Of a DNA stretch of 64,000 nucleotides, positions 1-64,000 are shown piece by piece. A program made the translations under genes and the position numbers. Each line of letters starts with the position of its first letter. The first letter of the stretch is position 1. This stretch comes from Arthrobacter luteolus NBRC 107841 (GTDB lineage Bacteria > Actinomycetota > Actinomycetes > Actinomycetales > Micrococcaceae), in assembly GCF_001552075.1 (NCBI RefSeq), contig NZ_BCQM01000006.1, forward strand, positions 1 through 64,000, written 5' to 3'. The notes beneath the pieces were generated by a model. It had not been told where the DNA came from, did no database searches, and saw only the letters and a program-made list of their open reading frames with translations.

Positions 1-2
1 GG

Positions 3-173
3 TTGGGTGAGGCCTGGCCGCCGCTGCACCTGGTGTTCGGCAGCACCTTCAACGCCTGGGACCTCGCCGCCTATGCCACCGGTGCGGCCGCGGCTGCCAC
101 AGCCGACCTGCTGCTCAGCCGGGCCGGCGGGCGGGTCAGGCGCGCCGCAGCCCTCAGCCGAGCCGTTCGATGA
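3..173 (+). CDS. C-terminal end of a DUF2809-like membrane protein (partial)
   Basis: The frame is open from the window edge to a TGA at 171-173 and gives 56 residues of a protein whose beginning lies outside. It contains a stretch like FGSTFNAWDLAAYATG, followed by alanine-rich hydrophobic sequence and a basic tail. That pattern resembles the last membrane helix of small DUF2809 integral membrane proteins, whose function is unknown. Its 3' end overlaps the 3' end of the convergent thiolase gene by 20 bases. The family call rests on one short motif, so it is tentative; that a real gene ends here is more likely than not. Confidence 0.5.
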   Translation: MGEAWPPLHLVFGSTFNAWDLAAYATGAAAAATADLLLSRAGGRVRRAAALSRAVR

Positions 174-1305
174 TGGTGACGTTAGCCTGCCCGCCGCCCT
201 CGCACATGGTCTGCAGCCCGTAGCGTCCGCCGGTACGCTCCAGCTCATGCAGCAGGGTGGTCATCAGCCGGGCACCGGTGGCGCCGATGGGATGACCCAG
301 GGAAATGCCGCCTCCGTTGACGTTCACCCTGGACAGGTCCGCATCCAGCTCACGCTGCCAGGCCAGGACCACCGAGGCGAAGGCTTCATTGATTTCGATC
401 AGGTCCATCTCCGCCAGTGACATCCCCGTGCGCTTGAGGGCATGCCTGGTGGCCTCGATCGGTGCGCTGAGCATCATGACCGGATCATCGCCGCGGGCCG
501 ACAGGTGGTGGATCCGCGCCCTCGGCCGCAGCCCGTACCGGCGGACGGCGTCCCCGGAGGCGAGCAGCAGCACGGCGGCGGCGTCGGAAATCTGCGACGA
601 CGTCGCGGCCGTCAGCGTGCCGCCCTCCCGCAGCGGCGCAAGGGAGGCGATCTTGGCCCGGTCGGGGGTACGCGGCCCTTCGTCGGCGCTGAGGCCCGCC
701 AGGGGCAGGATTTCCCGGTCGAACCGGCCCTCGGCCTGGGCTGCGAGCGCCCGGAGGTGGGATTCGACGGCGAAATCCTCCAGCTCGCGGCGGGAGAGAC
801 CCCAGCGCTGGACCATCATTTCAGCGCCGATGAACTGGGAAATCGGCTGCGTACCGTACCGCGTTTCCCAGCCGGCGGAGCCTGCGAACGGGTTGGGGAA
901 GCCCAGCTCCGCGGCGGCGGTGTTGGCGTAGCCGATGGGTACGGCGGACATGTTCTGCACACCGCCCGCCACCACCAGGTCAGCTGTTCCGCTCATCACG
1001 GCCTGCGCCGCGTAGGAAATGGCCTGCTGGCCGGAGCCGCACTGGCGTTCCACCGTGGTCCCGGGTACGCGTTCGGAGAGCCCGGCGGCCAGCCAGGCGG
1101 TCCTGGCGATATCCATGGACTGCGGTCCCACCTGGTCGATCGAGCCCAGAATCACCTCATCGAATTCATCAGAGTCAATCCCGGTGCGCCGCACGGTTTC
1201 GCCGATCACCGCGGCAGCGAGGTCCGCGGGGTGGATGCCGCTTAGTCCGCCGCCCCGCCGGCCGACGGGTGTGCGGACCGCGTCGACGATGAGTGCTTCT
1301 GCCAT
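154..1305 (-). CDS. Thiolase family acetyl-CoA acyltransferase
   Basis: 383 residues, the normal length for a thiolase. These enzymes cleave 3-ketoacyl-CoA with CoA, or run in reverse to condense two acetyl-CoA. The nucleophilic cysteine is Cys89 in VERQCGSGQQ, the conserved NEAFA box follows, the catalytic His338 lies in GGISLGHPIGATG and Cys368 in MCEGGGQAN. The ATG at 1305 is preceded by AAAGGGG. The gene is divergent from prfC and stands alone, with no hydratase or dehydrogenase beside it, so its substrate cannot be read from context. It resembles the steroid/fatty acid 3-ketoacyl-CoA thiolase branch. A second, unrelated-in-operon thiolase is encoded at 16265-17506. Confidence 0.9.
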   Translation of the reverse strand: MAEALIVDAVRTPVGRRGGGLSGIHPADLAAAVIGETVRRTGIDSDEFDEVILGSIDQVGPQSMDIARTAWLAAGLSERVPGTTVERQCGSGQQAISYAAQAVMSGTADLVVAGGVQNMSAVPIGYANTAAAELGFPNPFAGSAGWETRYGTQPISQFIGAEMMVQRWGLSRRELEDFAVESHLRALAAQAEGRFDREILPLAGLSADEGPRTPDRAKIASLAPLREGGTLTAATSSQISDAAAVLLLASGDAVRRYGLRPRARIHHLSARGDDPVMMLSAPIEATRHALKRTGMSLAEMDLIEINEAFASVVLAWQRELDADLSRVNVNGGGISLGHPIGATGARLMTTLLHELERTGGRYGLQTMCEGGGQANVTIIERLG

Positions 1306-1461
1306 GGCTGGCCCCTTTGCCGTGGTGGATCTGTACCCTTCACCACACTAGGCCAGGCCCGGCCGCCCCGGCAGGGGCTTCCGGTTTGCGCACGGCCGGT
1401 AAACTGGAAAAGCTGCCATTTGGGCAGTCCCGAAATCCCACCACACCTGAAAGCAGCGGCA

Positions 1462-3090
1462 GTGTCCTCACAGGTCCAGACCCCCGTCCGTGCGAGCGCC
1501 AACCCGGCGATCGGCAAGGAAGCCGTCCGCCGGCGCACCTTCGCCGTCATCTCCCACCCTGACGCCGGCAAGTCCACGCTGACCGAGGCGCTTGCCCTGC
1601 ATGCCCGTGTCATCGGCACCGCCGGTGCCACCAACGGCAAGGACAACCGCCGGGAAACGGTCTCCGACTGGATGCAGATGGAGAAGGACCGCGGCATCTC
1701 CATCAGTTCCACGGCCCTGCAGTTCGCCTACCGGGACACCGTTATCAACCTGCTGGACACCCCCGGCCACGCCGACTTCTCCGAGGACACCTACCGCGTC
1801 CTGGCCGCGGTTGACTGTGCCGTGATGCTGGTGGACGCCGCCAAGGGACTGGAAACCCAGACCATGAAGCTCTTCGAGGTCTGCCGCTCACGGAACCTGC
1901 CGATCATCACCGTAATCAACAAGTGGGACCGCCCCGGACTGGATCCGCTGGCGCTGATGGATGAGATCACCGAGCGCACCGGCCTGGCACCCATGCCGCT
2001 GACCTGGGCAGTCGGCATCGCCGGTGACTTCCGCGGTGTCTGGGACCGGTCCAAGGACGAATACGTGCGCTTCACCCGGCAGAATTCCGGCGCCTCTCTG
2101 GCGTTGGAGGAACACTTCAGCACCGAGGAAGCCGCTGCGGCCGAGGGCGATGTCTGGGACGAGTCGGTGGGTGAAGCGGAGCTGGTCATCGACGGAAGCG
2201 AGTTTGACCGCCAGGCCTTCCTGGACGCGAAGGCCACGCCGATCCTGTTCTCCTCCGCCGCCCTGAACTTCGGCGTGAAGCAGATCCTGGACACCCTGGT
2301 GGATCTGGCCCCTCCCGCCGGACCCCGGGTGGACGAGGCAGGAAACCAGCGTCCGGTCGACGCACCGTTCTCCGGCTTCGTCTTCAAGGTCCAGGCCGGC
2401 ATGAACAAGGCCCACCGGGACCACGTCGCTTTTATCCGTGTCTGCTCCGGCATCTTCGAACGCGGCATGGTGGTCACCCACTCCAACACCGGCAAAACGT
2501 TCGCCACCAAATACGCCCAGCACCTGTTCGGCCGCGAACGCGAGGTGATCGACCAGGCGTACCCGGGCGACGTCGTCGGGCTGGTGAATGCCTCCGCCCT
2601 GCGGGTTGGTGACAGCCTGTACGTCGAGGAACCCGTCCAGTACCCGCCGATTCCGTTCTTCAGCCCCGAACACTTCCGGGTGGCCCGCTCCCAGGACCCC
2701 AGCCGGTACAAGCAGTTCCGCCGCGGGATCGACCAGTTGGAGCACGAGGGCATCATCCAGGTGCTGCGCTCCGACCGGCGGGGCGATCAGGCCCCGGTGC
2801 TGGCCGCCGTTGGCCCCATGCAGTTCGAAGTGGTGGAAGACCGCATGACGCAGGACTTCAACGCGCCGATGCGGATGGAGCAGCTCAACTACTCACTGGC
2901 CCGGCTCACCGAGGCTTCGGCCGCGGAGGTCCTGAGTAACGTCCACGGCGCCGAGGTGCTGATCCGCACCGACGGCGCCTACGTGGCCGTTTTCAACGAC
3001 ATCTGGGCGCTGCGCCGGGTACAGAAGAACCACCCCGAGGTGCCGCTGACTGAAATCGGCACCGAATCCCCAAACAGCGCCGGCTACTGA
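1462..3090 (+). CDS. prfC: Peptide chain release factor 3
   Basis: A translational GTPase of 542 residues that recycles RF1 and RF2 from the ribosome after termination. The G domain is clear: P-loop SHPDAGKST near residues 31-39, switch II DTPGHADFSEDTYR, and NKWDRP for guanine recognition. The RF3-specific RGISISS segment and the RF3 C-terminal region (PMQFEVVEDRM) are also present. The frame extends upstream to a TTG at 1420, but a GTG at 1462 with GAAAG eight bases before it gives the N-terminus expected for actinobacterial RF3 (SSQVQTPVRAS...), so 1462 was chosen. The stop is followed after 17 bases by the fetB-like gene, which suggests cotranscription. Confidence 0.93.
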   Translation: MSSQVQTPVRASANPAIGKEAVRRRTFAVISHPDAGKSTLTEALALHARVIGTAGATNGKDNRRETVSDWMQMEKDRGISISSTALQFAYRDTVINLLDTPGHADFSEDTYRVLAAVDCAVMLVDAAKGLETQTMKLFEVCRSRNLPIITVINKWDRPGLDPLALMDEITERTGLAPMPLTWAVGIAGDFRGVWDRSKDEYVRFTRQNSGASLALEEHFSTEEAAAAEGDVWDESVGEAELVIDGSEFDRQAFLDAKATPILFSSAALNFGVKQILDTLVDLAPPAGPRVDEAGNQRPVDAPFSGFVFKVQAGMNKAHRDHVAFIRVCSGIFERGMVVTHSNTGKTFATKYAQHLFGREREVIDQAYPGDVVGLVNASALRVGDSLYVEEPVQYPPIPFFSPEHFRVARSQDPSRYKQFRRGIDQLEHEGIIQVLRSDRRGDQAPVLAAVGPMQFEVVEDRMTQDFNAPMRMEQLNYSLARLTEASAAEVLSNVHGAEVLIRTDGAYVAVFNDIWALRRVQKNHPEVPLTEIGTESPNSAGY

Positions 3091-3107
3091 TTCCGGAGGC
3101 TGCCGCC

Positions 3108-3929
3108 GTGGATTCGACCCTGCTGAATATCGGTCCGGCGGCCTGGCTGCTGCTCGCGGGCCTGCTCGGCACGGCGGCGCTGATCTCCGCCCTGGTCCTG
3201 GACCGGTCCCCCGGAGCCGTGCTGGCCGCAGGGCTCCGTGCCGTGGTGCAGCTGGCGGTGGTCGCTTTGCTCATCAGCCAGCTGGCCAGGCATCCGCTCG
3301 CGGCCCTGGGCTTCGTGGCCCTGATGTTCTCCGTCGCCTCCCTCACCGCGGGACGGCGGGTGGCTGCGGGACGCCGCGGCGTACTGATGGCGCTGCCGAT
3401 TGCCGCCGGAGTGCTGCCGGTCCTGGGGCTGATGCTGGCCTGCGGCGTCCTGCCCTTCAGTGCCCTGGCCCTGATTGCGGTAGCCGGCCAGCTGATCGGC
3501 GGGGCCATGACCGCCGCCACCCTCGCCGGCCGGCGGATCCTCGGTGAGCTGCACCAGCGCAACGGCGAGGTGGAAGCTGCCCTGGCCCTGGGATTCCCCG
3601 ATGCAGAGGCCCGGATGCTCATCATCCGGCCGGTCGCCGGCGAAGCGCTGATTCCGGCCCTGGACCAGACCCGGACTGTCGGTATGGTGACGCTGCCTGG
3701 CGCCTTTGTGGGCCTGATCCTCGGCGGGGCCTCCCCGCTGGATGCGGCGCTGGTGCAGCTGCTGGTCCTGGTGGCGCTGCTGGCCGTCGAAGCCCTGGCC
3801 ATCGCCGTCGTGCTCTATGGCTGCACCCATGCCTGGTGGCTGCCGCAGAACCCGTCAGCCCGGACTTCCTCCCCGCCCAAGCGGAAGCCGCTCTGGTCAA
3901 TGAGACCGCTGCGGACCGGCCGAGCATAA
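3108..3929 (+). CDS. fetB: FetB/UPF0014 family ABC transporter permease
   Basis: 273 residues with about seven hydrophobic segments and the family-typical cytoplasmic stretch with RILGELHQRNGEVEAALALG and ALIPALDQTRTVGMVTLPGAF. Members of UPF0014 include E. coli FetB, the permease of a metal (iron) export ABC system, and plant STAR2-type proteins. Start is GTG at 3108 with GGAGG eight bases upstream. The usual ATPase partner FetA is not encoded next to it; the upstream neighbour is prfC and the downstream one is unrelated. It may use an ATPase encoded elsewhere. The C-terminal 35 residues are basic and probably cytosolic. Confidence 0.8.
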   Translation: MDSTLLNIGPAAWLLLAGLLGTAALISALVLDRSPGAVLAAGLRAVVQLAVVALLISQLARHPLAALGFVALMFSVASLTAGRRVAAGRRGVLMALPIAAGVLPVLGLMLACGVLPFSALALIAVAGQLIGGAMTAATLAGRRILGELHQRNGEVEAALALGFPDAEARMLIIRPVAGEALIPALDQTRTVGMVTLPGAFVGLILGGASPLDAALVQLLVLVALLAVEALAIAVVLYGCTHAWWLPQNPSARTSSPPKRKPLWSMRPLRTGRA

Positions 3930-3934
3930 AGGTT

Positions 3935-3962
3935 CCTAACCTCAAACTGATTTGAGGCTAAG
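3935..3962. promoter_or_regulatory. Long inverted repeat upstream of the DUF6421 operon
   Basis: Two 12-base half-sites face each other: CCTAACCTCAAA at 3935-3946 and the reverse complement CTTAGCCTCAAA at 3951-3962, separated by CTGA. The inner seven bases (CCTCAAA/TTTGAGG) are perfect and 10 of 12 positions match overall. It lies 74 bases before the ATG of the DUF6421 gene and just after the fetB-like stop. The shape fits an operator for a dimeric repressor or activator; the regulator is unknown. A T-tract is absent, so a terminator is less likely. Confidence 0.5.
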
Positions 3963-4035
3963 TAATCGTGACAGATGGCTAGGCTGGGAGCATCAGCTTC
4001 CCGCGGGGGGATCCTGCTACCGGAAGGTCTCAGCC

Positions 4036-5412
4036 ATGTCATCAGCAACGCTGCATTCTCCAGCAAGCCAGCTCGCGTCGGCCCCGGAGGATTCCGCGGC
4101 CTGGCACCGGCTGAAGAGCGCCGCCACCGGGTTCGCGCAGCTCCAGGAACAGGACGGATCCGTCCCCGAAGAGCACCACGCCGCCGCCGGGCCCCTGCTC
4201 GAAACCGTCCGGGACGCCGTCCGGGAACTCACTCCCGCCTTCGGACACGACGCCGATTACCTCGACCTCGCGGTGCGGGACCTGGACCGCTGGCTCGAAG
4301 CCGGACTGGGCGTTCCGGACTTCCTCGATTCCCTGCTGGCCTTCCAGCCGCAGCTGAGCCGCACCGATGGACTGCTGCACCTGGTCATCTTCCCCATGTA
4401 CACGCAGAACGGGTCCCGTTCCCGCCTCCTCGAAGCCGTGATCGTCGAGGTCATCTGGCCGGAATTCATCGCCGGCCTCGAAGCCGGGGACTACTCCAAC
4501 AAACTCTTCGTGCCGATCCGCTTCCGCGGCTTCACTCCCGGCTATGACACCAACTCCGCCGTCCTGTTCCCCGAAACCGTCGCCGTCCGCGAGACGCCGG
4601 CCTTCACCTGGGGTGCAATCTTCGCGGACCGGGAGGCCGCCCGCTTCCGCAGGGTGCTGCGCGCCGCCGCGGAGATCACCTCGCTCGAACTTCCTGAAGG
4701 CGCCGCAGAATTCCTGGACAACCAGGCCCTGACCGAAGAGACCTTCGTGATGTGGGACCTTATCCACGACCGCACCCATATGCGCGGCGACCTGCCCTTC
4801 GATCCCTTTATGATCAAGCAGCGGATGCCGTACTTCCTCTACTCGCTCGAGGAGCTGCGCTGCGATCTCACCGCGTTCCGCGAGTCGGTCAAGATCCAGC
4901 ACAACGACGACGCCGATCCGCAGGCCCGGCGAACGGCGCAGCTGGTGCAGTACGCCGTGATCTTCGACCGGATCTTCCGGTTTGCCATCACCGGATCACG
5001 CGTACGCAACTACGACGGCCTGGGCGGGCAGCTGCTCTTTGCCTGGATGCACCAGCACCGGGTCCTGCACTGGACCGACGGCAAGCTGAGCATCGACTGG
5101 GACGAAGCCCCCGCCGTCGTCGTCCGTTTGGGCGAAGAAATCGAGGAACTGTACTGGCGTTCCATCGACCGCCCCAAGACAGCGCACTGGCTGGCAGCCT
5201 ACGATCTAGTCTCAGGAACGCTGACCCCCAACCCGGCCTCGCGCTGGGCCAAGGGACCGGATGCCCTGCCGCTGGACGGCCCGCCGCGCGCCCTCACGGA
5301 CGAAGTGCTCGACGACGAATTTCCGCTGTCCATGTTCTACGAAGCACTGTCCAAGAAGATGGCACCGGTCATCGAATCCACCGCCGGAATTACGGGGAGC
5401 AGCACGCTATGA
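4036..5412 (+). CDS. DUF6421 family protein
   Basis: A 458-residue soluble protein that I recognise as DUF6421, an uncharacterised actinobacterial family. The start is the ATG at 4036 with GGAAGG upstream; the longer frame from 3952 would run through the inverted repeat. The best preserved-looking segment is HDRTH at residues 244-248, then RGDLPFDPFMIKQR, then EELRCD at 272-277. HDxxH with acidic residues 24-29 positions later is laid out like a gluzincin zinc site (HExxH...E), but with Asp for the usual Glu, so metal binding is only an inference. No signal peptide or membrane segment. The stop overlaps the next gene as ATGA, so translation is probably coupled to the SDR. Confidence 0.75.
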   Translation: MSSATLHSPASQLASAPEDSAAWHRLKSAATGFAQLQEQDGSVPEEHHAAAGPLLETVRDAVRELTPAFGHDADYLDLAVRDLDRWLEAGLGVPDFLDSLLAFQPQLSRTDGLLHLVIFPMYTQNGSRSRLLEAVIVEVIWPEFIAGLEAGDYSNKLFVPIRFRGFTPGYDTNSAVLFPETVAVRETPAFTWGAIFADREAARFRRVLRAAAEITSLELPEGAAEFLDNQALTEETFVMWDLIHDRTHMRGDLPFDPFMIKQRMPYFLYSLEELRCDLTAFRESVKIQHNDDADPQARRTAQLVQYAVIFDRIFRFAITGSRVRNYDGLGGQLLFAWMHQHRVLHWTDGKLSIDWDEAPAVVVRLGEEIEELYWRSIDRPKTAHWLAAYDLVSGTLTPNPASRWAKGPDALPLDGPPRALTDEVLDDEFPLSMFYEALSKKMAPVIESTAGITGSSTL

Positions 5413-6137
5413 CCACTGCCGGAGCAGGGGAAACCGCCCTTCAGGGACTGACCGTCCTCGTCGCCGGGGCAGCCTCTGCCTCCGGCACCGCAGTCTGCAC
5501 CGCCCTGGCGGCCGGCGGGGCGAAGGTGGTGGCCGTCGGCTCCAACGCCGCCCGGCTGGAAGGCGCCCTCGCCGCACTGCCCGAAGCAGAACTTCGCACC
5601 TGCGACCTCAGCCGCCCCGGTGACGTCGCCGGCCTCGCCGCGGACCTGGCGGATGAAGGCGGCATCGACGGGCTGATCCACCTGGTGGGCGGCTGGCGCG
5701 GCGGCAGCTCACTGCAGGAGCAGAGCGATGCGGACTGGGACTTCCTGCAGAACAACATCCTCAACACCCTGCGCAACACCAGCCGCAGCTTCTACGATCA
5801 GCTGGCGGCTTCCCCGCACGGACGGCTGGCGATCGTCTCCTCCACCGCCGTCGATTCCCCCACCCCCGGCAACGCCGGCTACGCGGCCGCTAAAGCCGCA
5901 GCCGAAACCTGGGTGCAGTCCATCGCCGCCGGATTCGACGGAACCGATGCCGCCGCCGTCGTGCTGGTGGTCAAAGCCCTGGTGGACGATGCCATGCGCG
6001 CCGCCCAGCCGGACCGGAAGTTCCCCGACTTCACCGACGTTTCCGAGCTGGGCCGGGCCGCCGTCCGGCTGTTCAGCACGCCGGCAGCGTCCCTTAATGG
6101 CAGGCGGATCAGCCTGCTGCCGTCCGACTACAGCTGA
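5409..6137 (+). CDS. SDR family oxidoreductase
   Basis: 242 residues, typical of a classical short-chain dehydrogenase/reductase. The N-terminal Rossmann segment is LTVLVAGAASASG, a loose version of TGxxxGxG, so cofactor binding may differ from standard members. Catalytic Tyr158 and Lys162 are in GYAAAKAAAE, preceded by a serine-rich IVSST strand. Start ATG at 5409 overlaps the DUF6421 stop by four bases. The aldolase gene follows after 44 bases. The substrate is unknown; the tight link to DUF6421 suggests the two act in one pathway. Confidence 0.85.
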   Translation: MTTAGAGETALQGLTVLVAGAASASGTAVCTALAAGGAKVVAVGSNAARLEGALAALPEAELRTCDLSRPGDVAGLAADLADEGGIDGLIHLVGGWRGGSSLQEQSDADWDFLQNNILNTLRNTSRSFYDQLAASPHGRLAIVSSTAVDSPTPGNAGYAAAKAAAETWVQSIAAGFDGTDAAAVVLVVKALVDDAMRAAQPDRKFPDFTDVSELGRAAVRLFSTPAASLNGRRISLLPSDYS

Positions 6138-6181
6138 GGGCCATTTCCGGCCCTGCCCCAATGTGAGGAATACTGACACCC

Positions 6182-7246
6182 GTGATAGAAACCGCCTCCC
6201 TGCATGACCCTGCCCTGCGCGCCTTCGCCTCGGATAACTACTCCGGCGTCCATCCTGAAATCATGGACGCCCTGGCTGCCGCCAACCTCGGCCACCAGGT
6301 CGCCTATGGAGAGGACGTGTACACGGCGAAGCTCCGGGACGTCTTCACCGGGCACTTCGGCAACCGGATGCGGGCTTTCCCTGTCTTCAACGGCACCGGT
6401 GCCAACGTCACCAGCCTGCAGTCCCTGCTGCCCCGCTGGGGCGCCGTCATCTGCGCCTCCACCGCCCACATCAACGTGGACGAAAACGGCGCCCCCGAAC
6501 GCATCGGCGGCATGAAGCTGCTTAATGTCCCCACCCCGGACGGCAAGCTCACCCCCGAACTGATTGACCGCGAGGCCTGGGGCTGGGGCGACGAGCACCG
6601 TGCCCAGCCGCTGGCCGTGTCGATCACCCAGTCCACCGAGCTGGGAACCCTCTACACCGTGGAGGAGATCAAGGCGATTTCCGAGCACATCCACGCCCGC
6701 GGCATGAAGCTGCACATGGACGGGGCCCGGCTGGGCAACGCCGCCGCAGCATTGGGTGTGCCCCTGCGCGCCATCACCACCGACGCGGGCGTCGATATCC
6801 TCTCCCTGGGCGGAACCAAGAACGGCATGATGTACGGTGAGTGCATCGTCGCCCTGGATCCGGATGCCGCCCCCGGCCTGGAATACCTGCGCAAGATGAA
6901 CATGCAGCTGGCTTCCAAGATGCGGTTCGTCTCGGCCCAGTTCATCGCCCTGTACGGCACGGATCTCTGGCAGCGCTCGGCCTCCACGGCCAACGCCATG
7001 GCGGCCCGGCTGCGCGCCGCGGTGGAAAAGATCGACGGCGTCACCCTCACCCAGCCCACCGAAGCCAACGCCGTGTTCGCCACCCTGCCGGCCGGTGTGG
7101 CGGACAAGCTCCGGGACGCCTTCCGCTTCTACGACTGGGACCAGGCCACCGGCGAGGTGCGCTGGATGTGCACGTTCGACACCACCGAGGCGGATGTGGA
7201 TGCCTTCGCCGCGGCCATCGCCTCGGAGGTTTCCGCCGCGCGCTGA
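6182..7246 (+). CDS. Threonine aldolase / beta-eliminating lyase family, PLP-dependent
   Basis: 354 residues of fold-type I PLP enzyme similar to low-specificity L-threonine aldolases, which split beta-hydroxy amino acids to glycine and an aldehyde. Visible features are the N-terminal FASDNYSGVHPEIM, the cofactor aspartate in LHMDGARLGNA, and the Schiff-base lysine Lys213 in LSLGGTKNGMM. GTG at 6182 has GAGG 13 bases upstream. It is the third gene of the DUF6421-SDR set. Together an SDR and an aldolase would suit metabolism of a beta-hydroxy or beta-keto amino acid, but this is inference from context. Confidence 0.85.
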   Translation: MIETASLHDPALRAFASDNYSGVHPEIMDALAAANLGHQVAYGEDVYTAKLRDVFTGHFGNRMRAFPVFNGTGANVTSLQSLLPRWGAVICASTAHINVDENGAPERIGGMKLLNVPTPDGKLTPELIDREAWGWGDEHRAQPLAVSITQSTELGTLYTVEEIKAISEHIHARGMKLHMDGARLGNAAAALGVPLRAITTDAGVDILSLGGTKNGMMYGECIVALDPDAAPGLEYLRKMNMQLASKMRFVSAQFIALYGTDLWQRSASTANAMAARLRAAVEKIDGVTLTQPTEANAVFATLPAGVADKLRDAFRFYDWDQATGEVRWMCTFDTTEADVDAFAAAIASEVSAAR

Positions 7247-7346
7247 GCCGCTGCACTGTCGGCCGGGCAGCAGCGGTACGTAAGCTGTTGCCCGTAACGA
7301 TTGGGACTTTCCGGCGAGCCTGCACCGAAGGGCGCGGGCCCCGCCG

Positions 7347-7361
7347 TAACCTTCGAGGGTG
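7347..7361 (+). promoter_or_regulatory. Leaderless promoter -10 box of the DUF3000 gene
   Basis: TAACCT at 7347-7352 is followed by six bases and then the GTG start at 7359, with no ribosome binding site in between. This is the leaderless layout common in actinobacteria. No convincing -35 box was identified. Confidence 0.5.
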
Positions 7362-7994
7362 AGTGCAATTGGTGACCTGTCACAGGTGCCCCCGGAATTC
7401 CTGACAGCCCTAGGGGCGCTGCGCCGAGCTAAGTGCCGGCCCGAGGTGCGGCTGGAAGAGATTCCAGCCCCCACCCGGCTGGCACCTTTCGCCGTGTCGC
7501 TGGCTGCCGACGTCGTTTGTTCCGGCCCGCAGCCGGTCAACGGAACCTTCCACGGACCGGTAGGTCCGGTCCTTCCCGAGAGCCAGGAGCTGGCCACCGG
7601 ACGGTTCATCCTGCTGTACGACCCCGAGGGCAGCGCGGTCTGGAACGGCAACTTCCGGATCGTCACCTATATCCGCGCCGAGCTCGAACCGGATATGGGA
7701 AATGACCAGATGCTCGGCTCGGTTGCCTGGACCTGGCTGGTGGACGCCCTGCAGGAACACGGTGCCCGGTACTCCTCCGCCGGCGGCACGGCGACCCGGA
7801 TCCTGTCCGAAAGCTACGGCACCCTGGCCGGGCGCAGTGACGCCATCGACATCGAGCTGCGCGCTTCCTGGACCCCGGACGGCGCCGACGTGCAGTCCCA
7901 CCTGGAAGCCTGGTCCGATATGGTGTGCACTTTTGCCGGGCTTCCACCGCTTCCCGACGGCGTTTCCCCGCTTCCGCGACGCCGCCTCAACTAG
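7359..7994 (+). CDS. DUF3000 family protein
   Basis: 211 residues recognised as DUF3000, a conserved actinobacterial family of unknown function. Typical segments are APTRLAPFAVSLAADV, GRFILLYDPEGSAVWNGNFRIVTYIRAELE, and a C-terminal SWTPDGADVQSHLEAWSDMVCTFAGLPPLPDG. No membrane segment or known catalytic motif is visible. It precedes the RNase D-like gene, an arrangement common in relatives. The GTG at 7359 is probably leaderless. The intergenic distance of 56 bases and a second -10-like box suggest the nuclease can also be transcribed on its own. Confidence 0.8.
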   Translation: MSAIGDLSQVPPEFLTALGALRRAKCRPEVRLEEIPAPTRLAPFAVSLAADVVCSGPQPVNGTFHGPVGPVLPESQELATGRFILLYDPEGSAVWNGNFRIVTYIRAELEPDMGNDQMLGSVAWTWLVDALQEHGARYSSAGGTATRILSESYGTLAGRSDAIDIELRASWTPDGADVQSHLEAWSDMVCTFAGLPPLPDGVSPLPRRRLN

Positions 7995-8035
7995 CTCCAG
8001 CGGCCCCCGAGACGGGACCACCCCGCTGCACTCGA

Positions 8036-8053
8036 TAGACTGGAAGCCTTATG
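8036..8053 (+). promoter_or_regulatory. Candidate -10 box in front of the RNase D-like gene
   Basis: TAGACT at 8036-8041 lies nine bases before the ATG at 8051, giving a very short or absent leader. The same TAGACTGG string precedes the DUF6153 gene at 14072. No -35 box was assigned. Confidence 0.4.
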
Positions 8054-9331
8054 ACCGCGCAAACTTCCGGCAACGCCCTTTCCGAATCGCCCGCAGACGA
8101 GCCTGAGGCAGCTGCCCCCCTGACCGTTCTCGAGACTCCGCGTGATGGTGTACCGCTGGTCATCGACACCCCGCAAGGGCTGGAACGGGCGGCCCGGGCC
8201 CTGGCTGCGGGAACCGGCCCGGCAGGCGTAGACGCTGAACGGGCCTCCGGTTTCCGCTACGGCCAGCGTGCCTTCCTGGTGCAGATCCGCCGCGAAGGGG
8301 CCGGCACCTGGCTGATTGATCCTGAGCCGCTGCGCGACCTCAGCATCATCAATGAGGCCCTGCACGGCGTGGAATGGATCCTGCACGCCGCCACCCAGGA
8401 CCTGCCCTGCCTGTCAGAGCTGGGAATGTGGCCGGACAAGCTTTTCGACACCGAACTTGCCGCGCGCCTCGCCGGGCTGCCCCGGGTTGGGCTCGCCGCC
8501 GTCATCGAACAGCTGCTGGGCTTCAGCCTCGCCAAGGAACACTCCGCCGCGGACTGGTCCACCCGGCCCCTGCCCGAGCCCTGGCTCCGGTATGCCGCCC
8601 TCGACGTCGAAGTCCTGGCCGAGCTGCGCGAAGAACTGGTCAAACTGCTCGAAGCCGACGGCAAGCTGGCCTTCGCCGAAGAGGAGTTTGAAGCCATCCG
8701 GACCGCGGAGCCGGCGCCGCCGCGCACCGACCCGTGGCGCCGGACGTCCGGTATGCATCAGCTGCGTGACCGCCGGCAGCTGGCGGCCGTGCGTGAGCTG
8801 TGGCTGGAACGTGAGCAGCTGGCCGAGCGCCGCGACACCGCCCCCGGCCGCCTGATTCCGGATTCCGCGATTGTTGCTGCCGCCCGGGCCATGCCCAACA
8901 CGGTCCCGCAGCTGCTGGGCACCCCCGGCTTCCACGGCCGCGCGGCCCAGCGCGAAGCGCCGCGCTGGCTGCGCTGCATCGCTGCGGCCCGGGAGACCAA
9001 GGACCTGCCCGCACTGCATGTGCCCACCCATGCCCCGCCGCCGCCGCGTGTCTGGGCCCGGAACGATCCCGCCGCCGCAGCGCGCCTCCAAACGGCCAAG
9101 CCGCGGCTGGCCGCGCTGGCGGAACGGTTGAACCTTCCGGTGGAGAACCTGCTGACCCCGGATCACCTGCGCCGGGTGGCCTGGCGGCCGCCGGCAGAGA
9201 TCAACCTGGACACCATCAGCGACGCACTGCGGAACCTCGGGGCCAGGGAATGGCAGATCGACCAGACTGCTGCGGTGCTGACGGTTGCTTTCCTGGACCC
9301 GGATCCGCTGGTGGAGAAGGAAAAGGAGTAA
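8051..9331 (+). CDS. RNase D-like 3'-5' exonuclease with HRDC domain
   Basis: 426 residues with a DEDDy exonuclease domain and an HRDC domain, as in RNase D, which trims structured RNA 3' ends. Metal ligands are Asp61 and Glu63 in GVDAERASG, Asp117 in HAATQDLPCL, and the Tyr181/Asp185 pair in YAALDVEVL. The HRDC domain starts near MHQLRDRRQLAAVRELW (around residue 236) and a helical tail follows. The first 30 residues are acidic and probably disordered. The ORF ends only four bases from the convergent sigma factor gene. Confidence 0.88.
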   Translation: MTAQTSGNALSESPADEPEAAAPLTVLETPRDGVPLVIDTPQGLERAARALAAGTGPAGVDAERASGFRYGQRAFLVQIRREGAGTWLIDPEPLRDLSIINEALHGVEWILHAATQDLPCLSELGMWPDKLFDTELAARLAGLPRVGLAAVIEQLLGFSLAKEHSAADWSTRPLPEPWLRYAALDVEVLAELREELVKLLEADGKLAFAEEEFEAIRTAEPAPPRTDPWRRTSGMHQLRDRRQLAAVRELWLEREQLAERRDTAPGRLIPDSAIVAAARAMPNTVPQLLGTPGFHGRAAQREAPRWLRCIAAARETKDLPALHVPTHAPPPPRVWARNDPAAAARLQTAKPRLAALAERLNLPVENLLTPDHLRRVAWRPPAEINLDTISDALRNLGAREWQIDQTAAVLTVAFLDPDPLVEKEKE

Positions 9332-9335
9332 CCGG

Positions 9336-10259
9336 CTACTGCAGGCGCAGGAGCTTATCCGGATTCCGCATCGCATAAACGCCGGTAATCCTCCCGCCCT
9401 CCGAACTGGCCTGGAAGACGGTGGTCACCGTCCCGCCCTCGCGGAAGGCAACCGCCGGCAGGCCGTTGAGCTCAATAAACTCCGGAACGGCACCGGCACT
9501 GTATTTACCGGCCAGTCCCAGCAGCAGTGCCGCGACCCGCTCCGGGCCGCGCACCGGCTTGCGGGCGGCACTGACTTTGCCGCCGCCGTCGGAAACCAGC
9601 ACAACGTCCGGGGCCAGCACATCCAGCAGTGCCTGCACCTGCCCGGTCATGGCCGCTTCCAGGAAGCGTTCGACGGCGGCGCGGTGCTCGCTCTTCTCCG
9701 GCTGCTTCCGCGGCGTCCCCGCGCGGACCCGTTCCCGGGCCCGGTGCACCGTCTGGCGGGCCGCGGCCTCGCTGGATTCCAGCGCGGCTGCCACCTCGGA
9801 GTAGGAAAAGCCGAACACCTCGCGCAGCAGGAACGCCGCCCGCTCAGGCCCGGACAGGTTCTGCATCAGGACCAGCATCGCCGTGGACACCTCCGCTGCC
9901 GTCAGCGCAGCGACCTGCGGATCGGAGCTCTCCCCGCCGCCGGGGCCGGTGCGGAGGGGCTCCGGCAGCCAGTCCCCGATGTAGTCCTCCCTGCGCCGGG
10001 CCGCGCTCCGGACGGCGTTGAGTGCCTGCCTGGCTGCGGTCCGGGCGAGGTAGGCGCGCGGGTTGTCCACCTGGCCAGGCACCGCTGCGAACCGCAGATA
10101 GGTCTCCTGCACCACGTCCTCCGCATCGGAGACCGTACCGGTGATGTCATAGGCGATGGCGAACACCAGTCCGCGGTGGGCCAGGAAATCGCTGTCCCGG
10201 TTCAGCTCCACACTGCCGGGGCTGTGGGCTGCGGCGTCATCGTGGGACCGGCCGGCCAT
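9336..10259 (-). CDS. ECF41-type RNA polymerase sigma factor (SigJ-like) with fused SnoaL-like domain
   Basis: 307 residues from the ATG at 10259 (a GTG at 10298 in frame is possible). Region 2 contains RGLVFAIAYDITGTVSDAEDVVQETYLR and region 4 contains GFSYSEVAAALESSEAAARQTVHRARERV. After that comes a C-terminal SnoaL/NTF2-like domain with the DGGGK and NPDKL motifs that mark the ECF41 group, plus the WLPEP linker. In that group the fused domain controls sigma activity in place of an anti-sigma factor. The start lies inside the end of the flavoprotein gene (58-base overlap), which points to one operon and translational coupling. Confidence 0.88.
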   Translation of the reverse strand: MAGRSHDDAAAHSPGSVELNRDSDFLAHRGLVFAIAYDITGTVSDAEDVVQETYLRFAAVPGQVDNPRAYLARTAARQALNAVRSAARRREDYIGDWLPEPLRTGPGGGESSDPQVAALTAAEVSTAMLVLMQNLSGPERAAFLLREVFGFSYSEVAAALESSEAAARQTVHRARERVRAGTPRKQPEKSEHRAAVERFLEAAMTGQVQALLDVLAPDVVLVSDGGGKVSAARKPVRGPERVAALLLGLAGKYSAGAVPEFIELNGLPAVAFREGGTVTTVFQASSEGGRITGVYAMRNPDKLLRLQ

Positions 10260-11329
10260 GTGTACGCTCCGCTCTTTGTGGCTTCCCCGCGGATCCACCG
10301 CAGGGTCATGCGGCAGATTACCTCTTTAAGCACGGCAGCGGAGCGGCCATGGAGGTGGAAACTCCGCGGTGTGTAGCCCGCAGTCAGAAACTGGACCGCT
10401 CCGTCCCGCCGCCCCAGGCTGACGCACTGGCCCAGGAAACCGCTGTTGTGGCTGGCCAGCGGCGTACCGGCGGCGGACCGCAGGATGTTCCCGGCGGCCT
10501 CGGCCCCCATGGGCATCGCGGACGCACAGGTCATGGGCAGGTAGCCGTAGCCAGGATCCGTGATCACCGCGGCATCGCCGGCACCGAAGATCCGGTCCTG
10601 TCCGTGGACCCGCAGGGTGGCGTCGACGGCAAGCCGGCCGTCGGCGTCGACAGGCAGTCCGCTGCGGGCGGCCAGCTGCGGCACGCCGAAGCCGGCGCAC
10701 CAGAGAACGACGGTGGCTTCCGGGAGCCGCTCCGGGTCCACCGTTCCGGTGCGGACACGGATACCGGCGCGGTGCAGGCTCCGCAGCAGGCCTGCGCGCG
10801 CCCCGGCGGAGAAGTGCGGCACCGGCGCGCCGGCGCTGTACAGCGTGAGCGGATTCTCCGGGTAGGCCCGCGCCGTTTCCGCGGCCACCTCGACGGCGGT
10901 GAGGCCGCCGCCAACCACAGCTATCCGCTCCCCCGGAGCCAGCCGCGAGAGGCGTGCCCTCGCTTCCGCGGCGCCGGAGAGCCGGTCCGGAGCAAGGGCG
11001 CCGCGCGGGACCCGGCTTTCTCCGCTGCCCACGGCATACACGAGGTACCCGTAGTCCAGCCGGTCCCCGGAGGCCAGGTGGACCGTGCGTGCCGCGGCGC
11101 TGACCGCTTCGGCCCGGTCGGTGAGTACCTGGACGCCCGGGTTCAGCAGGGTTGCGTAACCCACCGTGGGGTCAGCACGGGTTCCGGCGGTGTATTCGTG
11201 CAGCCGGATCCGCTGGGTGAACCTTTCCTCCGGGGTCACCAGCCGGACCGGGTGCCCCTGTCCGGCCAGCCGGTTCGCTGCCATAACGCCCGCGTATCCG
11301 CCGCCGAGGACTACTGCCGTGGTGTCCAT
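10202..11329 (-). CDS. FAD-dependent NAD(P)-type oxidoreductase, partner of the ECF41 sigma factor
   Basis: 375 residues in the NDH-2/disulfide reductase-like flavoprotein superfamily. The FAD site is VVLGGGYAGVMAANRL at the N-terminus, the NAD(P) site is RIAVVGGGLTAVEVAAETA, and the second FAD motif is DRIFGAGDAAVI. The ATG at 11329 was chosen over the 31-codon longer frame because GGGAG sits eight bases before it. ECF41 sigma genes are typically next to genes for oxidoreductases, epimerases or carboxymuconolactone decarboxylases, and are thought to control them. The overlapping sigma gene and the promoter upstream fit that picture. The physiological substrate is unknown. Confidence 0.85.
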   Translation of the reverse strand: MDTTAVVLGGGYAGVMAANRLAGQGHPVRLVTPEERFTQRIRLHEYTAGTRADPTVGYATLLNPGVQVLTDRAEAVSAAARTVHLASGDRLDYGYLVYAVGSGESRVPRGALAPDRLSGAAEARARLSRLAPGERIAVVGGGLTAVEVAAETARAYPENPLTLYSAGAPVPHFSAGARAGLLRSLHRAGIRVRTGTVDPERLPEATVVLWCAGFGVPQLAARSGLPVDADGRLAVDATLRVHGQDRIFGAGDAAVITDPGYGYLPMTCASAMPMGAEAAGNILRSAAGTPLASHNSGFLGQCVSLGRRDGAVQFLTAGYTPRSFHLHGRSAAVLKEVICRMTLRWIRGEATKSGAYTWPAGPTMTPQPTAPAVWS

Positions 11330-11383
11330 CAGAATTCTCCCTTGCTCCCATTTCAGCCGCCGGCATTTCCGGCCTGCCCATAA

Positions 11384-11410
11384 GACACCGCAGCACCGTT
11401 TTTTGTGACA
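11384..11410 (-). promoter_or_regulatory. Candidate ECF41 promoter of the flavoprotein-sigma operon
   Basis: On the minus strand TGTCACA (11410-11404) is followed by exactly 16 bases and TGTC (11387-11384). ECF41 promoters are described as TGTCACA at -35 and CGTC at -10 with about this spacing, so seven of seven and three of four positions agree. It lies about 55 bases before the flavoprotein ATG. It suggests positive autoregulation. Confidence 0.65.
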
Positions 11411-11565
11411 GGTCTGCAACAATTCACGAAGAATGCGGCTTCGACCTGCGCTTTTCAGGATTCTCCAAGCCAGCGCCGTTATGATTTTTCCTACTATGGA
11501 CGACCCTTCTCATAAACCCATGCCCTCCTGTGCTCCAGCTGTTTTGGATCGGGGAGGGCAGCCCC

Positions 11566-12936
11566 ATGAATGACTCCTACGAATGGATCATGGTCGGCAT
11601 CGGCCTGCTCCTGACTGTTGGCACCGGATTGTTCGTTGCCTCGGAATTCGCCCTTGTCAACCTTGACCGCAACGATCTCGAATCGCGTCAGGCGGCCGGT
11701 GAAAAGCGGCTGGGCCCCACCATCAAGGCCCTGAAAATCACCTCGACCCATCTCTCCGGTGCACAGCTGGGCATTACGCTCACCACGCTGCTCACCGGCT
11801 ACACCTTCGAACCCGCCATCAGCTCCCTGCTGCGCAGCCCCATGCTTGCCGCGGGTGTTCCCGAGGCCGCCGTCGGCGGCGTGGGCACGGTGATCGGCGT
11901 CCTGCTGGCCACCCTGTTCTCCATGATCATCGGCGAACTCGTGCCGAAGAACTTCGCGCTGGCGCTGCCCCTGGCTACGGCCAAGCTGGTCATCCCCTTC
12001 CAGGCCCTGTTCACCACCATCTTCAAACCCGTCATCCTCCTGTGCAACAACACCGCCAACGCGGTCATCCGTTCCTTCGGCATCGAGCCGAAGGAAGAGC
12101 TCTCCGGTGCCCGCAGCGCCGAGGAGCTCAGCTTCCTGGTCCGCAGATCGGCGCTGGAAGGTGTCCTGGATCAGGACCACGCGGAGCTGCTGCACCGCAC
12201 GCTGCGCTTCTCCGACCACACCGCTGAGGATGTGATGACCCCGCGCGTGCGGATGGTCGGCATTCCCGCGACGGATACGGCGGAGGAAATCATCGCCACG
12301 GCGGTCTCCACCGGCTACTCGCGTTTCCCGGTTATCGGCCGGGATTCGGACGACATCCTGGGCGTGCTGCACGTCAAGCAGGCGTTCGCCCTTCCGCTCA
12401 CTGAACGGGCAACGACGACGGCGGCTGACGTCATGGTGGCGCCGCTCCGCGTTCCTGAATCAATGGGCGTGGATACCCTCCTGGGCGTCCTGCGGGCCCA
12501 GGGCCTGCAGATCGCCATCGTGACCGACGAACACGGCGGCACCGCCGGCGTGGTCACGCTCGAAGACCTCGTCGAGGAAATCGTGGGCGAACTGGAGGAC
12601 GAACATGACCGCGCGAGGGTCGGCGTCGTCCGCACCGGACGCTCCGTCACCTTTGACGCTTCCCTGCGCCCGGACGAGCTCCTGGACCGCGCCGGCATCA
12701 CCGTTCCGGACGGCGAGGACTACGAGACACTCGCCGGCTTCGTCACGCACTGCCTGGACCGGATGCCGGAACTCGGCGACGAGGTGGAAGTGGACGACGG
12801 CGTGCTCCGCGTCGAGCGCGTCCTCGGCACCCATGTCGAGCGGCTGCGCTTCACCCCGAACACCGGCTCCGAATCACCGCGCAGTGCGCACGACCGCCTG
12901 GTCGATACCCTGACGAAGGACATCATCCATGAGTGA
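11566..12936 (+). CDS. CNNM/CorC-type hemolysin family membrane protein, full length
   Basis: 456 residues from the ATG at 11566, which has GGGGAGGG in front. Order of domains: a DUF21/CNNM transmembrane domain (about residues 1-180, with SEFALVNLDRNDLE and GELVPKNFALAL), two CBS domains (about 200-330, with MTPRVRMVGIPA and VTDEHGGTAGVVTLEDLVEEIVGELEDE), and a C-terminal CorC_HlyC domain. Members transport or sense Mg2+ and other divalent ions. The next gene is a shorter paralog overlapping by eight bases, so the two products may form a heterodimer. Confidence 0.88.
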   Translation: MNDSYEWIMVGIGLLLTVGTGLFVASEFALVNLDRNDLESRQAAGEKRLGPTIKALKITSTHLSGAQLGITLTTLLTGYTFEPAISSLLRSPMLAAGVPEAAVGGVGTVIGVLLATLFSMIIGELVPKNFALALPLATAKLVIPFQALFTTIFKPVILLCNNTANAVIRSFGIEPKEELSGARSAEELSFLVRRSALEGVLDQDHAELLHRTLRFSDHTAEDVMTPRVRMVGIPATDTAEEIIATAVSTGYSRFPVIGRDSDDILGVLHVKQAFALPLTERATTTAADVMVAPLRVPESMGVDTLLGVLRAQGLQIAIVTDEHGGTAGVVTLEDLVEEIVGELEDEHDRARVGVVRTGRSVTFDASLRPDELLDRAGITVPDGEDYETLAGFVTHCLDRMPELGDEVEVDDGVLRVERVLGTHVERLRFTPNTGSESPRSAHDRLVDTLTKDIIHE

Positions 12937-13969
12937 GTACCTCCCCGGCATTATCTGGCTGGTGGTGCTGCTGGCCGTCAACGCGTTTTTTGTCGGCGCC
13001 GAGTTCGCTGTCATCTCTGCCCGCCGTTCCCAGATTGAACCGAAGGCCGCCCAGGGCAGCAAGGCCGCCAAGACCACCCTGTGGGCCATGGAACATGCCA
13101 CCCTGATGCTGGCCACCAGCCAGCTGGGCATCACCGTGTGTTCGCTGCTGATCCTGAACGTCTCCGAACCGGCGATCCACCACCTGCTGGAGATTCCGCT
13201 CGCCGGGACTCCCCTGACGCCCGAAGCGATCAGCTTTACGGCGTTTATCGTGGCGCTGCTGCTGGTCACCTTCCTGCACGTGGTGGTCGGCGAGATGATC
13301 CCAAAGAACATCTCCTTCTCCGTTCCCACCCGGGCAGCCCTGCTGCTGGCTCCGCCGCTGGTCATCGTGGCCCGCATTTTCAAGCCCGTGATCTGGGGCC
13401 TGAACGCCGTCGCTAACGGGGTCCTGCGTCTGTTCAAGGTGGAACCGAAGGATGAAGCCACCAGCACCTACACCCTGGACGAAGTTGCCACGATCGTGGA
13501 GCAGTCGACCAGGGAAGGTGTGCTGGAGGATTCCAGCGGAACGCTCACCGCGGCCTTCGAGTTCACCTCCAAGACCGTGGCCGACGTTGAGGTGCCGATC
13601 GCGGACATGGTCCTGGTCCCGGCCGGAGCCACCCCCGCCGACATCCAGAAGGCGGTGGGCAGCCACGGCTACTCCCGCTACATCCTGGCCGACGACGACG
13701 GTGACCTGACCGGCTACCTGCACCTCAAGGACGTTATGGACCTGGTGGAACCGGAGCGGTTCAACACTCCGGTCCCGGCCAAGCGCATCCGCCGGCTGGC
13801 CAGCGCCTACCGCGGCAGTGAACTTGAGGACGCCCTCGAGACCATGCGCCGCACCGGAGCCCACGTGGCCCGCGTGCTCGACGCCGACGGCACCATCACC
13901 GGTGTCCTGTTCCTCGAGGACATCATCGAGGAACTCGTCGGCGAAGTGCAGGACGCCACCAGCGTCTAG
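12929..13969 (+). CDS. CNNM-type membrane protein lacking the CorC_HlyC domain
   Basis: 346 residues, a paralog of the upstream product. It has the DUF21 membrane domain (GAEFAVISARRSQIEP, VGEMIPKNISFSV) and a CBS pair (VPIADMVLVPAGATPADIQ, DGTITGVLFLEDIIEELVGE) and then stops, without the C-terminal domain of its neighbour. Its ATG at 12929 lies inside the last codons of the previous gene. Paired long and short CNNM genes are common in actinobacteria. A strong hairpin follows the stop. Confidence 0.87.
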   Translation: MSEYLPGIIWLVVLLAVNAFFVGAEFAVISARRSQIEPKAAQGSKAAKTTLWAMEHATLMLATSQLGITVCSLLILNVSEPAIHHLLEIPLAGTPLTPEAISFTAFIVALLLVTFLHVVVGEMIPKNISFSVPTRAALLLAPPLVIVARIFKPVIWGLNAVANGVLRLFKVEPKDEATSTYTLDEVATIVEQSTREGVLEDSSGTLTAAFEFTSKTVADVEVPIADMVLVPAGATPADIQKAVGSHGYSRYILADDDGDLTGYLHLKDVMDLVEPERFNTPVPAKRIRRLASAYRGSELEDALETMRRTGAHVARVLDADGTITGVLFLEDIIEELVGEVQDATSV

Positions 13970-13985
13970 CTTGTTTGCGCCGATG

Positions 13986-14022
13986 CCGGGGCTGGGACCG
14001 TGTTGATCGGTCCCAGCCCCGG
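13986..14022. terminator. 15-bp perfect hairpin after the CNNM pair
   Basis: Arms CCGGGGCTGGGACCG (13986-14000) and CGGTCCCAGCCCCGG (14008-14022) pair perfectly around a seven-base loop. There is no T-run, as is usual for high-GC actinobacterial terminators. It separates the CNNM pair from the next operon. Confidence 0.75.
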
Positions 14023-14071
14023 TGCGTTCCACCACCCAACGGATCCACACCGGCCCAGACCTACCCTCCTG

Positions 14072-14090
14072 TAGACTGGCGCTCATTATG
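14072..14090 (+). promoter_or_regulatory. Candidate -10 box of the DUF6153 operon
   Basis: TAGACT at 14072-14077 lies ten bases before the ATG at 14088, so the transcript would have almost no leader. The sequence around it resembles the box before the RNase D-like gene. Confidence 0.4.
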
Positions 14091-14576
14091 AGGGCAGGTA
14101 TCCGGGCCGCAGCAGGCCATGCGTTGACCATCCGGTCGACGCCGCAGCTGTTCAGCACCGCCCTTGGCCTCCTGGCGGTCCTGGCCGGAATTCTGGGCAT
14201 GCATATGCTCGCCGACCCGCAGGCAGCAGCAAGCCACTCCGGTGCCAGTCACTCTGTTTCCGGCCAGCCCGGTACCACTGCGCACTCCGCCGGGACGGCA
14301 CTGCGCCACGATGCCGATCCGGCACCCGCTGCTGCACCTGCCTCCGACGGCGGCGGGCACGCCTGGGGGGCATGCCCCGATTGCGGACCTGCCGGCTGCG
14401 CAGCAGGCCTCTGCATGATGTTCCTGGTGCTGGTCAGCATCACGGCGGTACTTGGTCTGCTGACGTCCCGCCGGTACCGGAATCCGGACCGTCCGGACCC
14501 ACCCCGGGCCTTCCCCTCCCTCCAGGCTCCCCCAGCCGCTCCTTCGCTCGTTCAACTCTGCATCAGCCGTACGTAA
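14088..14576 (+). CDS. DUF6153-like small membrane protein, Cys/His rich
   Basis: 163 residues. A hydrophobic segment with LGLLAVLAGILGMHMLA near residues 25-42 is followed by a His/Ser/Ala-rich stretch, a cysteine cluster (ACPDCGPAGCAAGLC), a second hydrophobic helix and a Pro-rich basic tail. This arrangement resembles DUF6153 proteins, which often sit beside DUF305 genes in actinobacteria. Four closely spaced cysteines with nearby histidines and methionines could bind metal, but no function is established. The ATG at 14088 fits the short-leader promoter; an upstream GTG at 14022 lies in the preceding terminator and is rejected. Confidence 0.6.
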   Translation: MRAGIRAAAGHALTIRSTPQLFSTALGLLAVLAGILGMHMLADPQAAASHSGASHSVSGQPGTTAHSAGTALRHDADPAPAAAPASDGGGHAWGACPDCGPAGCAAGLCMMFLVLVSITAVLGLLTSRRYRNPDRPDPPRAFPSLQAPPAAPSLVQLCISRT

Positions 14577-14582
14577 AATCCC

Positions 14583-14611
14583 GGCTCCGCGAATTCTCCG
14601 GAGCCCCTTTT
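14583..14611 (+). terminator. Hairpin with short T-run between DUF6153 and DUF305 genes
   Basis: GGCTCCG (14583-14589) pairs with CGGAGCC (14599-14605) and is followed by CCTTTT. It may terminate or attenuate the transcript after the first gene, so the DUF6153 and DUF305 products may be made in different amounts. Confidence 0.5.
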
Positions 14612-14675
14612 GCATGCCTGCCCGCCGTGGCAGTGCTGATTGCCCAGAACGTATGAACTTACCGAAGGAACCACC

Positions 14676-15281
14676 ATGAAGAAGCTTGCCCCTGTATCTG
14701 CCGCTGCCCTCGCCGCCGCCCTCCTTCTGGCGGGTTGCGGAGCAGACACCAGCGCCCCGGAATCGAGCCCAGTGGCGGAGAGTATGGGCCACCACGGCAG
14801 CAGCGGTTCCCCCGACGCCGCTGCGGACCACAACAGCGCGGACACCATGTTCGCCCAGATGATGATCCCGCACCACGAGCAGGCGGTCACCATGAGCGCC
14901 ATGATGCTGGCCAAGGAGGGACTCGACCCCCAAATCGTGGAACTGGCAACGGACATCAAGGCCGCCCAGGGCCCGGAAATCCAGAAGATGGATGACTGGC
15001 TGGCGGCCTGGGGCGAGCCCCGGGAAATGTCCGGACATCATGAAATGGATGGCATGCTCTCCAACGAGGACCTGGCCACCCTGGAAGCAGCCCAGGGGAT
15101 GGAAGCGGCAAAACTGTTCCTGGCCCAGATGATCGAACACCATGAAGGTGCCGTGAAGATGGCAGAAGAGGAAGCGGCGGCCGGCTCAAACCCCGGCGCC
15201 GTGCAGCTGGCCGAGGACATTGTGGCCAGCCAGAACGCCGAAATTGCCCAGATGCAGAGCCTGCTGCAGGGCCTGGCATGA
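14676..15281 (+). CDS. DUF305 family lipoprotein
   Basis: 201 residues with a lipoprotein signal peptide ending in LLLAGC (lipidated Cys21). Two DUF305 repeats each carry a His-His-Glu with flanking methionines: MMIPHHEQAVTM (His66/67) and MIEHHEGAVKM (His155/156), with more His and Met in between. DUF305 is a ferritin-like four-helix domain; some members, such as cyanobacterial CopM, bind copper. The ATG at 14676 has AAGGAA upstream. The stop overlaps the next gene as ATGA. Probable role: metal binding on the outer face of the membrane. Confidence 0.88.
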   Translation: MKKLAPVSAAALAAALLLAGCGADTSAPESSPVAESMGHHGSSGSPDAAADHNSADTMFAQMMIPHHEQAVTMSAMMLAKEGLDPQIVELATDIKAAQGPEIQKMDDWLAAWGEPREMSGHHEMDGMLSNEDLATLEAAQGMEAAKLFLAQMIEHHEGAVKMAEEEAAAGSNPGAVQLAEDIVASQNAEIAQMQSLLQGLA

Positions 15282-16135
15282 GGCTGGGATTCAGCGGCCG
15301 CAGCGGTGCCGCCGCCGCCGTCGTGCTTCTGGCCCTGACCGCCTGTTCCTCACCCGCCGGCAGCCGGGAGGCGGACGCCTCGCCGCCGTTTCCCAGCCAC
15401 GTGCACGCACTGGCACTGAAGCCGGGGACCACGGATGTGATCGTCGCTTCCCACGAGGGAATCTTCGAAGTCTCCGGCAGCGAGCTGCACCCCACCGGCA
15501 CCAACATCGACCTGATGGGCTTTGCTGTTGCCGGGAACGGTGATTATCTGGCCTCCGGGCACCCGGGTCCGGGAGTCGACCTGCCGGAACCCGCCGGCCT
15601 GATCCGGTCCACGGACGGAGGGTCCTGGCGCGTGGAATCCCTGGGCGGCGAATCCGATTTCCATGCACTCGCGGTCACCGGCGGCGGCATCATCGGTTTC
15701 GACGGAACCCTGCGCCTTAGCCGGGACGGTGGGCAGTGGACCGACTCACAGACGCAGCTCACGCCCTATAACCTGGCCGGATCGCCGTCGGGCACACTGG
15801 CCGTTGCTACCACGGAAGCGGGCCCCTACCGGTCCCAGGATGCCGGGCTCACCTGGAGCGCAATCTCCGGCGCGCCTGTGATCATGCTGGCCGCGGTGAC
15901 GGATCAGTCCCGGATTGTCGGTGTCCTCCCGGATGGCGGCATCGTCACGAGTGAGGACCAGGGCGGTACCTGGGCCCCGGCGGGGAAAGTCTCCGGCTAC
16001 CCGGTGGCGGTGACAGCCGCCGAGACGGCAGACGGTCTGCAGATCTGGGTTATGACCGACGCCGGCCTGGAGCATTCAGCCGATGGTGGTCAGAGCTTCT
16101 CCACCATCGTCGGGCAGCCTGCCCAGGCGCCGTAG
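15278..16135 (+). CDS. Asp-box (BNR) beta-propeller lipoprotein, F510_1955 glycosylhydrolase-like
   Basis: 285 residues with a lipoprotein signal (ALTAC, Cys23). Repeated Asp-box motifs of the type S-x-D-x-G-x-x-W recur at even spacing: STDGGSWR, SRDGGQW, SQDAGLTW, SEDQGGTW and SADGGQSF. This is a small beta-propeller of the kind annotated as F510_1955 family or sialidase-like. No catalytic residues of a true sialidase can be assigned, so enzymatic activity is doubtful. Histidines in SHVHALAL near the N-terminus echo the metal theme of the operon. It is translationally coupled to the DUF305 gene. Confidence 0.75.
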   Translation: MRLGFSGRSGAAAAVVLLALTACSSPAGSREADASPPFPSHVHALALKPGTTDVIVASHEGIFEVSGSELHPTGTNIDLMGFAVAGNGDYLASGHPGPGVDLPEPAGLIRSTDGGSWRVESLGGESDFHALAVTGGGIIGFDGTLRLSRDGGQWTDSQTQLTPYNLAGSPSGTLAVATTEAGPYRSQDAGLTWSAISGAPVIMLAAVTDQSRIVGVLPDGGIVTSEDQGGTWAPAGKVSGYPVAVTAAETADGLQIWVMTDAGLEHSADGGQSFSTIVGQPAQAP

Positions 16136-16148
16136 CCTGGCTGTAGTA

Positions 16149-16178
16149 TCCGGGGCGGGGGTCCTCCCCCGCCCCGGA
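16149..16178. terminator. 13-bp perfect G/C hairpin
   Basis: TCCGGGGCGGGGG (16149-16161) and CCCCCGCCCCGGA (16166-16178) pair around a TCCT loop, 13 bases after the Asp-box gene. No T-run. It isolates the envelope operon from fadAB. Confidence 0.7.
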
Positions 16179-16192
16179 CCCTTGCAGCCTAA

Positions 16193-16208
16193 GTTACTGA
16201 CGAGTAAC
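16193..16208. promoter_or_regulatory. Palindromic operator candidate upstream of fadA-fadB
   Basis: GTTACT-GACG-AGTAAC is a perfect 6-bp inverted repeat 56 bases before the fadA start. Size and symmetry fit a TetR-type fatty-acid or acyl-CoA responsive regulator. No regulator gene is adjacent, and no second copy was noticed in the window. Confidence 0.5.
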
Positions 16209-16264
16209 ATTGGCGGGGAACTCATTTCCGCGTTCCCCGTCAAGACCTCAAAGAGGAGCAGTAC

Positions 16265-17506
16265 GTGAGCCCACAGAGCCGAGCACGGCAAATCAGGGAC
16301 GTTGTTTTCGTCGACGGCGTTCGGACCCCGTTTGGAAGAGCCGGCGAGAAGGGCATGTACGCCGACACCCGGGCCGATGACCTGGTGGTCAAGTGCATCC
16401 GCGAACTCCTGCGCCGCAACCCGTCGCTGCCGCCCGAGCGCGTTGACGAGGTAGCCATCGCCGCCACCACCCAGACCGGCGACCAGGGCCTGACCATCGG
16501 CCGCACTGCAGCCTTGCTGGCCGGGCTCCCCCGCACGGTTCCCGGCTTCGCGATCGACCGGATGTGCGCCGGTGCCATGACCGCCGTAACGACGACGGCG
16601 TCGGGCATCGGTTTCGGCGCCTACGACGTCGTGATTGCCGGCGGCGTGGAGCACATGGGCCACCATCCGATGGGTGTGGGCGCGGACCCGAACCCGCGTT
16701 TCGTTACCGAGCGGCTGGTGGATCCGGCTGCGCTGAACATGGGCAACACCGCGGAGAACCTGCACGACCGCTTTCCGGAGATCACCAAGGACCGCACCGA
16801 CGCGTACGCCGCCGCGAGCCAGGAAAAGCTGGCCAAGGCCTACGCCGGCAACCAGATCCAGCCGGACCTGGTGCCCGTAGCCACCAAAAAGTCCGGAGCC
16901 GGCTGGACCCTCAGCACGGTTGACGAGGGCCCCCGCCCGGGCACCACCGTTGAGGATCTGGCAGAACTGCGCACCCCGTTCCGGCCGCACGGCCGTGTGA
17001 CGGCCGGCAACGCCTCAGGGCTGAACGACGGCGCCACCACGGCCCTGCTGGCCTCCGCGGATGCCGCTGAGGAACTCGGCCTGCCCGTGAAGATGCGCCT
17101 GGTTGGCTATGCCTTCGCCGGCGTCGAGCCCGAGGTCATGGGCATCGGCCCGGTCCCGGCCACGGAGAAGGCACTGAAGCAGACCGGACTGTCGATCGAG
17201 GACATCGGCCTGTTTGAAATCAACGAAGCCTTCGCCGTGCAGGTGCTGTCCTTCCTGGACCACTTCGGCATTGCCGACGACGATCCCCGCGTCAACCGCT
17301 ATGGTGGCGCGATCGCCGTCGGGCATCCCCTTGCGTCGTCCGGCGTCCGGCTGATGACCCAGCTGGCCCGCCAGTTCGAGGAAGACCCCTCGGTGCGCTA
17401 CGGCATGACCACCATGTGCATCGGCCTGGGCATGGGCGCCACCGTCATCTGGGAAAACCCCAACCACCCCGATTACAACACCGAGTCCACGGAGGCTTCG
17501 AAGTAA
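16265..17506 (+). CDS. fadA: 3-ketoacyl-CoA thiolase / acetyl-CoA C-acetyltransferase
   Basis: 413 residues, thiolase II fold. Catalytic Cys101 is in IDRMCAGAMT, the NEAFA box and the His of VGHPLASSG follow, and the second cysteine is in MCIGLGMGA. GTG at 16265 has GAGGAG nine bases upstream. The stop TAA overlaps the ATG of fadB (TAATG), so the two are translated together and should form the last steps of beta-oxidation: hydration, oxidation and thiolytic cleavage. Confidence 0.92.
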   Translation: MSPQSRARQIRDVVFVDGVRTPFGRAGEKGMYADTRADDLVVKCIRELLRRNPSLPPERVDEVAIAATTQTGDQGLTIGRTAALLAGLPRTVPGFAIDRMCAGAMTAVTTTASGIGFGAYDVVIAGGVEHMGHHPMGVGADPNPRFVTERLVDPAALNMGNTAENLHDRFPEITKDRTDAYAAASQEKLAKAYAGNQIQPDLVPVATKKSGAGWTLSTVDEGPRPGTTVEDLAELRTPFRPHGRVTAGNASGLNDGATTALLASADAAEELGLPVKMRLVGYAFAGVEPEVMGIGPVPATEKALKQTGLSIEDIGLFEINEAFAVQVLSFLDHFGIADDDPRVNRYGGAIAVGHPLASSGVRLMTQLARQFEEDPSVRYGMTTMCIGLGMGATVIWENPNHPDYNTESTEASK

Positions 17507-19644
17507 TGACCGCACCTGATTACCAGCGCCTGGCCGGGCTCTTCCCGAACGAGGTCATCACCCACTCCTACGTCACCGACGTTGAACTGCCCGGCGGCGC
17601 CGGCACCTTCGCGCTCATCACGCTGGATAACGACGTCGATCATTCGCGCCCCACCACGCTGGGCCCGAACACCCTGCTGGAGCTCGGCAGTGTGCTCGAT
17701 TCCCTCAAGGAACGGGCCGGCCGGGGGGAGATCGTGGGCGTCGGCGTGACAGGCAAGCCCCATTACCTCGTCGCGGGCGCTGACCTTTCGGCAGTGAAGA
17801 CCCTGGCCGAGTACGAGGACGGCGTGGCCATGGCAGCCCTGGGCCATGAGGTCTACGGCAAGCTCGGCACCCTGGGCGTTCCCAGCTTCGCGTTCATCAA
17901 CGGCGTGGCCCTCGGCGGCGGCCTGGAGATCGCCTTGCAGTCCGACTACCGCACGGTTTCCACCGGTGCCGGTGCGCTGGCGCTGCCCGAGGCGTTCATC
18001 GGCCTGGTTCCGGGCTGGGGCGGCGTTTACCTGCTGCCGCGCCTGATCGGTCCCGAGAATGCCGTGAAGGTAATGATCGAGAACCCGCTGAGCAACAACC
18101 GGACCCTGTCCGGCCCGGCTGCCTACAAGCTGGGCGTGGCGGATGCCCTGTTTGAGCCGGCAGACTTCCTGGAGCAGTCCCTCGCCTGGGCGTCGCGGGT
18201 CATTACCGGCGCGGAGACCGTGAACCGGCCGAACGCCGTCGAGCCTTCCGACGTTGGCGACCGCTGGGACGCCGCCGTTGCCGCCGGCCGGGCCTTCGTG
18301 GAGGCACGCACCTCCAACGCAGCTCCGGCCCCGGCCAAGGTGCTGGACATCTTCGAAGCCGGAAAGAACTGGACCCGCGAGCAGTCCCGTGAGGCCGAGT
18401 GCGATGCGCTGGCTGAACTGATGCAGACTCCGCAGTTCCAGTCCACCGTGTACGCCTTCCTGGACCTCGTGCAGAAGCGCGGCAAGCGTCCGGCCGGCGC
18501 GCCGGACAAGAAGCTCGCGCGCCCGGTGACCAAGGTCGGCGTCGTCGGCGCAGGCCTGATGGCCAGCCAGCTCGCCCTGCTGTTCGCCAAGAACCTCAAG
18601 GTCCCCGTCGTGATGACGGACATCGACCAGGCGCGGGTGGACAAGGGTGTGGGCTACGTCCACGCCGAGGTGGACAAGCTGCTGGGCAAGGGCCGCATCT
18701 CCCCCGACGCCGCGAACCGCACCAAGGCTCTGGTCACCGGATCGGTGTCCAAGGAAGCCTTTGCCGACGCCGACTTCGTGATTGAAGCCGTCTTCGAGGA
18801 AATGTCCGTGAAGAAGCAAGTCTTCGCCGAGGTGGAGGCCGTCGTCTCCCCCGAGTGCATCCTCGCTACCAACACGTCTTCCCTGTCCGTCACCGAAATG
18901 GCAGCGGACCTGCAGCACCCGGAGCGCGTGGTGGGCTTCCACTTCTTCAACCCGGTGGCCGTCATGCCGCTGCTGGAGATTGTGCGCGCCCCGAAGACCG
19001 ACGACGCCGTGCTGGCCACCGCATTTGTCCTCGCGAAGCAACTGAAGAAGACCGCCGTACTGGTCAAGGATGCCGCCGCTTTTGTGGTCAACCGCATCCT
19101 CGGCCGGATGTTCGGCGAGATCACGAAGGTGTTCGATGAGGGCACCGACGCCGCAACTGCGGACAACGCGCTGCGCCCCATGGGCCTGCCGATGACGCCG
19201 TTTAACCTGCTGGCCCTGGTGGGCCTGCCGGTGGGACAGCATGTGCAGGAATCCCTGCACGCTGCCTTCGGCGACCGCTTCCACGTCTCGGAAAATTCGC
19301 AGAAGCTGATCGACGCCGGCATCACGTCGCTGTGGCAGCAGGACGCCGACGGGAAGCCATACGTCCCGGAGGAAACCCTGGCGCTGCTGTCCTTCGGCGA
19401 CTCACCGTCAACCTCGGAGGAAGTCCTGCGCCGCACGCAGGATGCCCTGGCTGAGGAAATCGGCCTGATGCTTGAGGAGGGCGTGGTGGCGGGCCCGGAG
19501 GACATTGACCTGTGCGTCATCCTCGGTGCCGGCTGGCCGATGCACCTCGGCGGCATCACGCCGTACCTGGACCGGGTGGGGGCCTCCGACCGGGTGAACG
19601 GAAAGCTGTTCAACGCCGGTGCTGTACCGGTGGCCGCTGGCTAG
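17506..19644 (+). CDS. fadB: Multifunctional enoyl-CoA hydratase / 3-hydroxyacyl-CoA dehydrogenase
   Basis: 712 residues. The N-terminal crotonase domain (1-300) shows the oxyanion loop SFAFINGVALGGGLEIAL and the second catalytic segment LALPEAFIGLVPGWGG. The NAD-binding domain starts near residue 345 with KVGVVGAGLMASQLALLFA, followed by the dehydrogenase segment VVGFHFFNPVAVMPLLEIV and a C-terminal 3HCDH pair. The protein is the alpha subunit of a trifunctional complex with FadA. Only 28 bases after the stop lies the first copy of the palindromic repeat described below. Confidence 0.92.
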   Translation: MTAPDYQRLAGLFPNEVITHSYVTDVELPGGAGTFALITLDNDVDHSRPTTLGPNTLLELGSVLDSLKERAGRGEIVGVGVTGKPHYLVAGADLSAVKTLAEYEDGVAMAALGHEVYGKLGTLGVPSFAFINGVALGGGLEIALQSDYRTVSTGAGALALPEAFIGLVPGWGGVYLLPRLIGPENAVKVMIENPLSNNRTLSGPAAYKLGVADALFEPADFLEQSLAWASRVITGAETVNRPNAVEPSDVGDRWDAAVAAGRAFVEARTSNAAPAPAKVLDIFEAGKNWTREQSREAECDALAELMQTPQFQSTVYAFLDLVQKRGKRPAGAPDKKLARPVTKVGVVGAGLMASQLALLFAKNLKVPVVMTDIDQARVDKGVGYVHAEVDKLLGKGRISPDAANRTKALVTGSVSKEAFADADFVIEAVFEEMSVKKQVFAEVEAVVSPECILATNTSSLSVTEMAADLQHPERVVGFHFFNPVAVMPLLEIVRAPKTDDAVLATAFVLAKQLKKTAVLVKDAAAFVVNRILGRMFGEITKVFDEGTDAATADNALRPMGLPMTPFNLLALVGLPVGQHVQESLHAAFGDRFHVSENSQKLIDAGITSLWQQDADGKPYVPEETLALLSFGDSPSTSEEVLRRTQDALAEEIGLMLEEGVVAGPEDIDLCVILGAGWPMHLGGITPYLDRVGASDRVNGKLFNAGAVPVAAG

Positions 19645-19672
19645 TCCTTTTACCGTTTCATCCGTTTGGCAC

Positions 19673-19763
19673 GCGCCGGGCGGACCGGAACGGCGGCAAC
19701 GAAATTCCCGCTCGCAGAGCTCGCAGGGAATATTAAAGCCGCCTAACCCGGTCCGTCCGGCGC
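19673..19763 (+). repeat. Structured palindromic repeat, copy A
   Basis: Nested inverted repeat 28 bases after fadB. Outer arms 19673-19688 and 19748-19763 pair at 15 of 16 positions (the other is G-T). Inner pairs are GGCGGC/GCCGCC (19692-19697/19738-19743) and ATTCCC/GGGAAT (19704-19709/19726-19731), closing a loop that contains GCTCGCAG twice. Copies B and C share the core (GGCGGCAACGA and CTGCGAGC) but differ in stems with compensating changes. Orientation given is that of the upstream gene. Confidence 0.8.
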
Positions 19764-19797
19764 TTTCGCGTTAGAGCGGCCATGCGAAGATGGGCGG

Positions 19798-20880
19798 ATG
19801 AAAGCCCAGCCCGAGTTGCTTCTTGACGGTCCCCGTGGCCGGCGCCTGTGCCTTGAGCTCGCGATGGAACTTGATCCCGGCGTCAGGAACGCCGTCTTCC
19901 GGCTGGGGTACGAACTGGACCCCGGCAAAGGGACATCCACTGTCCTGTTCGCGTTGTCCAGCGACGGCCCGGGCGATTCCACAGGTCCGGGCGGATCCCC
20001 GTCGCTGGAAGACCTGGCGGCGGCACTGAGTTCCATCGATGCTTCCAGTCTCACGGAGGCGCAGCTGATGGCGGCGCTTGAGTGCTCGGTAGGTAACGCC
20101 CGCTACTGGCAGGAACCCGCCGGGGAGGACGTGCTCGCTGGGCTCCCAGCCATCGTCGAAGCTCTCCGCCCGCTCGCCGAGCACGTCCTGGCAACCCCCA
20201 CGTGGCGGGAATGGTCCCAGTCCCGCCGGCCGGAACAGTGGGCCGTTGACTGGCGCTCAGCGGAGGACCCGGCGCCGCTGCCACGGGATCCGCAAAAGGC
20301 GCTGAGCAGGTGGGCGGAAGAGGTACGGACCGAGGAAGCCCGGGCTGCGGCGGAGCGGCCCGGGAACGTCTACGCCAACTTTTCCGGAAGCTGGTGGTCC
20401 TTCCCGCTCAGTCTTCTCCGGACAGCTGGGGCCATCCCGCAGGCCCTCAGCCTGGTGGAAGATTTCCCCGGCTGGGAGGAGGCAACCGTCATTCCGGTGT
20501 ACGGCACCGGCCGGACCCTCGAGATCCGCACAGCGGATGACTGGATCTCACTTTGCCGCGCCCATCCGCTGGACGTCACCGCCTCCCGCCGCCACGATTG
20601 GTTCCGCACGACCGGACGGGACGGCTCCTGGGTCATCCCCGACTGGCAGCGGGTCTCCGGGGAGTGGGACGCGGTTCACCTCACGACCGCCGGCTACCTG
20701 CACACCGCTGGCCGGGCGCTCCAGGTGGGCCGGGATACGGCGTCAGTCCTTGCCGGGTGGGACCCTGATGGCACACTGTGGCTTGCAGATGCCGCCCGCG
20801 AGGCAGATGCCCCGCGGCAGCACTGGCACCGGGATCACAACGGCGATGTCTGGAGCCGGGTACGCCGCCCTGAGCAGTAA
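19798..20880 (+). CDS. Hypothetical protein, 360 aa
   Basis: I do not recognise this protein. It is soluble, with no signal peptide, acidic in the first half and rich in tryptophan in the second (FSGSWWSFPLSLL, SWVIPDWQRVSGEWDAVHLT, LAGWDPDGTLWLADA). The last part reads like a beta-rich domain recording a value per residue stretch rather than an enzyme with a visible motif. ATG at 19798 is preceded by a weak GAAGATGGGCGG. It lies between repeat copy A and a convergent membrane protein gene three bases away. Codon use is like its neighbours, so the frame is very probably real. Confidence 0.75.
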   Translation: MKAQPELLLDGPRGRRLCLELAMELDPGVRNAVFRLGYELDPGKGTSTVLFALSSDGPGDSTGPGGSPSLEDLAAALSSIDASSLTEAQLMAALECSVGNARYWQEPAGEDVLAGLPAIVEALRPLAEHVLATPTWREWSQSRRPEQWAVDWRSAEDPAPLPRDPQKALSRWAEEVRTEEARAAAERPGNVYANFSGSWWSFPLSLLRTAGAIPQALSLVEDFPGWEEATVIPVYGTGRTLEIRTADDWISLCRAHPLDVTASRRHDWFRTTGRDGSWVIPDWQRVSGEWDAVHLTTAGYLHTAGRALQVGRDTASVLAGWDPDGTLWLADAAREADAPRQHWHRDHNGDVWSRVRRPEQ

Positions 20881-20883
20881 GGC

Positions 20884-21396
20884 CTATGGGCCTGCCGGGC
20901 GGCGAGAAGGCGGTCGCCGCCTGCCTAGGAGCATGACGACCACCAGCGCAATCAGGGCAACGGCGCTCACGAGGTAGAGCAGCATGCCCCAGGGCGTATG
21001 GTCACCGCCGGTTGTGGCAAAGGTATCGGCAATCCCCATACCGGCGGGGAACGAGGCGAACCAATGTGACGGCGCCGCAAGGACCAAAAGCAGTAAATCC
21101 ATCCTGACGACCGTGCTCACCCAGAGTCCGGGACCCCACTGTGATGCGATGAGGACCAATCCTGCGAGCAGCACCCCAGTGACGGCCCAAGCGAGTACCA
21201 GAGGCATGGCTAGGGACTCGTTGGCTCCGGCCATAGCTGTCCGGATTTCGTCGAGCGTTGCCCCGGGCACAGCCGCCTGCGGATTCCAGGCCAGCACTTG
21301 GAAGGCCCCGACGGTCGCATAACAGGCAATCATGATCAGCCCGGTAACAGCCGCCCACTCGGCCCTCCACCGTTCGCCTGTTGCCGAATCCACCAT
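20884..21396 (-). CDS. Hypothetical membrane protein, four helices
   Basis: 170 residues from the ATG at 21396. Four hydrophobic segments are visible (GLIMIACYATVGAFQVLAW, LVLAWAVTGVLLAGLVLIA, VVRMDLLLLVLAAP, LLYLVSAVALIALVVVMLL), ending in an arginine-rich cytosolic tail. The loop between helices 1 and 2 contains PGATLDEIRTAMAGANESLA. I cannot assign a family. The gene converges on the 360-aa hypothetical gene with a three-base gap and has no operon partner. Confidence 0.65.
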   Translation of the reverse strand: MVDSATGERWRAEWAAVTGLIMIACYATVGAFQVLAWNPQAAVPGATLDEIRTAMAGANESLAMPLVLAWAVTGVLLAGLVLIASQWGPGLWVSTVVRMDLLLLVLAAPSHWFASFPAGMGIADTFATTGGDHTPWGMLLYLVSAVALIALVVVMLLGRRRPPSRRPAGP

Positions 21397-21675
21397 GGCC
21401 CGCAGCGTAGCAGTCCGGAAAGTATGCCCCCACTCCAGCACCGTCCAGCGGGAAAGGTTCTCTCCGGTGCCGGGATCCCGCTCTGGGCATTCTTGGATTG
21501 CCGGTGCAGTACATCGGGGGAACCGTGATCATGCCGCTGCCGTGAAGGAGTCGAGGTTGGAGTCAGATAGACTGCCACAGCTTTGATTGGTGCCTTTGCT
21601 CTTGGAGTGGCGAAGGCCGCCGGCGGATGTCGAGGCTCACGAAAACCCAGTCCAGCGGAAAGAGGCAGGAAACGC

Positions 21676-22461
21676 GTGACAGAGTTCTGGCACAGCAGGC
21701 AGGTGCCGCATCTGGAATCGCGCCGGTCCTGCCGGGACAGTGCCTGCTACCGCCCTCACACCCATGACCGGTTCTCGATAGGCCTGATCGACTCGGGTAC
21801 CACCGTGTTCAGCGGTGCCGTGGGAGACCCGGTCCGGCTGACGGCCGGCGATGTCATCCTCATTCCGGCAGGCCACGTCCACGCCTGCAACCCGGATGAA
21901 GGCCGCTGGCAGTACCAAATGATCCAGGCGGACCAGAACTGGATCACGGCCCTTCTGCCTCCGACGGCGGCACATCTCCTGGCCGGAATCAGGGTGTACC
22001 GGCAGCCGGAGATTTACCGTCGGTTCACCGCCATCAACAATCTGCTGTTCAACGATGCTGAACCCAGCGGAACCGAAACCGGGTTCCGGGCCGGCCTGCA
22101 TCAATGTGCGGCGCTTGAACCGACGTACCGACTGGCTGCCGACGGCGATGCAGAGCTTCTTGCCCGTCTGCTTCCGGTCTTTGTCCGGCTGCGGCAGGAT
22201 GAATCGAACCCGTCCCTCGAGGACCTGGCCGCGCTGGCGGGAATGGGAAAATACCAGCTCATCCGGGCCATGAAGCGCCAGACCGGGCTGGCACCGCTGG
22301 CCTGGCGCCAAAACGAACGCGTCATAGCGTCGCGGCGGATGCTCCGCGAAGGCCGGGCCCTGGCCGACACCGCCCATGCCCTGGGGTTCGTGGACCAGAG
22401 CCACTTCCACAGGGTCTTCCGCGCCCACGTGGCCGCGTCTCCGGGAACCTACCGCGGCTAA
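21676..22461 (+). CDS. AraC family transcriptional regulator
   Basis: 261 residues: an N-terminal cupin sensor (CYRPHTHDRFSIGLIDSG, LTAGDVILIPAGHVHACNP) and a C-terminal double HTH (SLEDLAALAGMGKYQLIRAMKRQ and LADTAHALGFVDQSHFHRVFRAH). The GTG at 21676 has AGGAAA upstream and gives the usual short N-terminus (TEFWHS); the frame from 21583 has no support. The LysE-type exporter follows after 78 bases, and AraC-LysE pairs are common, so the regulator probably controls that exporter in response to an amino acid or similar effector. Confidence 0.87.
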   Translation: MTEFWHSRQVPHLESRRSCRDSACYRPHTHDRFSIGLIDSGTTVFSGAVGDPVRLTAGDVILIPAGHVHACNPDEGRWQYQMIQADQNWITALLPPTAAHLLAGIRVYRQPEIYRRFTAINNLLFNDAEPSGTETGFRAGLHQCAALEPTYRLAADGDAELLARLLPVFVRLRQDESNPSLEDLAALAGMGKYQLIRAMKRQTGLAPLAWRQNERVIASRRMLREGRALADTAHALGFVDQSHFHRVFRAHVAASPGTYRG

Positions 22462-22539
22462 CCGCAATTTCGTACAAGACTGCTCCCTGACCCAACCCGC
22501 ATCCTGAACGAGGTACGTCGTCGAGATAGCTGGGGATAG

Positions 22540-23157
22540 ATGGAGCAGTTCTTTGCTGTGGCAGCAGCACATTTTTTGGCCTTGCTGATCCCCGGGGTGG
22601 ATTTCTTCCTGATCGCCCGCAGCGCGGTGAGCAGCGGATGGCGGACCGCCAGCGGCGCGTGCCTCGGGATCGCACTGGCCAACGGCGTCTTTATCGCTGC
22701 CGCGTTCTCCGGGCTGTCTCTGGTCTCGCATCCGACGCTGCTCGGCATTATCCAAACGGCCGGCGGGCTGTTTCTGACCTACATTGGCATCGCGTTCCTC
22801 CGTTCCAGTGCCCGCATCAGTGTCATGAACGAACCTGCAGCGCCTGGCAACACCTGGGGAAAGAATCTGGGACTCGGGTTAGCCTCCGGCCTGCTCAACC
22901 CGAAGAACGCGCTCTTCTACGTCGCCCTCGCCACTGGGCTCTCCGGCGCCGGCACCGGCGAATTGATGCTCTACGGCGCCTGGATGTTCGCCGTCGTCCT
23001 GGTCTGGGACCTGTTCATGGCCGTCGCGCTGGGATCTGACCGGGCGCTGGCGAAGCTCTCCCGTTTCCTGCCCTGGATCACGAAGGCAGCTGGGGGTTTC
23101 CTCGTACTGCTGGGCACCGGGATGATCATCACCCTCATCGTTGGCCTCGTACGGTAG
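22540..23157 (+). CDS. LysE/RhtB family exporter
   Basis: 205 residues with six hydrophobic segments and the N-terminal LLIPGVDFFLIARSAVSSGWR typical of the LysE superfamily (amino acid or metabolite efflux by proton antiport). A second signature is LASGLLNPKNALFYVALA. ATG at 22540 has GGGGATAG upstream. Its likely regulator is the AraC gene before it. The exported substrate cannot be predicted. Confidence 0.85.
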   Translation: MEQFFAVAAAHFLALLIPGVDFFLIARSAVSSGWRTASGACLGIALANGVFIAAAFSGLSLVSHPTLLGIIQTAGGLFLTYIGIAFLRSSARISVMNEPAAPGNTWGKNLGLGLASGLLNPKNALFYVALATGLSGAGTGELMLYGAWMFAVVLVWDLFMAVALGSDRALAKLSRFLPWITKAAGGFLVLLGTGMIITLIVGLVR

Positions 23158-23225
23158 GGGCGCCCCACCCATAGGTCAGGCCTGCCTTCCGCGCCGCCGC
23201 GGGGTGATGGCACTACGTTGGGGGC

Positions 23226-24182
23226 ATGACGAATTCCCCGGAGACACAGACGAGTGGACAGACCCTGAAGATCGGGGTCGTGGGAGCCGGAGGGGTGGGC
23301 GCCTATTTCGCCGCGGCGCTGGCACGCGCCGGCCACGAAGTGCACTTGGTGGCGACACCGCGGCATATCGAGCCCATCCGGTCCTGCGGAATCCGCGTCA
23401 CCAGAGGAGACGGGTCGGAGGGGTTCATGGCAAGGCCGGCCACTATCAGCACGAATGCGGCGGCGATTGGTGCCTGCGATGCGGTAATTGTGGCCAGCAA
23501 GGCCGGCCAGGTCCGCGAGGCGCTGCTGGAGGCCAAGGCCTTGGTCGGGACTGATACTGTGGTCCTCCCGCTGCAAAACGGGGTGAGCGCCGCACACCAG
23601 ATCACCGACGCAGTCGGCGAGGGTCACGCGCTGGGCGGAGTCTGCATCATCATCTCTTACCTGACCGAACCGGGGATCGTGCATCACGTCGGCGGCCAGC
23701 CGGGCATCACCCTGGGAGAACTGAACGGGAAGGTCACCAGCCGGGTTGAAAAACTGGCGGCGGCGCTCTCGGACGCCCAGGTGCAGACCACCATCTCCGC
23801 GCACATCACTGCCGATATGTGGCGGAAGTTCATGCTGATCACCTCCTACGGCGGAGTGGGAGCCCTGTCCCGGGAACCGGTGGGCCGGACGCGTACCAAC
23901 CAGCTCAGCCGGAGCCTCGTCCGGGACGCGATGAGGGAAGTGGCCAACCTTGCCACGGCTGCCGGCACTCCCCTGGACGAAAGCGACGTCGTGGCGATGA
24001 TGCACCTGTACGACGCCTTCGATCCCGGCAGCACTTCTTCGATGCAGCGTGATCTAGCCGCCGGCAGGCCCTCGGAGATCGACGAGCAGACGGGGGCCGT
24101 TGTGCGGATTGCGGGGCAGTACGGAGTGCGCGTGCCGATTCACGACACAATCTACCGCGCCCTGAAACTGCGAGACGGCTGA
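23226..24182 (+). CDS. Ketopantoate reductase family protein (2-dehydropantoate 2-reductase-like)
   Basis: 318 residues. N-terminal NADP site KIGVVGAGGVGAYFAAALARAG, then the family lysine region IVASKAGQVREAL and a C-terminal helical domain with DMWRKFMLITSYGG and STSSMQRDLAAGRPSEID. These enzymes reduce ketopantoate to pantoate in CoA synthesis, but many paralogs have other substrates, and no other pantothenate gene is here, so panE is not assigned. It ends 15 bases from a convergent gene. Confidence 0.85.
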   Translation: MTNSPETQTSGQTLKIGVVGAGGVGAYFAAALARAGHEVHLVATPRHIEPIRSCGIRVTRGDGSEGFMARPATISTNAAAIGACDAVIVASKAGQVREALLEAKALVGTDTVVLPLQNGVSAAHQITDAVGEGHALGGVCIIISYLTEPGIVHHVGGQPGITLGELNGKVTSRVEKLAAALSDAQVQTTISAHITADMWRKFMLITSYGGVGALSREPVGRTRTNQLSRSLVRDAMREVANLATAAGTPLDESDVVAMMHLYDAFDPGSTSSMQRDLAAGRPSEIDEQTGAVVRIAGQYGVRVPIHDTIYRALKLRDG

Positions 24183-24197
24183 CCTGCCCTCGCTCCG

Positions 24198-24812
24198 CTA
24201 CGCCTGGCTGATGTCAATGCCCGTAATGGGGTCGCCCGCAAGTTCGTAGACCAGGGAGACCGCTCCCTTGGGGAAGCCCTTGGGCGCCTCAGCCAGGGCG
24301 AAGGCCGCCGGAACCCCGGCGCCGTCAGGAAACAGCCGTTTGCCGGTGCCGAAGGTCAGCGGATACAGGAAGAGGTTGAGTCTGTCGACAAGCCCCGCCT
24401 CGAGCAGCGGGCGTGCCAGGTCTCCGCTGCCAATCACATGAATGTCGTTGAACCGGTCCTTGAGCTCAGCCACGTCCGCGGGGCCTCTCAGCACCGCGGT
24501 ACCGTCCCAGGCGGGATCGGCCAGGGAGCGGGACACAACGAATTTGGGCATGGCATTGAATTTGGCCGCGATGGGATCCCCTGCGCTTTGGACGGGCCAA
24601 AACGCGGCAAAAATGTCATAGGTTTTGCGGCCGAGGAGCAACGCGTCCATGCTGTCGATGTTCGCCATGATCGACGCGCCGGTCTCCTCGTCGGAATATG
24701 CTGCCTGCCAGCCGCCGTATTCGAATCCGCCCTCCGGATCCTCATCGGGGCCCCCGGGGGCCTGGTACACGCCGTCGAGCGTGATGAACAGGTCCAGCGA
24801 TAGTCTTCCCAC
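24198..24812 (-). CDS. Dihydrofolate reductase / RibD C-terminal family protein
   Basis: About 204 residues. The fold is shown by LSLDLFITLDGVYQAPGG at the start, LLLGRKTYDIFAAFWP in the middle and NDIHVIGSGDLARPLLEAGLVDRLNLFLYPL in the NADPH-binding half. Small stand-alone members of this group are flavin or pteridine reductases of unknown role. The GTG at 24812 has AAGGAG six bases upstream; an ATG 15 bases earlier is in frame but lies on the ribosome binding site. Confidence 0.82.
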   Translation of the reverse strand: MGRLSLDLFITLDGVYQAPGGPDEDPEGGFEYGGWQAAYSDEETGASIMANIDSMDALLLGRKTYDIFAAFWPVQSAGDPIAAKFNAMPKFVVSRSLADPAWDGTAVLRGPADVAELKDRFNDIHVIGSGDLARPLLEAGLVDRLNLFLYPLTFGTGKRLFPDGAGVPAAFALAEAPKGFPKGAVSLVYELAGDPITGIDISQA

Positions 24813-24889
24813 GATGTGCTCCTTCACATATGCGGCAGCCCGGTTGTCGCGTAGACCGGCGGACCCGGCTGCCTTTTAATCAGTGGCCC

Positions 24890-25576
24890 TCAGTCCTCCT
24901 GCTGCCGGCGCACGATTTCCGTGATCCAGATGGGTGCGTACGGCGAGGTGCAGTTTGGCGGCGTCGGGTAGTCCTTGAGCACTTCCAGCCGTTCGCCAAT
25001 GCTGATGGCCCGGGCGCGAAGCCCAGGGTGGGAGATGCCGATCTGGGCCAGGCAGTTGTTCATCGCCCATTGCAGGCGGTCCGGGGCATCTTTCATCTCC
25101 GCCTCAATCGTGTCCAGCAGGCCAGGCAGATCCAGCCCGTCGGGACTCTTGGATACCCGCTCACTGGTCAACGCCCAGCCGGCGCTGGCCACTACCGGAT
25201 CCGGATCCGCAAACCAGAGAAGCCGCAGTTCTTCCGCATGCGGACTCTTCCTCACAACATAGTTGACGAACCAGTCGTGCACTTTGGGCACGCGGGCCTC
25301 GCGCAGCATGGTGTCCAGTTCGCCGCGTTCGAACGCTTTCGGGCGGCAGATCAGCAGCGCCACCAGCCGGGCCGCGGTGTCACCCGTCGACCACAGCTCC
25401 CGGGCAAGTTCCTGCTGCGTCTTCAACTGCTTTGCGACGGCGCGGAGCTTGCTCAGGTTCACGCCGTGATCGTCACCGTGCTTTTCGTTGACTGCCCGGG
25501 CCTTCGGATCCTCCAGCGCGGCCAGCTGGGCCAGCACCTCATCAACTGTGGTGGCGGTCGTTTCTGTCGCAGCCAT
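24890..25576 (-). CDS. DNA alkylation repair family protein (AlkD-like, HEAT repeats)
   Basis: 228 residues, all helical, in the AlkC/AlkD glycosylase-like family. Features are VNLSKLRAVAKQLKTQQELARELWSTG, ARLVALLICRP, HDWFVNYVVRKS, and WALTSERVSKSPDG. The family removes alkylated purines without base flipping. The ATG at 25576 follows GAAGAGAG. A member that diverged to other functions cannot be excluded, because the catalytic Asp/Trp pair was not located with certainty. Confidence 0.75.
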   Translation of the reverse strand: MAATETTATTVDEVLAQLAALEDPKARAVNEKHGDDHGVNLSKLRAVAKQLKTQQELARELWSTGDTAARLVALLICRPKAFERGELDTMLREARVPKVHDWFVNYVVRKSPHAEELRLLWFADPDPVVASAGWALTSERVSKSPDGLDLPGLLDTIEAEMKDAPDRLQWAMNNCLAQIGISHPGLRARAISIGERLEVLKDYPTPPNCTSPYAPIWITEIVRRQQED

Positions 25577-25617
25577 TTTTGCTCTCTTCATCCGCTGAAA
25601 TTCCAGCCTACCTTCGG

Positions 25618-25785
25618 TCAGCGTGCCGGGCGCTCACGTTGTACAAAGCCTCTACGCTGCGCCGGGCAAGGCCGATGCCGTAAATGCGGCGGCATCCTCG
25701 GGCCAGGGGTCTCACGTACCCGGCCAATGAACTCAACAACCGCGTCAGGGGTTGGGTCAGTCAGCTGCACCGGTGCGTCGCTCAT
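25618..25785 (-). pseudogene. Possible truncated gene start (leaderless), 55 codons
   Basis: TAGGGT is followed by six bases and an ATG at 25785, a standard leaderless start. The first 20 residues (MSDAPVQLTDPTPDAVVEFI) look like a genuine N-terminus, perhaps of an NTF2/SnoaL-like protein, but the sequence turns into unlikely Pro/Arg-rich coding and stops after 55 codons. It starts nine bases after the stop of the arsenite-permease-like gene. I read it as a remnant, but a real short protein is possible. Confidence 0.3.
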
Positions 25786-25794
25786 GGGTGCACC

Positions 25795-26796
25795 CTACGC
25801 CTCTGGCTGATGCTGGCAAGCGCTTCTTTCCGGAGCACGAACAAGCCGTGGGATGAGCCGCACCAGGAGCAGCATGCCGGCCAGTTCAACCAGGGTTTGG
25901 GTGACGACGGCGAGAGGCGCCAACCCCAGCGGCGCAGGGAGGACGAGTGCCAGGGGAAGAACCACCAGGGAATTCCGGGTAGCTCCGCTGAAGATGACCG
26001 CCCGGGTCCCGGGGACATCCAGCCTGAATGCCTTGGCCAGGCCCAGGCCAAGGGGGACCATGACTGCGAGGAAAGCTGCGTACAGGGGCACAACGGGGAG
26101 CAGCGAAGGGAGTTGACCGCCGACGGCACTGATCTGCGAGCCAACCACAACGGCGAGGGTGAGCATCATGAGAGGCACCATCAGGTCCTGAACAAAGCGC
26201 GTGAACTTCCCCGCGGCGTCGGAATTCCGGCTGGCCGCCTGCGTCATCACCGCCAGGACCAGCGGGACCAGGATCAGCCACACGAGAGCCGCCAAAAACG
26301 GTCCGGGTTCAAGGACCGAGCCAATGCCCGGGCCCACAATAACCAGCAGGTAGAGAGGTAAAAGGAGCATTTGGAGCAGCATGAGCACGGGTGCGGCAGC
26401 CAGAAGCCGATCGCTGGATCCGCCAGCCAGGCCGGAGAAGACAATCACGTAGTCAATGCATGGAGTCAGGAGCACCATCGACACTCCGACCAGCAATGCC
26501 TGCTCCCCTGCGATGAAGCGGGTCAGCACATATACAACAACCGGTACCAGCAGGAAGTTCAGGACGAGTACCGCAGCCATAAACCTGCCGTCGTGGAGTG
26601 CCTGGATCAGCCTGCCGAACGGAATCCCGAGAAACGTTGTATACAACAGCGCGCCCAGCGCCGGGTTGACGGAGAACTCGAACGCCGGCGCGGCCGCCGG
26701 AAGGAACCAGCCAATCACGGCACCTGCGAGAAGCGCCCCAAAGTAAAGCCCGATTTGGTGCCGGTCCATGCGTTCAACGAGCCGGGGGAAGTTCAC
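25795..26796 (-). CDS. Arsenite permease / bile acid:sodium symporter family (ACR3-like)
   Basis: About 333 residues with ten hydrophobic segments. The motif LLTPCIDYVIVFSGLAGG carries a cysteine in the helix where ACR3 arsenite exporters have their essential cysteine. Actinobacterial proteins of this type are usually annotated as arsenic resistance proteins, but no arsR or arsC is nearby. The start is unclear: GTG at 26796 or ATG at 26769 (MDRHQIGLYFGALL), neither with an ideal ribosome binding site. The frame further upstream is not supported. Confidence 0.78.
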   Translation of the reverse strand: MNFPRLVERMDRHQIGLYFGALLAGAVIGWFLPAAAPAFEFSVNPALGALLYTTFLGIPFGRLIQALHDGRFMAAVLVLNFLLVPVVVYVLTRFIAGEQALLVGVSMVLLTPCIDYVIVFSGLAGGSSDRLLAAAPVLMLLQMLLLPLYLLVIVGPGIGSVLEPGPFLAALVWLILVPLVLAVMTQAASRNSDAAGKFTRFVQDLMVPLMMLTLAVVVGSQISAVGGQLPSLLPVVPLYAAFLAVMVPLGLGLAKAFRLDVPGTRAVIFSGATRNSLVVLPLALVLPAPLGLAPLAVVTQTLVELAGMLLLVRLIPRLVRAPERSACQHQPEA

Positions 26797-26835
26797 TCCC
26801 CCATCTTGGCACTTCCGTCCTGTAGCCTCTCCCCG

Positions 26836-26931
26836 GTGACCAAGGACGCGACCCATCCGCTTAGTCCTGCAGCAGCGAACCGAACCGCCCAAGCCAGCCA
26901 CCGTTACCGGCGGCAGGAAGGTCCGGGTTAG
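26836..26931 (+). pseudogene. Possible 31-codon gene stub ending in repeat copy B
   Basis: TAGCCT at 26823-26828, seven bases, then GTG at 26836: a leaderless start. The frame stops after 31 codons at a TAG that belongs to repeat copy B (26910-27003). It may be the 5' end of a gene cut off when the repeat or a deletion arrived, or simply chance. Confidence 0.25.
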
Positions 26932-27003
26932 GCGGCTTTAATACTCCCTGCGAGCTCTGCGAGCGGGGAGTTTCGTTGCCGCCGTTCCGGACCCTCCGGC
27001 CGC
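26910..27003 (-). repeat. Structured palindromic repeat, copy B
   Basis: Lies 41 bases after the UvrA-like stop, in the same orientation relative to that gene as copy A to fadB. Outer arms 26910-26926/26987-27003 match at 15 of 17. Inner pairs are GGCGGC/GCCGCC (26931-26936/26978-26983) and ACTCCC/GGGAGT (26943-26948/26966-26971). Where copy A has ATTCCC/GGGAAT the pair is changed on both sides, and GGACC/GGTCC in the outer arm is likewise swapped on both sides. Confidence 0.8.
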
Positions 27004-27044
27004 CACTTGGCCCACCGGCCGGGACCACCGTGACCTACAGCAGC

Positions 27045-29606
27045 TCAGCCGAGCCGCTTTAGCGCAGCTGCCAGGTACGGCGCTGTACGCGAGGCTTCGC
27101 AGGCAGCCACCTCGTCCGCGGTTCCGGCACAGATAATCCGGCCGCCGTCGTCGCCGCCGGCCGGGCCCATGTCAATCACCCAGTCCGCGGCAGCCACCAC
27201 GTTCATCGAGTGCTCCACCACCACCACGGTGTTCCCGGCGTCCACCAGCCGGTTCAGCTGCGCCAGCAGCAGCTGCACGTCCTGGGGGTGGAGCCCGGTG
27301 GTCGGCTCGTCCAGCAGGTACAGGGTGTGGCCGCGGCGGGCACGCTGCAGTTCGGTGGCCAGTTTGATCCGCTGGGCTTCGCCGCCGGAGAGTTCCGTGG
27401 CGGGCTGGCCAAGCCGCAGGTAGCCCAGGCCGACGTCGAGCAGGGTCCGGAGGCTGCGGGCAGCCGCCGGTACATCGGCGAGGAACTCCGCCGCGGTCTC
27501 CACGCGCATGGCCAGGACGTCGGCGATCGACTTGCCGCGGTAGGTGACCTGCAGGGTTTCCTCGTTGTACCGGGCGCCGTGGCAGACCGGGCAGGGGCCG
27601 TAGGTGCCGGGCAGGAACAGCAGTTCGACGGCAAGGAATCCCTCGCCCTGGCAGGTTTCGCAGCGCCCGCCGGCCATGTTGAAGGAAAACCGGCCGGCGT
27701 TGTAGCCGCGGGCGCGGGCCTCATCCGTGCCCGCGTAGAGCTTGCGGACGGCGTCGAACAGGCCGGTGTACGTGGCGAGGTTGGAACGCGGTGTGCGTCC
27801 GATAGGCCGCTGGTCCACCCGGACGAGCCGATCCAGGTGTTCCAGGCCGGCAATGCTGCGGACCTGGACGCCGGGGTCCTCGTCCCGGGCGTCGGCGTCG
27901 CCGGCTTCGTCAGTCTCCTCCGGTTCCGGCGGAGCGCCGTTGACCCGGGTGCCGACTGCTTCGGCCAGTACCTGGCTGACCAGCGTTGACTTCCCGGACC
28001 CGGAGACTCCGGTGACGGCGGTCAGGACACCCAGCGGAATCTCGGCGTCGAGGTCCGTGAGGTTGTGCCGGGTGATGCCCTTCAGCGAGAGCCACTGCTC
28101 TGCCCGGCGCCGGGCGGGAGCGGATTCCTGCGCTTCACCGAAAAGGAAGGGGCGGGTGGCGCTCTCCGCGACGTCGGCGAGCCCGGCGACCGGACCGCTG
28201 TAGAGGACCGTACCGCCGCCGTCGCCGGCCTGCGGGCCAACGTCCACGATCCATTCGGCGCTGCGCACCACGTCCATGTTGTGCTCCACCACAAAAACCG
28301 AGTTGCCTGCGTCCTTGAGTTCCTGCAGGACCGCCAGCAGCGGCTCGGCATCCGCAGGGTGCAGCCCGGCGGAGGGCTCATCCAGCACATAGACCACGCC
28401 GAACAGGCCCGACCGCAGCTGGGTGGCGATCCGCAGCCGCTGCATCTCCCCCGGCGACAGCGTGGGGGTGGCGCGGGAGAGGCTGAGGTAACCGAGGCCC
28501 AGACCAATCAGCACCTCCAGCCGGGCCAGCAGGTCGCGGGTGATGGTAACCGCGACCTCCGTGTCCTCGTTCGACGCCGAGGCCCGGGACGCGGTGCCCG
28601 CGGCCTTGAGCTCCGCCGTCGGCCGGATGATCTCCGCCAGCTCCCCGAGGGTTGCCCCGTTCAGTTCGGCGATGTTCCGGCCGGCAAACGTGACGGCCAG
28701 TGCCTCCGGGCGCAGGCCCGCTCCCCCGCAGACCGGGCAAGGACCGGAGACCATGTACTCCAGCACCCGTTCGCGCATCTTGGCGCTGCCCGAATCGGCG
28801 AGGGTGTGCAGTACGTAGCTTTTGGCGCTCCAGAACCGGCCCTTGTACGGTTTGGCCACGCGGTCCCGCTGCGGGGTGATGGTGACCACCGGCTGTTCGT
28901 CGGTGAAGAGGATCCAGTCGCGGTCCTTCTTCGGCAGCTTCCGCCAGGGCACATCGACGTCGTAGCCGAGGTGGATGAGGATGTCCCGGAGGTTCTTGCC
29001 CTGCCAGGCACCCGGCCAGGCTGCAATGGCACCTTCGCGGATGGTCAGGTTGGGATCCGGGACCAGGGAGTCTTCGGTGACGGTGTGCGCGATGCCCAGT
29101 CCGGAGCATTCGCGGCAGGCGCCCGCCGCGGTGTTGGGCGAGAAGGCGTCGGAGTCCAGGCTGCCGGGGACTGCGTCAGCCGGGTAGGTGCCGCCGCGGG
29201 AGAAGAGCATGCGCATGGAGTTGGACAGGGTGGTGAGCGTTCCCACCGTTGAGCGGGAACTGGCGGTCCCTCGCCGCTGCTGGAGCGCGACGGCGGGAGG
29301 CAGGCCCGTGATGGCTTCCACCTTGGGATTGTGGCCCTGGGAGATCAGCCGCCGGGCGTAGGGGGCAACGGATTCGAAGTACCGTTTCTGCGCTTCGGCA
29401 TAGATGGTGCCAAAAGCCAGCGAGGATTTTCCGGACCCGGAGATGCCGGTGAAGGCCACGATCGCGTCCCGGGGAATGTCGACGTCGACGCTGCGGAGGT
29501 TGTTTTCCTCCGCACCGCGGACCCGGACCATGCCGTTGCCGGATGTGCTGGCGGCACTGCGGGGGTTGGGAGCGGACTGGACGGCTGGTACAGGTTTGGT
29601 GCTCAC
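27045..29606 (-). CDS. UvrA-like ABC ATPase (UvrA2/DrrC type)
   Basis: 853 residues from a leaderless GTG at 29606 (TAGCGT, seven bases, GTG). Two ABC modules are seen: Walker A GISGSGKSS and GVSGSGKST, signatures LSPGEMQRL and LSGGEAQRI, Walker B VYVLDEPSAGLHP and LYLLDEPTTGLHP. Zinc cysteines are CRECSGLG, CPVCGGAG, CETCQGEG and CPVCHGA. It is about 100 residues shorter than standard UvrA, between the first Walker A and first zinc module, so the UvrB-binding domain is probably absent. UvrA2 proteins are linked to drug or DNA-intercalator tolerance rather than core excision repair. Confidence 0.85.
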   Translation of the reverse strand: MSTKPVPAVQSAPNPRSAASTSGNGMVRVRGAEENNLRSVDVDIPRDAIVAFTGISGSGKSSLAFGTIYAEAQKRYFESVAPYARRLISQGHNPKVEAITGLPPAVALQQRRGTASSRSTVGTLTTLSNSMRMLFSRGGTYPADAVPGSLDSDAFSPNTAAGACRECSGLGIAHTVTEDSLVPDPNLTIREGAIAAWPGAWQGKNLRDILIHLGYDVDVPWRKLPKKDRDWILFTDEQPVVTITPQRDRVAKPYKGRFWSAKSYVLHTLADSGSAKMRERVLEYMVSGPCPVCGGAGLRPEALAVTFAGRNIAELNGATLGELAEIIRPTAELKAAGTASRASASNEDTEVAVTITRDLLARLEVLIGLGLGYLSLSRATPTLSPGEMQRLRIATQLRSGLFGVVYVLDEPSAGLHPADAEPLLAVLQELKDAGNSVFVVEHNMDVVRSAEWIVDVGPQAGDGGGTVLYSGPVAGLADVAESATRPFLFGEAQESAPARRRAEQWLSLKGITRHNLTDLDAEIPLGVLTAVTGVSGSGKSTLVSQVLAEAVGTRVNGAPPEPEETDEAGDADARDEDPGVQVRSIAGLEHLDRLVRVDQRPIGRTPRSNLATYTGLFDAVRKLYAGTDEARARGYNAGRFSFNMAGGRCETCQGEGFLAVELLFLPGTYGPCPVCHGARYNEETLQVTYRGKSIADVLAMRVETAAEFLADVPAAARSLRTLLDVGLGYLRLGQPATELSGGEAQRIKLATELQRARRGHTLYLLDEPTTGLHPQDVQLLLAQLNRLVDAGNTVVVVEHSMNVVAAADWVIDMGPAGGDDGGRIICAGTADEVAACEASRTAPYLAAALKRLG

Positions 29607-29613
29607 CCCTTCG

Positions 29614-29619
29614 ACGCTA
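29614..29619 (-). promoter_or_regulatory. Leaderless -10 box of the UvrA-like gene
   Basis: TAGCGT on the minus strand, seven bases before the GTG at 29606. It decides the start: the frame continues 20 codons upstream without a ribosome binding site. Confidence 0.5.
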
Positions 29620-29739
29620 ACAGGGGGCGCCAATCTCCTTCGACCTGGCGGACGGGGTTTCACCACGGGCGTGATGACGGATTGTGGTTAGATACCCTTC
29701 CACACAAAGGCCACCTACCCGAGAACCAGGAACACCACC

Positions 29740-30030
29740 ATGTCTTTCCAGGCGTACCTTGACACGATCGAAGCTAAGACAGGACTAACACCCCGGCAGT
29801 TGGTTGATCTCGCGAAGAGCAAAGGCCTGGACGGCCAGGACATCAAGGATGGGGAAATTCTCGAATGGCTCAAAACCGACTACGGGCTGGGGCGCGGCCA
29901 CGGTATGGCCCTGGTGCATGTGATCAAAAAGGGGCCCACCATCGATGCCCGGCATGTGGGGACGTCCGGCCCGCACCGGGATGATTCCGTCACTCTGCGG
30001 CTGGATGGCAAAGCAAACCGTCCGTCCTGA
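29740..30030 (+). CDS. DUF4287 domain protein
   Basis: 96 residues. The N-terminal MSFQAYLDTIEAKTGLTPRQLVDLAKSKGL and the following EILEWLKTDYGLGRGHGMALVHVIK are typical of DUF4287, a small helical domain of unknown function, often found alone or fused to DUF5655. ATG at 29740 has AGGAA eight bases before. Divergent from the UvrA-like gene with 133 bases between. Repeat copy C follows it. Confidence 0.85.
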   Translation: MSFQAYLDTIEAKTGLTPRQLVDLAKSKGLDGQDIKDGEILEWLKTDYGLGRGHGMALVHVIKKGPTIDARHVGTSGPHRDDSVTLRLDGKANRPS

Positions 30031-30080
30031 GGGGTGACTGGCAGACCCCGCTGAAAACAGGCCCCGGCTGGGGGCGTGGA

Positions 30081-30173
30081 CGGCCGGAGGGCCCGGGATT
30101 AGGCGGCTTGGATAATCCAGGAACGCGCTGCGAGCAGGGATTATCGTTGCCGCCGTCCCGGTGCCTCCGCCCG
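30081..30173 (-). repeat. Structured palindromic repeat, copy C
   Basis: Lies 22 bases after the aldo/keto reductase stop, again in the same orientation relative to that gene. Outer arms 30081-30097/30157-30173 match at 14 of 17. Inner GGCGGC/GCCGCC (30102-30107/30149-30154) is unchanged, and the middle stem is GATAATCC/GGATTATC (30111-30118/30138-30145), different from A and B on both strands yet still perfectly paired. Confidence 0.8.
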
Positions 30174-30195
30174 GCACACACACGGGTCAAGGCGG

Positions 30196-31173
30196 TTAGA
30201 AGAGCGCAACCTTCGGAGCCTGCGGGAAGATCCGGTCCAGTTCTTCCAGGTCCTTATCCGAAGGCACCCAGGACGCGGCTTCAGCGTTTTGCCGGATCTG
30301 CTCCGGCTTGGTCGCGCCGGCGATCACCGAGGACACCGACGGACGCGACGCGAGCCAGGAGAACGCCACCTGGATTTCGCTCAGTCCGCGCTCCGCGGCG
30401 AACTGCCCGAATTCGCGCAGCTGGTCGTAGTCGGCGTCCTGCAGCAGGTTTGTCCGCGAGTGGGTCAGGCGGCTTCCCTCGGGGGCCGAACCGGAACTGT
30501 ATTTGCCGGTGAGCAGGCCGTTGGCCAGCGGGAAGTACGGCAGCACACCCAGACCGTAGGCCTCAGCAGCCGGAGTCACTTCGAGTTCGGCACGGCGGTC
30601 CAGCAGATTGTAGTGGTTCTGCGCGGAGATGAAGCGGGTGCTCCCGGCGGCACGGGCGGTGAACTCTGCTTCGGCGATCTGCCAGCCCGCCCGGTTGGAG
30701 TGCCCGATGTAGCGGACCTTGCCGCTGGTGACGAGGTCATCCAGGGCAGCCAGCGTCTCATCAATCGGCGTCAGCGGGTCCGGGGTGTGGAACTGGTACA
30801 GATCAATCCAGTCCGTACCCAGCCGGCGCAGGGACGCCTCCACCGACGTCATGATGTACCGGCGCGAACCGCGGGCATCGAAGTCGGGCCCGTTGACGCC
30901 CTTCATATCCATTCCGAACTTCGTGGCCAGGACCACGTCACTCCGGCGGGACCCAAGCGCTTTGCCGAGCCGCTCCTCGCTCAGGCCGGGAACCGCACCA
31001 TAGGTGTCTGCCGTGTCAAAAAGGGTGATTCCGGCGTCGACCGCGGCATGCACGACGGCGTCGGTGCCCTCCTGCGATTCGGTGGCGGTGCCGGGGCGGC
31101 CCAGGTTGTTGCAGCCAAGTCCGACGGTGGAGACCGTGAGGCCGGAGTTACCAAGTCTGTTGTATGTGGTCAT
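30196..31173 (-). CDS. Aldo/keto reductase
   Basis: 325 residues of (beta/alpha)8 NADPH-dependent carbonyl reductase. Markers: VGLGCNNLG at the start, catalytic LFDTADTYG (Asp, Tyr), VLATKFG (Lys), YQFHTPDPLTPIDETLAAL (His) and IGHSNRAGWQ. The C-terminal SVIAGATKPEQIRQNAEA binds the cofactor phosphate. The gene stands alone. Substrate unknown; the closest general type is the potassium-channel beta subunit/YhdN-like AKR branch. Confidence 0.88.
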   Translation of the reverse strand: MTTYNRLGNSGLTVSTVGLGCNNLGRPGTATESQEGTDAVVHAAVDAGITLFDTADTYGAVPGLSEERLGKALGSRRSDVVLATKFGMDMKGVNGPDFDARGSRRYIMTSVEASLRRLGTDWIDLYQFHTPDPLTPIDETLAALDDLVTSGKVRYIGHSNRAGWQIAEAEFTARAAGSTRFISAQNHYNLLDRRAELEVTPAAEAYGLGVLPYFPLANGLLTGKYSSGSAPEGSRLTHSRTNLLQDADYDQLREFGQFAAERGLSEIQVAFSWLASRPSVSSVIAGATKPEQIRQNAEAASWVPSDKDLEELDRIFPQAPKVALF

Positions 31174-31263
31174 CGTCCCACGCTATCAACAGGACTGCCG
31201 CCGCTGCCTGCCGTACAGACGAGCGGGATGTCATGATGCTGGAACGCAGCGGATGGAGTCCCC

Positions 31264-31905
31264 ATGGGCGATCAGCTTTTTGACCGGAGCACCGTCGAGT
31301 TCGGCCGGGGAATTTCCTTCTTCGATGCGATCTACGGCTTTGCCATTACCCTGCTGATCACCAACATCGACCTGCCTCCGGCCGCGGCCTGGGGCAGCGT
31401 GGAGGATCTGCTGAGCACCGGGCTGCTGAGCCAGCTGTTCGGATTCCTGCTGAGCTTCGCCGTCATCGCAGTGTTTTGGCGGGTGAATTTCCGCCAGATG
31501 GCCGGCGTTCCGGTCATGAGCCAGCGGCTGATCACCTGGAACATCGTGGCAGCATTCTTCATCATCCTGATCCCCTTCACCACCCAGGGCACCAGCGATC
31601 CGGCCGCAGCCGGCTACTCACTGCCCACAGTCCTCTATGCCCTGAATGTGGCGCTGGCGTCGCTCGCCCAGACCGCAGTCTTCCTGAGCGCTTCCCGGCA
31701 CAATCTCGCAGGGGCAGCCGGATTGGGAAAGGGGGTCCGGCCACTGCTCCCCCACCTGGCCGTGCCTGCCGTTTTCCTGGCGTCAATCCCCGTCATTGCG
31801 GTGGCGGGGCCCGGCCCGGGACGGCTGGTCTGGGCTTCGCTCCTGATCCTCAGCCCGCTCGCCGGGCGTCTGTCCGGGGGAAACCAGAGATCCCCCGCGG
31901 CCTAG
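31264..31905 (+). CDS. TMEM175 family potassium channel-like membrane protein
   Basis: 213 residues with six hydrophobic segments. The first helix contains RGISFFDAIYGFAITLLITNI, a variant of the FSD filter helix of bacterial TMEM175 (here FFDA instead of FSDA), followed by a second helix of the type VIAVFWRVNFRQM. Family members are leak K+ channels. The serine-to-phenylalanine change in the motif could alter the family function. ATG at 31264 has GGATGGAG upstream. The stop shares a CTAG with the convergent gene. Confidence 0.72.
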   Translation: MGDQLFDRSTVEFGRGISFFDAIYGFAITLLITNIDLPPAAAWGSVEDLLSTGLLSQLFGFLLSFAVIAVFWRVNFRQMAGVPVMSQRLITWNIVAAFFIILIPFTTQGTSDPAAAGYSLPTVLYALNVALASLAQTAVFLSASRHNLAGAAGLGKGVRPLLPHLAVPAVFLASIPVIAVAGPGPGRLVWASLLILSPLAGRLSGGNQRSPAA

Positions 31906-32219
31906 GTCCCGTAGGTGTTGAGGGCGCCGTTCAGGCTGGGGGGTTTATCGGTCTCCAGAATGTACTGGATGGGAATCGGCCCGGTGGGCAGGATTCCTGG
32001 GTAGACACGCTCATGGTGACGCCGCCGCGGCTGACTCCCGGAGGCCTGAACCTGGCGGGAAAACACGGCCGAGGAAACCGGTTCCTGTTCCGCCTGCTCG
32101 CACCAGATCATGTACATCCCGTAGAGGTCCGCAGCGGGCGTAGCTTCGGTCTCATCCAGTCCGGTGATTGTGCATTCCCGCAGGAAGTCCGCGACTGGGC
32201 CATCTAGTACCTGATCCAT
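31902..32219 (-). CDS. Small protein resembling the C-terminal domain of D5/P4-type primases
   Basis: 105 residues. The middle part (AADLYGMYMIWCEQAEQEPVSS then AVFSRQVQASG) resembles the winged-helix domain at the C-terminus of phage and plasmid D5/P4-like primase-helicases (LY..Y..WC......S...F.R.L). Here it is a stand-alone protein with a C-terminal ILPTGPIPIQYILETD tail. No phage gene is nearby, so it may be a domesticated DNA-binding protein. The ATG at 32219 is followed by an acidic start. Overlaps the convergent TMEM175-like gene by four bases. Confidence 0.6.
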   Translation of the reverse strand: MDQVLDGPVADFLRECTITGLDETEATPAADLYGMYMIWCEQAEQEPVSSAVFSRQVQASGSQPRRRHHERVYPGILPTGPIPIQYILETDKPPSLNGALNTYGT

Positions 32220-32272
32220 ACTTCGACCCTAGCCACGGGCCCAGGAGTTGGGAAGGGTCCGGCAGATGAACA

Positions 32273-33124
32273 CTAACCCCTGCTGCGCAGATGGTCTTCG
32301 AAGCTCAACGGTGCCGTGCCCGTCAGCTCGGCCACGTCGTCGCTGACCTGCGCTAGTTCCCCGGTGGCGATGGCCGCATAGCTGGTGGCCCAGGCCACAG
32401 CCTGCCATTCAGAGGCACCGGCGGCGCGGCGGGATTCGACCGCCTCGTCGAGCGATTCGGCATGGTAGGACACCTGCTGTCCGGTGACCCTGGTGAGGGT
32501 ATCCGCGACGTCCTGCATGGTGATGGACTGCGGACCCGTGAGCGTATACGTTGCGCCGGCGTGGGCCTGCGGATCCCGGAGAATCCGGAACGCGGACGCA
32601 GCGACGTCGCTCCGGGCGACCGGAGCGAACCTGCCGTCGGCAGCCGGGCCCCTGATCACGCCGTCGCGTCCCACGAAGGAGGGGAGGATGTCCTGGTAGA
32701 AGCAGTCCCGCAGGAAGGTGTGCTTCAGGCCCCGCGCCTTGATGTGCTGCTCCGTGTCCCAATGGTCCCGTCCGAGGGTAAAAACGTCATCCGGACCCGC
32801 GCCCATAAAAGATGTGTACACAATGTGCTGCACACCCGCGTCCACCGCTGCATCAACAAACGTCCGCTGATCCTGTGCCCGGTACGGATTCTCAGCTGCC
32901 GAGACCATAAAGAGGGTCTCCACACCCTCCAGGGCCCTGACGGCGTGGTCCCGGTCCGCGTAGGAGAGCGCGAAAACCGGGGTGTCCGGCGGTGGGGAGA
33001 TCCGGGCAGCGTGCCGCGCCAGCAGGCGGTGCGGTATCCCGGCATCGGTGAGCAGCCGGGCCACGGCGCCCCCGAGCGCTCCGGTGGCTCCGGTGACGGC
33101 GAGGGTGGGACTGTTCTGTGCCAT
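32273..33124 (-). CDS. NmrA-like NAD(P)-binding protein / atypical SDR
   Basis: 283 residues. The start LAVTGATGALGGAVARLL is the NAD(P) site of atypical SDRs, and the rest (FALSYADRDHAVRALEGVETLFMVS, YTSFMGAGPDDVFTLGRDHWDTE) matches the NmrA/quinone reductase 2-like group. No YxxxK catalytic pair at the classical place. Probably a small-molecule reductase or redox sensor. It ends 53 bases from the primase-like gene and reads away from dxs. Confidence 0.8.
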   Translation of the reverse strand: MAQNSPTLAVTGATGALGGAVARLLTDAGIPHRLLARHAARISPPPDTPVFALSYADRDHAVRALEGVETLFMVSAAENPYRAQDQRTFVDAAVDAGVQHIVYTSFMGAGPDDVFTLGRDHWDTEQHIKARGLKHTFLRDCFYQDILPSFVGRDGVIRGPAADGRFAPVARSDVAASAFRILRDPQAHAGATYTLTGPQSITMQDVADTLTRVTGQQVSYHAESLDEAVESRRAAGASEWQAVAWATSYAAIATGELAQVSDDVAELTGTAPLSFEDHLRSRG

Positions 33125-33160
33125 GGTGGCGCTCTTTCCTGCCCCGCCGGGCCGCGGAGC

Positions 33161-35134
33161 CTACTTGATTTTCGGAATCTGTCCGGTGGGCGCCTGCTGG
33201 CCTGGCAGCGGACGGGCGAACGGTACCTTCGTGCCGAGGACCTGGGCGACGACGTCGTTGGCCACCTGGCGGGCGGTCAGTCCCACCCGTTCAAGCACCT
33301 CCGCACGCGTACCGTGGTCCAGGAATTCGGCCGGCAAACCTACCTCGTTCAGGGCCGTGTCCACACCGGCCGCACGCATTTCCTGCCGGATCCGGGATCC
33401 GACGCCGCCGGCGCGCACTCCGTCTTCGATGACGATGACAATCCGGTGGGCCGCGGCCATGCTGATGATCGACTTCGGAACGGGCAGCACCCACCGCGGG
33501 TCAACCACGGTGGAACTGATGCCCTGGGCACCCAGCCGCTCGGCGACGTCGAGTGCCATCTCGGCCATCGCGCCGACGCTGACGATCAGGACGTCATTGC
33601 GGGTGTCGCCGGAAGGCCGCCGGGCCAGGACATCCACGCCGTCTTCCGTGCGCTCCTCGGCATCAAGATCAGGACCTACGGTGCCCTTGGAGAACCGCAC
33701 CACGCTGGGCGCATCGGAAATCGCCACGGCTTCGCGCAGTTCTTCCTTGAGCCGGGTGGCGTCCCGGGGTGCAGCCAGATGCAGGCCGGGGACGATCTGC
33801 AGCATGGACATGTCCCACATGCCGTGGTGGCTGGGACCGTCGGGCCCGGTCACGCCGGCACGGTCCAGGACAATGGTGACGCCTGCCTTGTGCAGGGCCA
33901 CGTCCATCAGCAGCTGGTCAAAGGCACGGTTCAGGAAGGTCGCATACAGGGCCACCACCGGGTGCAGGCCCCCGTAGGCCATTCCCGCAGCGGAGGTCAG
34001 CGCATGCTGCTCGGCGATGCCGACGTCGAACACCCGGTCCGGGTGCTTGGCGGCGAAGCGGTGCAGGCCGACGGGAATCAGCATGGCACCGGTGATCCCC
34101 ACGATGTCCTGGCGTTCGTCGGCGATCTCCGCGATCTCAGTAGCGAAGACGGAGGTCCAGGACTGCTTGCCGCCCGGGGCGACGGGGGCACCGGTTTCGG
34201 GGTCGATAATGCCGACGGCGTGGAACTGGTCCTCGTCGTTCGCCCGGGCCGGAGCGTAGCCGTGGCCCTTTTCGGTGATGGCGTGCACGATCACGGGACC
34301 GCCGTAGTTCTTCGCGGTCAGCAGTGCCTGCTCCACCGCGGCCAGGTCATGGCCGTCCACCGGTCCGACGTATTTCATGCCGATGTCTTCGAACAGACCC
34401 TGGGGCGCCCACCAGTCCTTGATGCCCTTCTTGGCGGCATGCAGGCTGTGATAGGCGAACCGGCCGACCGGGCCGCCGCTCTGCAGCCGTCCCTTCCACC
34501 AGTCCATGGTGTTCTCATACATGTGGTGGGTGCGCACGGTGTCCAGGGTCGGCCGCAGGGACGCGAGGTAGTCCGCCACGCCGCCGATGGTCGGGGCGTA
34601 GGAGCGGCCGTTGTCATTCACCACGATCACTACGCGGCGGCGCTGGTCCGCGGCAATATTGTTCAGGGCTTCCCAGGCCATACCGCCGGTCAGGGCGCCG
34701 TCGCCGACCATCACCACGGTGTAGCGGTCGCCTTCCCCGGTCAGCTGCCGGGCGCGGGAGATTCCGTCCGCCCAGGAGAGGGACGACGACGCGTGGGAGC
34801 TTTCAACGATGTCGTGCACGGATTCCGCCCGGGCCGGGTATCCCGAGAGCCCTCCCTGCTGCCGCAGGGTTTCGAAGTTCTGCCGGCCGGTCAGCATCTT
34901 ATGGACGTAGGACTGGTGTCCGGTGTCGAACACAATGCTGTCGCGCGGGGAATCGAAAACCCGGTGGATGCCCATGGTCAGTTCAACGACGCCGAGGTTG
35001 GGTCCGAGGTGTCCGCCGGTCTGGGCCACATTCGTGATGAGGAAGGACCTGATCTCTCCGGCCAGGGCCGACAGCTGGGAGGCGCTCAGTTTGCTGAGGT
35101 CCCGCGGATCACGGATGGTTTCCAGAAGTCCCAA
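33161..35134 (-). CDS. dxs: 1-deoxy-D-xylulose-5-phosphate synthase
   Basis: 657 residues, first enzyme of the MEP isoprenoid pathway, condensing pyruvate and glyceraldehyde 3-phosphate. TPP and metal binding: [16 protein letters not shown]; catalytic-side motifs include [15 protein letters not shown] and VGPVDGHDL; the transketolase C-terminal domain follows. The start is a TTG at 35134 with GGGAGG seven bases upstream, giving [12 protein letters not shown] as in other actinobacterial Dxs. The frame continues 33 codons upstream but into the acnA terminator. Confidence 0.95.
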
Positions 35135-35234
35135 AAGGGCGCCTCCCTTGCGTCTTAGGCAACGGGCAAACGCACCGTCACAACCACTAATTCTAACGCC
35201 TGCGCACGGCCCGGCATTTCCGCCGGCACGCAAA

Positions 35235-35285
35235 ACGCCCCGTTTCAGGGCTTCGATTACTCGAAAGCCTAGCGAAACGGGGCGT
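35235..35285 (-). terminator. Intrinsic terminator of acnA
   Basis: Outer arms ACGCCCCGTTTC (35235-35246) and GAAACGGGGCGT (35274-35285) pair perfectly, with inner pairing AGGCTTTCG/CGAAGCCCT, and on the minus strand the stem is followed by TTTT. It lies 20 bases after the acnA stop and before the dxs start. Confidence 0.88.
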
Positions 35286-35304
35286 CTTACTGGAGCTGAT
35301 TTAC

Positions 35305-38130
35305 CTACTTTGCCGAAATCTGGCGCAGAACGTACTGCAGGATTCCGCCGTTGCGGTAGTAATCGGCTTCACCGGGGGTGTCGATGCGCAGGACGGCGTC
35401 GAACGTGACCGCTTCACCGTTTTCGGGTGTTGCGGTGACCTTGACCGTCTTGGGGGTGTTGCCGTTGTTCAGTTCGGTGACACCCTCGACCGAGAAGGTC
35501 TCGGTGCCGGTCAGGCCCAGGGAATCGGCGTTGACGCCGGCCGGGTACTGCAGCGGCAGGACGCCCATGCCGATGAGGTTGGAGCGGTGGATCCGCTCGT
35601 AGCTCTCGGCGATGACGGCCTTGACGCCCAGCAGCGCGGTGCCCTTGGCAGCCCAGTCACGCGAGGAACCGGAACCGTATTCCTTGCCTGCCAGGACAAC
35701 CAGCGGAATGCCGGCGGCCTGGTAGTTGACCGAAGCGTCGTACACAGCGGCCTGCGGTGCATCGGCCTGGCTGAAGTCACGGGTGAAACCGCCCTCGACG
35801 CCGTCGAGCAGCTGGTTCTTGATCCGGATGTTGGCGAACGTACCGCGGATCATGACTTCGTGGTTGCCGCGGCGGGAGCCGTAGGAGTTGAAGTCCTTGC
35901 GGGCCACACCGTGTTCCAGCAGGTAGCGTCCTGCCGGGGTGTCGGACTTGAAGGAACCGGCCGGGGAGATGTGGTCGGTTGTGACCGAGTCGCCCAGCTT
36001 CAGGAGCACGCGGGCACCTTCGATGTTCTGGACCGGCTCCGGCTGTGCCTTCATACCCTCGAAGTACGGGGGCTTCCGCACGTACGTGGACTCCGAATCC
36101 CATTCGAAGGTTGCACCCTCGGGGGTCGGCAGCGACTTCCAGCGGTCGTCACCTTCGAAGATGGTGGCGTAGCTGTCGGTGAACATCTGCTGGTCGATGG
36201 AGGCATCGATGATCTGCTGGACCTCGGCCGGGTTCGGCCAGATGTCCTTCAGGTAGATGTCGTTGCCTGCTTCGTCCTGGCCCAGGGGGTCGTTCTCGAA
36301 GTCGAAGTCCATGGTGCCGGCCAGGGCATAGGCGACTACCAGCGGCGGGGAGGCCAGGTAGTTCATCTTCACGTCCGGGTTGATGCGGCCTTCGAAGTTG
36401 CGGTTACCCGAGAGCACAGCGGTTACGGCCAGGTCGGCGTCGTTGATCGCAGTGGAGATTTCGTCCTCGAGCGGGCCCGAGTTGCCGATGCAGGTGGCGC
36501 AGCCGTAGCCGACCACGAAGAAGCCAAGCTTTTCCAGGTACGGAATGAGGCCGGACTTTTCGTAGTAGTCGGTGACTACCTTGGAACCCGGTGCAATGGA
36601 GGTCTTGACCCACGGCTGGGCGGTAAGGCCCTTTTCAACGGCGTTCCGGGCCAGCACGGCGGCAGCCATCATGACGGACGGGTTGGACGTGTTGGTGCAG
36701 GAGGTGATCGAAGCGATCGTCACTGCGCCGTGGTCGAGTTCGAAGCTGCGGCCGTCGGGCATCGTGACGGGCACGCTGTTCTCGACTCGGCCTGCGCTGC
36801 GGTCGGCGACGGAGACCAGGTCGTGCGGGGAGTCCTCAACGTGGGTTCCGGCGTCCGTGTAGGTCGGGGAATCCGAGGCCGGGAAAGACTCTTCCAGGGC
36901 CTCGTCCACGGTTGCGCCGACTGCTTCGACCTCATGGTCGACGTAGTTGCGCAGGTCCTTGCGGAACTGTGCCTTGGCGCTGGTGAGTTCCACACGGTCC
37001 TGGGGACGCTTGGGCCCGGCGATGGAGGGAACCACCGTGGAGAGGTCCAGTTCCAGGTACTCGGAGTACTTGATCTCCGTGGAGGGATCGTGCCAGAGAC
37101 CCTGTTCCTTGGCGTAGGACTCCACCAGGGCAACACTGTCATCGGACCGGCCGGTGAGGCGCAGGTAGTCCAGGGTGACGTCATCGATCGGGAAGATCGC
37201 AGCCGTGGAACCGAATTCGGGGCTCATGTTGCCGATGGTGGCGCGGTTGGCCAGCGGCACCGAAGCGACGCCTTCGCCGTAAAACTCCACGAACTTGCCG
37301 ACGACGCCGTGCTTGCGCAGCATTTCGGTGATCGTCAGGACGACGTCGGTGGCGGTGGCGCCGGCCGGGATCTCACCGGTGAGCTTGAAGCCAACAACGC
37401 GCGGGATCAGCATGGAGACGGGCTGGCCGAGCATGGCAGCTTCGGCTTCGATGCCGCCAACGCCCCAGCCGAGAACGCCCAGCCCGTTGACCATGGTGGT
37501 GTGGGAGTCGGTGCCGACGCAGGTGTCCGGGTAAGCGCGGAGCTTGCCGTCAACTTCGCGGGTCATCACGGTGCGTGCCAGGTATTCGATGTTGACCTGG
37601 TGCACGATGCCCATTCCCGGGGGAACAACCTTGAAGTCATCGAATGCGGTCTGGCCCCAGCGCAGGAACTGGTAACGCTCGCCGTTGCGCTGGTATTCGA
37701 TTTCCATGTTGCGCTCGAGGGCGCCGGCGTTGCCGAAGGCATCAATCTGCACGGAGTGGTCGATGACCATTTCCGCCGGTGCCAGCGGGTTCACGCGCTT
37801 GGGGTCGCCGCCAAGATCGGCAACGGCTTCCCGCATGGTTGCAAGGTCCACGATGCAGGGCACACCGGTGAAGTCCTGCATGATCACCCGGGCGGGGGTG
37901 AACTGGATTTCGGTGCTGGGCTCTGCCTCGGCATCCCAGCTGGCCAGGGCCCGCACGTGGTCGGCGGTGATGTTGGCACCGTCTTCGGTGCGCAGCAGGT
38001 TCTCCAGCAGGACCTTGAGGCTGAACGGAAGGCTCTGGGCGCCTTCGACGGAATTCAGCCGGAAAATTTCATACTCGTTCCCACCGACGTTCAAGACGCC
38101 TTTGGAACCGAAGCTGTCCACATTACTCAT
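35305..38130 (-). CDS. acnA: Aconitate hydratase A
   Basis: 941 residues; isomerises citrate to isocitrate in the TCA cycle. The [4Fe-4S] cluster cysteines are Cys478 (SCTNTSNP), Cys544 and Cys547 ([10 protein letters not shown]). The C-terminal swivel domain has [34 protein letters not shown]. Compared with E. coli AcnA there is an insertion of about 45 residues before the first cysteine (acidic, [13 protein letters not shown]...), usual in actinobacteria. ATG at 38130 has GAGGAG eight bases upstream. A palindrome lies about 56 bases before the start. Confidence 0.95.
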
Positions 38131-38185
38131 AACAGGACTCCTCTCGCCACCGTTTTATCTTTGTCCAGTGATCCGCCGCACGCCA

Positions 38186-38201
38186 GTTAGGATTTCCTAA
38201 C
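38186..38201. promoter_or_regulatory. Palindromic operator candidate upstream of acnA
   Basis: GTTAGGA-TT-TCCTAAC is a perfect 7-bp inverted repeat centred about 63 bases before the acnA ATG. Aconitase is controlled by dedicated repressors in other actinobacteria; the sequence here does not match the described AcnR site, so the regulator is open. Confidence 0.5.
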
Positions 38202-38342
38202 CGGCAGAGCTGAAGGGGCCGGCCGGGGAATGGTGGGTGATTCCCCTGGCAGGTCGGTTCCCCTGCCGTGCATAGCGCCCCAGCGGGAATCCCTACGGCA
38301 CGGAGCCAGACAACTACTCCCCATCCTAGCCGGAAGCAGGTT

Positions 38343-38373
38343 CGGCAGCCCGGCCCACCGCGCCGGGCTGCCG
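38343..38373. terminator. 12-bp hairpin, second terminator candidate after the methyltransferase
   Basis: CGGCAGCCCGGC (38343-38354) pairs perfectly with GCCGGGCTGCCG (38362-38373). No T-run. It backs up the hairpin at 38400. Confidence 0.6.
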
Positions 38374-38399
38374 CATTAGGCTCGCCACATCCGTGCACC

Positions 38400-38426
38400 A
38401 AGCCGGCAGGCCAGTCCTGCCGGCTT
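38400..38426 (-). terminator. 11-bp hairpin after the RNA methyltransferase gene
   Basis: AAGCCGGCAGG (38400-38410) and CCTGCCGGCTT (38416-38426) pair around five bases, 31 bases after the stop on the minus strand. Confidence 0.7.
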
Positions 38427-38457
38427 CGGCCGGAACTGCCAGCTGCTGCCGGAACTG

Positions 38458-39780
38458 TCAGGGACGGCGCAGGACCGCGAAGGACTCCATGTGGTGCGTG
38501 TGGGGGTACAGGTCGAAGACGCGGAGGGAATCCAGTTCCCAGCCGGCTTCCCGGAACCAGCCCAGGTCCCGGGCAAAAGACGCCGGGTCGCAGGAGATGT
38601 AGCCGATGACGCGCGGCGAGGCAGCATTGATCTGTTCGACGACGGTTCGGCCCGCACCGGTGCGCGGCGGATCCAGCAGGACAACGTCCATGGCGCCTTC
38701 GTGTCCGCGCAGCACCTTGTCGACGCGGCCCTGGACGACCTCGACCTGCGGAGCGGCGAAGAGGTTCTTCCGGGCATCCCTGCTGGCGCCCGGGGAACCT
38801 TCAACCGAGAGCACGTGCCCGGTTTCACCGGCGGCCTCGGCCAGTGGTGCGGTGAACAGGCCCGCTCCGGCAAAGAGGTCAGCCACCCGCTCACCGGGCT
38901 GTACCGCGAGTCCGTCGCGGACAGCGGACGCCAGCACCTCAGGGGCGCTGCGGTGGATCTGCCAGAACCCGGCACCGGTCACGCGGAAATCATGCCCGAG
39001 GACGGTTTCCCGGACCCAGGTCCGGCCGCGCAGCCGGGTCAGGACGTGCTCTTCGGGATCCCAGGCAGCTACCGACACGGTCTCCCCGGCCCCGGCGTCG
39101 GCAGCAGTTCCGATTTCCCCGGCGATACGGGCCAGCGTGCGCGGATGTGTGCCCGGCGACGGAATGAGAAGAACCAGCGGCGCGCCGCCCGCCGCGGGGG
39201 CAGCAACCTCAACCCGGTCCGCACCGGTGAAGTCCACCTCCCACAGTTTCAGGGCGTTGATGGCCCCGGAGGCCAGCGGCATCTCCTGGACGGGAATCAG
39301 GTCCTCGGAGCGGTGCGGGTGCATGGCAAGCTTGCCGCCCGGAGCCACAGAGAAGCTTGCGCGGGTGCGCCAGCCCAGCCCGTCAGCACTCTCCTGCGGT
39401 GCGGCTTCCACGGACACGTCCTGCTGGACCCCGCCAAGGCGCTGCAGCTGCTCCGCGAAGATTGCACCCTTGATCCGTCGCTGCTCCGCAAGGTCAATAT
39501 GACCGAATTCCGCGCCGCCCACGGGCAGCCGGTCCCGGCCGGCAGCGCGCAGCGCGTCGGCGGGGGCCCAGAAATGCTCCACCCGGTGCGGCGATGCCTC
39601 GAGGACCTCCACGGTGTCGGCCCGCCAGAACTTGGCCTTCTCCCCTGCGTCGGTCAGCCGTGCCCGGACGCGTTCGCCGGGCAGCGCGTGCCGGACAAAA
39701 ATAACCCGCCCCTCGTGCCGGGCCACAAAGTGTCCCCCGTGCGCGGCTGCGCCAATGGTCAATTCAAGCTCGATGGGCAT
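38458..39780 (-). CDS. TrmA/RumA-type class I SAM-dependent RNA methyltransferase
   Basis: 440 residues from ATG at 39780 (AGGA five bases upstream; an in-frame ATG at 39795 is possible). N-terminal TRAM-like OB fold (GGHFVARHEGRVIFVRHALPGERV), then a methyltransferase domain with VADLFAGAGLFTAPLAEA (SAM), DVVLLDPPRTGAGR and the nucleophile region YISCDPASFARDL. It makes 5-methyluridine in tRNA or rRNA; the ortholog in M. tuberculosis is Rv2689c. The four N-terminal Fe-S cysteines of RumA are not seen, so it is the cluster-free kind. Confidence 0.87.
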   Translation of the reverse strand: MPIELELTIGAAAHGGHFVARHEGRVIFVRHALPGERVRARLTDAGEKAKFWRADTVEVLEASPHRVEHFWAPADALRAAGRDRLPVGGAEFGHIDLAEQRRIKGAIFAEQLQRLGGVQQDVSVEAAPQESADGLGWRTRASFSVAPGGKLAMHPHRSEDLIPVQEMPLASGAINALKLWEVDFTGADRVEVAAPAAGGAPLVLLIPSPGTHPRTLARIAGEIGTAADAGAGETVSVAAWDPEEHVLTRLRGRTWVRETVLGHDFRVTGAGFWQIHRSAPEVLASAVRDGLAVQPGERVADLFAGAGLFTAPLAEAAGETGHVLSVEGSPGASRDARKNLFAAPQVEVVQGRVDKVLRGHEGAMDVVLLDPPRTGAGRTVVEQINAASPRVIGYISCDPASFARDLGWFREAGWELDSLRVFDLYPHTHHMESFAVLRRP

Positions 39781-39933
39781 GGTTTCCTGGGGCATGGCTG
39801 TGGGACTTCCGTGTTGGTGCCAAAACACCATCACACCACGATTTCCGCCCGCGGCCGGACTAAGCTGTTCCTTGGCCCAAAACGGGCAGCAGCAGCAGGC
39901 GGTGCATCCGCCGGGAAACCGAGGTGTAGCAGG

Positions 39934-40608
39934 GTGGCGCATTACGTGATCATGGGATGTGGCAGGGTCGGGGCCATGCTGGCCCATACCCTCGACAATG
40001 CCGGTCATTCCGTGGCGGTCATCGACCAGGAGCCCCGGGCCTTCCGCAGGCTGCGTCCCACTTTCGGCGGGATCCAGGTTACCGGTGTGGGTTTCGACCG
40101 GACCACGCTGACGCAGGCCGGGATCGAAAAGGCCTTCGCCTTCGCTGCGGTGTCCAGCGGCGATAACTCCAATATCCTGGCCACCCGGGTAGCCCGGGAG
40201 ACCTTCCATGTGCCGCACGTTGTTGCCCGCATCTACGACCCGGGGCGGGCGGAAATCTACCAGCGCCTGGGCATTCCCACGGTCGCGGCCGTCCGCTGGA
40301 GCGCAGATCAGGTGCTGCGCCGGATTCTTCCCGAGCAGAGCATCAACGGTGACTTCCGCGAGTCTTCCGGCCGGCTGATCCTGGGCGAACTTTCGCTTGA
40401 CCCATCCTGGCTTGGCCACCCGCTGCATGCCGTTGAAGCAGCCGCCGGCGTGCGGATCGCCTATGTCACCCGCTTCGGCGAAGGCATGCTTCCCCGCCCC
40501 GATACCAGCTACCAGCAGGGCGATGTGCTGCACGCCATGATGAACGTGGACCGTACGGCCGAAATCAGCAGAATCCTGTCCAACGCCCCCGCTAAGGAGA
40601 ACCAGTGA
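39934..40608 (+). CDS. ceoB: TrkA-type RCK potassium regulatory protein, first copy
   Basis: 224 residues, RCK_N plus RCK_C. NAD site is YVIMGCGRVGAMLAHTLDNAG. GTG at 39934 was chosen by position and homology to Rv2691 (CeoB); GAGG lies upstream. It overlaps the second copy by four bases (GTGA). In relatives an APC-type amino acid/K+ permease gene stands between the methyltransferase and ceoB; here it is missing and only 138-153 bases separate the two, so the partner transporter must be elsewhere. Confidence 0.85.
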   Translation: MAHYVIMGCGRVGAMLAHTLDNAGHSVAVIDQEPRAFRRLRPTFGGIQVTGVGFDRTTLTQAGIEKAFAFAAVSSGDNSNILATRVARETFHVPHVVARIYDPGRAEIYQRLGIPTVAAVRWSADQVLRRILPEQSINGDFRESSGRLILGELSLDPSWLGHPLHAVEAAAGVRIAYVTRFGEGMLPRPDTSYQQGDVLHAMMNVDRTAEISRILSNAPAKENQ

Positions 40609-41279
40609 AAGTCGTGATTGCCGGGGCAGGAAGCGTGGGATCCACGATTGCCAAGGAACTGCTCTCCCACGGGCACCAGGTGCTGCTCATCGATCCGAAG
40701 CCTGAGACAGAGGGCCGCAGCGGGCTCGACGGCGCCCGCTGGCTGATCGGCGACGCCTGCGAACTCACCACGCTCAAGGACGCGAAACTGGACGAAGCCG
40801 ACGTCGTGGTCTCGGCGACAGGGGATGACAAGGTCAACCTGGTGGTTTCCCTGCTGGCCAAAACCGAGTTTGGCGTGGCCCGGACGGTCGGGCGGGTGAA
40901 CAACCCCAAGAACGACTGGATGTTCGACGATTCCTGGGGTGTGGACGTTGCCGTGAATACGCCGCGGCTGATGACGGCCCTCGTCGAGGAGGCCGTGGAA
41001 GTCGGCGACCTGGTGCGGCTCCTGACCCTGCAGACCGGCGTGGCATCCATGGTGGAATTCACGGTTCCGGCGGCCTCGCCCATGGCCGGCTCCCGCGTCG
41101 GCTCCGTGCCCTGGCCGCAGGACGCAACGCTCGTGGCGATCCTGCGCGACGACGCTCCCATCACACCCAGCAGTGACGACGTGATCGAGGGCGGGGACGA
41201 ACTGTTCTTCGTGACGACGATCGCTGCGGAGGACGATCTGCGCGCCCTGCTTGCGCCGGCGGCCGGCGGCGGCTCCTAG
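40605..41279 (+). CDS. ceoC: TrkA-type RCK potassium regulatory protein, second copy
   Basis: 224 residues, paralog of the upstream gene, with nucleotide site KVVIAGAGSVGSTIAKELLSHG and the acidic residue at the end of the second strand (LLIDPK). Start GTG at 40605 overlaps the stop of ceoB. The two proteins probably form a hetero-octameric ring gating a K+ transporter. A small hairpin (AGCCGG/CCGGCT) covers the stop, before a convergent gene. Confidence 0.85.
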   Translation: MKVVIAGAGSVGSTIAKELLSHGHQVLLIDPKPETEGRSGLDGARWLIGDACELTTLKDAKLDEADVVVSATGDDKVNLVVSLLAKTEFGVARTVGRVNNPKNDWMFDDSWGVDVAVNTPRLMTALVEEAVEVGDLVRLLTLQTGVASMVEFTVPAASPMAGSRVGSVPWPQDATLVAILRDDAPITPSSDDVIEGGDELFFVTTIAAEDDLRALLAPAAGGGS

Positions 41280-41297
41280 CCGGAAATTACCGGCTGC

Positions 41298-42002
41298 TTA
41301 CTGGCCCTTCACCGGCTGCGGCCGGGAAATCACCCAGGCGAGCCACAGGCCCAGCGCGTACAGCGGCACCCCCATCGCCAGCCGCATGGTCCCCAGCGCA
41401 GCAACATTGTCCGCAAGGTAAAGCGGCAGCTGCACGGCCAGGCGCAGGGCGAAGACGGCAATAATGATCCAGGTGGCCAGCGCATAGGCGCGCAGCCGTT
41501 TCGGTTCGGCGCGCCAGCCCACGTTCTCGCCGCGGATGAAGCCGAACAGCAGCCCGGCGACCGGCCACCTCACCGCGATGGAGACGGCGAAGGCCAGGAT
41601 GTAGGCGCCGTTGGTGTAAAAGCCGGGGACAAAGTAGGTGGAGCCGCTGCCGCTGCGGAGCGCGAAGAAGGCGCAGATGGCCACGCCGATGACGCCGGTC
41701 AGCGACTGCACCAGGGGACGTTTCTGCACCAGGTTCGCGACGGCGAAGGCACCGGCGGCCACAACGGCAGCGCCGAGGGACAGATACAGTCCGCCCGTCA
41801 CCGTGAAGAGCAGGGTGAAGAGCAGTCCGGGAAGGATGGCCTCGGCCAGCCCGCGGACCCCGCCGACGGACTTCAGCACGTCAATCTGCCCGTCGTCGCC
41901 GCGTTCGACCCCGGAGCGGGCGGCGTACTGACCTGCCAGCTCACTGATCGAAGGCTGGGGGTTGTCCCGGTCCTTGCCTTCGTGTTCTGGGCTGGTGTTC
42001 AT
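41298..42002 (-). CDS. DUF3159 family membrane protein
   Basis: 234 residues with about five to six hydrophobic segments (LAEAILPGLLFTLLFTVTGG, ALRSGSGSTYFVPGFYTNGAYILAFA, YALATWIIIAVFALRLAVQLPLYLADN). The family has unknown function and its gene is linked to OB-fold and DUF3710 genes across actinobacteria (Rv2693c). The start at 42002 overlaps the OB-fold stop (ATGA). The N-terminus is acidic and cytosolic. Confidence 0.87.
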   Translation of the reverse strand: MNTSPEHEGKDRDNPQPSISELAGQYAARSGVERGDDGQIDVLKSVGGVRGLAEAILPGLLFTLLFTVTGGLYLSLGAAVVAAGAFAVANLVQKRPLVQSLTGVIGVAICAFFALRSGSGSTYFVPGFYTNGAYILAFAVSIAVRWPVAGLLFGFIRGENVGWRAEPKRLRAYALATWIIIAVFALRLAVQLPLYLADNVAALGTMRLAMGVPLYALGLWLAWVISRPQPVKGQ

Positions 42003-42343
42003 TGTTCGCCTTCCGGACGTCCGATGATTTCATAGCGGGGGTTGAAGACGGTGGGGATTCCCCCGACCGTGCTCACCATGCCTTCGAAGGCTACCTGCGT
42101 TCCCGCAACAAGCCCTGGGATGCGCCGCTGGCCAATCCATACCAGCCGCACCCGGCGGCGGGCCTGAACAGCACCGGGATCCTTATACACACCCTGAAGT
42201 TCATCCAGGACCGCGCAGAAACGTGGAGCGGCGCCCGCCGGAGCCAGGGTGACCGATTCGACATAGCCGCTGCTGTGCACCCTGCCCCGGTCCGGGAGAT
42301 CCGCGATCCTGAGCAGGGACGAAGCGCCCGCAGCCGGCGGCAT
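41999..42343 (-). CDS. OB-fold nucleic acid binding protein (Rv2694c-like)
   Basis: 114 residues from ATG at 42343; a TTG at 42364 in frame overlaps the DUF3710 stop and could also start it. The core is a single OB fold (GYVESVTLAPAGAAPRFCAVLDEL, RVRLVWIGQRRIPGLVAGTQVAFEGMV) with an R-I-P-G-L loop typical of this actinobacterial group. Function unknown; sequences of this type resemble DNA-binding OB proteins. It sits between DUF3159 and DUF3710 genes. Confidence 0.8.
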   Translation of the reverse strand: MPPAAGASSLLRIADLPDRGRVHSSGYVESVTLAPAGAAPRFCAVLDELQGVYKDPGAVQARRRVRLVWIGQRRIPGLVAGTQVAFEGMVSTVGGIPTVFNPRYEIIGRPEGEQ

Positions 42344-42356
42344 CCGCCTGGCGGTC

Positions 42357-43082
42357 CTAGCCAATGGTCGTGATTTCCGGGCCCCGCTGCGGCGGCTCCG
42401 GCTTCGACGCTTCTCCCGTTGAGTCCGCGTTCTGCTTGGGCAGCGGGGAGGCGTCGCGCGGCAGGGTCAGCTGCAGCAGGTCACGGGGCGGCAGCGGGGC
42501 GTCGCCACGCACCACAACGACGTTCCGGAAGACGTCTTCGAGCGGCGCAGCGGCGTCCGGGTTCATGGCGGCGGGACCGCCGAAGACACCGCGGAGGAAC
42601 CACCGCGGACCGTCGACGCCGACGAAGCGGGCTACCCGGTAACCCTTGGATCCGTCCTGCGCCTGCGCGGGAACCCTGGCCAGCAGCTCGGTGCCCAGGC
42701 GGCCCTCGAGTTCGTCCGCGGTGCCGCCCTGCGAGGAGACGGACTTAACGATCTGTGCGCGGATCTCGTCCCAGAGGGTTTCCGACCGGGGAGCGGCGAA
42801 AGCCTGCAGCTGGAGACTGGACCCGTCCAGGTCCAGGGTCACCGCGACGACGCGTTTGGTTTTTTCCTCGACTTCGAGCCGGAGGGCCAGGCCCTGGGTT
42901 GCCGCGATGCGCAGCGCGCCAAGGTCCACGTAGCCGTCTTCCGAAGGCCGGTCCGCTACGTCGAAGGGTCCGTGTTCGGGCCCGCCGCCGGCACCGTTCT
43001 GCGTGCCGGCTGCTGACTCTTCAGCGGATCCTGCCGACTCTGCCGGTTCAGCTGTGGTTTTCTTACGGCGCCCAAATGCCAT
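42357..43082 (-). CDS. DUF3710 family protein
   Basis: 241 residues from ATG at 43082 (MAFGRRKK; GAGGACC upstream). After a disordered Ala/Glu/Ser-rich N-terminus (about 45 residues), the domain has DLGALRIAATQGLALRLEVEE, VVAVTLDLDGSSLQLQAFAAP, VARFVGVDGPRWFLRGVFGG and a conserved VVVVRGDAPLPPRDLLQLTLP. Conserved with dut in actinobacteria; function unknown. About 57 bases separate it from dut. Confidence 0.88.
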   Translation of the reverse strand: MAFGRRKKTTAEPAESAGSAEESAAGTQNGAGGGPEHGPFDVADRPSEDGYVDLGALRIAATQGLALRLEVEEKTKRVVAVTLDLDGSSLQLQAFAAPRSETLWDEIRAQIVKSVSSQGGTADELEGRLGTELLARVPAQAQDGSKGYRVARFVGVDGPRWFLRGVFGGPAAMNPDAAAPLEDVFRNVVVVRGDAPLPPRDLLQLTLPRDASPLPKQNADSTGEASKPEPPQRGPEITTIG

Positions 43083-43139
43083 CGCCTGGTCCTCTTTCCT
43101 CATCTGGAGCCGGGCCCTTGCAGCCCGGGATGTGCCGGC

Positions 43140-43589
43140 CTAGGCCGGGGGTGTGCCGAAACCGCCGGTGGAACCGAAGCCCCCGGCTCCGCGAACCGAC
43201 TCGGAGAGTTCAGCCACCGGCTCGAAGTCCGCGTATTCCACGCGCTGGATCACCATCTGGGCGATCCGGTCTCCGCGCTTGAGGCTGATCGGCTCTGACA
43301 CGTCTGTATTTAACAGTGTGACGGAGATTTCACCCCGGTAACCGGCGTCGACCGTTCCGGGTGCATTAACAATCGTCAGGCCGTGCTTGGTTGCCAGGCC
43401 CGAGCGGGGGTGGATCAGTGCCACGTAGCCGAAGGGGAGGGCGATCGAGACCCCGGTGGGCACCAGCCGGCGTTCTCCCGGTGCCAGCTCGACGTCGACG
43501 CGGGACCTCAGGTCCGCTCCGGCGTCGCCGGGGTGGGCGTAGGACGGCGCTTCGAGGCCGTCGTCGAGCATTTTCAGCTGGACTTTCAC
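43140..43589 (-). CDS. dut: dUTP diphosphatase
   Basis: 149 residues, trimeric dUTPase. Five motifs visible: [45 protein letters not shown], and the C-terminal [10 protein letters not shown]. It removes dUTP and supplies dUMP. GTG at 43589 has GGAC six bases before; the frame continues seven codons to a GTG at 43610. Fits the block dut-DUF3710 of related genomes. Confidence 0.92.
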
Positions 43590-43780
43590 GCTGGGTCCTG
43601 CTTCCTGCACAGCTGTCTCCGGAATTCGCTAAGGGGTTGGTTCAAGGCATAAAACAGCGCCTCTGCAGGCGCCACCCCCACTTTAGCGCCTGCCCCTCCC
43701 CGCATGGCCCCCGGCGCGCGGGGAGGGCCGCGCGGCGGAGCCAAGATGAAAACGGTGGACAAAGGTGAAAAGCTAGGGGT

Positions 43781-44245
43781 ATGTCAACCCCTGCCGACCA
43801 GAGCCCCTCCCAGACCGTGTTGTACTCCGAGCGGCTGCTGCCCGCTGTGTGGATCTGGCTGGTCATCGCCGGTATCGCCGGAACATTTGTCCTGGCCTTT
43901 ATTCCGATCAGCCCGACAGTGGGTGTCGTCGTCGCGATCGTCGCAGCGGTGATCCTGACCGTGCTGCTGCTGATGTCCACCCCGGTGATCCGGGTGACCC
44001 CGGACACCCTCCAGGTGGGGCGCGCGCAGATCGAGCGGCGCTGGATTGGCGACGTCGGGGCCTTCCACGGCGAGGCGGCCACCCAGCAGCGCGGACCGGC
44101 CCTGAACGCCACGGCGTTCCTGTGCATCCGCGGCTGGATCAGCCCGGTCGTGAAAATCGAAATCACTGACCCGGCGGACCGCACACCGTACTGGCTTACC
44201 TCCACACGGCACCCGGAGAAGCTGGTCGACGCACTGCGGTCCTAG
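43781..44245 (+). CDS. DUF3093 family membrane protein
   Basis: 154 residues with two hydrophobic helices near residues 20-65 and a soluble part (IRVTPDTLQVGRAQIERRWIGDV, LCIRGWISPVVKIEITDPADRTPYWL). Corresponds to Rv2698. Function unknown; the C-terminus looks like a PH-like fold. Divergent from dut, convergent with DUF4193. Confidence 0.85.
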   Translation: MSTPADQSPSQTVLYSERLLPAVWIWLVIAGIAGTFVLAFIPISPTVGVVVAIVAAVILTVLLLMSTPVIRVTPDTLQVGRAQIERRWIGDVGAFHGEAATQQRGPALNATAFLCIRGWISPVVKIEITDPADRTPYWLTSTRHPEKLVDALRS

Positions 44246-44264
44246 CTTCCGGAAGGAGCGTGGA

Positions 44265-44564
44265 TCAGCCTTCGCACTCAACGCAGTAGTAGAGGCCGTC
44301 TTTTTCCTTGGCTATCTGCGACCTGTGCCGGACCAGGAAGCAGGAAGCACAGGTGAATTCGTCGGACTGCGCCGGGAGGACCCGGATCATCAGTTCCTCG
44401 CCGGACAGATCAGCGCCCGGGAGCTCGAAGCTGTCGGCTGCCTCGGCTTCATCTTCATCCACCACGGCGGATTGGGTATTGGTCCGGCGGGTCTTCAGCT
44501 CTTCAATCGACTCTTCGCTGGCGTCCTCGTCGGCCTTGCGCGGCGCGTCATAGTCTGTCGCCAT
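44265..44564 (-). CDS. DUF4193 zinc-ribbon-like protein
   Basis: 99 residues. Acidic, disordered N-terminal half with ESIEELKTRRTNTQSAVVDEDE, then a compact domain with four cysteines in two CxxC pairs (CASC and, after about 20 residues, CVEC) that should bind zinc. Same gene order as Rv2699c. Members of this group are conserved in all actinobacteria; role unknown, perhaps RNA polymerase or ribosome-associated (inference from size and charge only). Confidence 0.88.
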   Translation of the reverse strand: MATDYDAPRKADEDASEESIEELKTRRTNTQSAVVDEDEAEAADSFELPGADLSGEELMIRVLPAQSDEFTCASCFLVRHRSQIAKEKDGLYYCVECEG

Positions 44565-44882
44565 AATCTTTATCTCTCACCATCGGTGTCAGTACTGCAC
44601 GGGTAATACCAGCCGGTCCCGGCTCCGGGATCTTCCCGGTGTCGCTAGAGCGGCTAGGAATTATCAACGCCGCGGACGCACCGTTTGTGCCCGCCGAAGA
44701 CAGATTTTTGCCGATGGAGAACGAAATAGCCAAGCCCGCCACTCCCCGGCGCCGCCCGAAGGCCTTAAACCGTGGCCCCGCAGGGTTCGGAATCCGCGCC
44801 ACACCGGCCCAAACGATAGGATTTTGGGTGCCCGGGTGGCATTGTTTCAAGAAGGAGTTGCTATCGGGTGGAGGATTTTTTC
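44565..44882. other. Divergent intergenic region DUF4193/sepH, 318 bp
   Basis: No convincing gene. It contains CCCAAA-nine bases-TTTGGG at 44808-44828, a weak inverted repeat 54 bases before sepH, and a good ribosome binding site GGAGG at 44870 for the ATG at 44883. The 92-codon frame starting at 44639 overlaps sepH in another frame and is not believed. Confidence 0.5.
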
Positions 44883-46103
44883 ATGCAGGATCTACGACTC
44901 GTGGGTATCCATGAGGGCGGCGAACATCTGCTGCTGAGCGGAAGGGGAGGCGAGACCTTCCGGCTGCGCATTGATGAAGCCCTGCGTGTTGCCGCGTCCC
45001 GCACCGGACGCCGGGCAGGTGCACCCGCGGAACCCGACGCCGGCCCCAGCATGACGCCCCGGGATATCCAGGCCCGGATCCGGGCAGGTGCCAGCGCGGA
45101 AGAAGTCGCCGAACTCTCCGGACACGACATCGCCCACATCCACCGCTACGAGGGGCCGGTCCTGGCTGAACGGGAACACATTGCCCGCCAGGCCCAGGGC
45201 GTTGAGGTCGCAGCCCCGATGTCCGCCACCCAGGACAGCCACCGCTCCGCGTTCGGCGACTCCCCCGTGAACCTCGGCGACATGGTCAGCCACCGGCTCC
45301 GGGCGTTCGGCGTCGATCCCGAGACCGTGGAATGGGATTCCTGGCGGCGCCCCGAAGGTTCCTGGGACGTCGTCGCCAGCTTCAGCCTCGGCGAGCAGTC
45401 CCGGGTTTCAGTCGGAGAGGAACCCCCGGCACGCTGGACCTACAACCCGCTGCGCCGGCAGGTGACCAATGCCAACCGCTGGGCGCAGCTGCTGAGCGAA
45501 CTCGCACCCGTTGACTCCCCCGTTCCGTCCCGCCGGCTCTCCGCCGTCGCGGACCGGGTCTTCGATTTCGAAGCGGAAGGCCCCGCGGAGGAGCCGGATA
45601 ACGTTACCGGGGAAGAGACCGATGAGCTGCTGAACGTTCTGCGCTCCCGCCGCGGGCAGCGGCTGGGCACCGATGAAGACGGCGACGACGCCCTGGCCGC
45701 CCTCCTGGCCAAGGGCAGCATTCCGGCCGCCCACCCCCGTGAGGGGCAGGCCGAACTTGAAGATGAGTCTGCTCTCCGCCCGCGGACCGGCCGGCTGAGC
45801 CTGGCTCCCGCCGCCCTCCCCACGGTTGAGGAAACCGCCGGCGAGGACGCCGAGGCAGAAGCGGACCCGCTGCGGCTTGATGAAGGTGTCAGCACCTCGA
45901 CCCGCGAAATCAGCATTCTGGCCCGGCCGGTGCGCGGCGGCCGTCCGGAACCGGTGGAACCCGGCGCGGGCCGCGAAGACAGCGAGGATCAGCCCGAGGC
46001 AGAAGAGACACCGAAGGAACCCACGGAGCGCCGTCCGATTAAGCCCAAACGCTCCTCGGTTCCCAGCTGGGACGAAATTGTGTTTGGACGCAAGGGCGAC
46101 TAG
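44883..46103 (+). CDS. sepH: Cell division protein SepH
   Basis: 406 residues, recognised as SepH (DUF3071), an FtsZ-binding regulator of cell division in actinobacteria. The N-terminal domain (MQDLRLVGIHEGGEHLLLSG) contains a helix-turn-helix (TPRDIQARIRAGASAEEVAELSGHDIAHI) followed by the FtsZ-regulating surface; the rest is acidic and disordered, and a conserved basic end VPSWDEIVFG closes it. The ATG at 44883 has GGAGG upstream; the GTG at 44868 in frame overlaps that site. Confidence 0.9.
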   Translation: MQDLRLVGIHEGGEHLLLSGRGGETFRLRIDEALRVAASRTGRRAGAPAEPDAGPSMTPRDIQARIRAGASAEEVAELSGHDIAHIHRYEGPVLAEREHIARQAQGVEVAAPMSATQDSHRSAFGDSPVNLGDMVSHRLRAFGVDPETVEWDSWRRPEGSWDVVASFSLGEQSRVSVGEEPPARWTYNPLRRQVTNANRWAQLLSELAPVDSPVPSRRLSAVADRVFDFEAEGPAEEPDNVTGEETDELLNVLRSRRGQRLGTDEDGDDALAALLAKGSIPAAHPREGQAELEDESALRPRTGRLSLAPAALPTVEETAGEDAEAEADPLRLDEGVSTSTREISILARPVRGGRPEPVEPGAGREDSEDQPEAEETPKEPTERRPIKPKRSSVPSWDEIVFGRKGD

Positions 46104-46113
46104 CCGCCCGTAC

Positions 46114-46149
46114 GCTTTCGCCAGGCCGGGATGTCCCGGTCAGGCGAAG
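46114..46149. terminator. Bidirectional hairpin between sepH and tdk
   Basis: TTCGCC (46117-46122) and CCGGGA (46126-46131) pair with GGCGAA (46143-46148) and TCCCGG (46134-46139), giving a two-part stem. It lies 10 bases after sepH and 80 bases after the end of convergent tdk. Confidence 0.6.
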
Positions 46150-46229
46150 CGCCCGCGTTCGGCGGGGTTCCCACCCGGCGGGGCACCACCGCACCTGCCG
46201 TCCAAGCCCTAGCTGTCCTCGTCAGCGCC

Positions 46230-46946
46230 CTAGCTGTGCGGGGTATCGACGGCGCAGACGCCGGGATCCCCGCCAAGCTCCTTGAACCTGGCCGCCTGCT
46301 GGGCACCCATCCGCCGCATGTAGTGGCGCCGGCACAGTGTTTCGTAACCGACGACCGGGGCCGCCCCGGCTTCCTCCGGCGCGAAAAGGGCTTCCGGATC
46401 CGGCTCTGAGGAACGCTTGTCCACGTCACCCACGACCACCTGGTCTCCGGTCACCACCATCACGCCATTCACGGTCCGGGCGTTGTGGGTTGCCCGCCGC
46501 CCGCACCAGCACAAGGCTCTGACCTGCAGCACCTCAATCCGGTCTGCCAGCTCGATCAGCCGCTGCGATCCGGGGAAGAGGCGGGTGCGGAAGTCCGTGG
46601 CGATTCCGAAGGCGAAAACGTCCACGTCCAGCTCATCAACGATCCGGGCCAGTTGTTCAACCTGCTCTTCACTGTAAAACTGGGCCTCGTCACAGATCAG
46701 GTAGTCCACCCGGTCCCCCGCGCTGCGGCGGCGGACCACCTCTTCCCAGAAGTCGGTGCTGTCGCGCACTTCCACGGCGCGGGTGCGCAGGCCCAGCCGG
46801 CTGGAGATGACGGAATCACCGGCACGGTCATTTCGGCTGAAGAGGATGCCGCCCCTTCCACGGGCGCTGTGGTTGTAGTCCATTTGGAGTGCCAGCGTTG
46901 ATTTGCCGCAGTCCATGGTGCCGGAGAAGAAAACCAGTTCGGCCAT
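46230..46946 (-). CDS. tdk: Thymidine kinase
   Basis: 238 residues, type II (TK1-like). Walker A is GTMDCGKS at residues 9-16, Walker B-like ICDEAQF, and the lasso/zinc part has CWCGRRATHNAR and CRRHY. Salvages thymidine. The ATG at 46946 is four bases after the phosphodiesterase stop, so it is the last gene of an operon DUF5998-phosphodiesterase-tdk. Confidence 0.93.
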   Translation of the reverse strand: MAELVFFSGTMDCGKSTLALQMDYNHSARGRGGILFSRNDRAGDSVISSRLGLRTRAVEVRDSTDFWEEVVRRRSAGDRVDYLICDEAQFYSEEQVEQLARIVDELDVDVFAFGIATDFRTRLFPGSQRLIELADRIEVLQVRALCWCGRRATHNARTVNGVMVVTGDQVVVGDVDKRSSEPDPEALFAPEEAGAAPVVGYETLCRRHYMRRMGAQQAARFKELGGDPGVCAVDTPHS

Positions 46947-46949
46947 GAC

Positions 46950-48131
46950 CTACTTCCGCCCGCCCTTGGCCGGCTGAGCCAGCGTCAGGAGCGGGACTTC
47001 GCGTTCAGCGCGTGTGAGTGACCCGTGCTGACCAACCATCTGCAGGGCAGACGGATTGGTCCGGCGCAGGTCATAGAGGGCGATAGGTTCCCGGGCAGCC
47101 ACAAGCAGGTCCCCGATCCGCGGCAGGACCTCCGGCCGGACAGGCCCGAAGAGACCGGCATCGATGGCCTCGGCCCGGGTCAGGATCCAGGCCTTCGTTC
47201 CGTAGGCGCTGCGCCAGGCGGACGCCAGGCGGTCCAGGGTGCCTGCCGGGGCGTCGGGTTCAAGATACAGGTGCACCATGCGCGGCTCTCCGGCGGTGTG
47301 GCGGACGCCGTCCACCAGCAACGGATCAGCGGAGAAATCAATCCGGTCCTGCACGGCGGTGTCCACCATGCCGTGGTCACCGGTCAGCAGCACCAGGGTG
47401 TCCGGAGGTACCCTGGCGCTCAACCGCTTCAGGGCCGAGTCGATTTCCTCCAGCGTTCCACCCCACTCGGAGGACTGGGCACCGTACCGGTGTCCGGCTT
47501 TGTCCAGTTCGTTGAAGTAGAAATACATCAGCATCCGCTTTTCGGAGGCGAGCGTTTCCGCCGCCGCCTGGACCCGGGCATGGATTCCGGTTCCGGCCAC
47601 GAAGGACCCCCCGCGAAGCGCTGCGCGTGTCATTGCTGAGCCGCCGAACCTGGGCAGGCTGACGGTGGCAACGGGAAGGTGCTCCGCCGCTCGTTCCAGC
47701 ACGGTCGGGAACGGCTGCCACAGTTTAGGGTCTACTCCGGGGTCCCAGTTGCCGAGCATGTTGACGACTTTGTCCTGACCCGGATCAAGGACGTCATAGC
47801 CGACCATTCCGTGCTGCCCCGGCGGAAGGCCGGTGCCCAGCGAGCCAAGCGAGGCCGCCGTCGTCGTCGGGAACGCAGCGCTCAGCGTACGCCCGCTCTC
47901 CAGCAGGGAACGCAGGTAGGGGGCATGTCCGGCCCGCTGTTTGAGCAGGCTGCGGCCCAGGCCATCCACCATGACCACGCAGATGCGGCGTGCGGCGGGA
48001 AGGCCCAGGGTGTTGGCAAAACCGGGCACCTGCAGGGCGGCAGCGGCGCTGGTCAGGACTTCGGCAACAGAGCTTCGGCCGTACCCGGGTGCCTTGGGCA
48101 GCGGTTCCGCGGCAGCGGATGCTGAATCCAT
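46950..48131 (-). CDS. Alkaline phosphatase superfamily phosphodiesterase/nucleotide pyrophosphatase
   Basis: 393 residues. Metal sites: ICVVMVDGLG (Asp), FPTTTAASLGSLGTG (catalytic Thr), ELDKAGHRYG and LTGDHGMVD. No signal peptide is seen, so it acts in the cytosol. Members hydrolyse phosphodiesters or phosphonates; natural substrate not known. The ATG at 48131 has AGGGG upstream, five bases from the DUF5998 stop, which suggests coupling. Confidence 0.85.
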   Translation of the reverse strand: MDSASAAAEPLPKAPGYGRSSVAEVLTSAAAALQVPGFANTLGLPAARRICVVMVDGLGRSLLKQRAGHAPYLRSLLESGRTLSAAFPTTTAASLGSLGTGLPPGQHGMVGYDVLDPGQDKVVNMLGNWDPGVDPKLWQPFPTVLERAAEHLPVATVSLPRFGGSAMTRAALRGGSFVAGTGIHARVQAAAETLASEKRMLMYFYFNELDKAGHRYGAQSSEWGGTLEEIDSALKRLSARVPPDTLVLLTGDHGMVDTAVQDRIDFSADPLLVDGVRHTAGEPRMVHLYLEPDAPAGTLDRLASAWRSAYGTKAWILTRAEAIDAGLFGPVRPEVLPRIGDLLVAAREPIALYDLRRTNPSALQMVGQHGSLTRAEREVPLLTLAQPAKGGRK

Positions 48132-48136
48132 GCCCC

Positions 48137-48808
48137 TTACCGCTGGTGGTGGCCGCGGTTGAAGCGGCTGCCGATGCCCGGCATCCGCTGCCGGTCGGCG
48201 GCGGAATCGAAGCTGCGCATGTTCACGGTGTCGGTGTTGACCTTGCGCAGGGCGCGGGCAAACGCCTTCGCGTTCTGGACGGCCTGGATGCCGTCGGCCT
48301 CTGCGCTGACGCGCAGGACAATGTCTTCCTGGGCGATGGTTCCGGTGTAGCCGTGGTCGGCTTCGCATTGGGGATCGGCGCAGCCTGCGGGTCCCATGTC
48401 CAGCCGCTGCCCGCCGGACCAGGCGATGGCAAGGGTCAGTTCACGTGCCTGGTCGGACGGCTTGTAGTTCTGCGGCTGGGAATACATGTAGCCAAGGACC
48501 ACGGAGCGGATCTGGGCCACCGGAACGGATTCGGTGGAGACCTGGGCCATCATCTGTTCCCCCTCCTCGTCCAGCTGCTGGTCATCCACGTGGGTGATCA
48601 CCAGCATGTCGTCGGTGAGGACCAGGACGGTGATGTGCCGGTGCACCTCGGTGCGCTCGAAGTGGGTTTCCAGATGGATGATGTGGGAGAGCGGTTCACG
48701 CCCGTCCAGGGCATCGTGGACCACATCGGCCAGCAACGTGGGATAGAAGCCGGCGCGTTCCATGGAGGCGTCAAGGCTGCGGCGTTCAGCGGAAAGTAGC
48801 GGCGACAT
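48137..48808 (-). CDS. DUF5998 family protein
   Basis: 223 residues from ATG at 48808 with GGAG five bases upstream. Contains GFYPTLLADVVHDALDGREPLSHIIHLETHFER, an ITVLVLTDDMLVITHVDDQQLD strand, GYMYSQPQNY and a cysteine pair CADPQCEADHGYTGT. The family is conserved in this block and uncharacterised; it looks like a beta-rich fold similar to a PH or SRPBCC domain. First gene of the operon with the phosphodiesterase and tdk. Confidence 0.85.
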   Translation of the reverse strand: MSPLLSAERRSLDASMERAGFYPTLLADVVHDALDGREPLSHIIHLETHFERTEVHRHITVLVLTDDMLVITHVDDQQLDEEGEQMMAQVSTESVPVAQIRSVVLGYMYSQPQNYKPSDQARELTLAIAWSGGQRLDMGPAGCADPQCEADHGYTGTIAQEDIVLRVSAEADGIQAVQNAKAFARALRKVNTDTVNMRSFDSAADRQRMPGIGSRFNRGHHQR

Positions 48809-48897
48809 ATCTCCAGTTTCCCCCAGACCGGGCCTGTGCACCTAAAAAGGCGCGCGCAACCTTGCCGCCGGTTCCCCGCGCGGCCCGGCCCGGCAGG

Positions 48898-51696
48898 CTA
48901 ATCCCGCATCGCGCGGCGGGCGCTGTCCGTTCGCTGCTGGGGGTTGCCCAGCCGGATGTCGGCGCTGAGCACTGTGACACCCTGGACCGAGACAAGGACG
49001 GGGTTGATATCCACCAGGGCAATCTCCGGGTGCTCGTCCTTCAGCAGCGCGAGCCGGGAAATAACGTCCTCCAGGGCCGCAACATCCACCTTGGGCAGCC
49101 CCTGGTAGCCGAACAGGCGGCGGGAGGCGCGGGGCGCGCGGACAAGGTCGGCGATATCAACGTCGGTCAGCGGCGGGATGCCGTGCGCCCAGTCGTCCAG
49201 CAGGTTGACGGCATCCCCGGCAATACCGAAGGAGAGCACCGGCCCCAGCAGCGGATCTTCGATGGCGCGCAGGACGCAGCCCTGGCCGGACGGCGCCATG
49301 GACTGGACTTCGAGTTCAAACCGGCCATAGGGTTCCAACGCTGCACGCATTTCGGAAATATTGCTCCGCAGCGACTGCGGCGAGGAAATATTCAGCCGCA
49401 CCCCACCCAGGTCCAGCCGGTGCCGCAGGTGTTCATCCATGGTTTTCAGGACCACCGGCCAGCCCAGCCGGTCAGCTGCTGCCACCGCTTCGTCTTCGGT
49501 GGAGAAGGGCAGCGAGGGCAGCAGCCTGATGCCGTAGAAAGCCAGCAGTTCAGTGGTTTCCTCCGGGCCGAGGCGGAGCAGATCGGTATTGGACACCCGG
49601 GTCATCTGGGCATCGATGAAGGCATGGGCCCCGTCAGTGTCCACACCGGCGGGTTCCGTGAAGTGCCCGTGTTCCCGCCCCGCCCACTCGGTGTAGCGGA
49701 CGATCGCAGCCAGGGCGCTCACCGCGGCGCCCGGACTGGAGAACGACGGGAGTCCGGCAGGCGGCCGCACTGCTGTCCCTCCCCCGGGTTCGAGTCCTCC
49801 GCCGTCAGGTTCTTCGGCTTCGGCTTTGCCGGTTACCCCCGTGCCGGCCGCGCGGCTGGCCGGCGCGGCGCTCCCTGCGGATTCAGTGCGGGCTGCCAGG
49901 ATGCCCTCGGCTAAGTGGCTGGGGTCCATGATGCCGGTGAAGACGGCGACCACGGGTTTGTCCGCCTCTGCCGCGCAGTCCAGCAGGCACTCGGCGATGC
50001 GGTCGGTGGTCAGCCCGGGTGAGGGCAGCAGGGTCACGACGGCGGAGTGGACGGCCTCGTCGGCCAGCGCCTTGGCCACCGCGTCGCGGAGCAGGGGAAG
50101 GGCAACACTCATGCCCCGGTCCAGGTCCAGGTCCGTGCGAAGGTGCACCGTCTCCAAATCCAGTGCGCCGGATGCGTCGGCCAGCACCCGGCCAAGAGCC
50201 ACGGAATTACTCAGGACCGCCAGCCCCTTGCCCCGCGGCAGCGGCTGGCTGCAGGCAATCTGGGCCACGTCCATCAGCTCTTCATTGGTATCGACGCGGA
50301 TAACGCCGGATTGGCGCAGCATCGCGTCCAGGGCGCCCTTGGGGGCCTGGGTCAGGCGGACGGCATGCCCCGGCGGCAGCTGCAGTCCGGTGACGTCGGA
50401 CTTCGCCACAATGACAGGTTTGCTGGTCGCCAGCCGGCGGGCAATCCGGGAGAACTTACGCGGGTTGCCCACGGATTCCAGATACAGGCCCACCACCTGG
50501 GTGTCGGCGTCGTCTTCCCAGTACTGCATGGCGTCGTTGCCGGAGACGTCCGCGCGGTTGCCGGCGGATATTTTTGAGGAAATTCCGAGCTGCCGGCGCT
50601 GGGCCGCGGCATACAGCAGCACCCCGATCGCGGCCGACTGGCTGAAAAGGCCAAGCGTTCCCCGCCGCGGCAGCGCCGGCGCCATGGAGGCGTTCAGCGA
50701 CACGTCCGGCCGGGTATTGATCAGGCCCAGGGAGGCCGGACCGAGCACCCGCATGCCGTTGGCCCTGGCATGCCGCACCAGGGTGCGCTGGCGGGCCAGG
50801 CCTGCTTCCCCGTCGTCGAACCCCGCACTGACCACCAGCAGGTGCTTCACGCCCGCGGCCGCGCATTCCTCCGCGACACCGAGGACCTGTTCGTGCGGGA
50901 CGGCGATGACCGCCAGCTGGACGGGTTCGGGAATCTCGGAGATCTTCGCGTAGGAGACCATGCCGGCCAGTTCAAAGGCCTCCGGGTTCACCGCAAAGAC
51001 GGACCCGGTGAAGCCGCCCTCCACGATGTGTTCCATGAGCTGATACCCCACGCTGCCCCACTCCCGGCTGGCTCCGATCACGGCAATGGACGACGGCGCC
51101 AGCAGGTCCGCGACGCTGCGCGCCTCCGCACGGTGTTCACGGGCTTCCATCACGGCACGGGACTTGTCCGTGGGATCAATATCGAAGTCCAGGGCGATAA
51201 CACCGTCGTCGAAAGCCCGCCGGACCTCGTAGCCGGCATCGGCGAAAACACTGAGCATCTTCCGGTTCTCCGGCAGCACTTCGGCACTGAAGCGGCGGAT
51301 TCCGTTCTCGCGGGCAGCAGCTGCCAGGTGCTCCAGGAGGATCGAGCCGATGCCGCGGCCCTGATGCTCGTCCGAGATGTTGAAGGCGACCTCCGCCTCG
51401 GTGGGATCATCGAGCCGGTCATAGCGGCCGATTCCGACGATCTCGGACCCGATTGTGAGAACAAACGCAACCCGGTCGCGGTAGTCCACGTGGGTAAAAC
51501 GCTTAAGTTCCCGGCCGCTCAGTTTAGCCTTGTAGGTGAAGAACCTCAGATAGATGGAGCTCTGCGACTGCCGCATGTGGAATGCCTGCAACGCCTCGGC
51601 GTCGGCCGGTGAGACGGGCCGGAGATGACCCGTTCCGCCGTCCCGCAACACGACATCAGCTTCCCAATATTCGGGGTATTGTCCCTGCTCCGCCAT
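48898..51696 (-). CDS. Protein lysine acetyltransferase, GNAT plus ADP-forming acetyl-CoA synthetase-like domains (Pat/PatZ type)
   Basis: 932 residues. The N-terminal GNAT domain (1-170) has AEVAFNISDEHQGRGIGSILLEHL; then CoA-binding (from about 190, SIAVIGASREWGSVGYQL), succinyl-CoA ligase-like, and C-terminal ATP-grasp domains (ELLAFYGIRLLPSLPF, GWPVVLKTMDEHLRH). The GNAT-first order is known from Streptomyces SlPatA. The phosphohistidine loop (SHTG in active synthetases) reads HAVRLTQ, so the synthetase part is probably a sensor. A Gly/Ala/Glu-rich linker precedes ATP-grasp. Leaderless start: TACGCT, six bases, ATG. The open frame that continues upstream to 53514 lies antisense to parC and is not used. 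Confidence 0.87.
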   Translation of the reverse strand: MAEQGQYPEYWEADVVLRDGGTGHLRPVSPADAEALQAFHMRQSQSSIYLRFFTYKAKLSGRELKRFTHVDYRDRVAFVLTIGSEIVGIGRYDRLDDPTEAEVAFNISDEHQGRGIGSILLEHLAAAARENGIRRFSAEVLPENRKMLSVFADAGYEVRRAFDDGVIALDFDIDPTDKSRAVMEAREHRAEARSVADLLAPSSIAVIGASREWGSVGYQLMEHIVEGGFTGSVFAVNPEAFELAGMVSYAKISEIPEPVQLAVIAVPHEQVLGVAEECAAAGVKHLLVVSAGFDDGEAGLARQRTLVRHARANGMRVLGPASLGLINTRPDVSLNASMAPALPRRGTLGLFSQSAAIGVLLYAAAQRRQLGISSKISAGNRADVSGNDAMQYWEDDADTQVVGLYLESVGNPRKFSRIARRLATSKPVIVAKSDVTGLQLPPGHAVRLTQAPKGALDAMLRQSGVIRVDTNEELMDVAQIACSQPLPRGKGLAVLSNSVALGRVLADASGALDLETVHLRTDLDLDRGMSVALPLLRDAVAKALADEAVHSAVVTLLPSPGLTTDRIAECLLDCAAEADKPVVAVFTGIMDPSHLAEGILAARTESAGSAAPASRAAGTGVTGKAEAEEPDGGGLEPGGGTAVRPPAGLPSFSSPGAAVSALAAIVRYTEWAGREHGHFTEPAGVDTDGAHAFIDAQMTRVSNTDLLRLGPEETTELLAFYGIRLLPSLPFSTEDEAVAAADRLGWPVVLKTMDEHLRHRLDLGGVRLNISSPQSLRSNISEMRAALEPYGRFELEVQSMAPSGQGCVLRAIEDPLLGPVLSFGIAGDAVNLLDDWAHGIPPLTDVDIADLVRAPRASRRLFGYQGLPKVDVAALEDVISRLALLKDEHPEIALVDINPVLVSVQGVTVLSADIRLGNPQQRTDSARRAMRD

Positions 51697-51702
51697 AGAC
51701 TC

Positions 51703-51708
51703 AGCGTA
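51703..51708 (-). promoter_or_regulatory. Leaderless -10 box of the Pat-type gene
   Basis: TACGCT on the minus strand, six bases before the ATG at 51696; no ribosome binding site between them. Confidence 0.5.
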
Positions 51709-51834
51709 GTGGGGATTTTTCAGAACCCGCCACCGAACCGCCTGTGATCCGTACCGGGATTCCCCCTGGGCCCGGCAACGGATCACCACGGCAGGCAAAA
51801 CTCCAACCGACAACCGCAAGGACGCAACAACTCC

Positions 51835-54330
51835 ATGGCCCGGCGCTCCGCCTCCGCACCCCCTCCCGGCGAACCCATCGCCGAAAACATCATCGACATC
51901 GATGTTTCCACCGAGATGGAGGAATCCTTCCTCGAGTACGCGTACTCGGTGATCTATTCCCGCGCCCTTCCCGATGCGCGCGACGGCCTCAAACCGGTGC
52001 AGCGCCGCATCCTGTACATGATGTCGGAAATGGGCCTGCGGCCGGACCGGGGCCACGTCAAGAGCGCCCGGGTTGTCGGCGAGGTCATGGGCAAGCTGCA
52101 CCCCCACGGCGACTCGGCTATCTACGATGCGATGGTCCGCATGGCGCAGGACTGGGCACTGCGCCTGCCGCTGATCGACGGCCACGGCAACTTCGGCTCC
52201 CTTGATGATGGTCCGGCTGCTTCCCGTTACACGGAAGCCCGGCTGGCTGCCGCTGCGCTGACCCTCACCGACCACCTTGATGAAGACGTGGTCGACTTCG
52301 TCCCCAACTACGACAACCAGCTGCTGCAGCCGGAGGTTCTGCCGGCTGCGTTCCCGAACCTGCTGGTCAACGGCACCACGGGCATCGCCGTCGGCATGGC
52401 CACGAACATGGCGCCGCACAACCTTGGCGAAGTCATCGCCGCCACGCAGCATCTGATCAAACATCCGGGGGCATCTCTGGAGGACCTGATGCGGTTCGTT
52501 CCAGGACCGGATCTTCCCACGGGCGGCCGGATCGTCGGCCTGGACGGCATCCGGGATGCCTATGCCACCGGCCGCGGTTCGTTCAAGACCCGGGCCAAGG
52601 TCGAAGTGGAGCAGCTCAGCGCGCGCCGCACCGGCCTGGTCGTCACCGAACTGCCGTACATGGTGGGACCGGAAAAGGTCGTCGAGAAGATCAAGGACGC
52701 CGTCACCTCCAAGAAGCTGCAGGGCATTTCCGATGTGGTGGACCTGACGGACCGCATGAACGGCCTGCGCCTGGTGATCGAGCTGAAGAACGGGTTCAAT
52801 CCCAAGGCCGTGCTGGCCCAGCTTTACCGCTACACCCCGATGGAGGATTCCTTCGGCATTAACAATGTGACCCTGGTGGATGGCCAGCCCCGGACCCTGG
52901 GCCTGGTGGAACTCCTTCAGGTCTACGTGGCGCACCGCCTGGGTGTGGTGCGCCGCCGCACCGCCTACCGGCTGGGACGCAAAAAGGACCGGCTGCACCT
53001 GGTCGAGGGCCTGCTGATCGCAATCGTCGACATTGACGAGGTCATCCAGGTAATCCGCAGCTCGGATGAGACGGCCGAAGCGCGGACCCGGCTGATGTCC
53101 ATCTACGACCTCACCGAAATCCAGGCCAACCACATCCTGGAGCTGCGCCTGCGCCAGCTCACCAAGTACTCGCGGCTTGAACTGGAAAAAGAGCAGGAAG
53201 AGCTGCGGGCTGCGATCGGCGAGCTCCAGGCCATCCTGGACTCGGAGGAACGGCTCCGCGGACTCGTTTCCGATGAACTGGGCGAGGTGGCCGCCAAGTA
53301 CGCCACCCCGCGCCGGACCGTCCTGCTCGAGTCGGAGGCCGTAGCACCCCTGGCTGCCGAAACCGCTGCCGTAAAGGCGGGCAAGGGCGCCAAGGCTGTC
53401 CTCCCGCTGCAGATCCCGGATGATCCCTGCTGGGTGCTCCTGTCTGCCTCCGGCCAGCTGGCGCGCACCTCCAACCAGGAGCCGCTGACGGAAGGCGGCC
53501 AGCGGACCCGGCACGATGTTTTCCGCTCCGTGGTGGCGACGACGGCGCGGGGTGAAATAGGCGCGGTGACCTCCTCCGGGCGGATGATCAGGGTCCAGGT
53601 CATGGATATGCCTGCGCTTCCGCCAACGAACGGGCTGCCGAACCTGGCCGGCGGCGTTCCGGCGAAGGACTTCATGACCCTGACCAAGGGTGAGAAGCTG
53701 ATCGGGCTGGTGCCGCTGAACGCCGTTCTGGCGCTGGGAACCCGCAACGGCGTGGTGAAACGGATTAATCCCGACTACCCCTTGAACCGCGATGACTGGG
53801 AAGCCATCACGCTCAAGGCCGGCGACGAAGTAGTCGGCGCCGGGGTTGCCGCCAATGATGACGACCAGCTCGTTTTTGCCACCAGGGACGCACAGCTGCT
53901 GCGCTTCTCCGCTTCACTGGTCCGGCCGCAGGGCAGGACCGCCGGCGGTGTAGCCGGAATGAAGCTGGGCAGCGGCGACGAGGTCATCTTCTTTGGTGTG
54001 GTGGCCGATTCTGACCCGGCCGCAGTCGTGGTGACCGTCGCCTCCGGTACTGAGACACTGCCCGGAACCCCGGGAGGGTCGGTCAAGGTCACCGATTTCG
54101 CCGAGTACCCGGCCAAGGGCCGCGCTACCGCCGGAGTCCGGGCTCACCGCTTCCTCAAGGGCGAAGACTCCCTGGTGGTGGCTTGGGCCGGCCACGGGCC
54201 TGCCAAGGCTGCTGCAGCGAACGGTGTGGCCCGGGCGCTGCCCACCGAACACGGACGGCGGGACGGTTCCGGCGTACCCCTGGCCAGCCCTGTGGACCAC
54301 ATCGGCCCCAGCCTCAGCCAGCCGGAATAG
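51835..54330 (+). CDS. parC: DNA topoisomerase IV / gyrase subunit A
   Basis: 831 residues. The breakage-reunion Tyr132 lies in [10 protein letters not shown]; the quinolone region reads [10 protein letters not shown] with Ser94 and Asp98, the susceptible-type residues. The coiled coil and C-terminal beta-pinwheel follow ([36 protein letters not shown]). Whether it is ParC-like or a second GyrA cannot be settled here; parE is not in the window. ATG at 51835 has AAGGAC 11 bases upstream. Ends the conserved block and is followed by a strong terminator. Confidence 0.92.
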
Positions 54331-54350
54331 CCGGGCAGACAGAGCAGCAG

Positions 54351-54400
54351 ACCGCCTGCGCGGTTTCGGTCACCGGCTGAAACCGCGCTGGCGGTTTTTT
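54351..54400 (+). terminator. Intrinsic terminator of parC
   Basis: ACCGCC-TG-CGCGGTTTC (54351-54367) pairs with GAAACCGCG-CT-GGCGGT (54379-54395), followed by a run of six T. The best canonical terminator in the window. Confidence 0.9.
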
Positions 54401-54824
54401 GCGACTCGCTTGCCTCTCTTTTCTACCTTTTTAGCCCCATTTTCAGCTCTTTTTCGCTTCCTTTTCCGCCTCTCTGTCGTGTCTCTTTCGGCTCTCTTTT
54501 TGTCCCTCCGGCCACGCCGGGACACTGCCTCCCGCCACTTCCTCCGCCGCAAACTGGGTACCCCAGAGGGGTATTCAAGGTCACGATGCCATAACTCCAT
54601 TGCTTCCCAGTCTGGGCGCGGAATGTGAGCACCCTTACGAACAGTGCCGCAGCAGGAACCGTGCAGAATTACGCCGATAGCGAACTGATCATTGTTAGGG
54701 TTGCCAACGACCTCTCCGGGTCCCTGCCGCGCCGAATCCGGCCAGCGCAGGTTGCTGAGCACAGAACCAGAAACCCATGCGGGCTGGAGTTTTCAGTGTC
54801 GGTATGCATGGAAAGGGAACGATA
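54401..54824 (+). other. Intergenic region parC/proV, with a G-poor pyrimidine tract
   Basis: Bases 54406-54510 are roughly four fifths C and T and very poor in G, quite unlike the surroundings; this is the composition of Rho utilisation sites. The remaining 300 bases should hold the proV promoter; no -35/-10 pair or riboswitch could be assigned with confidence. A weak 67-codon frame at 54625-54828 is described separately. Confidence 0.5.
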
Positions 54825-54828
54825 TTGA
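54625..54828 (+). CDS. Possible 67-codon leader ORF upstream of proV
   Basis: GTG at 54625 opens a frame that ends in a TGA overlapping the TTG start of proV (TATTGA). The product (ADSELIIVRVANDLSG in its middle) resembles nothing I know, and there is no ribosome binding site. It may be a coupling leader or chance. Confidence 0.2.
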   Translation: MSTLTNSAAAGTVQNYADSELIIVRVANDLSGSLPRRIRPAQVAEHRTRNPCGLEFSVSVCMERERY

Positions 54829-56126
54829 GTGAGAACGACACCATCCGGGACACCGTCCTGAAGGTGGAGAACGTCTACAAGGTCTTCGGCAAACGCCCCG
54901 CCGAAGCCGTCCGCAGGCTCCGGGACGGAGCCACCCGGACCGAGGTTGCGGGTTTGGGCACGGCAGCGGTCATCAACGCCTCCTTCGAGGTCAAGGCCGG
55001 CGAAATTTTTGTAGTGATGGGACTTTCCGGGTCCGGGAAGTCCACCCTCCTGCGCACCCTCAACGGGCTTCAGCCTGCAACCGCGGGTTCAGTCATCATC
55101 CAGGGCACGGACCTGTCCACCATTTCCGACAAGGAGCTGCGCGCAGTACGCCAGCAGCAGGTCTCCATGGTCTTCCAGCACTTCGCCCTGTTTCCACACC
55201 GCACCGTCTTGGAGAACGCCGCCTACGGACTCGAAGTCCAGGGCATGCCCCGGGCCGAACGGCTGGAAGCTGCGGGCAAGGTGCTGGACCTCGTAGGCCT
55301 TGGCAGCTGGGGTCACCGCTACCCGTCCGAACTCTCCGGCGGTATGCAGCAGCGCGTCGGCCTGGCCCGCGCCCTGGCCTCCGAAACCGGCATCCTTTTG
55401 ATGGACGAAGCATTCTCCGCCCTGGATCCCCTGATCCGCCGGGAAATGCAGGAACAGCTGGTCTCGCTGCAGCAGGACCTCGGAAAAACCATCATCTTCA
55501 TCACCCACGACCTGAATGAGGCCATGTTCCTCGGTGACCGGATCGCGGTGATGAAGGACGGGGAGATCGTGCAGATCGGTACCCCGGATGACATCCTGAG
55601 CCACCCGGCCAACGATTACGTTGCCCAGTTCGTGCAGGATGTGGACCGCACCCGGGTGCTGACCGCCGCCAGCGTGATGGAACCGGCACGTTCCGTCGTG
55701 ACGCTCTCCGGCGGGCCCCGCGGTGCCCTGCGCACCATGCGGGACCTGCAGACCTCTGCCGCGTTCGTCGTCGACCGCCGGCGCACCTTCCTGGGAACGG
55801 TCACCGACCGTGACGTGATGGCGCTGGTCGAACAGCGCAATCCCGATCTTGCTCCGGCCATCCGGCCCGGTAACCCCGTGGACGGCGAGACGGCGCTGGC
55901 GCAGCTGTTTGGCATGGCTGTGGAAAGTCCCGTTCCGCTGCCGGTCACCGATGCCGCAGGCCGGCTGGTGGGTGCCGTCCCCCGGGTCACACTGCTGGCA
56001 GCGCTGGGCAACGTCCCGTCCTCCACCACGGATATTCCGGTGGTGGACGCCCCGCCGCCTCCCCTGCCCGAAAACCTCGTGACCGCCACACTGGATTCCT
56101 CGGCCCCCGCAGGAGGCATCGCATGA
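54825..56126 (+). CDS. proV: Glycine betaine/proline ABC transporter ATPase
   Basis: 433 residues. ABC domain: Walker A GLSGSGKST, signature LSGGMQQRVG, Walker B ILLMDEAFSALDP, switch His in ITHDLNE. The N-terminal ProV extension (KVENVYKVFGKRPAEAVRRL) precedes it and a CBS pair (DRTRVLTAASVM to the end) follows, which senses ionic strength in the family. Start is TTG at 54825 with AAGGGA seven bases upstream. Stop overlaps proW as ATGA. Confidence 0.92.
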   Translation: MSENDTIRDTVLKVENVYKVFGKRPAEAVRRLRDGATRTEVAGLGTAAVINASFEVKAGEIFVVMGLSGSGKSTLLRTLNGLQPATAGSVIIQGTDLSTISDKELRAVRQQQVSMVFQHFALFPHRTVLENAAYGLEVQGMPRAERLEAAGKVLDLVGLGSWGHRYPSELSGGMQQRVGLARALASETGILLMDEAFSALDPLIRREMQEQLVSLQQDLGKTIIFITHDLNEAMFLGDRIAVMKDGEIVQIGTPDDILSHPANDYVAQFVQDVDRTRVLTAASVMEPARSVVTLSGGPRGALRTMRDLQTSAAFVVDRRRTFLGTVTDRDVMALVEQRNPDLAPAIRPGNPVDGETALAQLFGMAVESPVPLPVTDAAGRLVGAVPRVTLLAALGNVPSSTTDIPVVDAPPPPLPENLVTATLDSSAPAGGIA

Positions 56127-56983
56127 ACGGCTTCCGCATTCCCCTCGGTGACTGGATTGAGGTGGCCCTGGACTGGGTCATTGATGTCTTCGGACCGCTT
56201 TTCGACGCCATCCGCACGGCTTTCCGCGGCGCATATGACGGCCTCGAATGGATCCTCCAGGCGCCCCCGTTCTGGGCGGTCCTGATTGTCCTGGCCGGAC
56301 TGGCCTGGCTTTCGCGCGGCTGGAAGCTCGGGGCCGGGACCGCTGCCGGTTTCGTGCTGATTTACAGCGTGGACCAGTGGGAAAACGCCATGGAAACACT
56401 GGCCCTGGTACTCGTCGCGAGCGTCGTCGCCGTCCTCATCGGGATTCCGCTGGGCATCCTGGCGGCACGCTCCCGCGCGGCCTCCGCGGCGATCCGCCCG
56501 GTGCTCGACTTTATGCAGACCATGCCGGCAATGGTCTACCTCATCCCGGCACTGATCATCTTCCGGGTCGGTGTGGTCCCGGGCATCGTCGCGACGATCA
56601 TTTTCGCCATGGCACCAGGTGTCCGCTTCACCGAACTGGGCATCCGCGGCGTCGACGCCGAAGTGGTCGAAGCCGGTGCGGCCTTCGGCTCCACACCGGG
56701 CCGCATCCTGCGGCAGATCCAGCTGCCCCTGGCCCTGCCCACCATCATGGCCGGCATTAACCAGGTCATCATGCTCTCCCTCTCCATGGTGGTTATCGCC
56801 GGCATGGTGGGCGCGGGCGGCCTGGGCCAGGACGTCGTCGCAAGCCTGACCCGGCTGGACCCGGCCCTCGGCTTCGAAGCCGGAATCGCCGTCGTCATCC
56901 TCGCCGTGTATCTGGACCGCCTGACCTCCAGCCTGGGCAGCCGGGCCCGCAGCCGCATCCCGGCTGCCGCCAGCGCCTCTTGA
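56123..56983 (+). CDS. proW: Glycine betaine/proline ABC transporter permease
   Basis: 286 residues, about six membrane helices, with the BPD_transp_1 loop EAGAAFGSTPGRILRQIQLPLALPTIMAGINQVIMLSLSMVVIAGMVG that docks on ProV. Helices begin at FWAVLIVLAGLAWLSRGW. It is coupled to proV by a four-base overlap and precedes the binding protein by 53 bases. Confidence 0.92.
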   Translation: MNGFRIPLGDWIEVALDWVIDVFGPLFDAIRTAFRGAYDGLEWILQAPPFWAVLIVLAGLAWLSRGWKLGAGTAAGFVLIYSVDQWENAMETLALVLVASVVAVLIGIPLGILAARSRAASAAIRPVLDFMQTMPAMVYLIPALIIFRVGVVPGIVATIIFAMAPGVRFTELGIRGVDAEVVEAGAAFGSTPGRILRQIQLPLALPTIMAGINQVIMLSLSMVVIAGMVGAGGLGQDVVASLTRLDPALGFEAGIAVVILAVYLDRLTSSLGSRARSRIPAAASAS

Positions 56984-57036
56984 CCTGACCTCAAACAGCC
57001 TGTGCACCCCTGCACAGCCGCGAAAGGAAAGAACCA

Positions 57037-57933
57037 ATGAAGAACCTCGCTAAACTTGCCGCCGCAGTATCCGTAGCCGCGCTGGCGCTCACCGCCTGCG
57101 GCGCCGACGCCGACGCCAGCTCCGGACCGGAGAACGGAGACAAGAAAGACCTGACCATCGCCGTCTTCAACGGCTGGGACGAAGGCATTGCCGCCTCGGA
57201 GCTGTGGAAGGCCGTCCTGGAGGAAAAGGGCTACAACGTCGACCTCGAGTACGCGGACCCGGCACCGGTCTACGCGGGCCTGGCCAGCGGCGACTATGAC
57301 CTCTCCCTGGATACCTGGCTCCCCATCACGCACGCCAGCTACCTGGAAAAGTACGGGGCGGACATGGTGGACCTCGGGGTCTGGAATGACGATGCCAAGC
57401 TGACGATCGCGGTCAATGAGGATGCACCCATCGACTCGCTCGAGGAACTGGCAGCCAACGCCGACCTCTTCAGCAACCGACTGGTAGGCATCGAGCCCGC
57501 CGCTGGCCTCACGGAGACGACCAGCAACGAAGTGATCCCCGGCTACGGGCTGGAATCCATGGAATACCTCACCTCCTCGACCCCGGCCATGCTCTCGGAG
57601 CTGAAGAGTGCCACGGCCAACGGTGAGAACATCGCCGTCACCCTGTGGCGCCCGCACTGGGCCTATGACGCCTTCCCGATCAAGGACCTTGCCGATCCGA
57701 AGGGCACGCTCGGAGACGCTGAGGGTATCCATTCCTTCGCAAGCAAGGACTTCGAAGCTGATTTCCCCGCCCTGGCCGGGTGGATCAAGGACTTCAGCAT
57801 GGATTCCGAGACCCTGTTCTCCCTCGAGAACGCCATGTTCAACGGCGAAGACGGCGGCAAGGACTACTCCGCCGTGGTCAAAGCCTGGATGGAAGACAAC
57901 CAGGAGTTCGTGGATTCCCTGACCCAGGACTGA
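57037..57933 (+). CDS. proX: Glycine betaine ABC transporter substrate-binding lipoprotein
   Basis: 298 residues of OpuAC type. Lipobox ALALTAC with Cys21. The ligand box uses aromatic residues; candidates are in NGWDEGIAASELW, DTWLPITHASY and TLWRPHWAYDAF. The ATG at 57037 has GAAAGGAAAG upstream. Last gene of the operon. It should deliver betaine, proline or ectoine-type osmolytes; which one cannot be read reliably. Confidence 0.92.
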   Translation: MKNLAKLAAAVSVAALALTACGADADASSGPENGDKKDLTIAVFNGWDEGIAASELWKAVLEEKGYNVDLEYADPAPVYAGLASGDYDLSLDTWLPITHASYLEKYGADMVDLGVWNDDAKLTIAVNEDAPIDSLEELAANADLFSNRLVGIEPAAGLTETTSNEVIPGYGLESMEYLTSSTPAMLSELKSATANGENIAVTLWRPHWAYDAFPIKDLADPKGTLGDAEGIHSFASKDFEADFPALAGWIKDFSMDSETLFSLENAMFNGEDGGKDYSAVVKAWMEDNQEFVDSLTQD

Positions 57934-57951
57934 TTGGCCGGATGTACACCT

Positions 57952-57992
57952 GCGGCGCCCGCTCCCCTGCCTTCCAAGGGGTCGGGCGCCGC
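57952..57992 (+). terminator. Terminator of the proVWX operon
   Basis: GCGGCGCCCG (57952-57961) pairs perfectly with CGGGCGCCGC (57983-57992), with an inner CCCCT/AGGGG stem. No T-run. It lies 18 bases after proX and ends just before the mntR-like promoter. Confidence 0.8.
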
Positions 57993-57997
57993 TGGCG

Positions 57998-58013
57998 TAA
58001 GGTGGGACGCGTG
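57998..58013 (+). promoter_or_regulatory. Leaderless promoter of the MntR-type gene
   Basis: TAAGGT at 57998-58003 followed by seven bases and GTG at 58011, with no ribosome binding site. Confidence 0.5.
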
Positions 58014-58679
58014 GGAAAGAAAGCACTGAGTACAGCCAGCGAGGACTACCTCAAGGTCATCTGGACCGCCCAGGAATGGACGGACGAGCCCGTCACCGTG
58101 TCCGCGCTCTCAGCCCATCTTGGATTTTCCGCGTCCTCCGTTTCGGAAGCCGTCAAGAAACTGGCTGCACAGGGATTCCTGACCCACGCCCGCTACGGTT
58201 CGGTGGCCTTGACTGCCGAAGGTGAACACGCTGCGGTGAACATGGTCCGCCGGCACCGGCTGATCGAGACGTTCCTCGTGGAGTACCTGGGCTACGGCTG
58301 GGACGAAGTGCACGACGAAGCCGAAAATCTGGAACACGCGGTCTCCGACAAGATGGTCGAAGCGCTGGCCCTGCGGTTGGGAAACCCGGTGCGTGACCCG
58401 CACGGCGACCCGATCCCGGCCCGTGACGGCAGCCTGCCGCCGCTGGAGGCGTCCCGGCTGAGCCAAAGTGAGACCGGCCGGCGCCTGCGGATTGCCCGGG
58501 TCTCGGATGACAGCCCGGAGCTGCTGCGCTATCTGGGCGGCATGGGACTCGGACTCGATGCAGAACTCAGCATCGTGGAACGCCAGGCCTACGCGGGAAC
58601 CCTCACCCTCGACCGCGGCGGTGACCGGGTGGAACTCGGCTTGCCGGCAGCTGAGGCCATCTGGGTGGTTCCGGCCTAG
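58011..58679 (+). CDS. mntR: DtxR/MntR family metal-dependent transcriptional regulator
   Basis: 222 residues: winged HTH (1-68), dimerisation domain (70-140), C-terminal SH3-like FeoA domain. The primary metal site has Asp12 where DtxR has Met10, and Glu105 where DtxR has Cys102, with Glu108, His109 and His82 (VHDEAENLEH). Asp and Glu at these positions are what MntR uses, so manganese rather than iron is the likely effector; the second MntR acid, Glu11, is Lys15 here. The GTG at 58011 is leaderless; the longer frame runs into proX. Target genes are not adjacent. Confidence 0.82.
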   Translation: MGKKALSTASEDYLKVIWTAQEWTDEPVTVSALSAHLGFSASSVSEAVKKLAAQGFLTHARYGSVALTAEGEHAAVNMVRRHRLIETFLVEYLGYGWDEVHDEAENLEHAVSDKMVEALALRLGNPVRDPHGDPIPARDGSLPPLEASRLSQSETGRRLRIARVSDDSPELLRYLGGMGLGLDAELSIVERQAYAGTLTLDRGGDRVELGLPAAEAIWVVPA

Positions 58680-58725
58680 TTCCGGGTGTTTCCCCGCGCC
58701 GGCAGCAGATCAGGCCGGCGCCGGA

Positions 58726-59718
58726 TCACGTCAGCGGCAGGTCGAAGGTAATCTGCCGGCTCACCGGGGTGTAGCCCAGCTGCTCATAAATACGCAGGGC
58801 TCCGGAGGGGTTCTCCGTGTCAACTCCGAGACCGGCGTGCTCCATCCCGGACTCCCGGAACCGGCGCATCGCCTCGGAGAGCATGGCCGGTGCAAGCCGC
58901 ATCCCGCGCCAGTCCCGCAGGACCCCCAGCAGTTCGGTGTAACCCTCGGTGTAGCCGAAGATGTCCTTTGTCTCCGGGTCATAACTCGCAAGCTGGTAGG
59001 CGGTGATGCCGCCCGAGGACTTTTCCACTACCGCGAAGCTCCAGTCGGCGCGGAACTGGGGATGGGTGACCGTGAACTTCCAGTTCTCCGCATCCCGCGG
59101 TTCGCTCCCCCAGTGGTCGAGGAAAGCCTCGTTGTGCGCCAGCCGGAACCGTTCAGAGAGCTCTTCCCGGAAGGTCACGAATTCCATGCCTTCCGGCAGC
59201 GGAACATCGGGCAGCTCCCCGGTCAGCGGCCGGGTCATCTCCGTGAAGTACCGGACCGCCTTGGCGCCGGCGGAGGAAAGCAGTGCCGCATGTGAGGCGT
59301 TGTTCTCTTCAGCGAAACTGCGCAGTACCGCGTCGCCCTTTTCCTTACCGGTGAGCCGGTTCCGGGCGCGGGACGCCTGCCAGCGGTAGACCGCGGTACC
59401 AATCCCCCGCCGGCGCCACTCCGGGTCCACCCCGCCGAATCCCAGGACCCGCCCGGAACCGGGGTTAGCGGTCACGGATCCGAAGGCCCGGATGGTCCCT
59501 TTGCTGTCATGGCCAAGGAGGGTGTCCAGTGCCGGGTCGTCGCTGGGGCGGGCGAGGATATGTTCCAGGTCAGCCCGGTCCTCCACCCAGCCGGGCTTGT
59601 CCGCCTCTGCCATCCGGCGGATCAGCGCGTGCCAGCCATCCAGGTCCTCCGTCGTGATGGGACGCCAGATCAAACCGGTCTGCGGCCCAGGGCGCTCCAC
59701 GTTTTCCGGGACAGTCAT
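58726..59718 (-). CDS. Tandem GNAT family N-acetyltransferase
   Basis: 330 residues with two GNAT domains: the first ends with FGGVDPEWRRRGIGTAVYRWQASRA, the second with LLGVLRDWRGMRLAPAMLSEAMRRF and ALRIYEQLGYTPVSRQ. This layout matches MshD-like and related double-GNAT enzymes but mshD itself is not claimed. Leaderless start: TACGCT, seven bases, ATG at 59718. Only five bases separate its start from the end of cydDC on the same strand. Confidence 0.82.
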   Translation of the reverse strand: MTVPENVERPGPQTGLIWRPITTEDLDGWHALIRRMAEADKPGWVEDRADLEHILARPSDDPALDTLLGHDSKGTIRAFGSVTANPGSGRVLGFGGVDPEWRRRGIGTAVYRWQASRARNRLTGKEKGDAVLRSFAEENNASHAALLSSAGAKAVRYFTEMTRPLTGELPDVPLPEGMEFVTFREELSERFRLAHNEAFLDHWGSEPRDAENWKFTVTHPQFRADWSFAVVEKSSGGITAYQLASYDPETKDIFGYTEGYTELLGVLRDWRGMRLAPAMLSEAMRRFRESGMEHAGLGVDTENPSGALRIYEQLGYTPVSRQITFDLPLT

Positions 59719-59723
59719 GCGCC

Positions 59724-62700
59724 CTAGCGTACGGCAAGAGGCCGTCCGGCTGAACCCAGTTCGAGCCGCCGGCCGCACCATGCTGCATCAGCGGGATTGT
59801 GCGTCACCACCACCACGGACTTACCGTTGAGCCCCTGCCGCAGGTCAGCCATCAGCTGTTGTCCGGCGGCCGGGTCCAGATGGGCGGTCGGCTCGTCCAG
59901 AAGTACGACGTCGGCTTCCGTCAGCAGCGCCCGGGCCACGGCGAGCCGCTGGCGCTGGCCGCCGGAGAGGAAATGGCCTCCGTTGCCGATCCTGGTGTCC
60001 AGTCCGTCTTCCAGCCCGGCAAGCAGCTGCCCCAGGCCTACGGCCTCCAGTACTTCCAGCATCTCGGCTGTGGAGGGAGCCTTGGCCCGGTCCCGGGCCA
60101 GCAGGAGGTTCCCACGCAGGGTCGAATCGAAGAGGTGTGCTTCCTGCGGACACCACGCCATACCGCGGGCCTCGCGCGGAAATTCCGAGGCCGGCTTTCC
60201 ATCGATCAGGAAGGTGCCCTGCTTGGGTTCCAGGAAGCCCAGCAGCACGCCAAGCAGCGTGGACTTCCCGCTGCCCGATTCGCCGGTGACTGCCAGCCAG
60301 TCGCCGGGCTGCAGGTTGAGGTCCACACCGTCGAGCACATCGGAGGCGGCACCCGGATAGCGGTAATGGATGCCTCGCAGTTCCAAGGCGCCGGGCTTTG
60401 TGGGCACTGTCCGGAGCCCGGTGCCGGGCTCGCCGCCCTCAACGGGCGGTCCGGCCTCCGGGGCAGTTCCGGAGTAAACCTCGCTGGAACCAAGATCCGG
60501 AAGGACCTTGTCTCCGAGGATCCGCCAGGCACCGAGTTGCTGAATCGAAGCGTTTACCGCAGCAAAGCACTCAAGCAGTGCCAGCTGCATCAGGACGATC
60601 ACCGCGGCGACCGTAGCAGGCGCACCCTGGGCGAGGGTCATGATCCACAGGGCGGCTCCGGCGCAGGCAAGGGCTGTGACTGCATTGGCGAGGCCCTGCG
60701 CCCAGGCGCTGCGGCGGACGGCCTGGGCGGCAGCGGAATCGTAGCTTCGCTGCCTGGCAACCACCGGCCCTGAGCTGCTGTTTCCTTCCAGATCCGGCGC
60801 CGCAGCCAGCAGCTTGGTCATGCCGGCCATGGCCGTGGACTGCAGGGTCACAGTCCGGGCACGGGCGGATGAATCCGCCCAGTGAGCCAGCAGGGGTGAG
60901 ACCACCAGACCGACCAGGCAGAGGCCAATCTGCACCCAGATGGCTTCGGGGACCAGGATCCAGGTCGCAGCGCAGGCCGCCACCGCTGTCACAAAGCCAG
61001 TGAGCGGTGCGAACACCACCCGGGGAGCAATATCACGCAGTTCATCGACGTCGCCCACCAGCCGTTCCAGCGCTCCGCCGCCGCGGGACAGCCGGCGCCA
61101 CCCCTCCGGGCGGTTCAAGAGGCCGTTCCAAAGCCGGATGCGGATGGAGTTGGTCGCCCGGAAAACGGCGTCGTGCAGGTGAAGGCGTTCGCGGTAGCGC
61201 AGGACGGCGCGTCCGATTCCGAAGAACCGCACACCAACGATCGCGGTCAGCAGGTAAAGGATGGGCGGCTGCTCGGAGGCTCTGACGATGAGCCACCCGG
61301 ACAGGGCGCTCAGCGCGACGGCGAAGATGGTGGCGCCGGTGCCGTACGCGAGTGCCTGCAGGAACTGGGGGCTCCAGGGACGCAGGATGAGCAGGTTCTT
61401 CCAGAGCGGCTGGTGCTTCGTGCCCTGAGCGTCGCCGGTCCCCGGGCTGGCCACGGTGTCAGCCGGCTCCTGGCGTACGGCCGCGGGGGCAGCCACCCCA
61501 GCGGGCTGCGGAAGGGTGGCCGCTGGGTTCACGCTGCCGGCGACGGGGATGACGGTGTCGGCAATGGCTGCCGTTTCCGGATCATGGGCGACCAGCAGGA
61601 CCGTGCAGTCTCCCCGCAGGCGGGTCAGGGCGGCACGGACAGCGGCGGCGCTGCGGGAGTCAAGGTGTGCGGTGGGCTCGTCGGCCAGCAGGACCCGGAC
61701 GCCGGAGCCGTTCTGGATGCGGGCTATCGCCCGGGCCACGGCGACCCGGCGCTGTTCGCCGGGGCTCAGGTCCCCGGACTGCGCGTCCAGCAGGTGCAGT
61801 GCTCCGATCTCAGCCAGTGCCCGGCTCGCGGCCCGGCGCCGGTCCCGGGGATCGGACAGTCCGGAGTACAGTCCGATTTCTGCTTCCACCGTGTCCTCGA
61901 CGAGCACGGGGTGCTGCGGTATCCAAGCGGTTTCAGCACGGCCGATCCCCTCGACCTGCCCGGTAATTTCCGTGCCCGAGCCGCTGCGGCGCAGGCCGGC
62001 CAGGATTTCCAGGACCGTGGTTTTTCCACTGCCGCTGGGTCCGGTCAGGGCGGCGATGCTGCCCTGGGGCACCGTGAGGTCCAGATCCTGAAGCACGGGT
62101 TCAGCACGTCCCGGGTAGCGGACGGTGAGTCCCCGGACGTTTAGCCCGGGGCCGGCGGCGTTCCCCGCCGCGGCCGCGGGCGGGGTCAGCGGTTTGGTTT
62201 CGGGAACGTCCAGAACGGCGTTGGTCCGCTTCAGGGCTTCCAGCCCGTCTTCGCTGGCGTGATGCGCGGTCCCGAGATCGCGCAGCGGCTGGTAGCACTC
62301 GGGCGCCAGGATCAGTGCCAGCAGTCCCATTTCAAGCGGCATGTCCCCGTGGACCAGGCGGACGCCGATGAAAACGGCCACCACGGCTACGGAGATGGTG
62401 GCAATGAGTTCCAGTGCCAGGGAAGACAGGAAGGCGACCCGCAGGGTCTCCAGTGTGGTTTTGCGGTACCGGTCTGCGACGTCGCGGAGCGCGCGGGTCT
62501 GGGCGTTGGCGCGGCCCAGACCCACGAGCACCGGCAGACCCTTGGCCAGTTCCAGCATGTTGTCGGAGAGACGGTTCAAGGCGTCGATTGCCTTGGCGGT
62601 CTTATCCCCGGTGTGCAGGCCGATCAGCACCATAAAAACAGGTACCAGCGGAACGGTCAGCACAATGACGACGGCGCTGATCCAGTCGGCGGCCAGGATG

Positions 62701-63131
62701 CGTGCGCCCACCAGCAGCGGCACCACGGCGCAGGTAACCAGCGCCGGCAGGTACTTGGCGTAGTAGTTGTCCAGTCCGTCCAGGCCGCGGGTCAGGAGCA
62801 CGCTGAGCGCACCGCTGCCCATCCCGGGAACCGTTCCGCCGTCGTCCAGCACCCGGTCGGTGAGCCGGCTGCGCAGTTCGTCCTTCACACCGGCGGCCGC
62901 CCGCTGGGCCACCGTTTCCTGCGCCCACATGGCCAGGGAGCGCAGCAGCGCACCGGACACACCGGTCGCCGCGACATAGCCCCAGTCCGGGCCGCCGGCA
63001 GCCAGCCCGGCAATGCCAGCGGCGATGCCGGTGGCGAGCAGGACCAGTCCCACGGCTTTCACAGCTGCGAGCAGGCCCAGCAGGTAAAGGGCCCGGCGGC
63101 TGGTGGCGCTGACCGGAAGGACGGGTTTCAC
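59724..63131 (-). CDS. cydDC: Fused CydD-CydC thiol reductant ABC exporter
   Basis: 1135 residues, two complete half-transporters in one chain. First half (CydD-like): membrane domain, CydD signature LALILAPECYQPLRDLGTAHHASEDG, Walker A GPSGSGKTT, signature LSPGEQRRV, Walker B VLLADEPTAHLD. Linker near 545-590 is Ala/Pro rich. Second half (CydC-like): Walker A GESGSGKST, LSGGQRQRL, VVLLDEPTAHLD. It exports cysteine/glutathione-type thiols needed to assemble cytochrome bd. ATG at 63131 overlaps the cydB stop (ATGA). A single fused protein is common in actinobacteria, against two genes in E. coli. Confidence 0.93.
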   Translation of the reverse strand: MKPVLPVSATSRRALYLLGLLAAVKAVGLVLLATGIAAGIAGLAAGGPDWGYVAATGVSGALLRSLAMWAQETVAQRAAAGVKDELRSRLTDRVLDDGGTVPGMGSGALSVLLTRGLDGLDNYYAKYLPALVTCAVVPLLVGARILAADWISAVVIVLTVPLVPVFMVLIGLHTGDKTAKAIDALNRLSDNMLELAKGLPVLVGLGRANAQTRALRDVADRYRKTTLETLRVAFLSSLALELIATISVAVVAVFIGVRLVHGDMPLEMGLLALILAPECYQPLRDLGTAHHASEDGLEALKRTNAVLDVPETKPLTPPAAAAGNAAGPGLNVRGLTVRYPGRAEPVLQDLDLTVPQGSIAALTGPSGSGKTTVLEILAGLRRSGSGTEITGQVEGIGRAETAWIPQHPVLVEDTVEAEIGLYSGLSDPRDRRRAASRALAEIGALHLLDAQSGDLSPGEQRRVAVARAIARIQNGSGVRVLLADEPTAHLDSRSAAAVRAALTRLRGDCTVLLVAHDPETAAIADTVIPVAGSVNPAATLPQPAGVAAPAAVRQEPADTVASPGTGDAQGTKHQPLWKNLLILRPWSPQFLQALAYGTGATIFAVALSALSGWLIVRASEQPPILYLLTAIVGVRFFGIGRAVLRYRERLHLHDAVFRATNSIRIRLWNGLLNRPEGWRRLSRGGGALERLVGDVDELRDIAPRVVFAPLTGFVTAVAACAATWILVPEAIWVQIGLCLVGLVVSPLLAHWADSSARARTVTLQSTAMAGMTKLLAAAPDLEGNSSSGPVVARQRSYDSAAAQAVRRSAWAQGLANAVTALACAGAALWIMTLAQGAPATVAAVIVLMQLALLECFAAVNASIQQLGAWRILGDKVLPDLGSSEVYSGTAPEAGPPVEGGEPGTGLRTVPTKPGALELRGIHYRYPGAASDVLDGVDLNLQPGDWLAVTGESGSGKSTLLGVLLGFLEPKQGTFLIDGKPASEFPREARGMAWCPQEAHLFDSTLRGNLLLARDRAKAPSTAEMLEVLEAVGLGQLLAGLEDGLDTRIGNGGHFLSGGQRQRLAVARALLTEADVVLLDEPTAHLDPAAGQQLMADLRQGLNGKSVVVVTHNPADAAWCGRRLELGSAGRPLAVR

Positions 63132-64000
63132 TGGGCGTTGATCCGGTGGACCGCCGGGATGGAGTCAGCCGAGACGCGCTTGCGGAACACCCAGTAGGTC
63201 CAGCCCTGGTAAAGAAGCACGATCGGCAGCCCGAACAGGGAGACCCAGCTCATGACCTGGAGGGTGTAGGGGCTGGAGGACGCGTTCTCGACGGTCAGGT
63301 TCCAGGCGGAATCCAGCGTGGACGGGAGGACCACCGGGTACATCGCCGCGAAGATTGATACGGCACCGGCCAGCAGGAACAGACCCAGGAACGTGAAGGT
63401 CAGGCCTTCCTTCTCAAGCTGCGCCATGCGCCAGGCGATAAGGACTGCCAGGACCGCGACGGCCAGCGGAATCATCGAGAGGAAGTCGCCGCTCAGCAGC
63501 TGCACACCGATTGCCCAGGCTGCCAGGGGCAGGATGCCCAGGGGCAGCCAGCGGACCAGGGCGCGCCGGGCACGGACCCGGATTTCGCCGTCGGTCTTGA
63601 GCATCAGGAAGGCGCAGGCATGAATCAGGCAGAAGCCGACGACGGCGAGGCCGCCCAGCACGGCCCACGGGGTCAGCCAGGCGAAGGCTCCGCCCACCCG
63701 GTCACCATTCTCATTCAGCGGCAGGCCAGTGGAGGTCAGGGCCAGGGCGGCGCCGACGCCGAAGGCGCTGACCAGGGAGCCCAGGGACATCGCCCAGTCC
63801 CAGCCGCCGCGCCAGCGGTCCGAATCCCGCTTGCCGCGGTATTCGATGGACACGGCACGGAAGATCAGGCCGAGCAGCACCAGGACCAGCGGGACGTAGA
63901 GCGCGGAGAACAGGGCTGCGTACCAGAACGGGAAGGCCGCGAACGTCATGGCGCCAACGGTGATCAGCCACACTTCGTTTCCGTCCCAGACCGGTCCGAT
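63128..64000 (-). CDS. cydB: Cytochrome bd oxidase subunit II (N-terminus outside window)
   Basis: 291 residues are visible; the frame opens at the window edge with IGPVWDGNEVWLITVGAMTFAAFP, the conserved CydB segment about 55-80 residues into the protein. Seven or so membrane helices follow, ending in QGWTYWVFRKRVS. It is half of the quinol oxidase of high-affinity, low-oxygen respiration; cydA should lie just upstream. Coupled to cydDC by overlapping stop and start. Confidence 0.93.
   Translation of the reverse strand: MGPVWDGNEVWLITVGAMTFAAFPFWYAALFSALYVPLVLVLLGLIFRAVSIEYRGKRDSDRWRGGWDWAMSLGSLVSAFGVGAALALTSTGLPLNENGDRVGGAFAWLTPWAVLGGLAVVGFCLIHACAFLMLKTDGEIRVRARRALVRWLPLGILPLAAWAIGVQLLSGDFLSMIPLAVAVLAVLIAWRMAQLEKEGLTFTFLGLFLLAGAVSIFAAMYPVVLPSTLDSAWNLTVENASSSPYTLQVMSWVSLFGLPIVLLYQGWTYWVFRKRVSADSIPAVHRINAQ

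Follow-up and report, generated by a model that had tools for sequence, protein, structure and literature searches.

Hairpin repeats behind the 3′ ends of three genes in Arthrobacter luteolus NBRC 107841 raise the question of whether such a repeat acts in the transcript or is DNA that maintains itself as a palindrome. A first-pass annotation of the 64,000-nucleotide stretch analyzed here (the window) had described the repeats as stems that change in sequence and stay paired. Covariation of this kind is usually taken as strong evidence of functional RNA. In this family, mutation and selection can be separated because strong covariation coexists with repeated strand changes and the lack of a wobble signal in sense copies. 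The parts that come apart are the stems, maintainable by mutation, and a loop that mutation should not maintain.

Structure of the repeat and its copies in the window

All three copies (A, B and C) were found where they had been reported, with the shared core and the proposed placement behind gene 3′ ends borne out at each site (Table 1). The core, GGCGGCAACGA...AAGCCGCC, reads on the + strand in copy A and on the − strand in copies B and C. Each copy lies 3′ of a stop codon and is oriented as the gene that it follows. The element is ~90 nt long and consists of outer arms (P0), a 6-bp stem P1, a 6 × 6 internal loop AACGAA/AUURAA, an inner stem P2 and an apical part. The quoted core is indeed common to the copies, but the conserved part is wider, comprising P1 (GGCGGC/GCCGCC) and the internal loop (AACGAA/ATTAAA). 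The middle stem reads ATTCCC/GGGAAT in A, ACTCCC/GGGAGT in B and GATAATCC/GGATTATC in C, as described, and the outer-stem swap GGACC/GGTCC between A and B was also seen. Copy C is an exception: GAT/ATC pairs close part of its internal loop, giving GATAATCC/GGATTATC. On either strand the copies fold with z = −5.5 to −7.6, none of 200 shuffles being equally stable.

Table 1. Copies of the repeat and the genes preceding them in the window
Feature	Position	Strand	Details
Copy A, whole element	19673..19763	+	Outer arms 19673-19688/19748-19763; R1 score 96.5 bits
Copy A, inner arms	19692-19709/19726-19743	+	
Copy A, stem P1, 5′ side GGCGGC	19692..19697	+	Partner 19738-19743
Copy A, internal loop, 5′ side AACGAA	19698..19703	+	3′ side ATTAAA, 19732-19737
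Copy A, stem P2 ATTCCC/GGGAAT and apical GCTCGCAGAGCTCGCA	19704..19731	+	
Copy B, whole element	26909..27004	-	Outer arms 26909-26926/26987-27004; R1 score 103.5 bits
Copy B, P1, loop and P2	26931-26983	-	Inner arms 26931-26951/26963-26983
Copy C, whole element	30081..30173	-	Outer arms 30081-30098/30156-30173; R1 score 86 bits
Copy C, P1 to P1′	30102-30154	-	Inner arms 30102-30118/30138-30154
Gene preceding copy A: 3-hydroxyacyl-CoA dehydrogenase/enoyl-CoA hydratase (fadB-like)	17416..19644	+	Stop at 19644; 28 nt from stop codon to outer arm
Gene preceding copy B: UvrA-like protein	27045..29666	-	Stop at 27045
Gene preceding copy C: aldo/keto reductase	30196..31173	-	Stop at 30196

Distribution among genomes

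The repeat is a real multi-copy family, but not one of three: the host genome has eight members, A, B and C among them. The wider search, which the first-pass annotation had proposed, gave matches in 25 of 25 sampled Arthrobacter genomes and in at least 53 of the 295 Micrococcaceae genomes. Among the matches listed, Arthrobacter genomes have 2–21 each, a count that includes a few antisense images (nine matches in the host represent its eight copies). The genomes of the A. koreensis and A. citreus type strains gave matches. Genera g30 and g39 had no match under a better model and were excluded from the carriers. As far as searched, the family is confined to Micrococcaceae.

Altogether, 223 matches were found, 150 were aligned and 124 were parsed. 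The 26 unparsed matches are 22 antisense images and four genuine copies whose motifs are altered (L168, L122, L163 and L150). In some cases two matches with different locus names are the same copy, the fetched loci give full coverage for some genomes only, and one locus (L202) was excluded from one comparison.

Position relative to genes

For 201 distinct copies we asked how each is oriented relative to the nearest gene end, as given by a home-made caller. The orientation is sense in 160 copies and antisense in 20, while 21 have no gene end within 300 nt; a single copy lies in a clear divergent gap. The stem base is located at a median of 15 nt past the stop codon (158 sense copies). Counted by locus (43 in total), 33 are sense, seven antisense and three mixed, with several of the seven antisense assignments resting on doubtful short open frames; the never-convergent loci comprise 17 sense, two antisense and three mixed. 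Sign tests on such counts overstate significance, because the loci come from related genomes.

Copies occur both at gene ends facing convergent genes and between co-directional cistrons, including behind pyrH. In a second genus, g46, 59 of the 62 matches examined (65 were found, three were not fetched) are in the rpoB–rpoC, grpE–dnaJ or gyrB–gyrA gaps. Of the 62, a script placed 28 at grpE–dnaJ, 19 at rpoB–rpoC and seven at gyrB–gyrA; five of its eight misses are RpoB/GrpE loci with a visible element, and the other three all belong to genome G319. In genome G015, one copy (L133) is found past a distinct terminator-like hairpin.

Loop conservation and stem covariation

The 5′ side of the internal loop (AACGAA) is intact in 148 of 156 distinct cores and the 3′ side (ATTRAA) in 144, a conservation that is somewhat overstated because the copy finder demands a near-intact loop. 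P2 occurs in 28 variants in the same 156 cores, a few of them with a mismatch.

The helices covary, as those of a structured cis-acting RNA do. In alignment A6, 52 sequences hand-picked for diversity from the 124 parsed matches, covariation was detected for eight of 13 pairs. At the fixed site grpE–dnaJ (29 sequences, two mis-trimmed rows, L348 and L220, having been dropped from 31), it was detected for 12 of 21 pairs, with 92 cells vs 32 in shuffles. With more sequences, as had been called for, covariation was well above both shuffled and slid controls. However, template switching can produce compensatory stem changes, as documented for RNA hairpins (PMC8794818), and therefore covariation alone is not proof of selection on the fold. 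The original argument from structure-keeping changes to such selection was right about the covariation but is insufficient as it stands. The survival of the unpaired 6 × 6 loop in nearly all copies is a better sign of constraint than the stems: template switching could write such stems, whereas loop survival is not obviously explained by stem mutation.

Wobble pairs and strand changes

A structured cis-acting RNA is expected to favor G–U over A–C on the transcribed strand. Sense copies have no such excess in their arms, either by duplex folding (G–U 207 vs A–C 204 in 145 copies) or by ungapped pairing (130 vs 161 in 137 copies), whereas ordinary hairpins behind genes, taken as a control, do (174 vs 129 in 156 hairpins, p 0.011). 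The few antisense copies (12 or 11) have a G–U excess, 23 vs 13 by duplex folding and 22 vs 6 by ungapped pairing. The wobble counts exclude rows in which the flanks are short, the arms are repeated or the gene is unclear. In P1 and P2 together, G–U occupies eight and A–C 18 of 2211 cells. Moreover, of 166 sense copies, 135 fold more stably as the complement of the core strand.

At rpoB–rpoC, 35 rows bear the core, and it runs antisense in 11 of them, two of which are one sequence under two names. The antisense cores mostly keep the loop, and one of them (L107) has lost a single loop base. The tree for this site, from which L243 (no RpoB found) was dropped out of 51 and L313 (too short) out of the remaining 50, needs at least eight sense/antisense changes. 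The antisense label clusters on it no more than shuffled labels do (119 of 500 as low).

A proposed transcript-acting hairpin and its alternatives

The best reading, made from sequence and held tentatively, is that of an ERIC/REP-like 3′-end and intercistronic hairpin that would act on the transcript. The repeat would be transcribed with the preceding gene and mark the 3′ end of that cistron. Folded within the 3′ untranslated or intercistronic part of the mRNA, its stem may protect the upstream cistron from 3′-to-5′ decay, and a nuclease or an RNA-binding factor may act at the unpaired A/U-rich loop, the weak patch in a G+C-rich stem. In this way the upstream cistron would be given a level of its own, apart from that of the downstream one. 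Template switching during replication would partly keep the DNA palindrome matched and also flip the core, and in Arthrobacter the element would have spread to many gene ends by some copying route. The reading is supported by the 3′-end position and sense bias, the co-directional gaps between essential genes, loop constancy and covariation. It is weakened by the missing G–U excess in sense copies, the greater stability of the complement, the strand changes at rpoB–rpoC and the placement of the L133 copy.

A stronger version, which we consider unlikely, is a system specific to Micrococcaceae. Operons for RNA polymerase, gyrase and the Hsp70 co-chaperones would carry an intercistronic hairpin whose unpaired 6 × 6 loop, AACGAA/AUURAA, is recognized by a factor dedicated to it, whichever way the hairpin is oriented at rpoB–rpoC. 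The palindrome would rewrite its stems and flip its core by template switching while selection holds the loop, and the module would have spread behind dozens of genes in one genus. If the loop is recognized, it would represent a new control layer between the cistrons of these operons in mostly environmental actinobacteria.

Ranking close behind the transcript-acting hairpin, and possible though less probable, is a self-maintaining DNA palindrome: a MITE- or REP-like mobile or replicating hairpin that has no host function and whose presence behind genes is tolerated. Its stems would be kept paired, its arms tandemly repeated and its core flipped by template switching, as documented for RNA hairpins, and a mobilizing enzyme would recognize the loop. 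The core strand changes at a fixed site and the sense copies without wobble asymmetry are consistent with this explanation, as are the 2–21 listed matches per Arthrobacter genome. So is the turnover of copies, with presence and absence differing between orthologous sites whose proteins are 97–99 percent identical. Matches were found behind the fadB-like gene (cluster 0) in 12 genomes, in one of which (G023) the inner hairpin is deleted; in G019 a 3′-arm remnant alone remains. The aldo/keto reductase gene (cluster 1) is likewise followed by copies in 12 genomes, and the orthologous site in G005 (L282) has none. Two host loci, L003 and L005, have the arms and nearly the core in common but different flanks. 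Copies decay at some loci, and arm-only tandem repeats occur at glgP (L329).

Against such a palindrome, random insertion would not yield the concentration of g46 matches in three operon gaps. The bias of 33 sense vs seven antisense loci also counts against it. A MITE of the ERIC, Correia or RUP kind would carry conserved terminal inverted repeats and a target-site duplication; the arms here are inverted repeats but vary from locus to locus, and neither a duplication nor a clean empty site could be shown, relatives without a copy having too-diverged flanks or a decayed remnant. RAYT-type mobilization was rejected, as the Y1 transposase (PF01797) was absent from all 24 genomes searched, 16 of them in the genus and the host included (a control search was positive in five of 14 known genomes). 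Carriage on other replicons was also dismissed: one exact pattern had no occurrence in viral contigs, and copy A retrieved nothing from plasmids or phages.

It is improbable that the repeat is an unusual kind of intrinsic transcription terminator. A long G+C-rich hairpin near stop codons, often between convergent genes, would suit this role, and it has been argued that clustered hairpins in other bacteria depend less on a U tract for termination (PMC8355165). However, the 10 nt past the stem hold a mean of 2.15 T vs an expectation of 1.79 from the 50 nt that follow, and five or more T among these 10 occur in only 21 of 158 copies, so that a U tract is generally missing. Full termination should be harmful between the co-directional genes rpoB and rpoC, grpE and dnaJ, gyrB and gyrA, or behind pyrH, and the invariant internal loop is needless for termination.

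A further reading, which is very improbable, is that a topological or nucleoid protein binds the element as duplex or cruciform DNA behind strongly transcribed genes; REP/BIME elements are reported to bind gyrase. Such a site might account for the tolerance of strand changes at rpoB–rpoC, for stems that act as Watson–Crick palindromes and for g46 copies in operons predicted to be highly expressed. Against it, a duplex-binding protein would not allow the free variation of stem sequence, and orientation is biased at most loci.

Comparison with known repeats

The earlier statement that no described family with this core was known agrees with Rfam 15, which gave no match at the gathering threshold in the window and none at E ≤ 1 in nine copy-bearing loci; a known RNA family was rejected on this basis. 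The attC-like and k-turn readings, judged by their motifs alone, were dropped for lack of fit.

ERIC/IRU of enterobacteria is a ~127-nt palindromic intergenic repeat that reportedly is co-transcribed with its neighbors and affects mRNA stability depending on orientation (PMC2229807). The Arthrobacter repeat is likewise palindromic and intergenic, but belongs to another lineage and has another sequence. ERIC has TA ends and target duplication, neither seen here; conversely, the invariant loop and in-place flipping seen here are not mentioned for ERIC in the excerpted text of PMC2229807. Correia/NEMIS of Neisseria is a miniature element of ~107–155 nt, and RNase III has been proposed to act on the stem into which its transcript folds (PMC2229807). 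Its terminal repeats are 24 bp long and its target site is duplicated, whereas the arms of the Arthrobacter repeat are locus-variable.

REP/BIME/REPIN elements share palindromic form and an extragenic position, often downstream of coding regions, and are plausibly transcribed (PMC3733652, which mentions neither Arthrobacter nor Actinobacteria). REPs are 20–40 nt long with GTAG or CGTC at one end, the GTAG types being accompanied by Y1 transposases. By two tests the Arthrobacter repeat is not a REP: its length is ~90 nt, and inspection of the aligned stretches showed neither GTAG nor CGTC to be conserved at their ends; in addition, Y1 is absent from the 24 genomes. Where GTAG or CGTC letters do occur, in the apical part of single rows, they are due to chance.

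In-place inversion has a parallel in plastids, where hairpin loops invert between 11–24 bp inverted repeats (PMC12928735, citing Kim and Lee 2005). Those inversions span 5–50 bp, whereas here a conserved ~60-nt core changes strand with its sequence kept. The repeat appears to form a new family within a known kind of bacterial element, unusual in that it flips in place.

Arrangement along the chromosome

A replication-strand element was rejected, since the copies of genome G015 occur (by eye) in both orientations in both chromosome halves. Facing copies, as + ... − pairs, are frequent. Paired islands or a cassette were also dismissed: where flanking genes were called, these are mostly two convergent genes, each with its own copy.

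Structure of the element

The first-pass annotation had proposed three related hairpin repeats in the window. All three (copies A, B and C) were confirmed, in the positions that it had assigned to them, as long interrupted hairpins with fold z-scores of -5.5 to -7.6 relative to shuffled sequences on either strand. The host genome contains 8 copies in total. From outside to inside, the element consists of outer arms (P0), P1 (mostly GGCGGC/GCCGCC), a 6x6 internal loop (AACGAA/ATTRAA), P2 (ATTCC, ACTCC, ATTTC, AATCC and other variants, each with its complement opposite) and an apical part. For the latter GCTCGCAGAGCTCGC is the commonest sequence, and the alternatives include a G+C-rich mini-hairpin. 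Copy C is exceptional in having a partly closed internal loop.

Individual copies elsewhere are rearranged. The inner hairpin is deleted at L150 (the fadB locus of genome G023) and L227, and the match at L226 has grown to 127 nt. Tandem repeats of one arm only lie beside copies at L134, L154, L168, L277 and L288, a pattern that slippage or template switching at a hairpin would be expected to leave.

Coordinates of the element copies and associated features
Feature	Location	Strand	Remarks
Copy A	window 19673-19763	+	
Copy B	window 26909-27004	-	
Copy C	window 30081-30173	-	
Open frame	window 19798-20880		360 aa, behind copy A; no Pfam match
Tandem copies (L075)	genome G005, C6:426519-426716		two copies, 120 nt apart, behind isocitrate dehydrogenase-like gene (named by eye)
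Core-less rpoB-rpoC gap hairpins	L296-L325		

Distribution and relation to known repeats

The distribution was analyzed with two models, R1 (built from the 8 host copies) and R2 (built from 52 diverse copies). With R1, all 25 genomes of the genus, host included, show 2-21 matches. Within the family (Micrococcaceae), matches at E<=0.001 came from 53 of 295 genomes, in 8 of the 32 genera; R2 did not confirm two of these genera, g30 and g39. A single marginal R1 match (E 0.006) was found among 14 genomes from other families of the order. Under strict filters, with which weak copies can be missed, 8 of 396 genomes of the order and 2 of 394 genomes of the class matched, every one within the family. 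An exact-pattern search of one genome per species (84,980 species) returned 68 stretches: 67 carry Arthrobacter in the title, two of them as uncultured and one as a MAG, and the last carries Paenarthrobacter. The same pattern had no match in viral contigs, copy A as a query had none in plasmids and phages, and no Rfam family matched.

We found no description of the element in the open-licence literature searched. One Arthrobacter appears in a table of palindrome counts in the portion of PMC12306157 used here, and the genus is not mentioned in the corresponding portion of a survey from 2008 that covered the stem-loop repeat families of 40 genomes (PMC2267715). Judging from parts of two further sources, the element's working is most like that of ERIC, Correia and REP elements (PMC2229807, PMC3733652). 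As a REP it failed the tests run (no Y1 transposase in 24 genomes; conserved GTAG/CGTC tag absent). In a comparison with MITEs, the arms form inverted repeats that differ between loci, and no clean empty site was found from which to judge target duplication.

Position relative to genes

Among 201 distinct copies from the fetched loci, 160 are in the sense orientation relative to the nearest gene end and 20 are opposite, the other 21 having no gene end within 300 nt. Counted per locus (n=43), 33 are sense, 7 opposite and 3 mixed. The median distance from stop codon to stem base is 15 nt (158 sense copies). The genes in front include fadB, AKR, nadE, citrate synthase, hisD, proC and trkA and share no common theme by name; apart from those of the window, they were named by eye.

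In another genus of the family, g46, the element shows no such scatter. Of the 62 loci examined (from 65 matches), our script placed 28 at grpE-dnaJ, 19 at rpoB-rpoC and 7 at gyrB-gyrA; of the 8 loci left unplaced, five proved to be further RpoB or GrpE loci, and the remaining three all belong to one genome (G319). The window's genus has copies behind pyrH as well, followed by a codirectional gene of 173-185 aa that, by size and order, is probably frr. RpoB, GrpE, GyrB, PyrH and the genes following them were named from protein sequence, size or order rather than annotation.

Changes of strand

Of the 50 rows parsed at rpoB-rpoC, 24 have a sense core and 11 an antisense core, a single sequence being counted twice among the 11 under different names; in the other 15 the core is missing or escaped detection. 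Placed on a tree built from the coding sequences of rpoB and rpoC, the 35 core-bearing rows require at least 8 sense/antisense changes. Across all 49 tree rows, the antisense label requires 9 changes; it shows no clustering beyond that of shuffled labels, of which 119 of 500 sets were as low. Sister rows differ in state (G095 sense, G239 antisense). The distance from the RpoB stop in g46 is nearly constant, at 29-36 nt for sense and 40-44 nt for antisense copies. Inversion between the P0 arms is the simple explanation for these changes, and small hairpin inversions are known from plastids, according to the part of PMC12928735 used; loss followed by re-gain in the other orientation is also conceivable. 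By comparison, 27 of 28 copies at grpE-dnaJ and 7 of 7 at gyrB-gyrA are sense (L202 is a further antisense GrpE copy), so orientation may matter at these two sites and not at rpoB-rpoC.

The rpoB-rpoC gap was also inspected by eye in 30 Micrococcaceae genomes of 25 genera. Many of those without the core have a long plain G+C hairpin directly behind the rpoB stop and some have none; a hairpin here is thus commoner than the core.

Covariation and possible function

Stem covariation is strong. In 52 copies, 97.5 percent of 676 cells are paired and both sides have changed in 8 of 13 pairs. At the single orthologous site grpE-dnaJ (29 copies), both sides have changed in 12 of 21 pairs, with 92 such cells versus 32 (sd 4) after shuffling. 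P1 and P2 contain few intermediate states (G-U in 8 and A-C in 18 of 2211 cells; the copy finder accepts G-U and rejects A-C).

On balance we favor, tentatively, a transcript-level 3'-end and intercistronic element, a reading based on its place, orientation bias and held loop. AACGAA is kept in 148 and ATTRAA in 144 of 156 distinct cores, counts obtained with a finder that favors intact loops, although no more than 4 of 128 model-found sense matches could not be parsed. Wobble neutrality and the strand changes argue against this reading. The arms of sense copies contain G-U about as often as A-C (207 versus 204; 130 versus 161 in a second count), while ordinary hairpins behind genes at the same loci favor G-U (174 versus 129). 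The few antisense copies, read on the transcribed strand, favor G-U as well (23 versus 13, n=12; 22 versus 6, n=11). The core strand folds less well than its complement in 135 of the 166 sense copies and in 11 of the 12 antisense ones.

A DNA palindrome without host function is a possibility close behind. The stems look like DNA palindromes, and template switching during replication, which creates and repairs hairpin stems (PMC8794818, in the part used), is a sufficient rival source of their covariation. It would, we infer, tend to close the internal loop, of which copy C is perhaps an example; yet nearly all distinct cores keep the loop, as counted above. A plain transcription terminator fits poorly, as the U tract is mostly missing and the element is located between co-directional genes.

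A second repeat, containing CGGTTTGT, recurs behind genes of these Arthrobacter genomes (L141, L145, L146, L169, L331 and L344, by eye), at several loci together with its inverse, ACAAACCG, around CCCTGCG stretches. It at times adjoins the element studied here.
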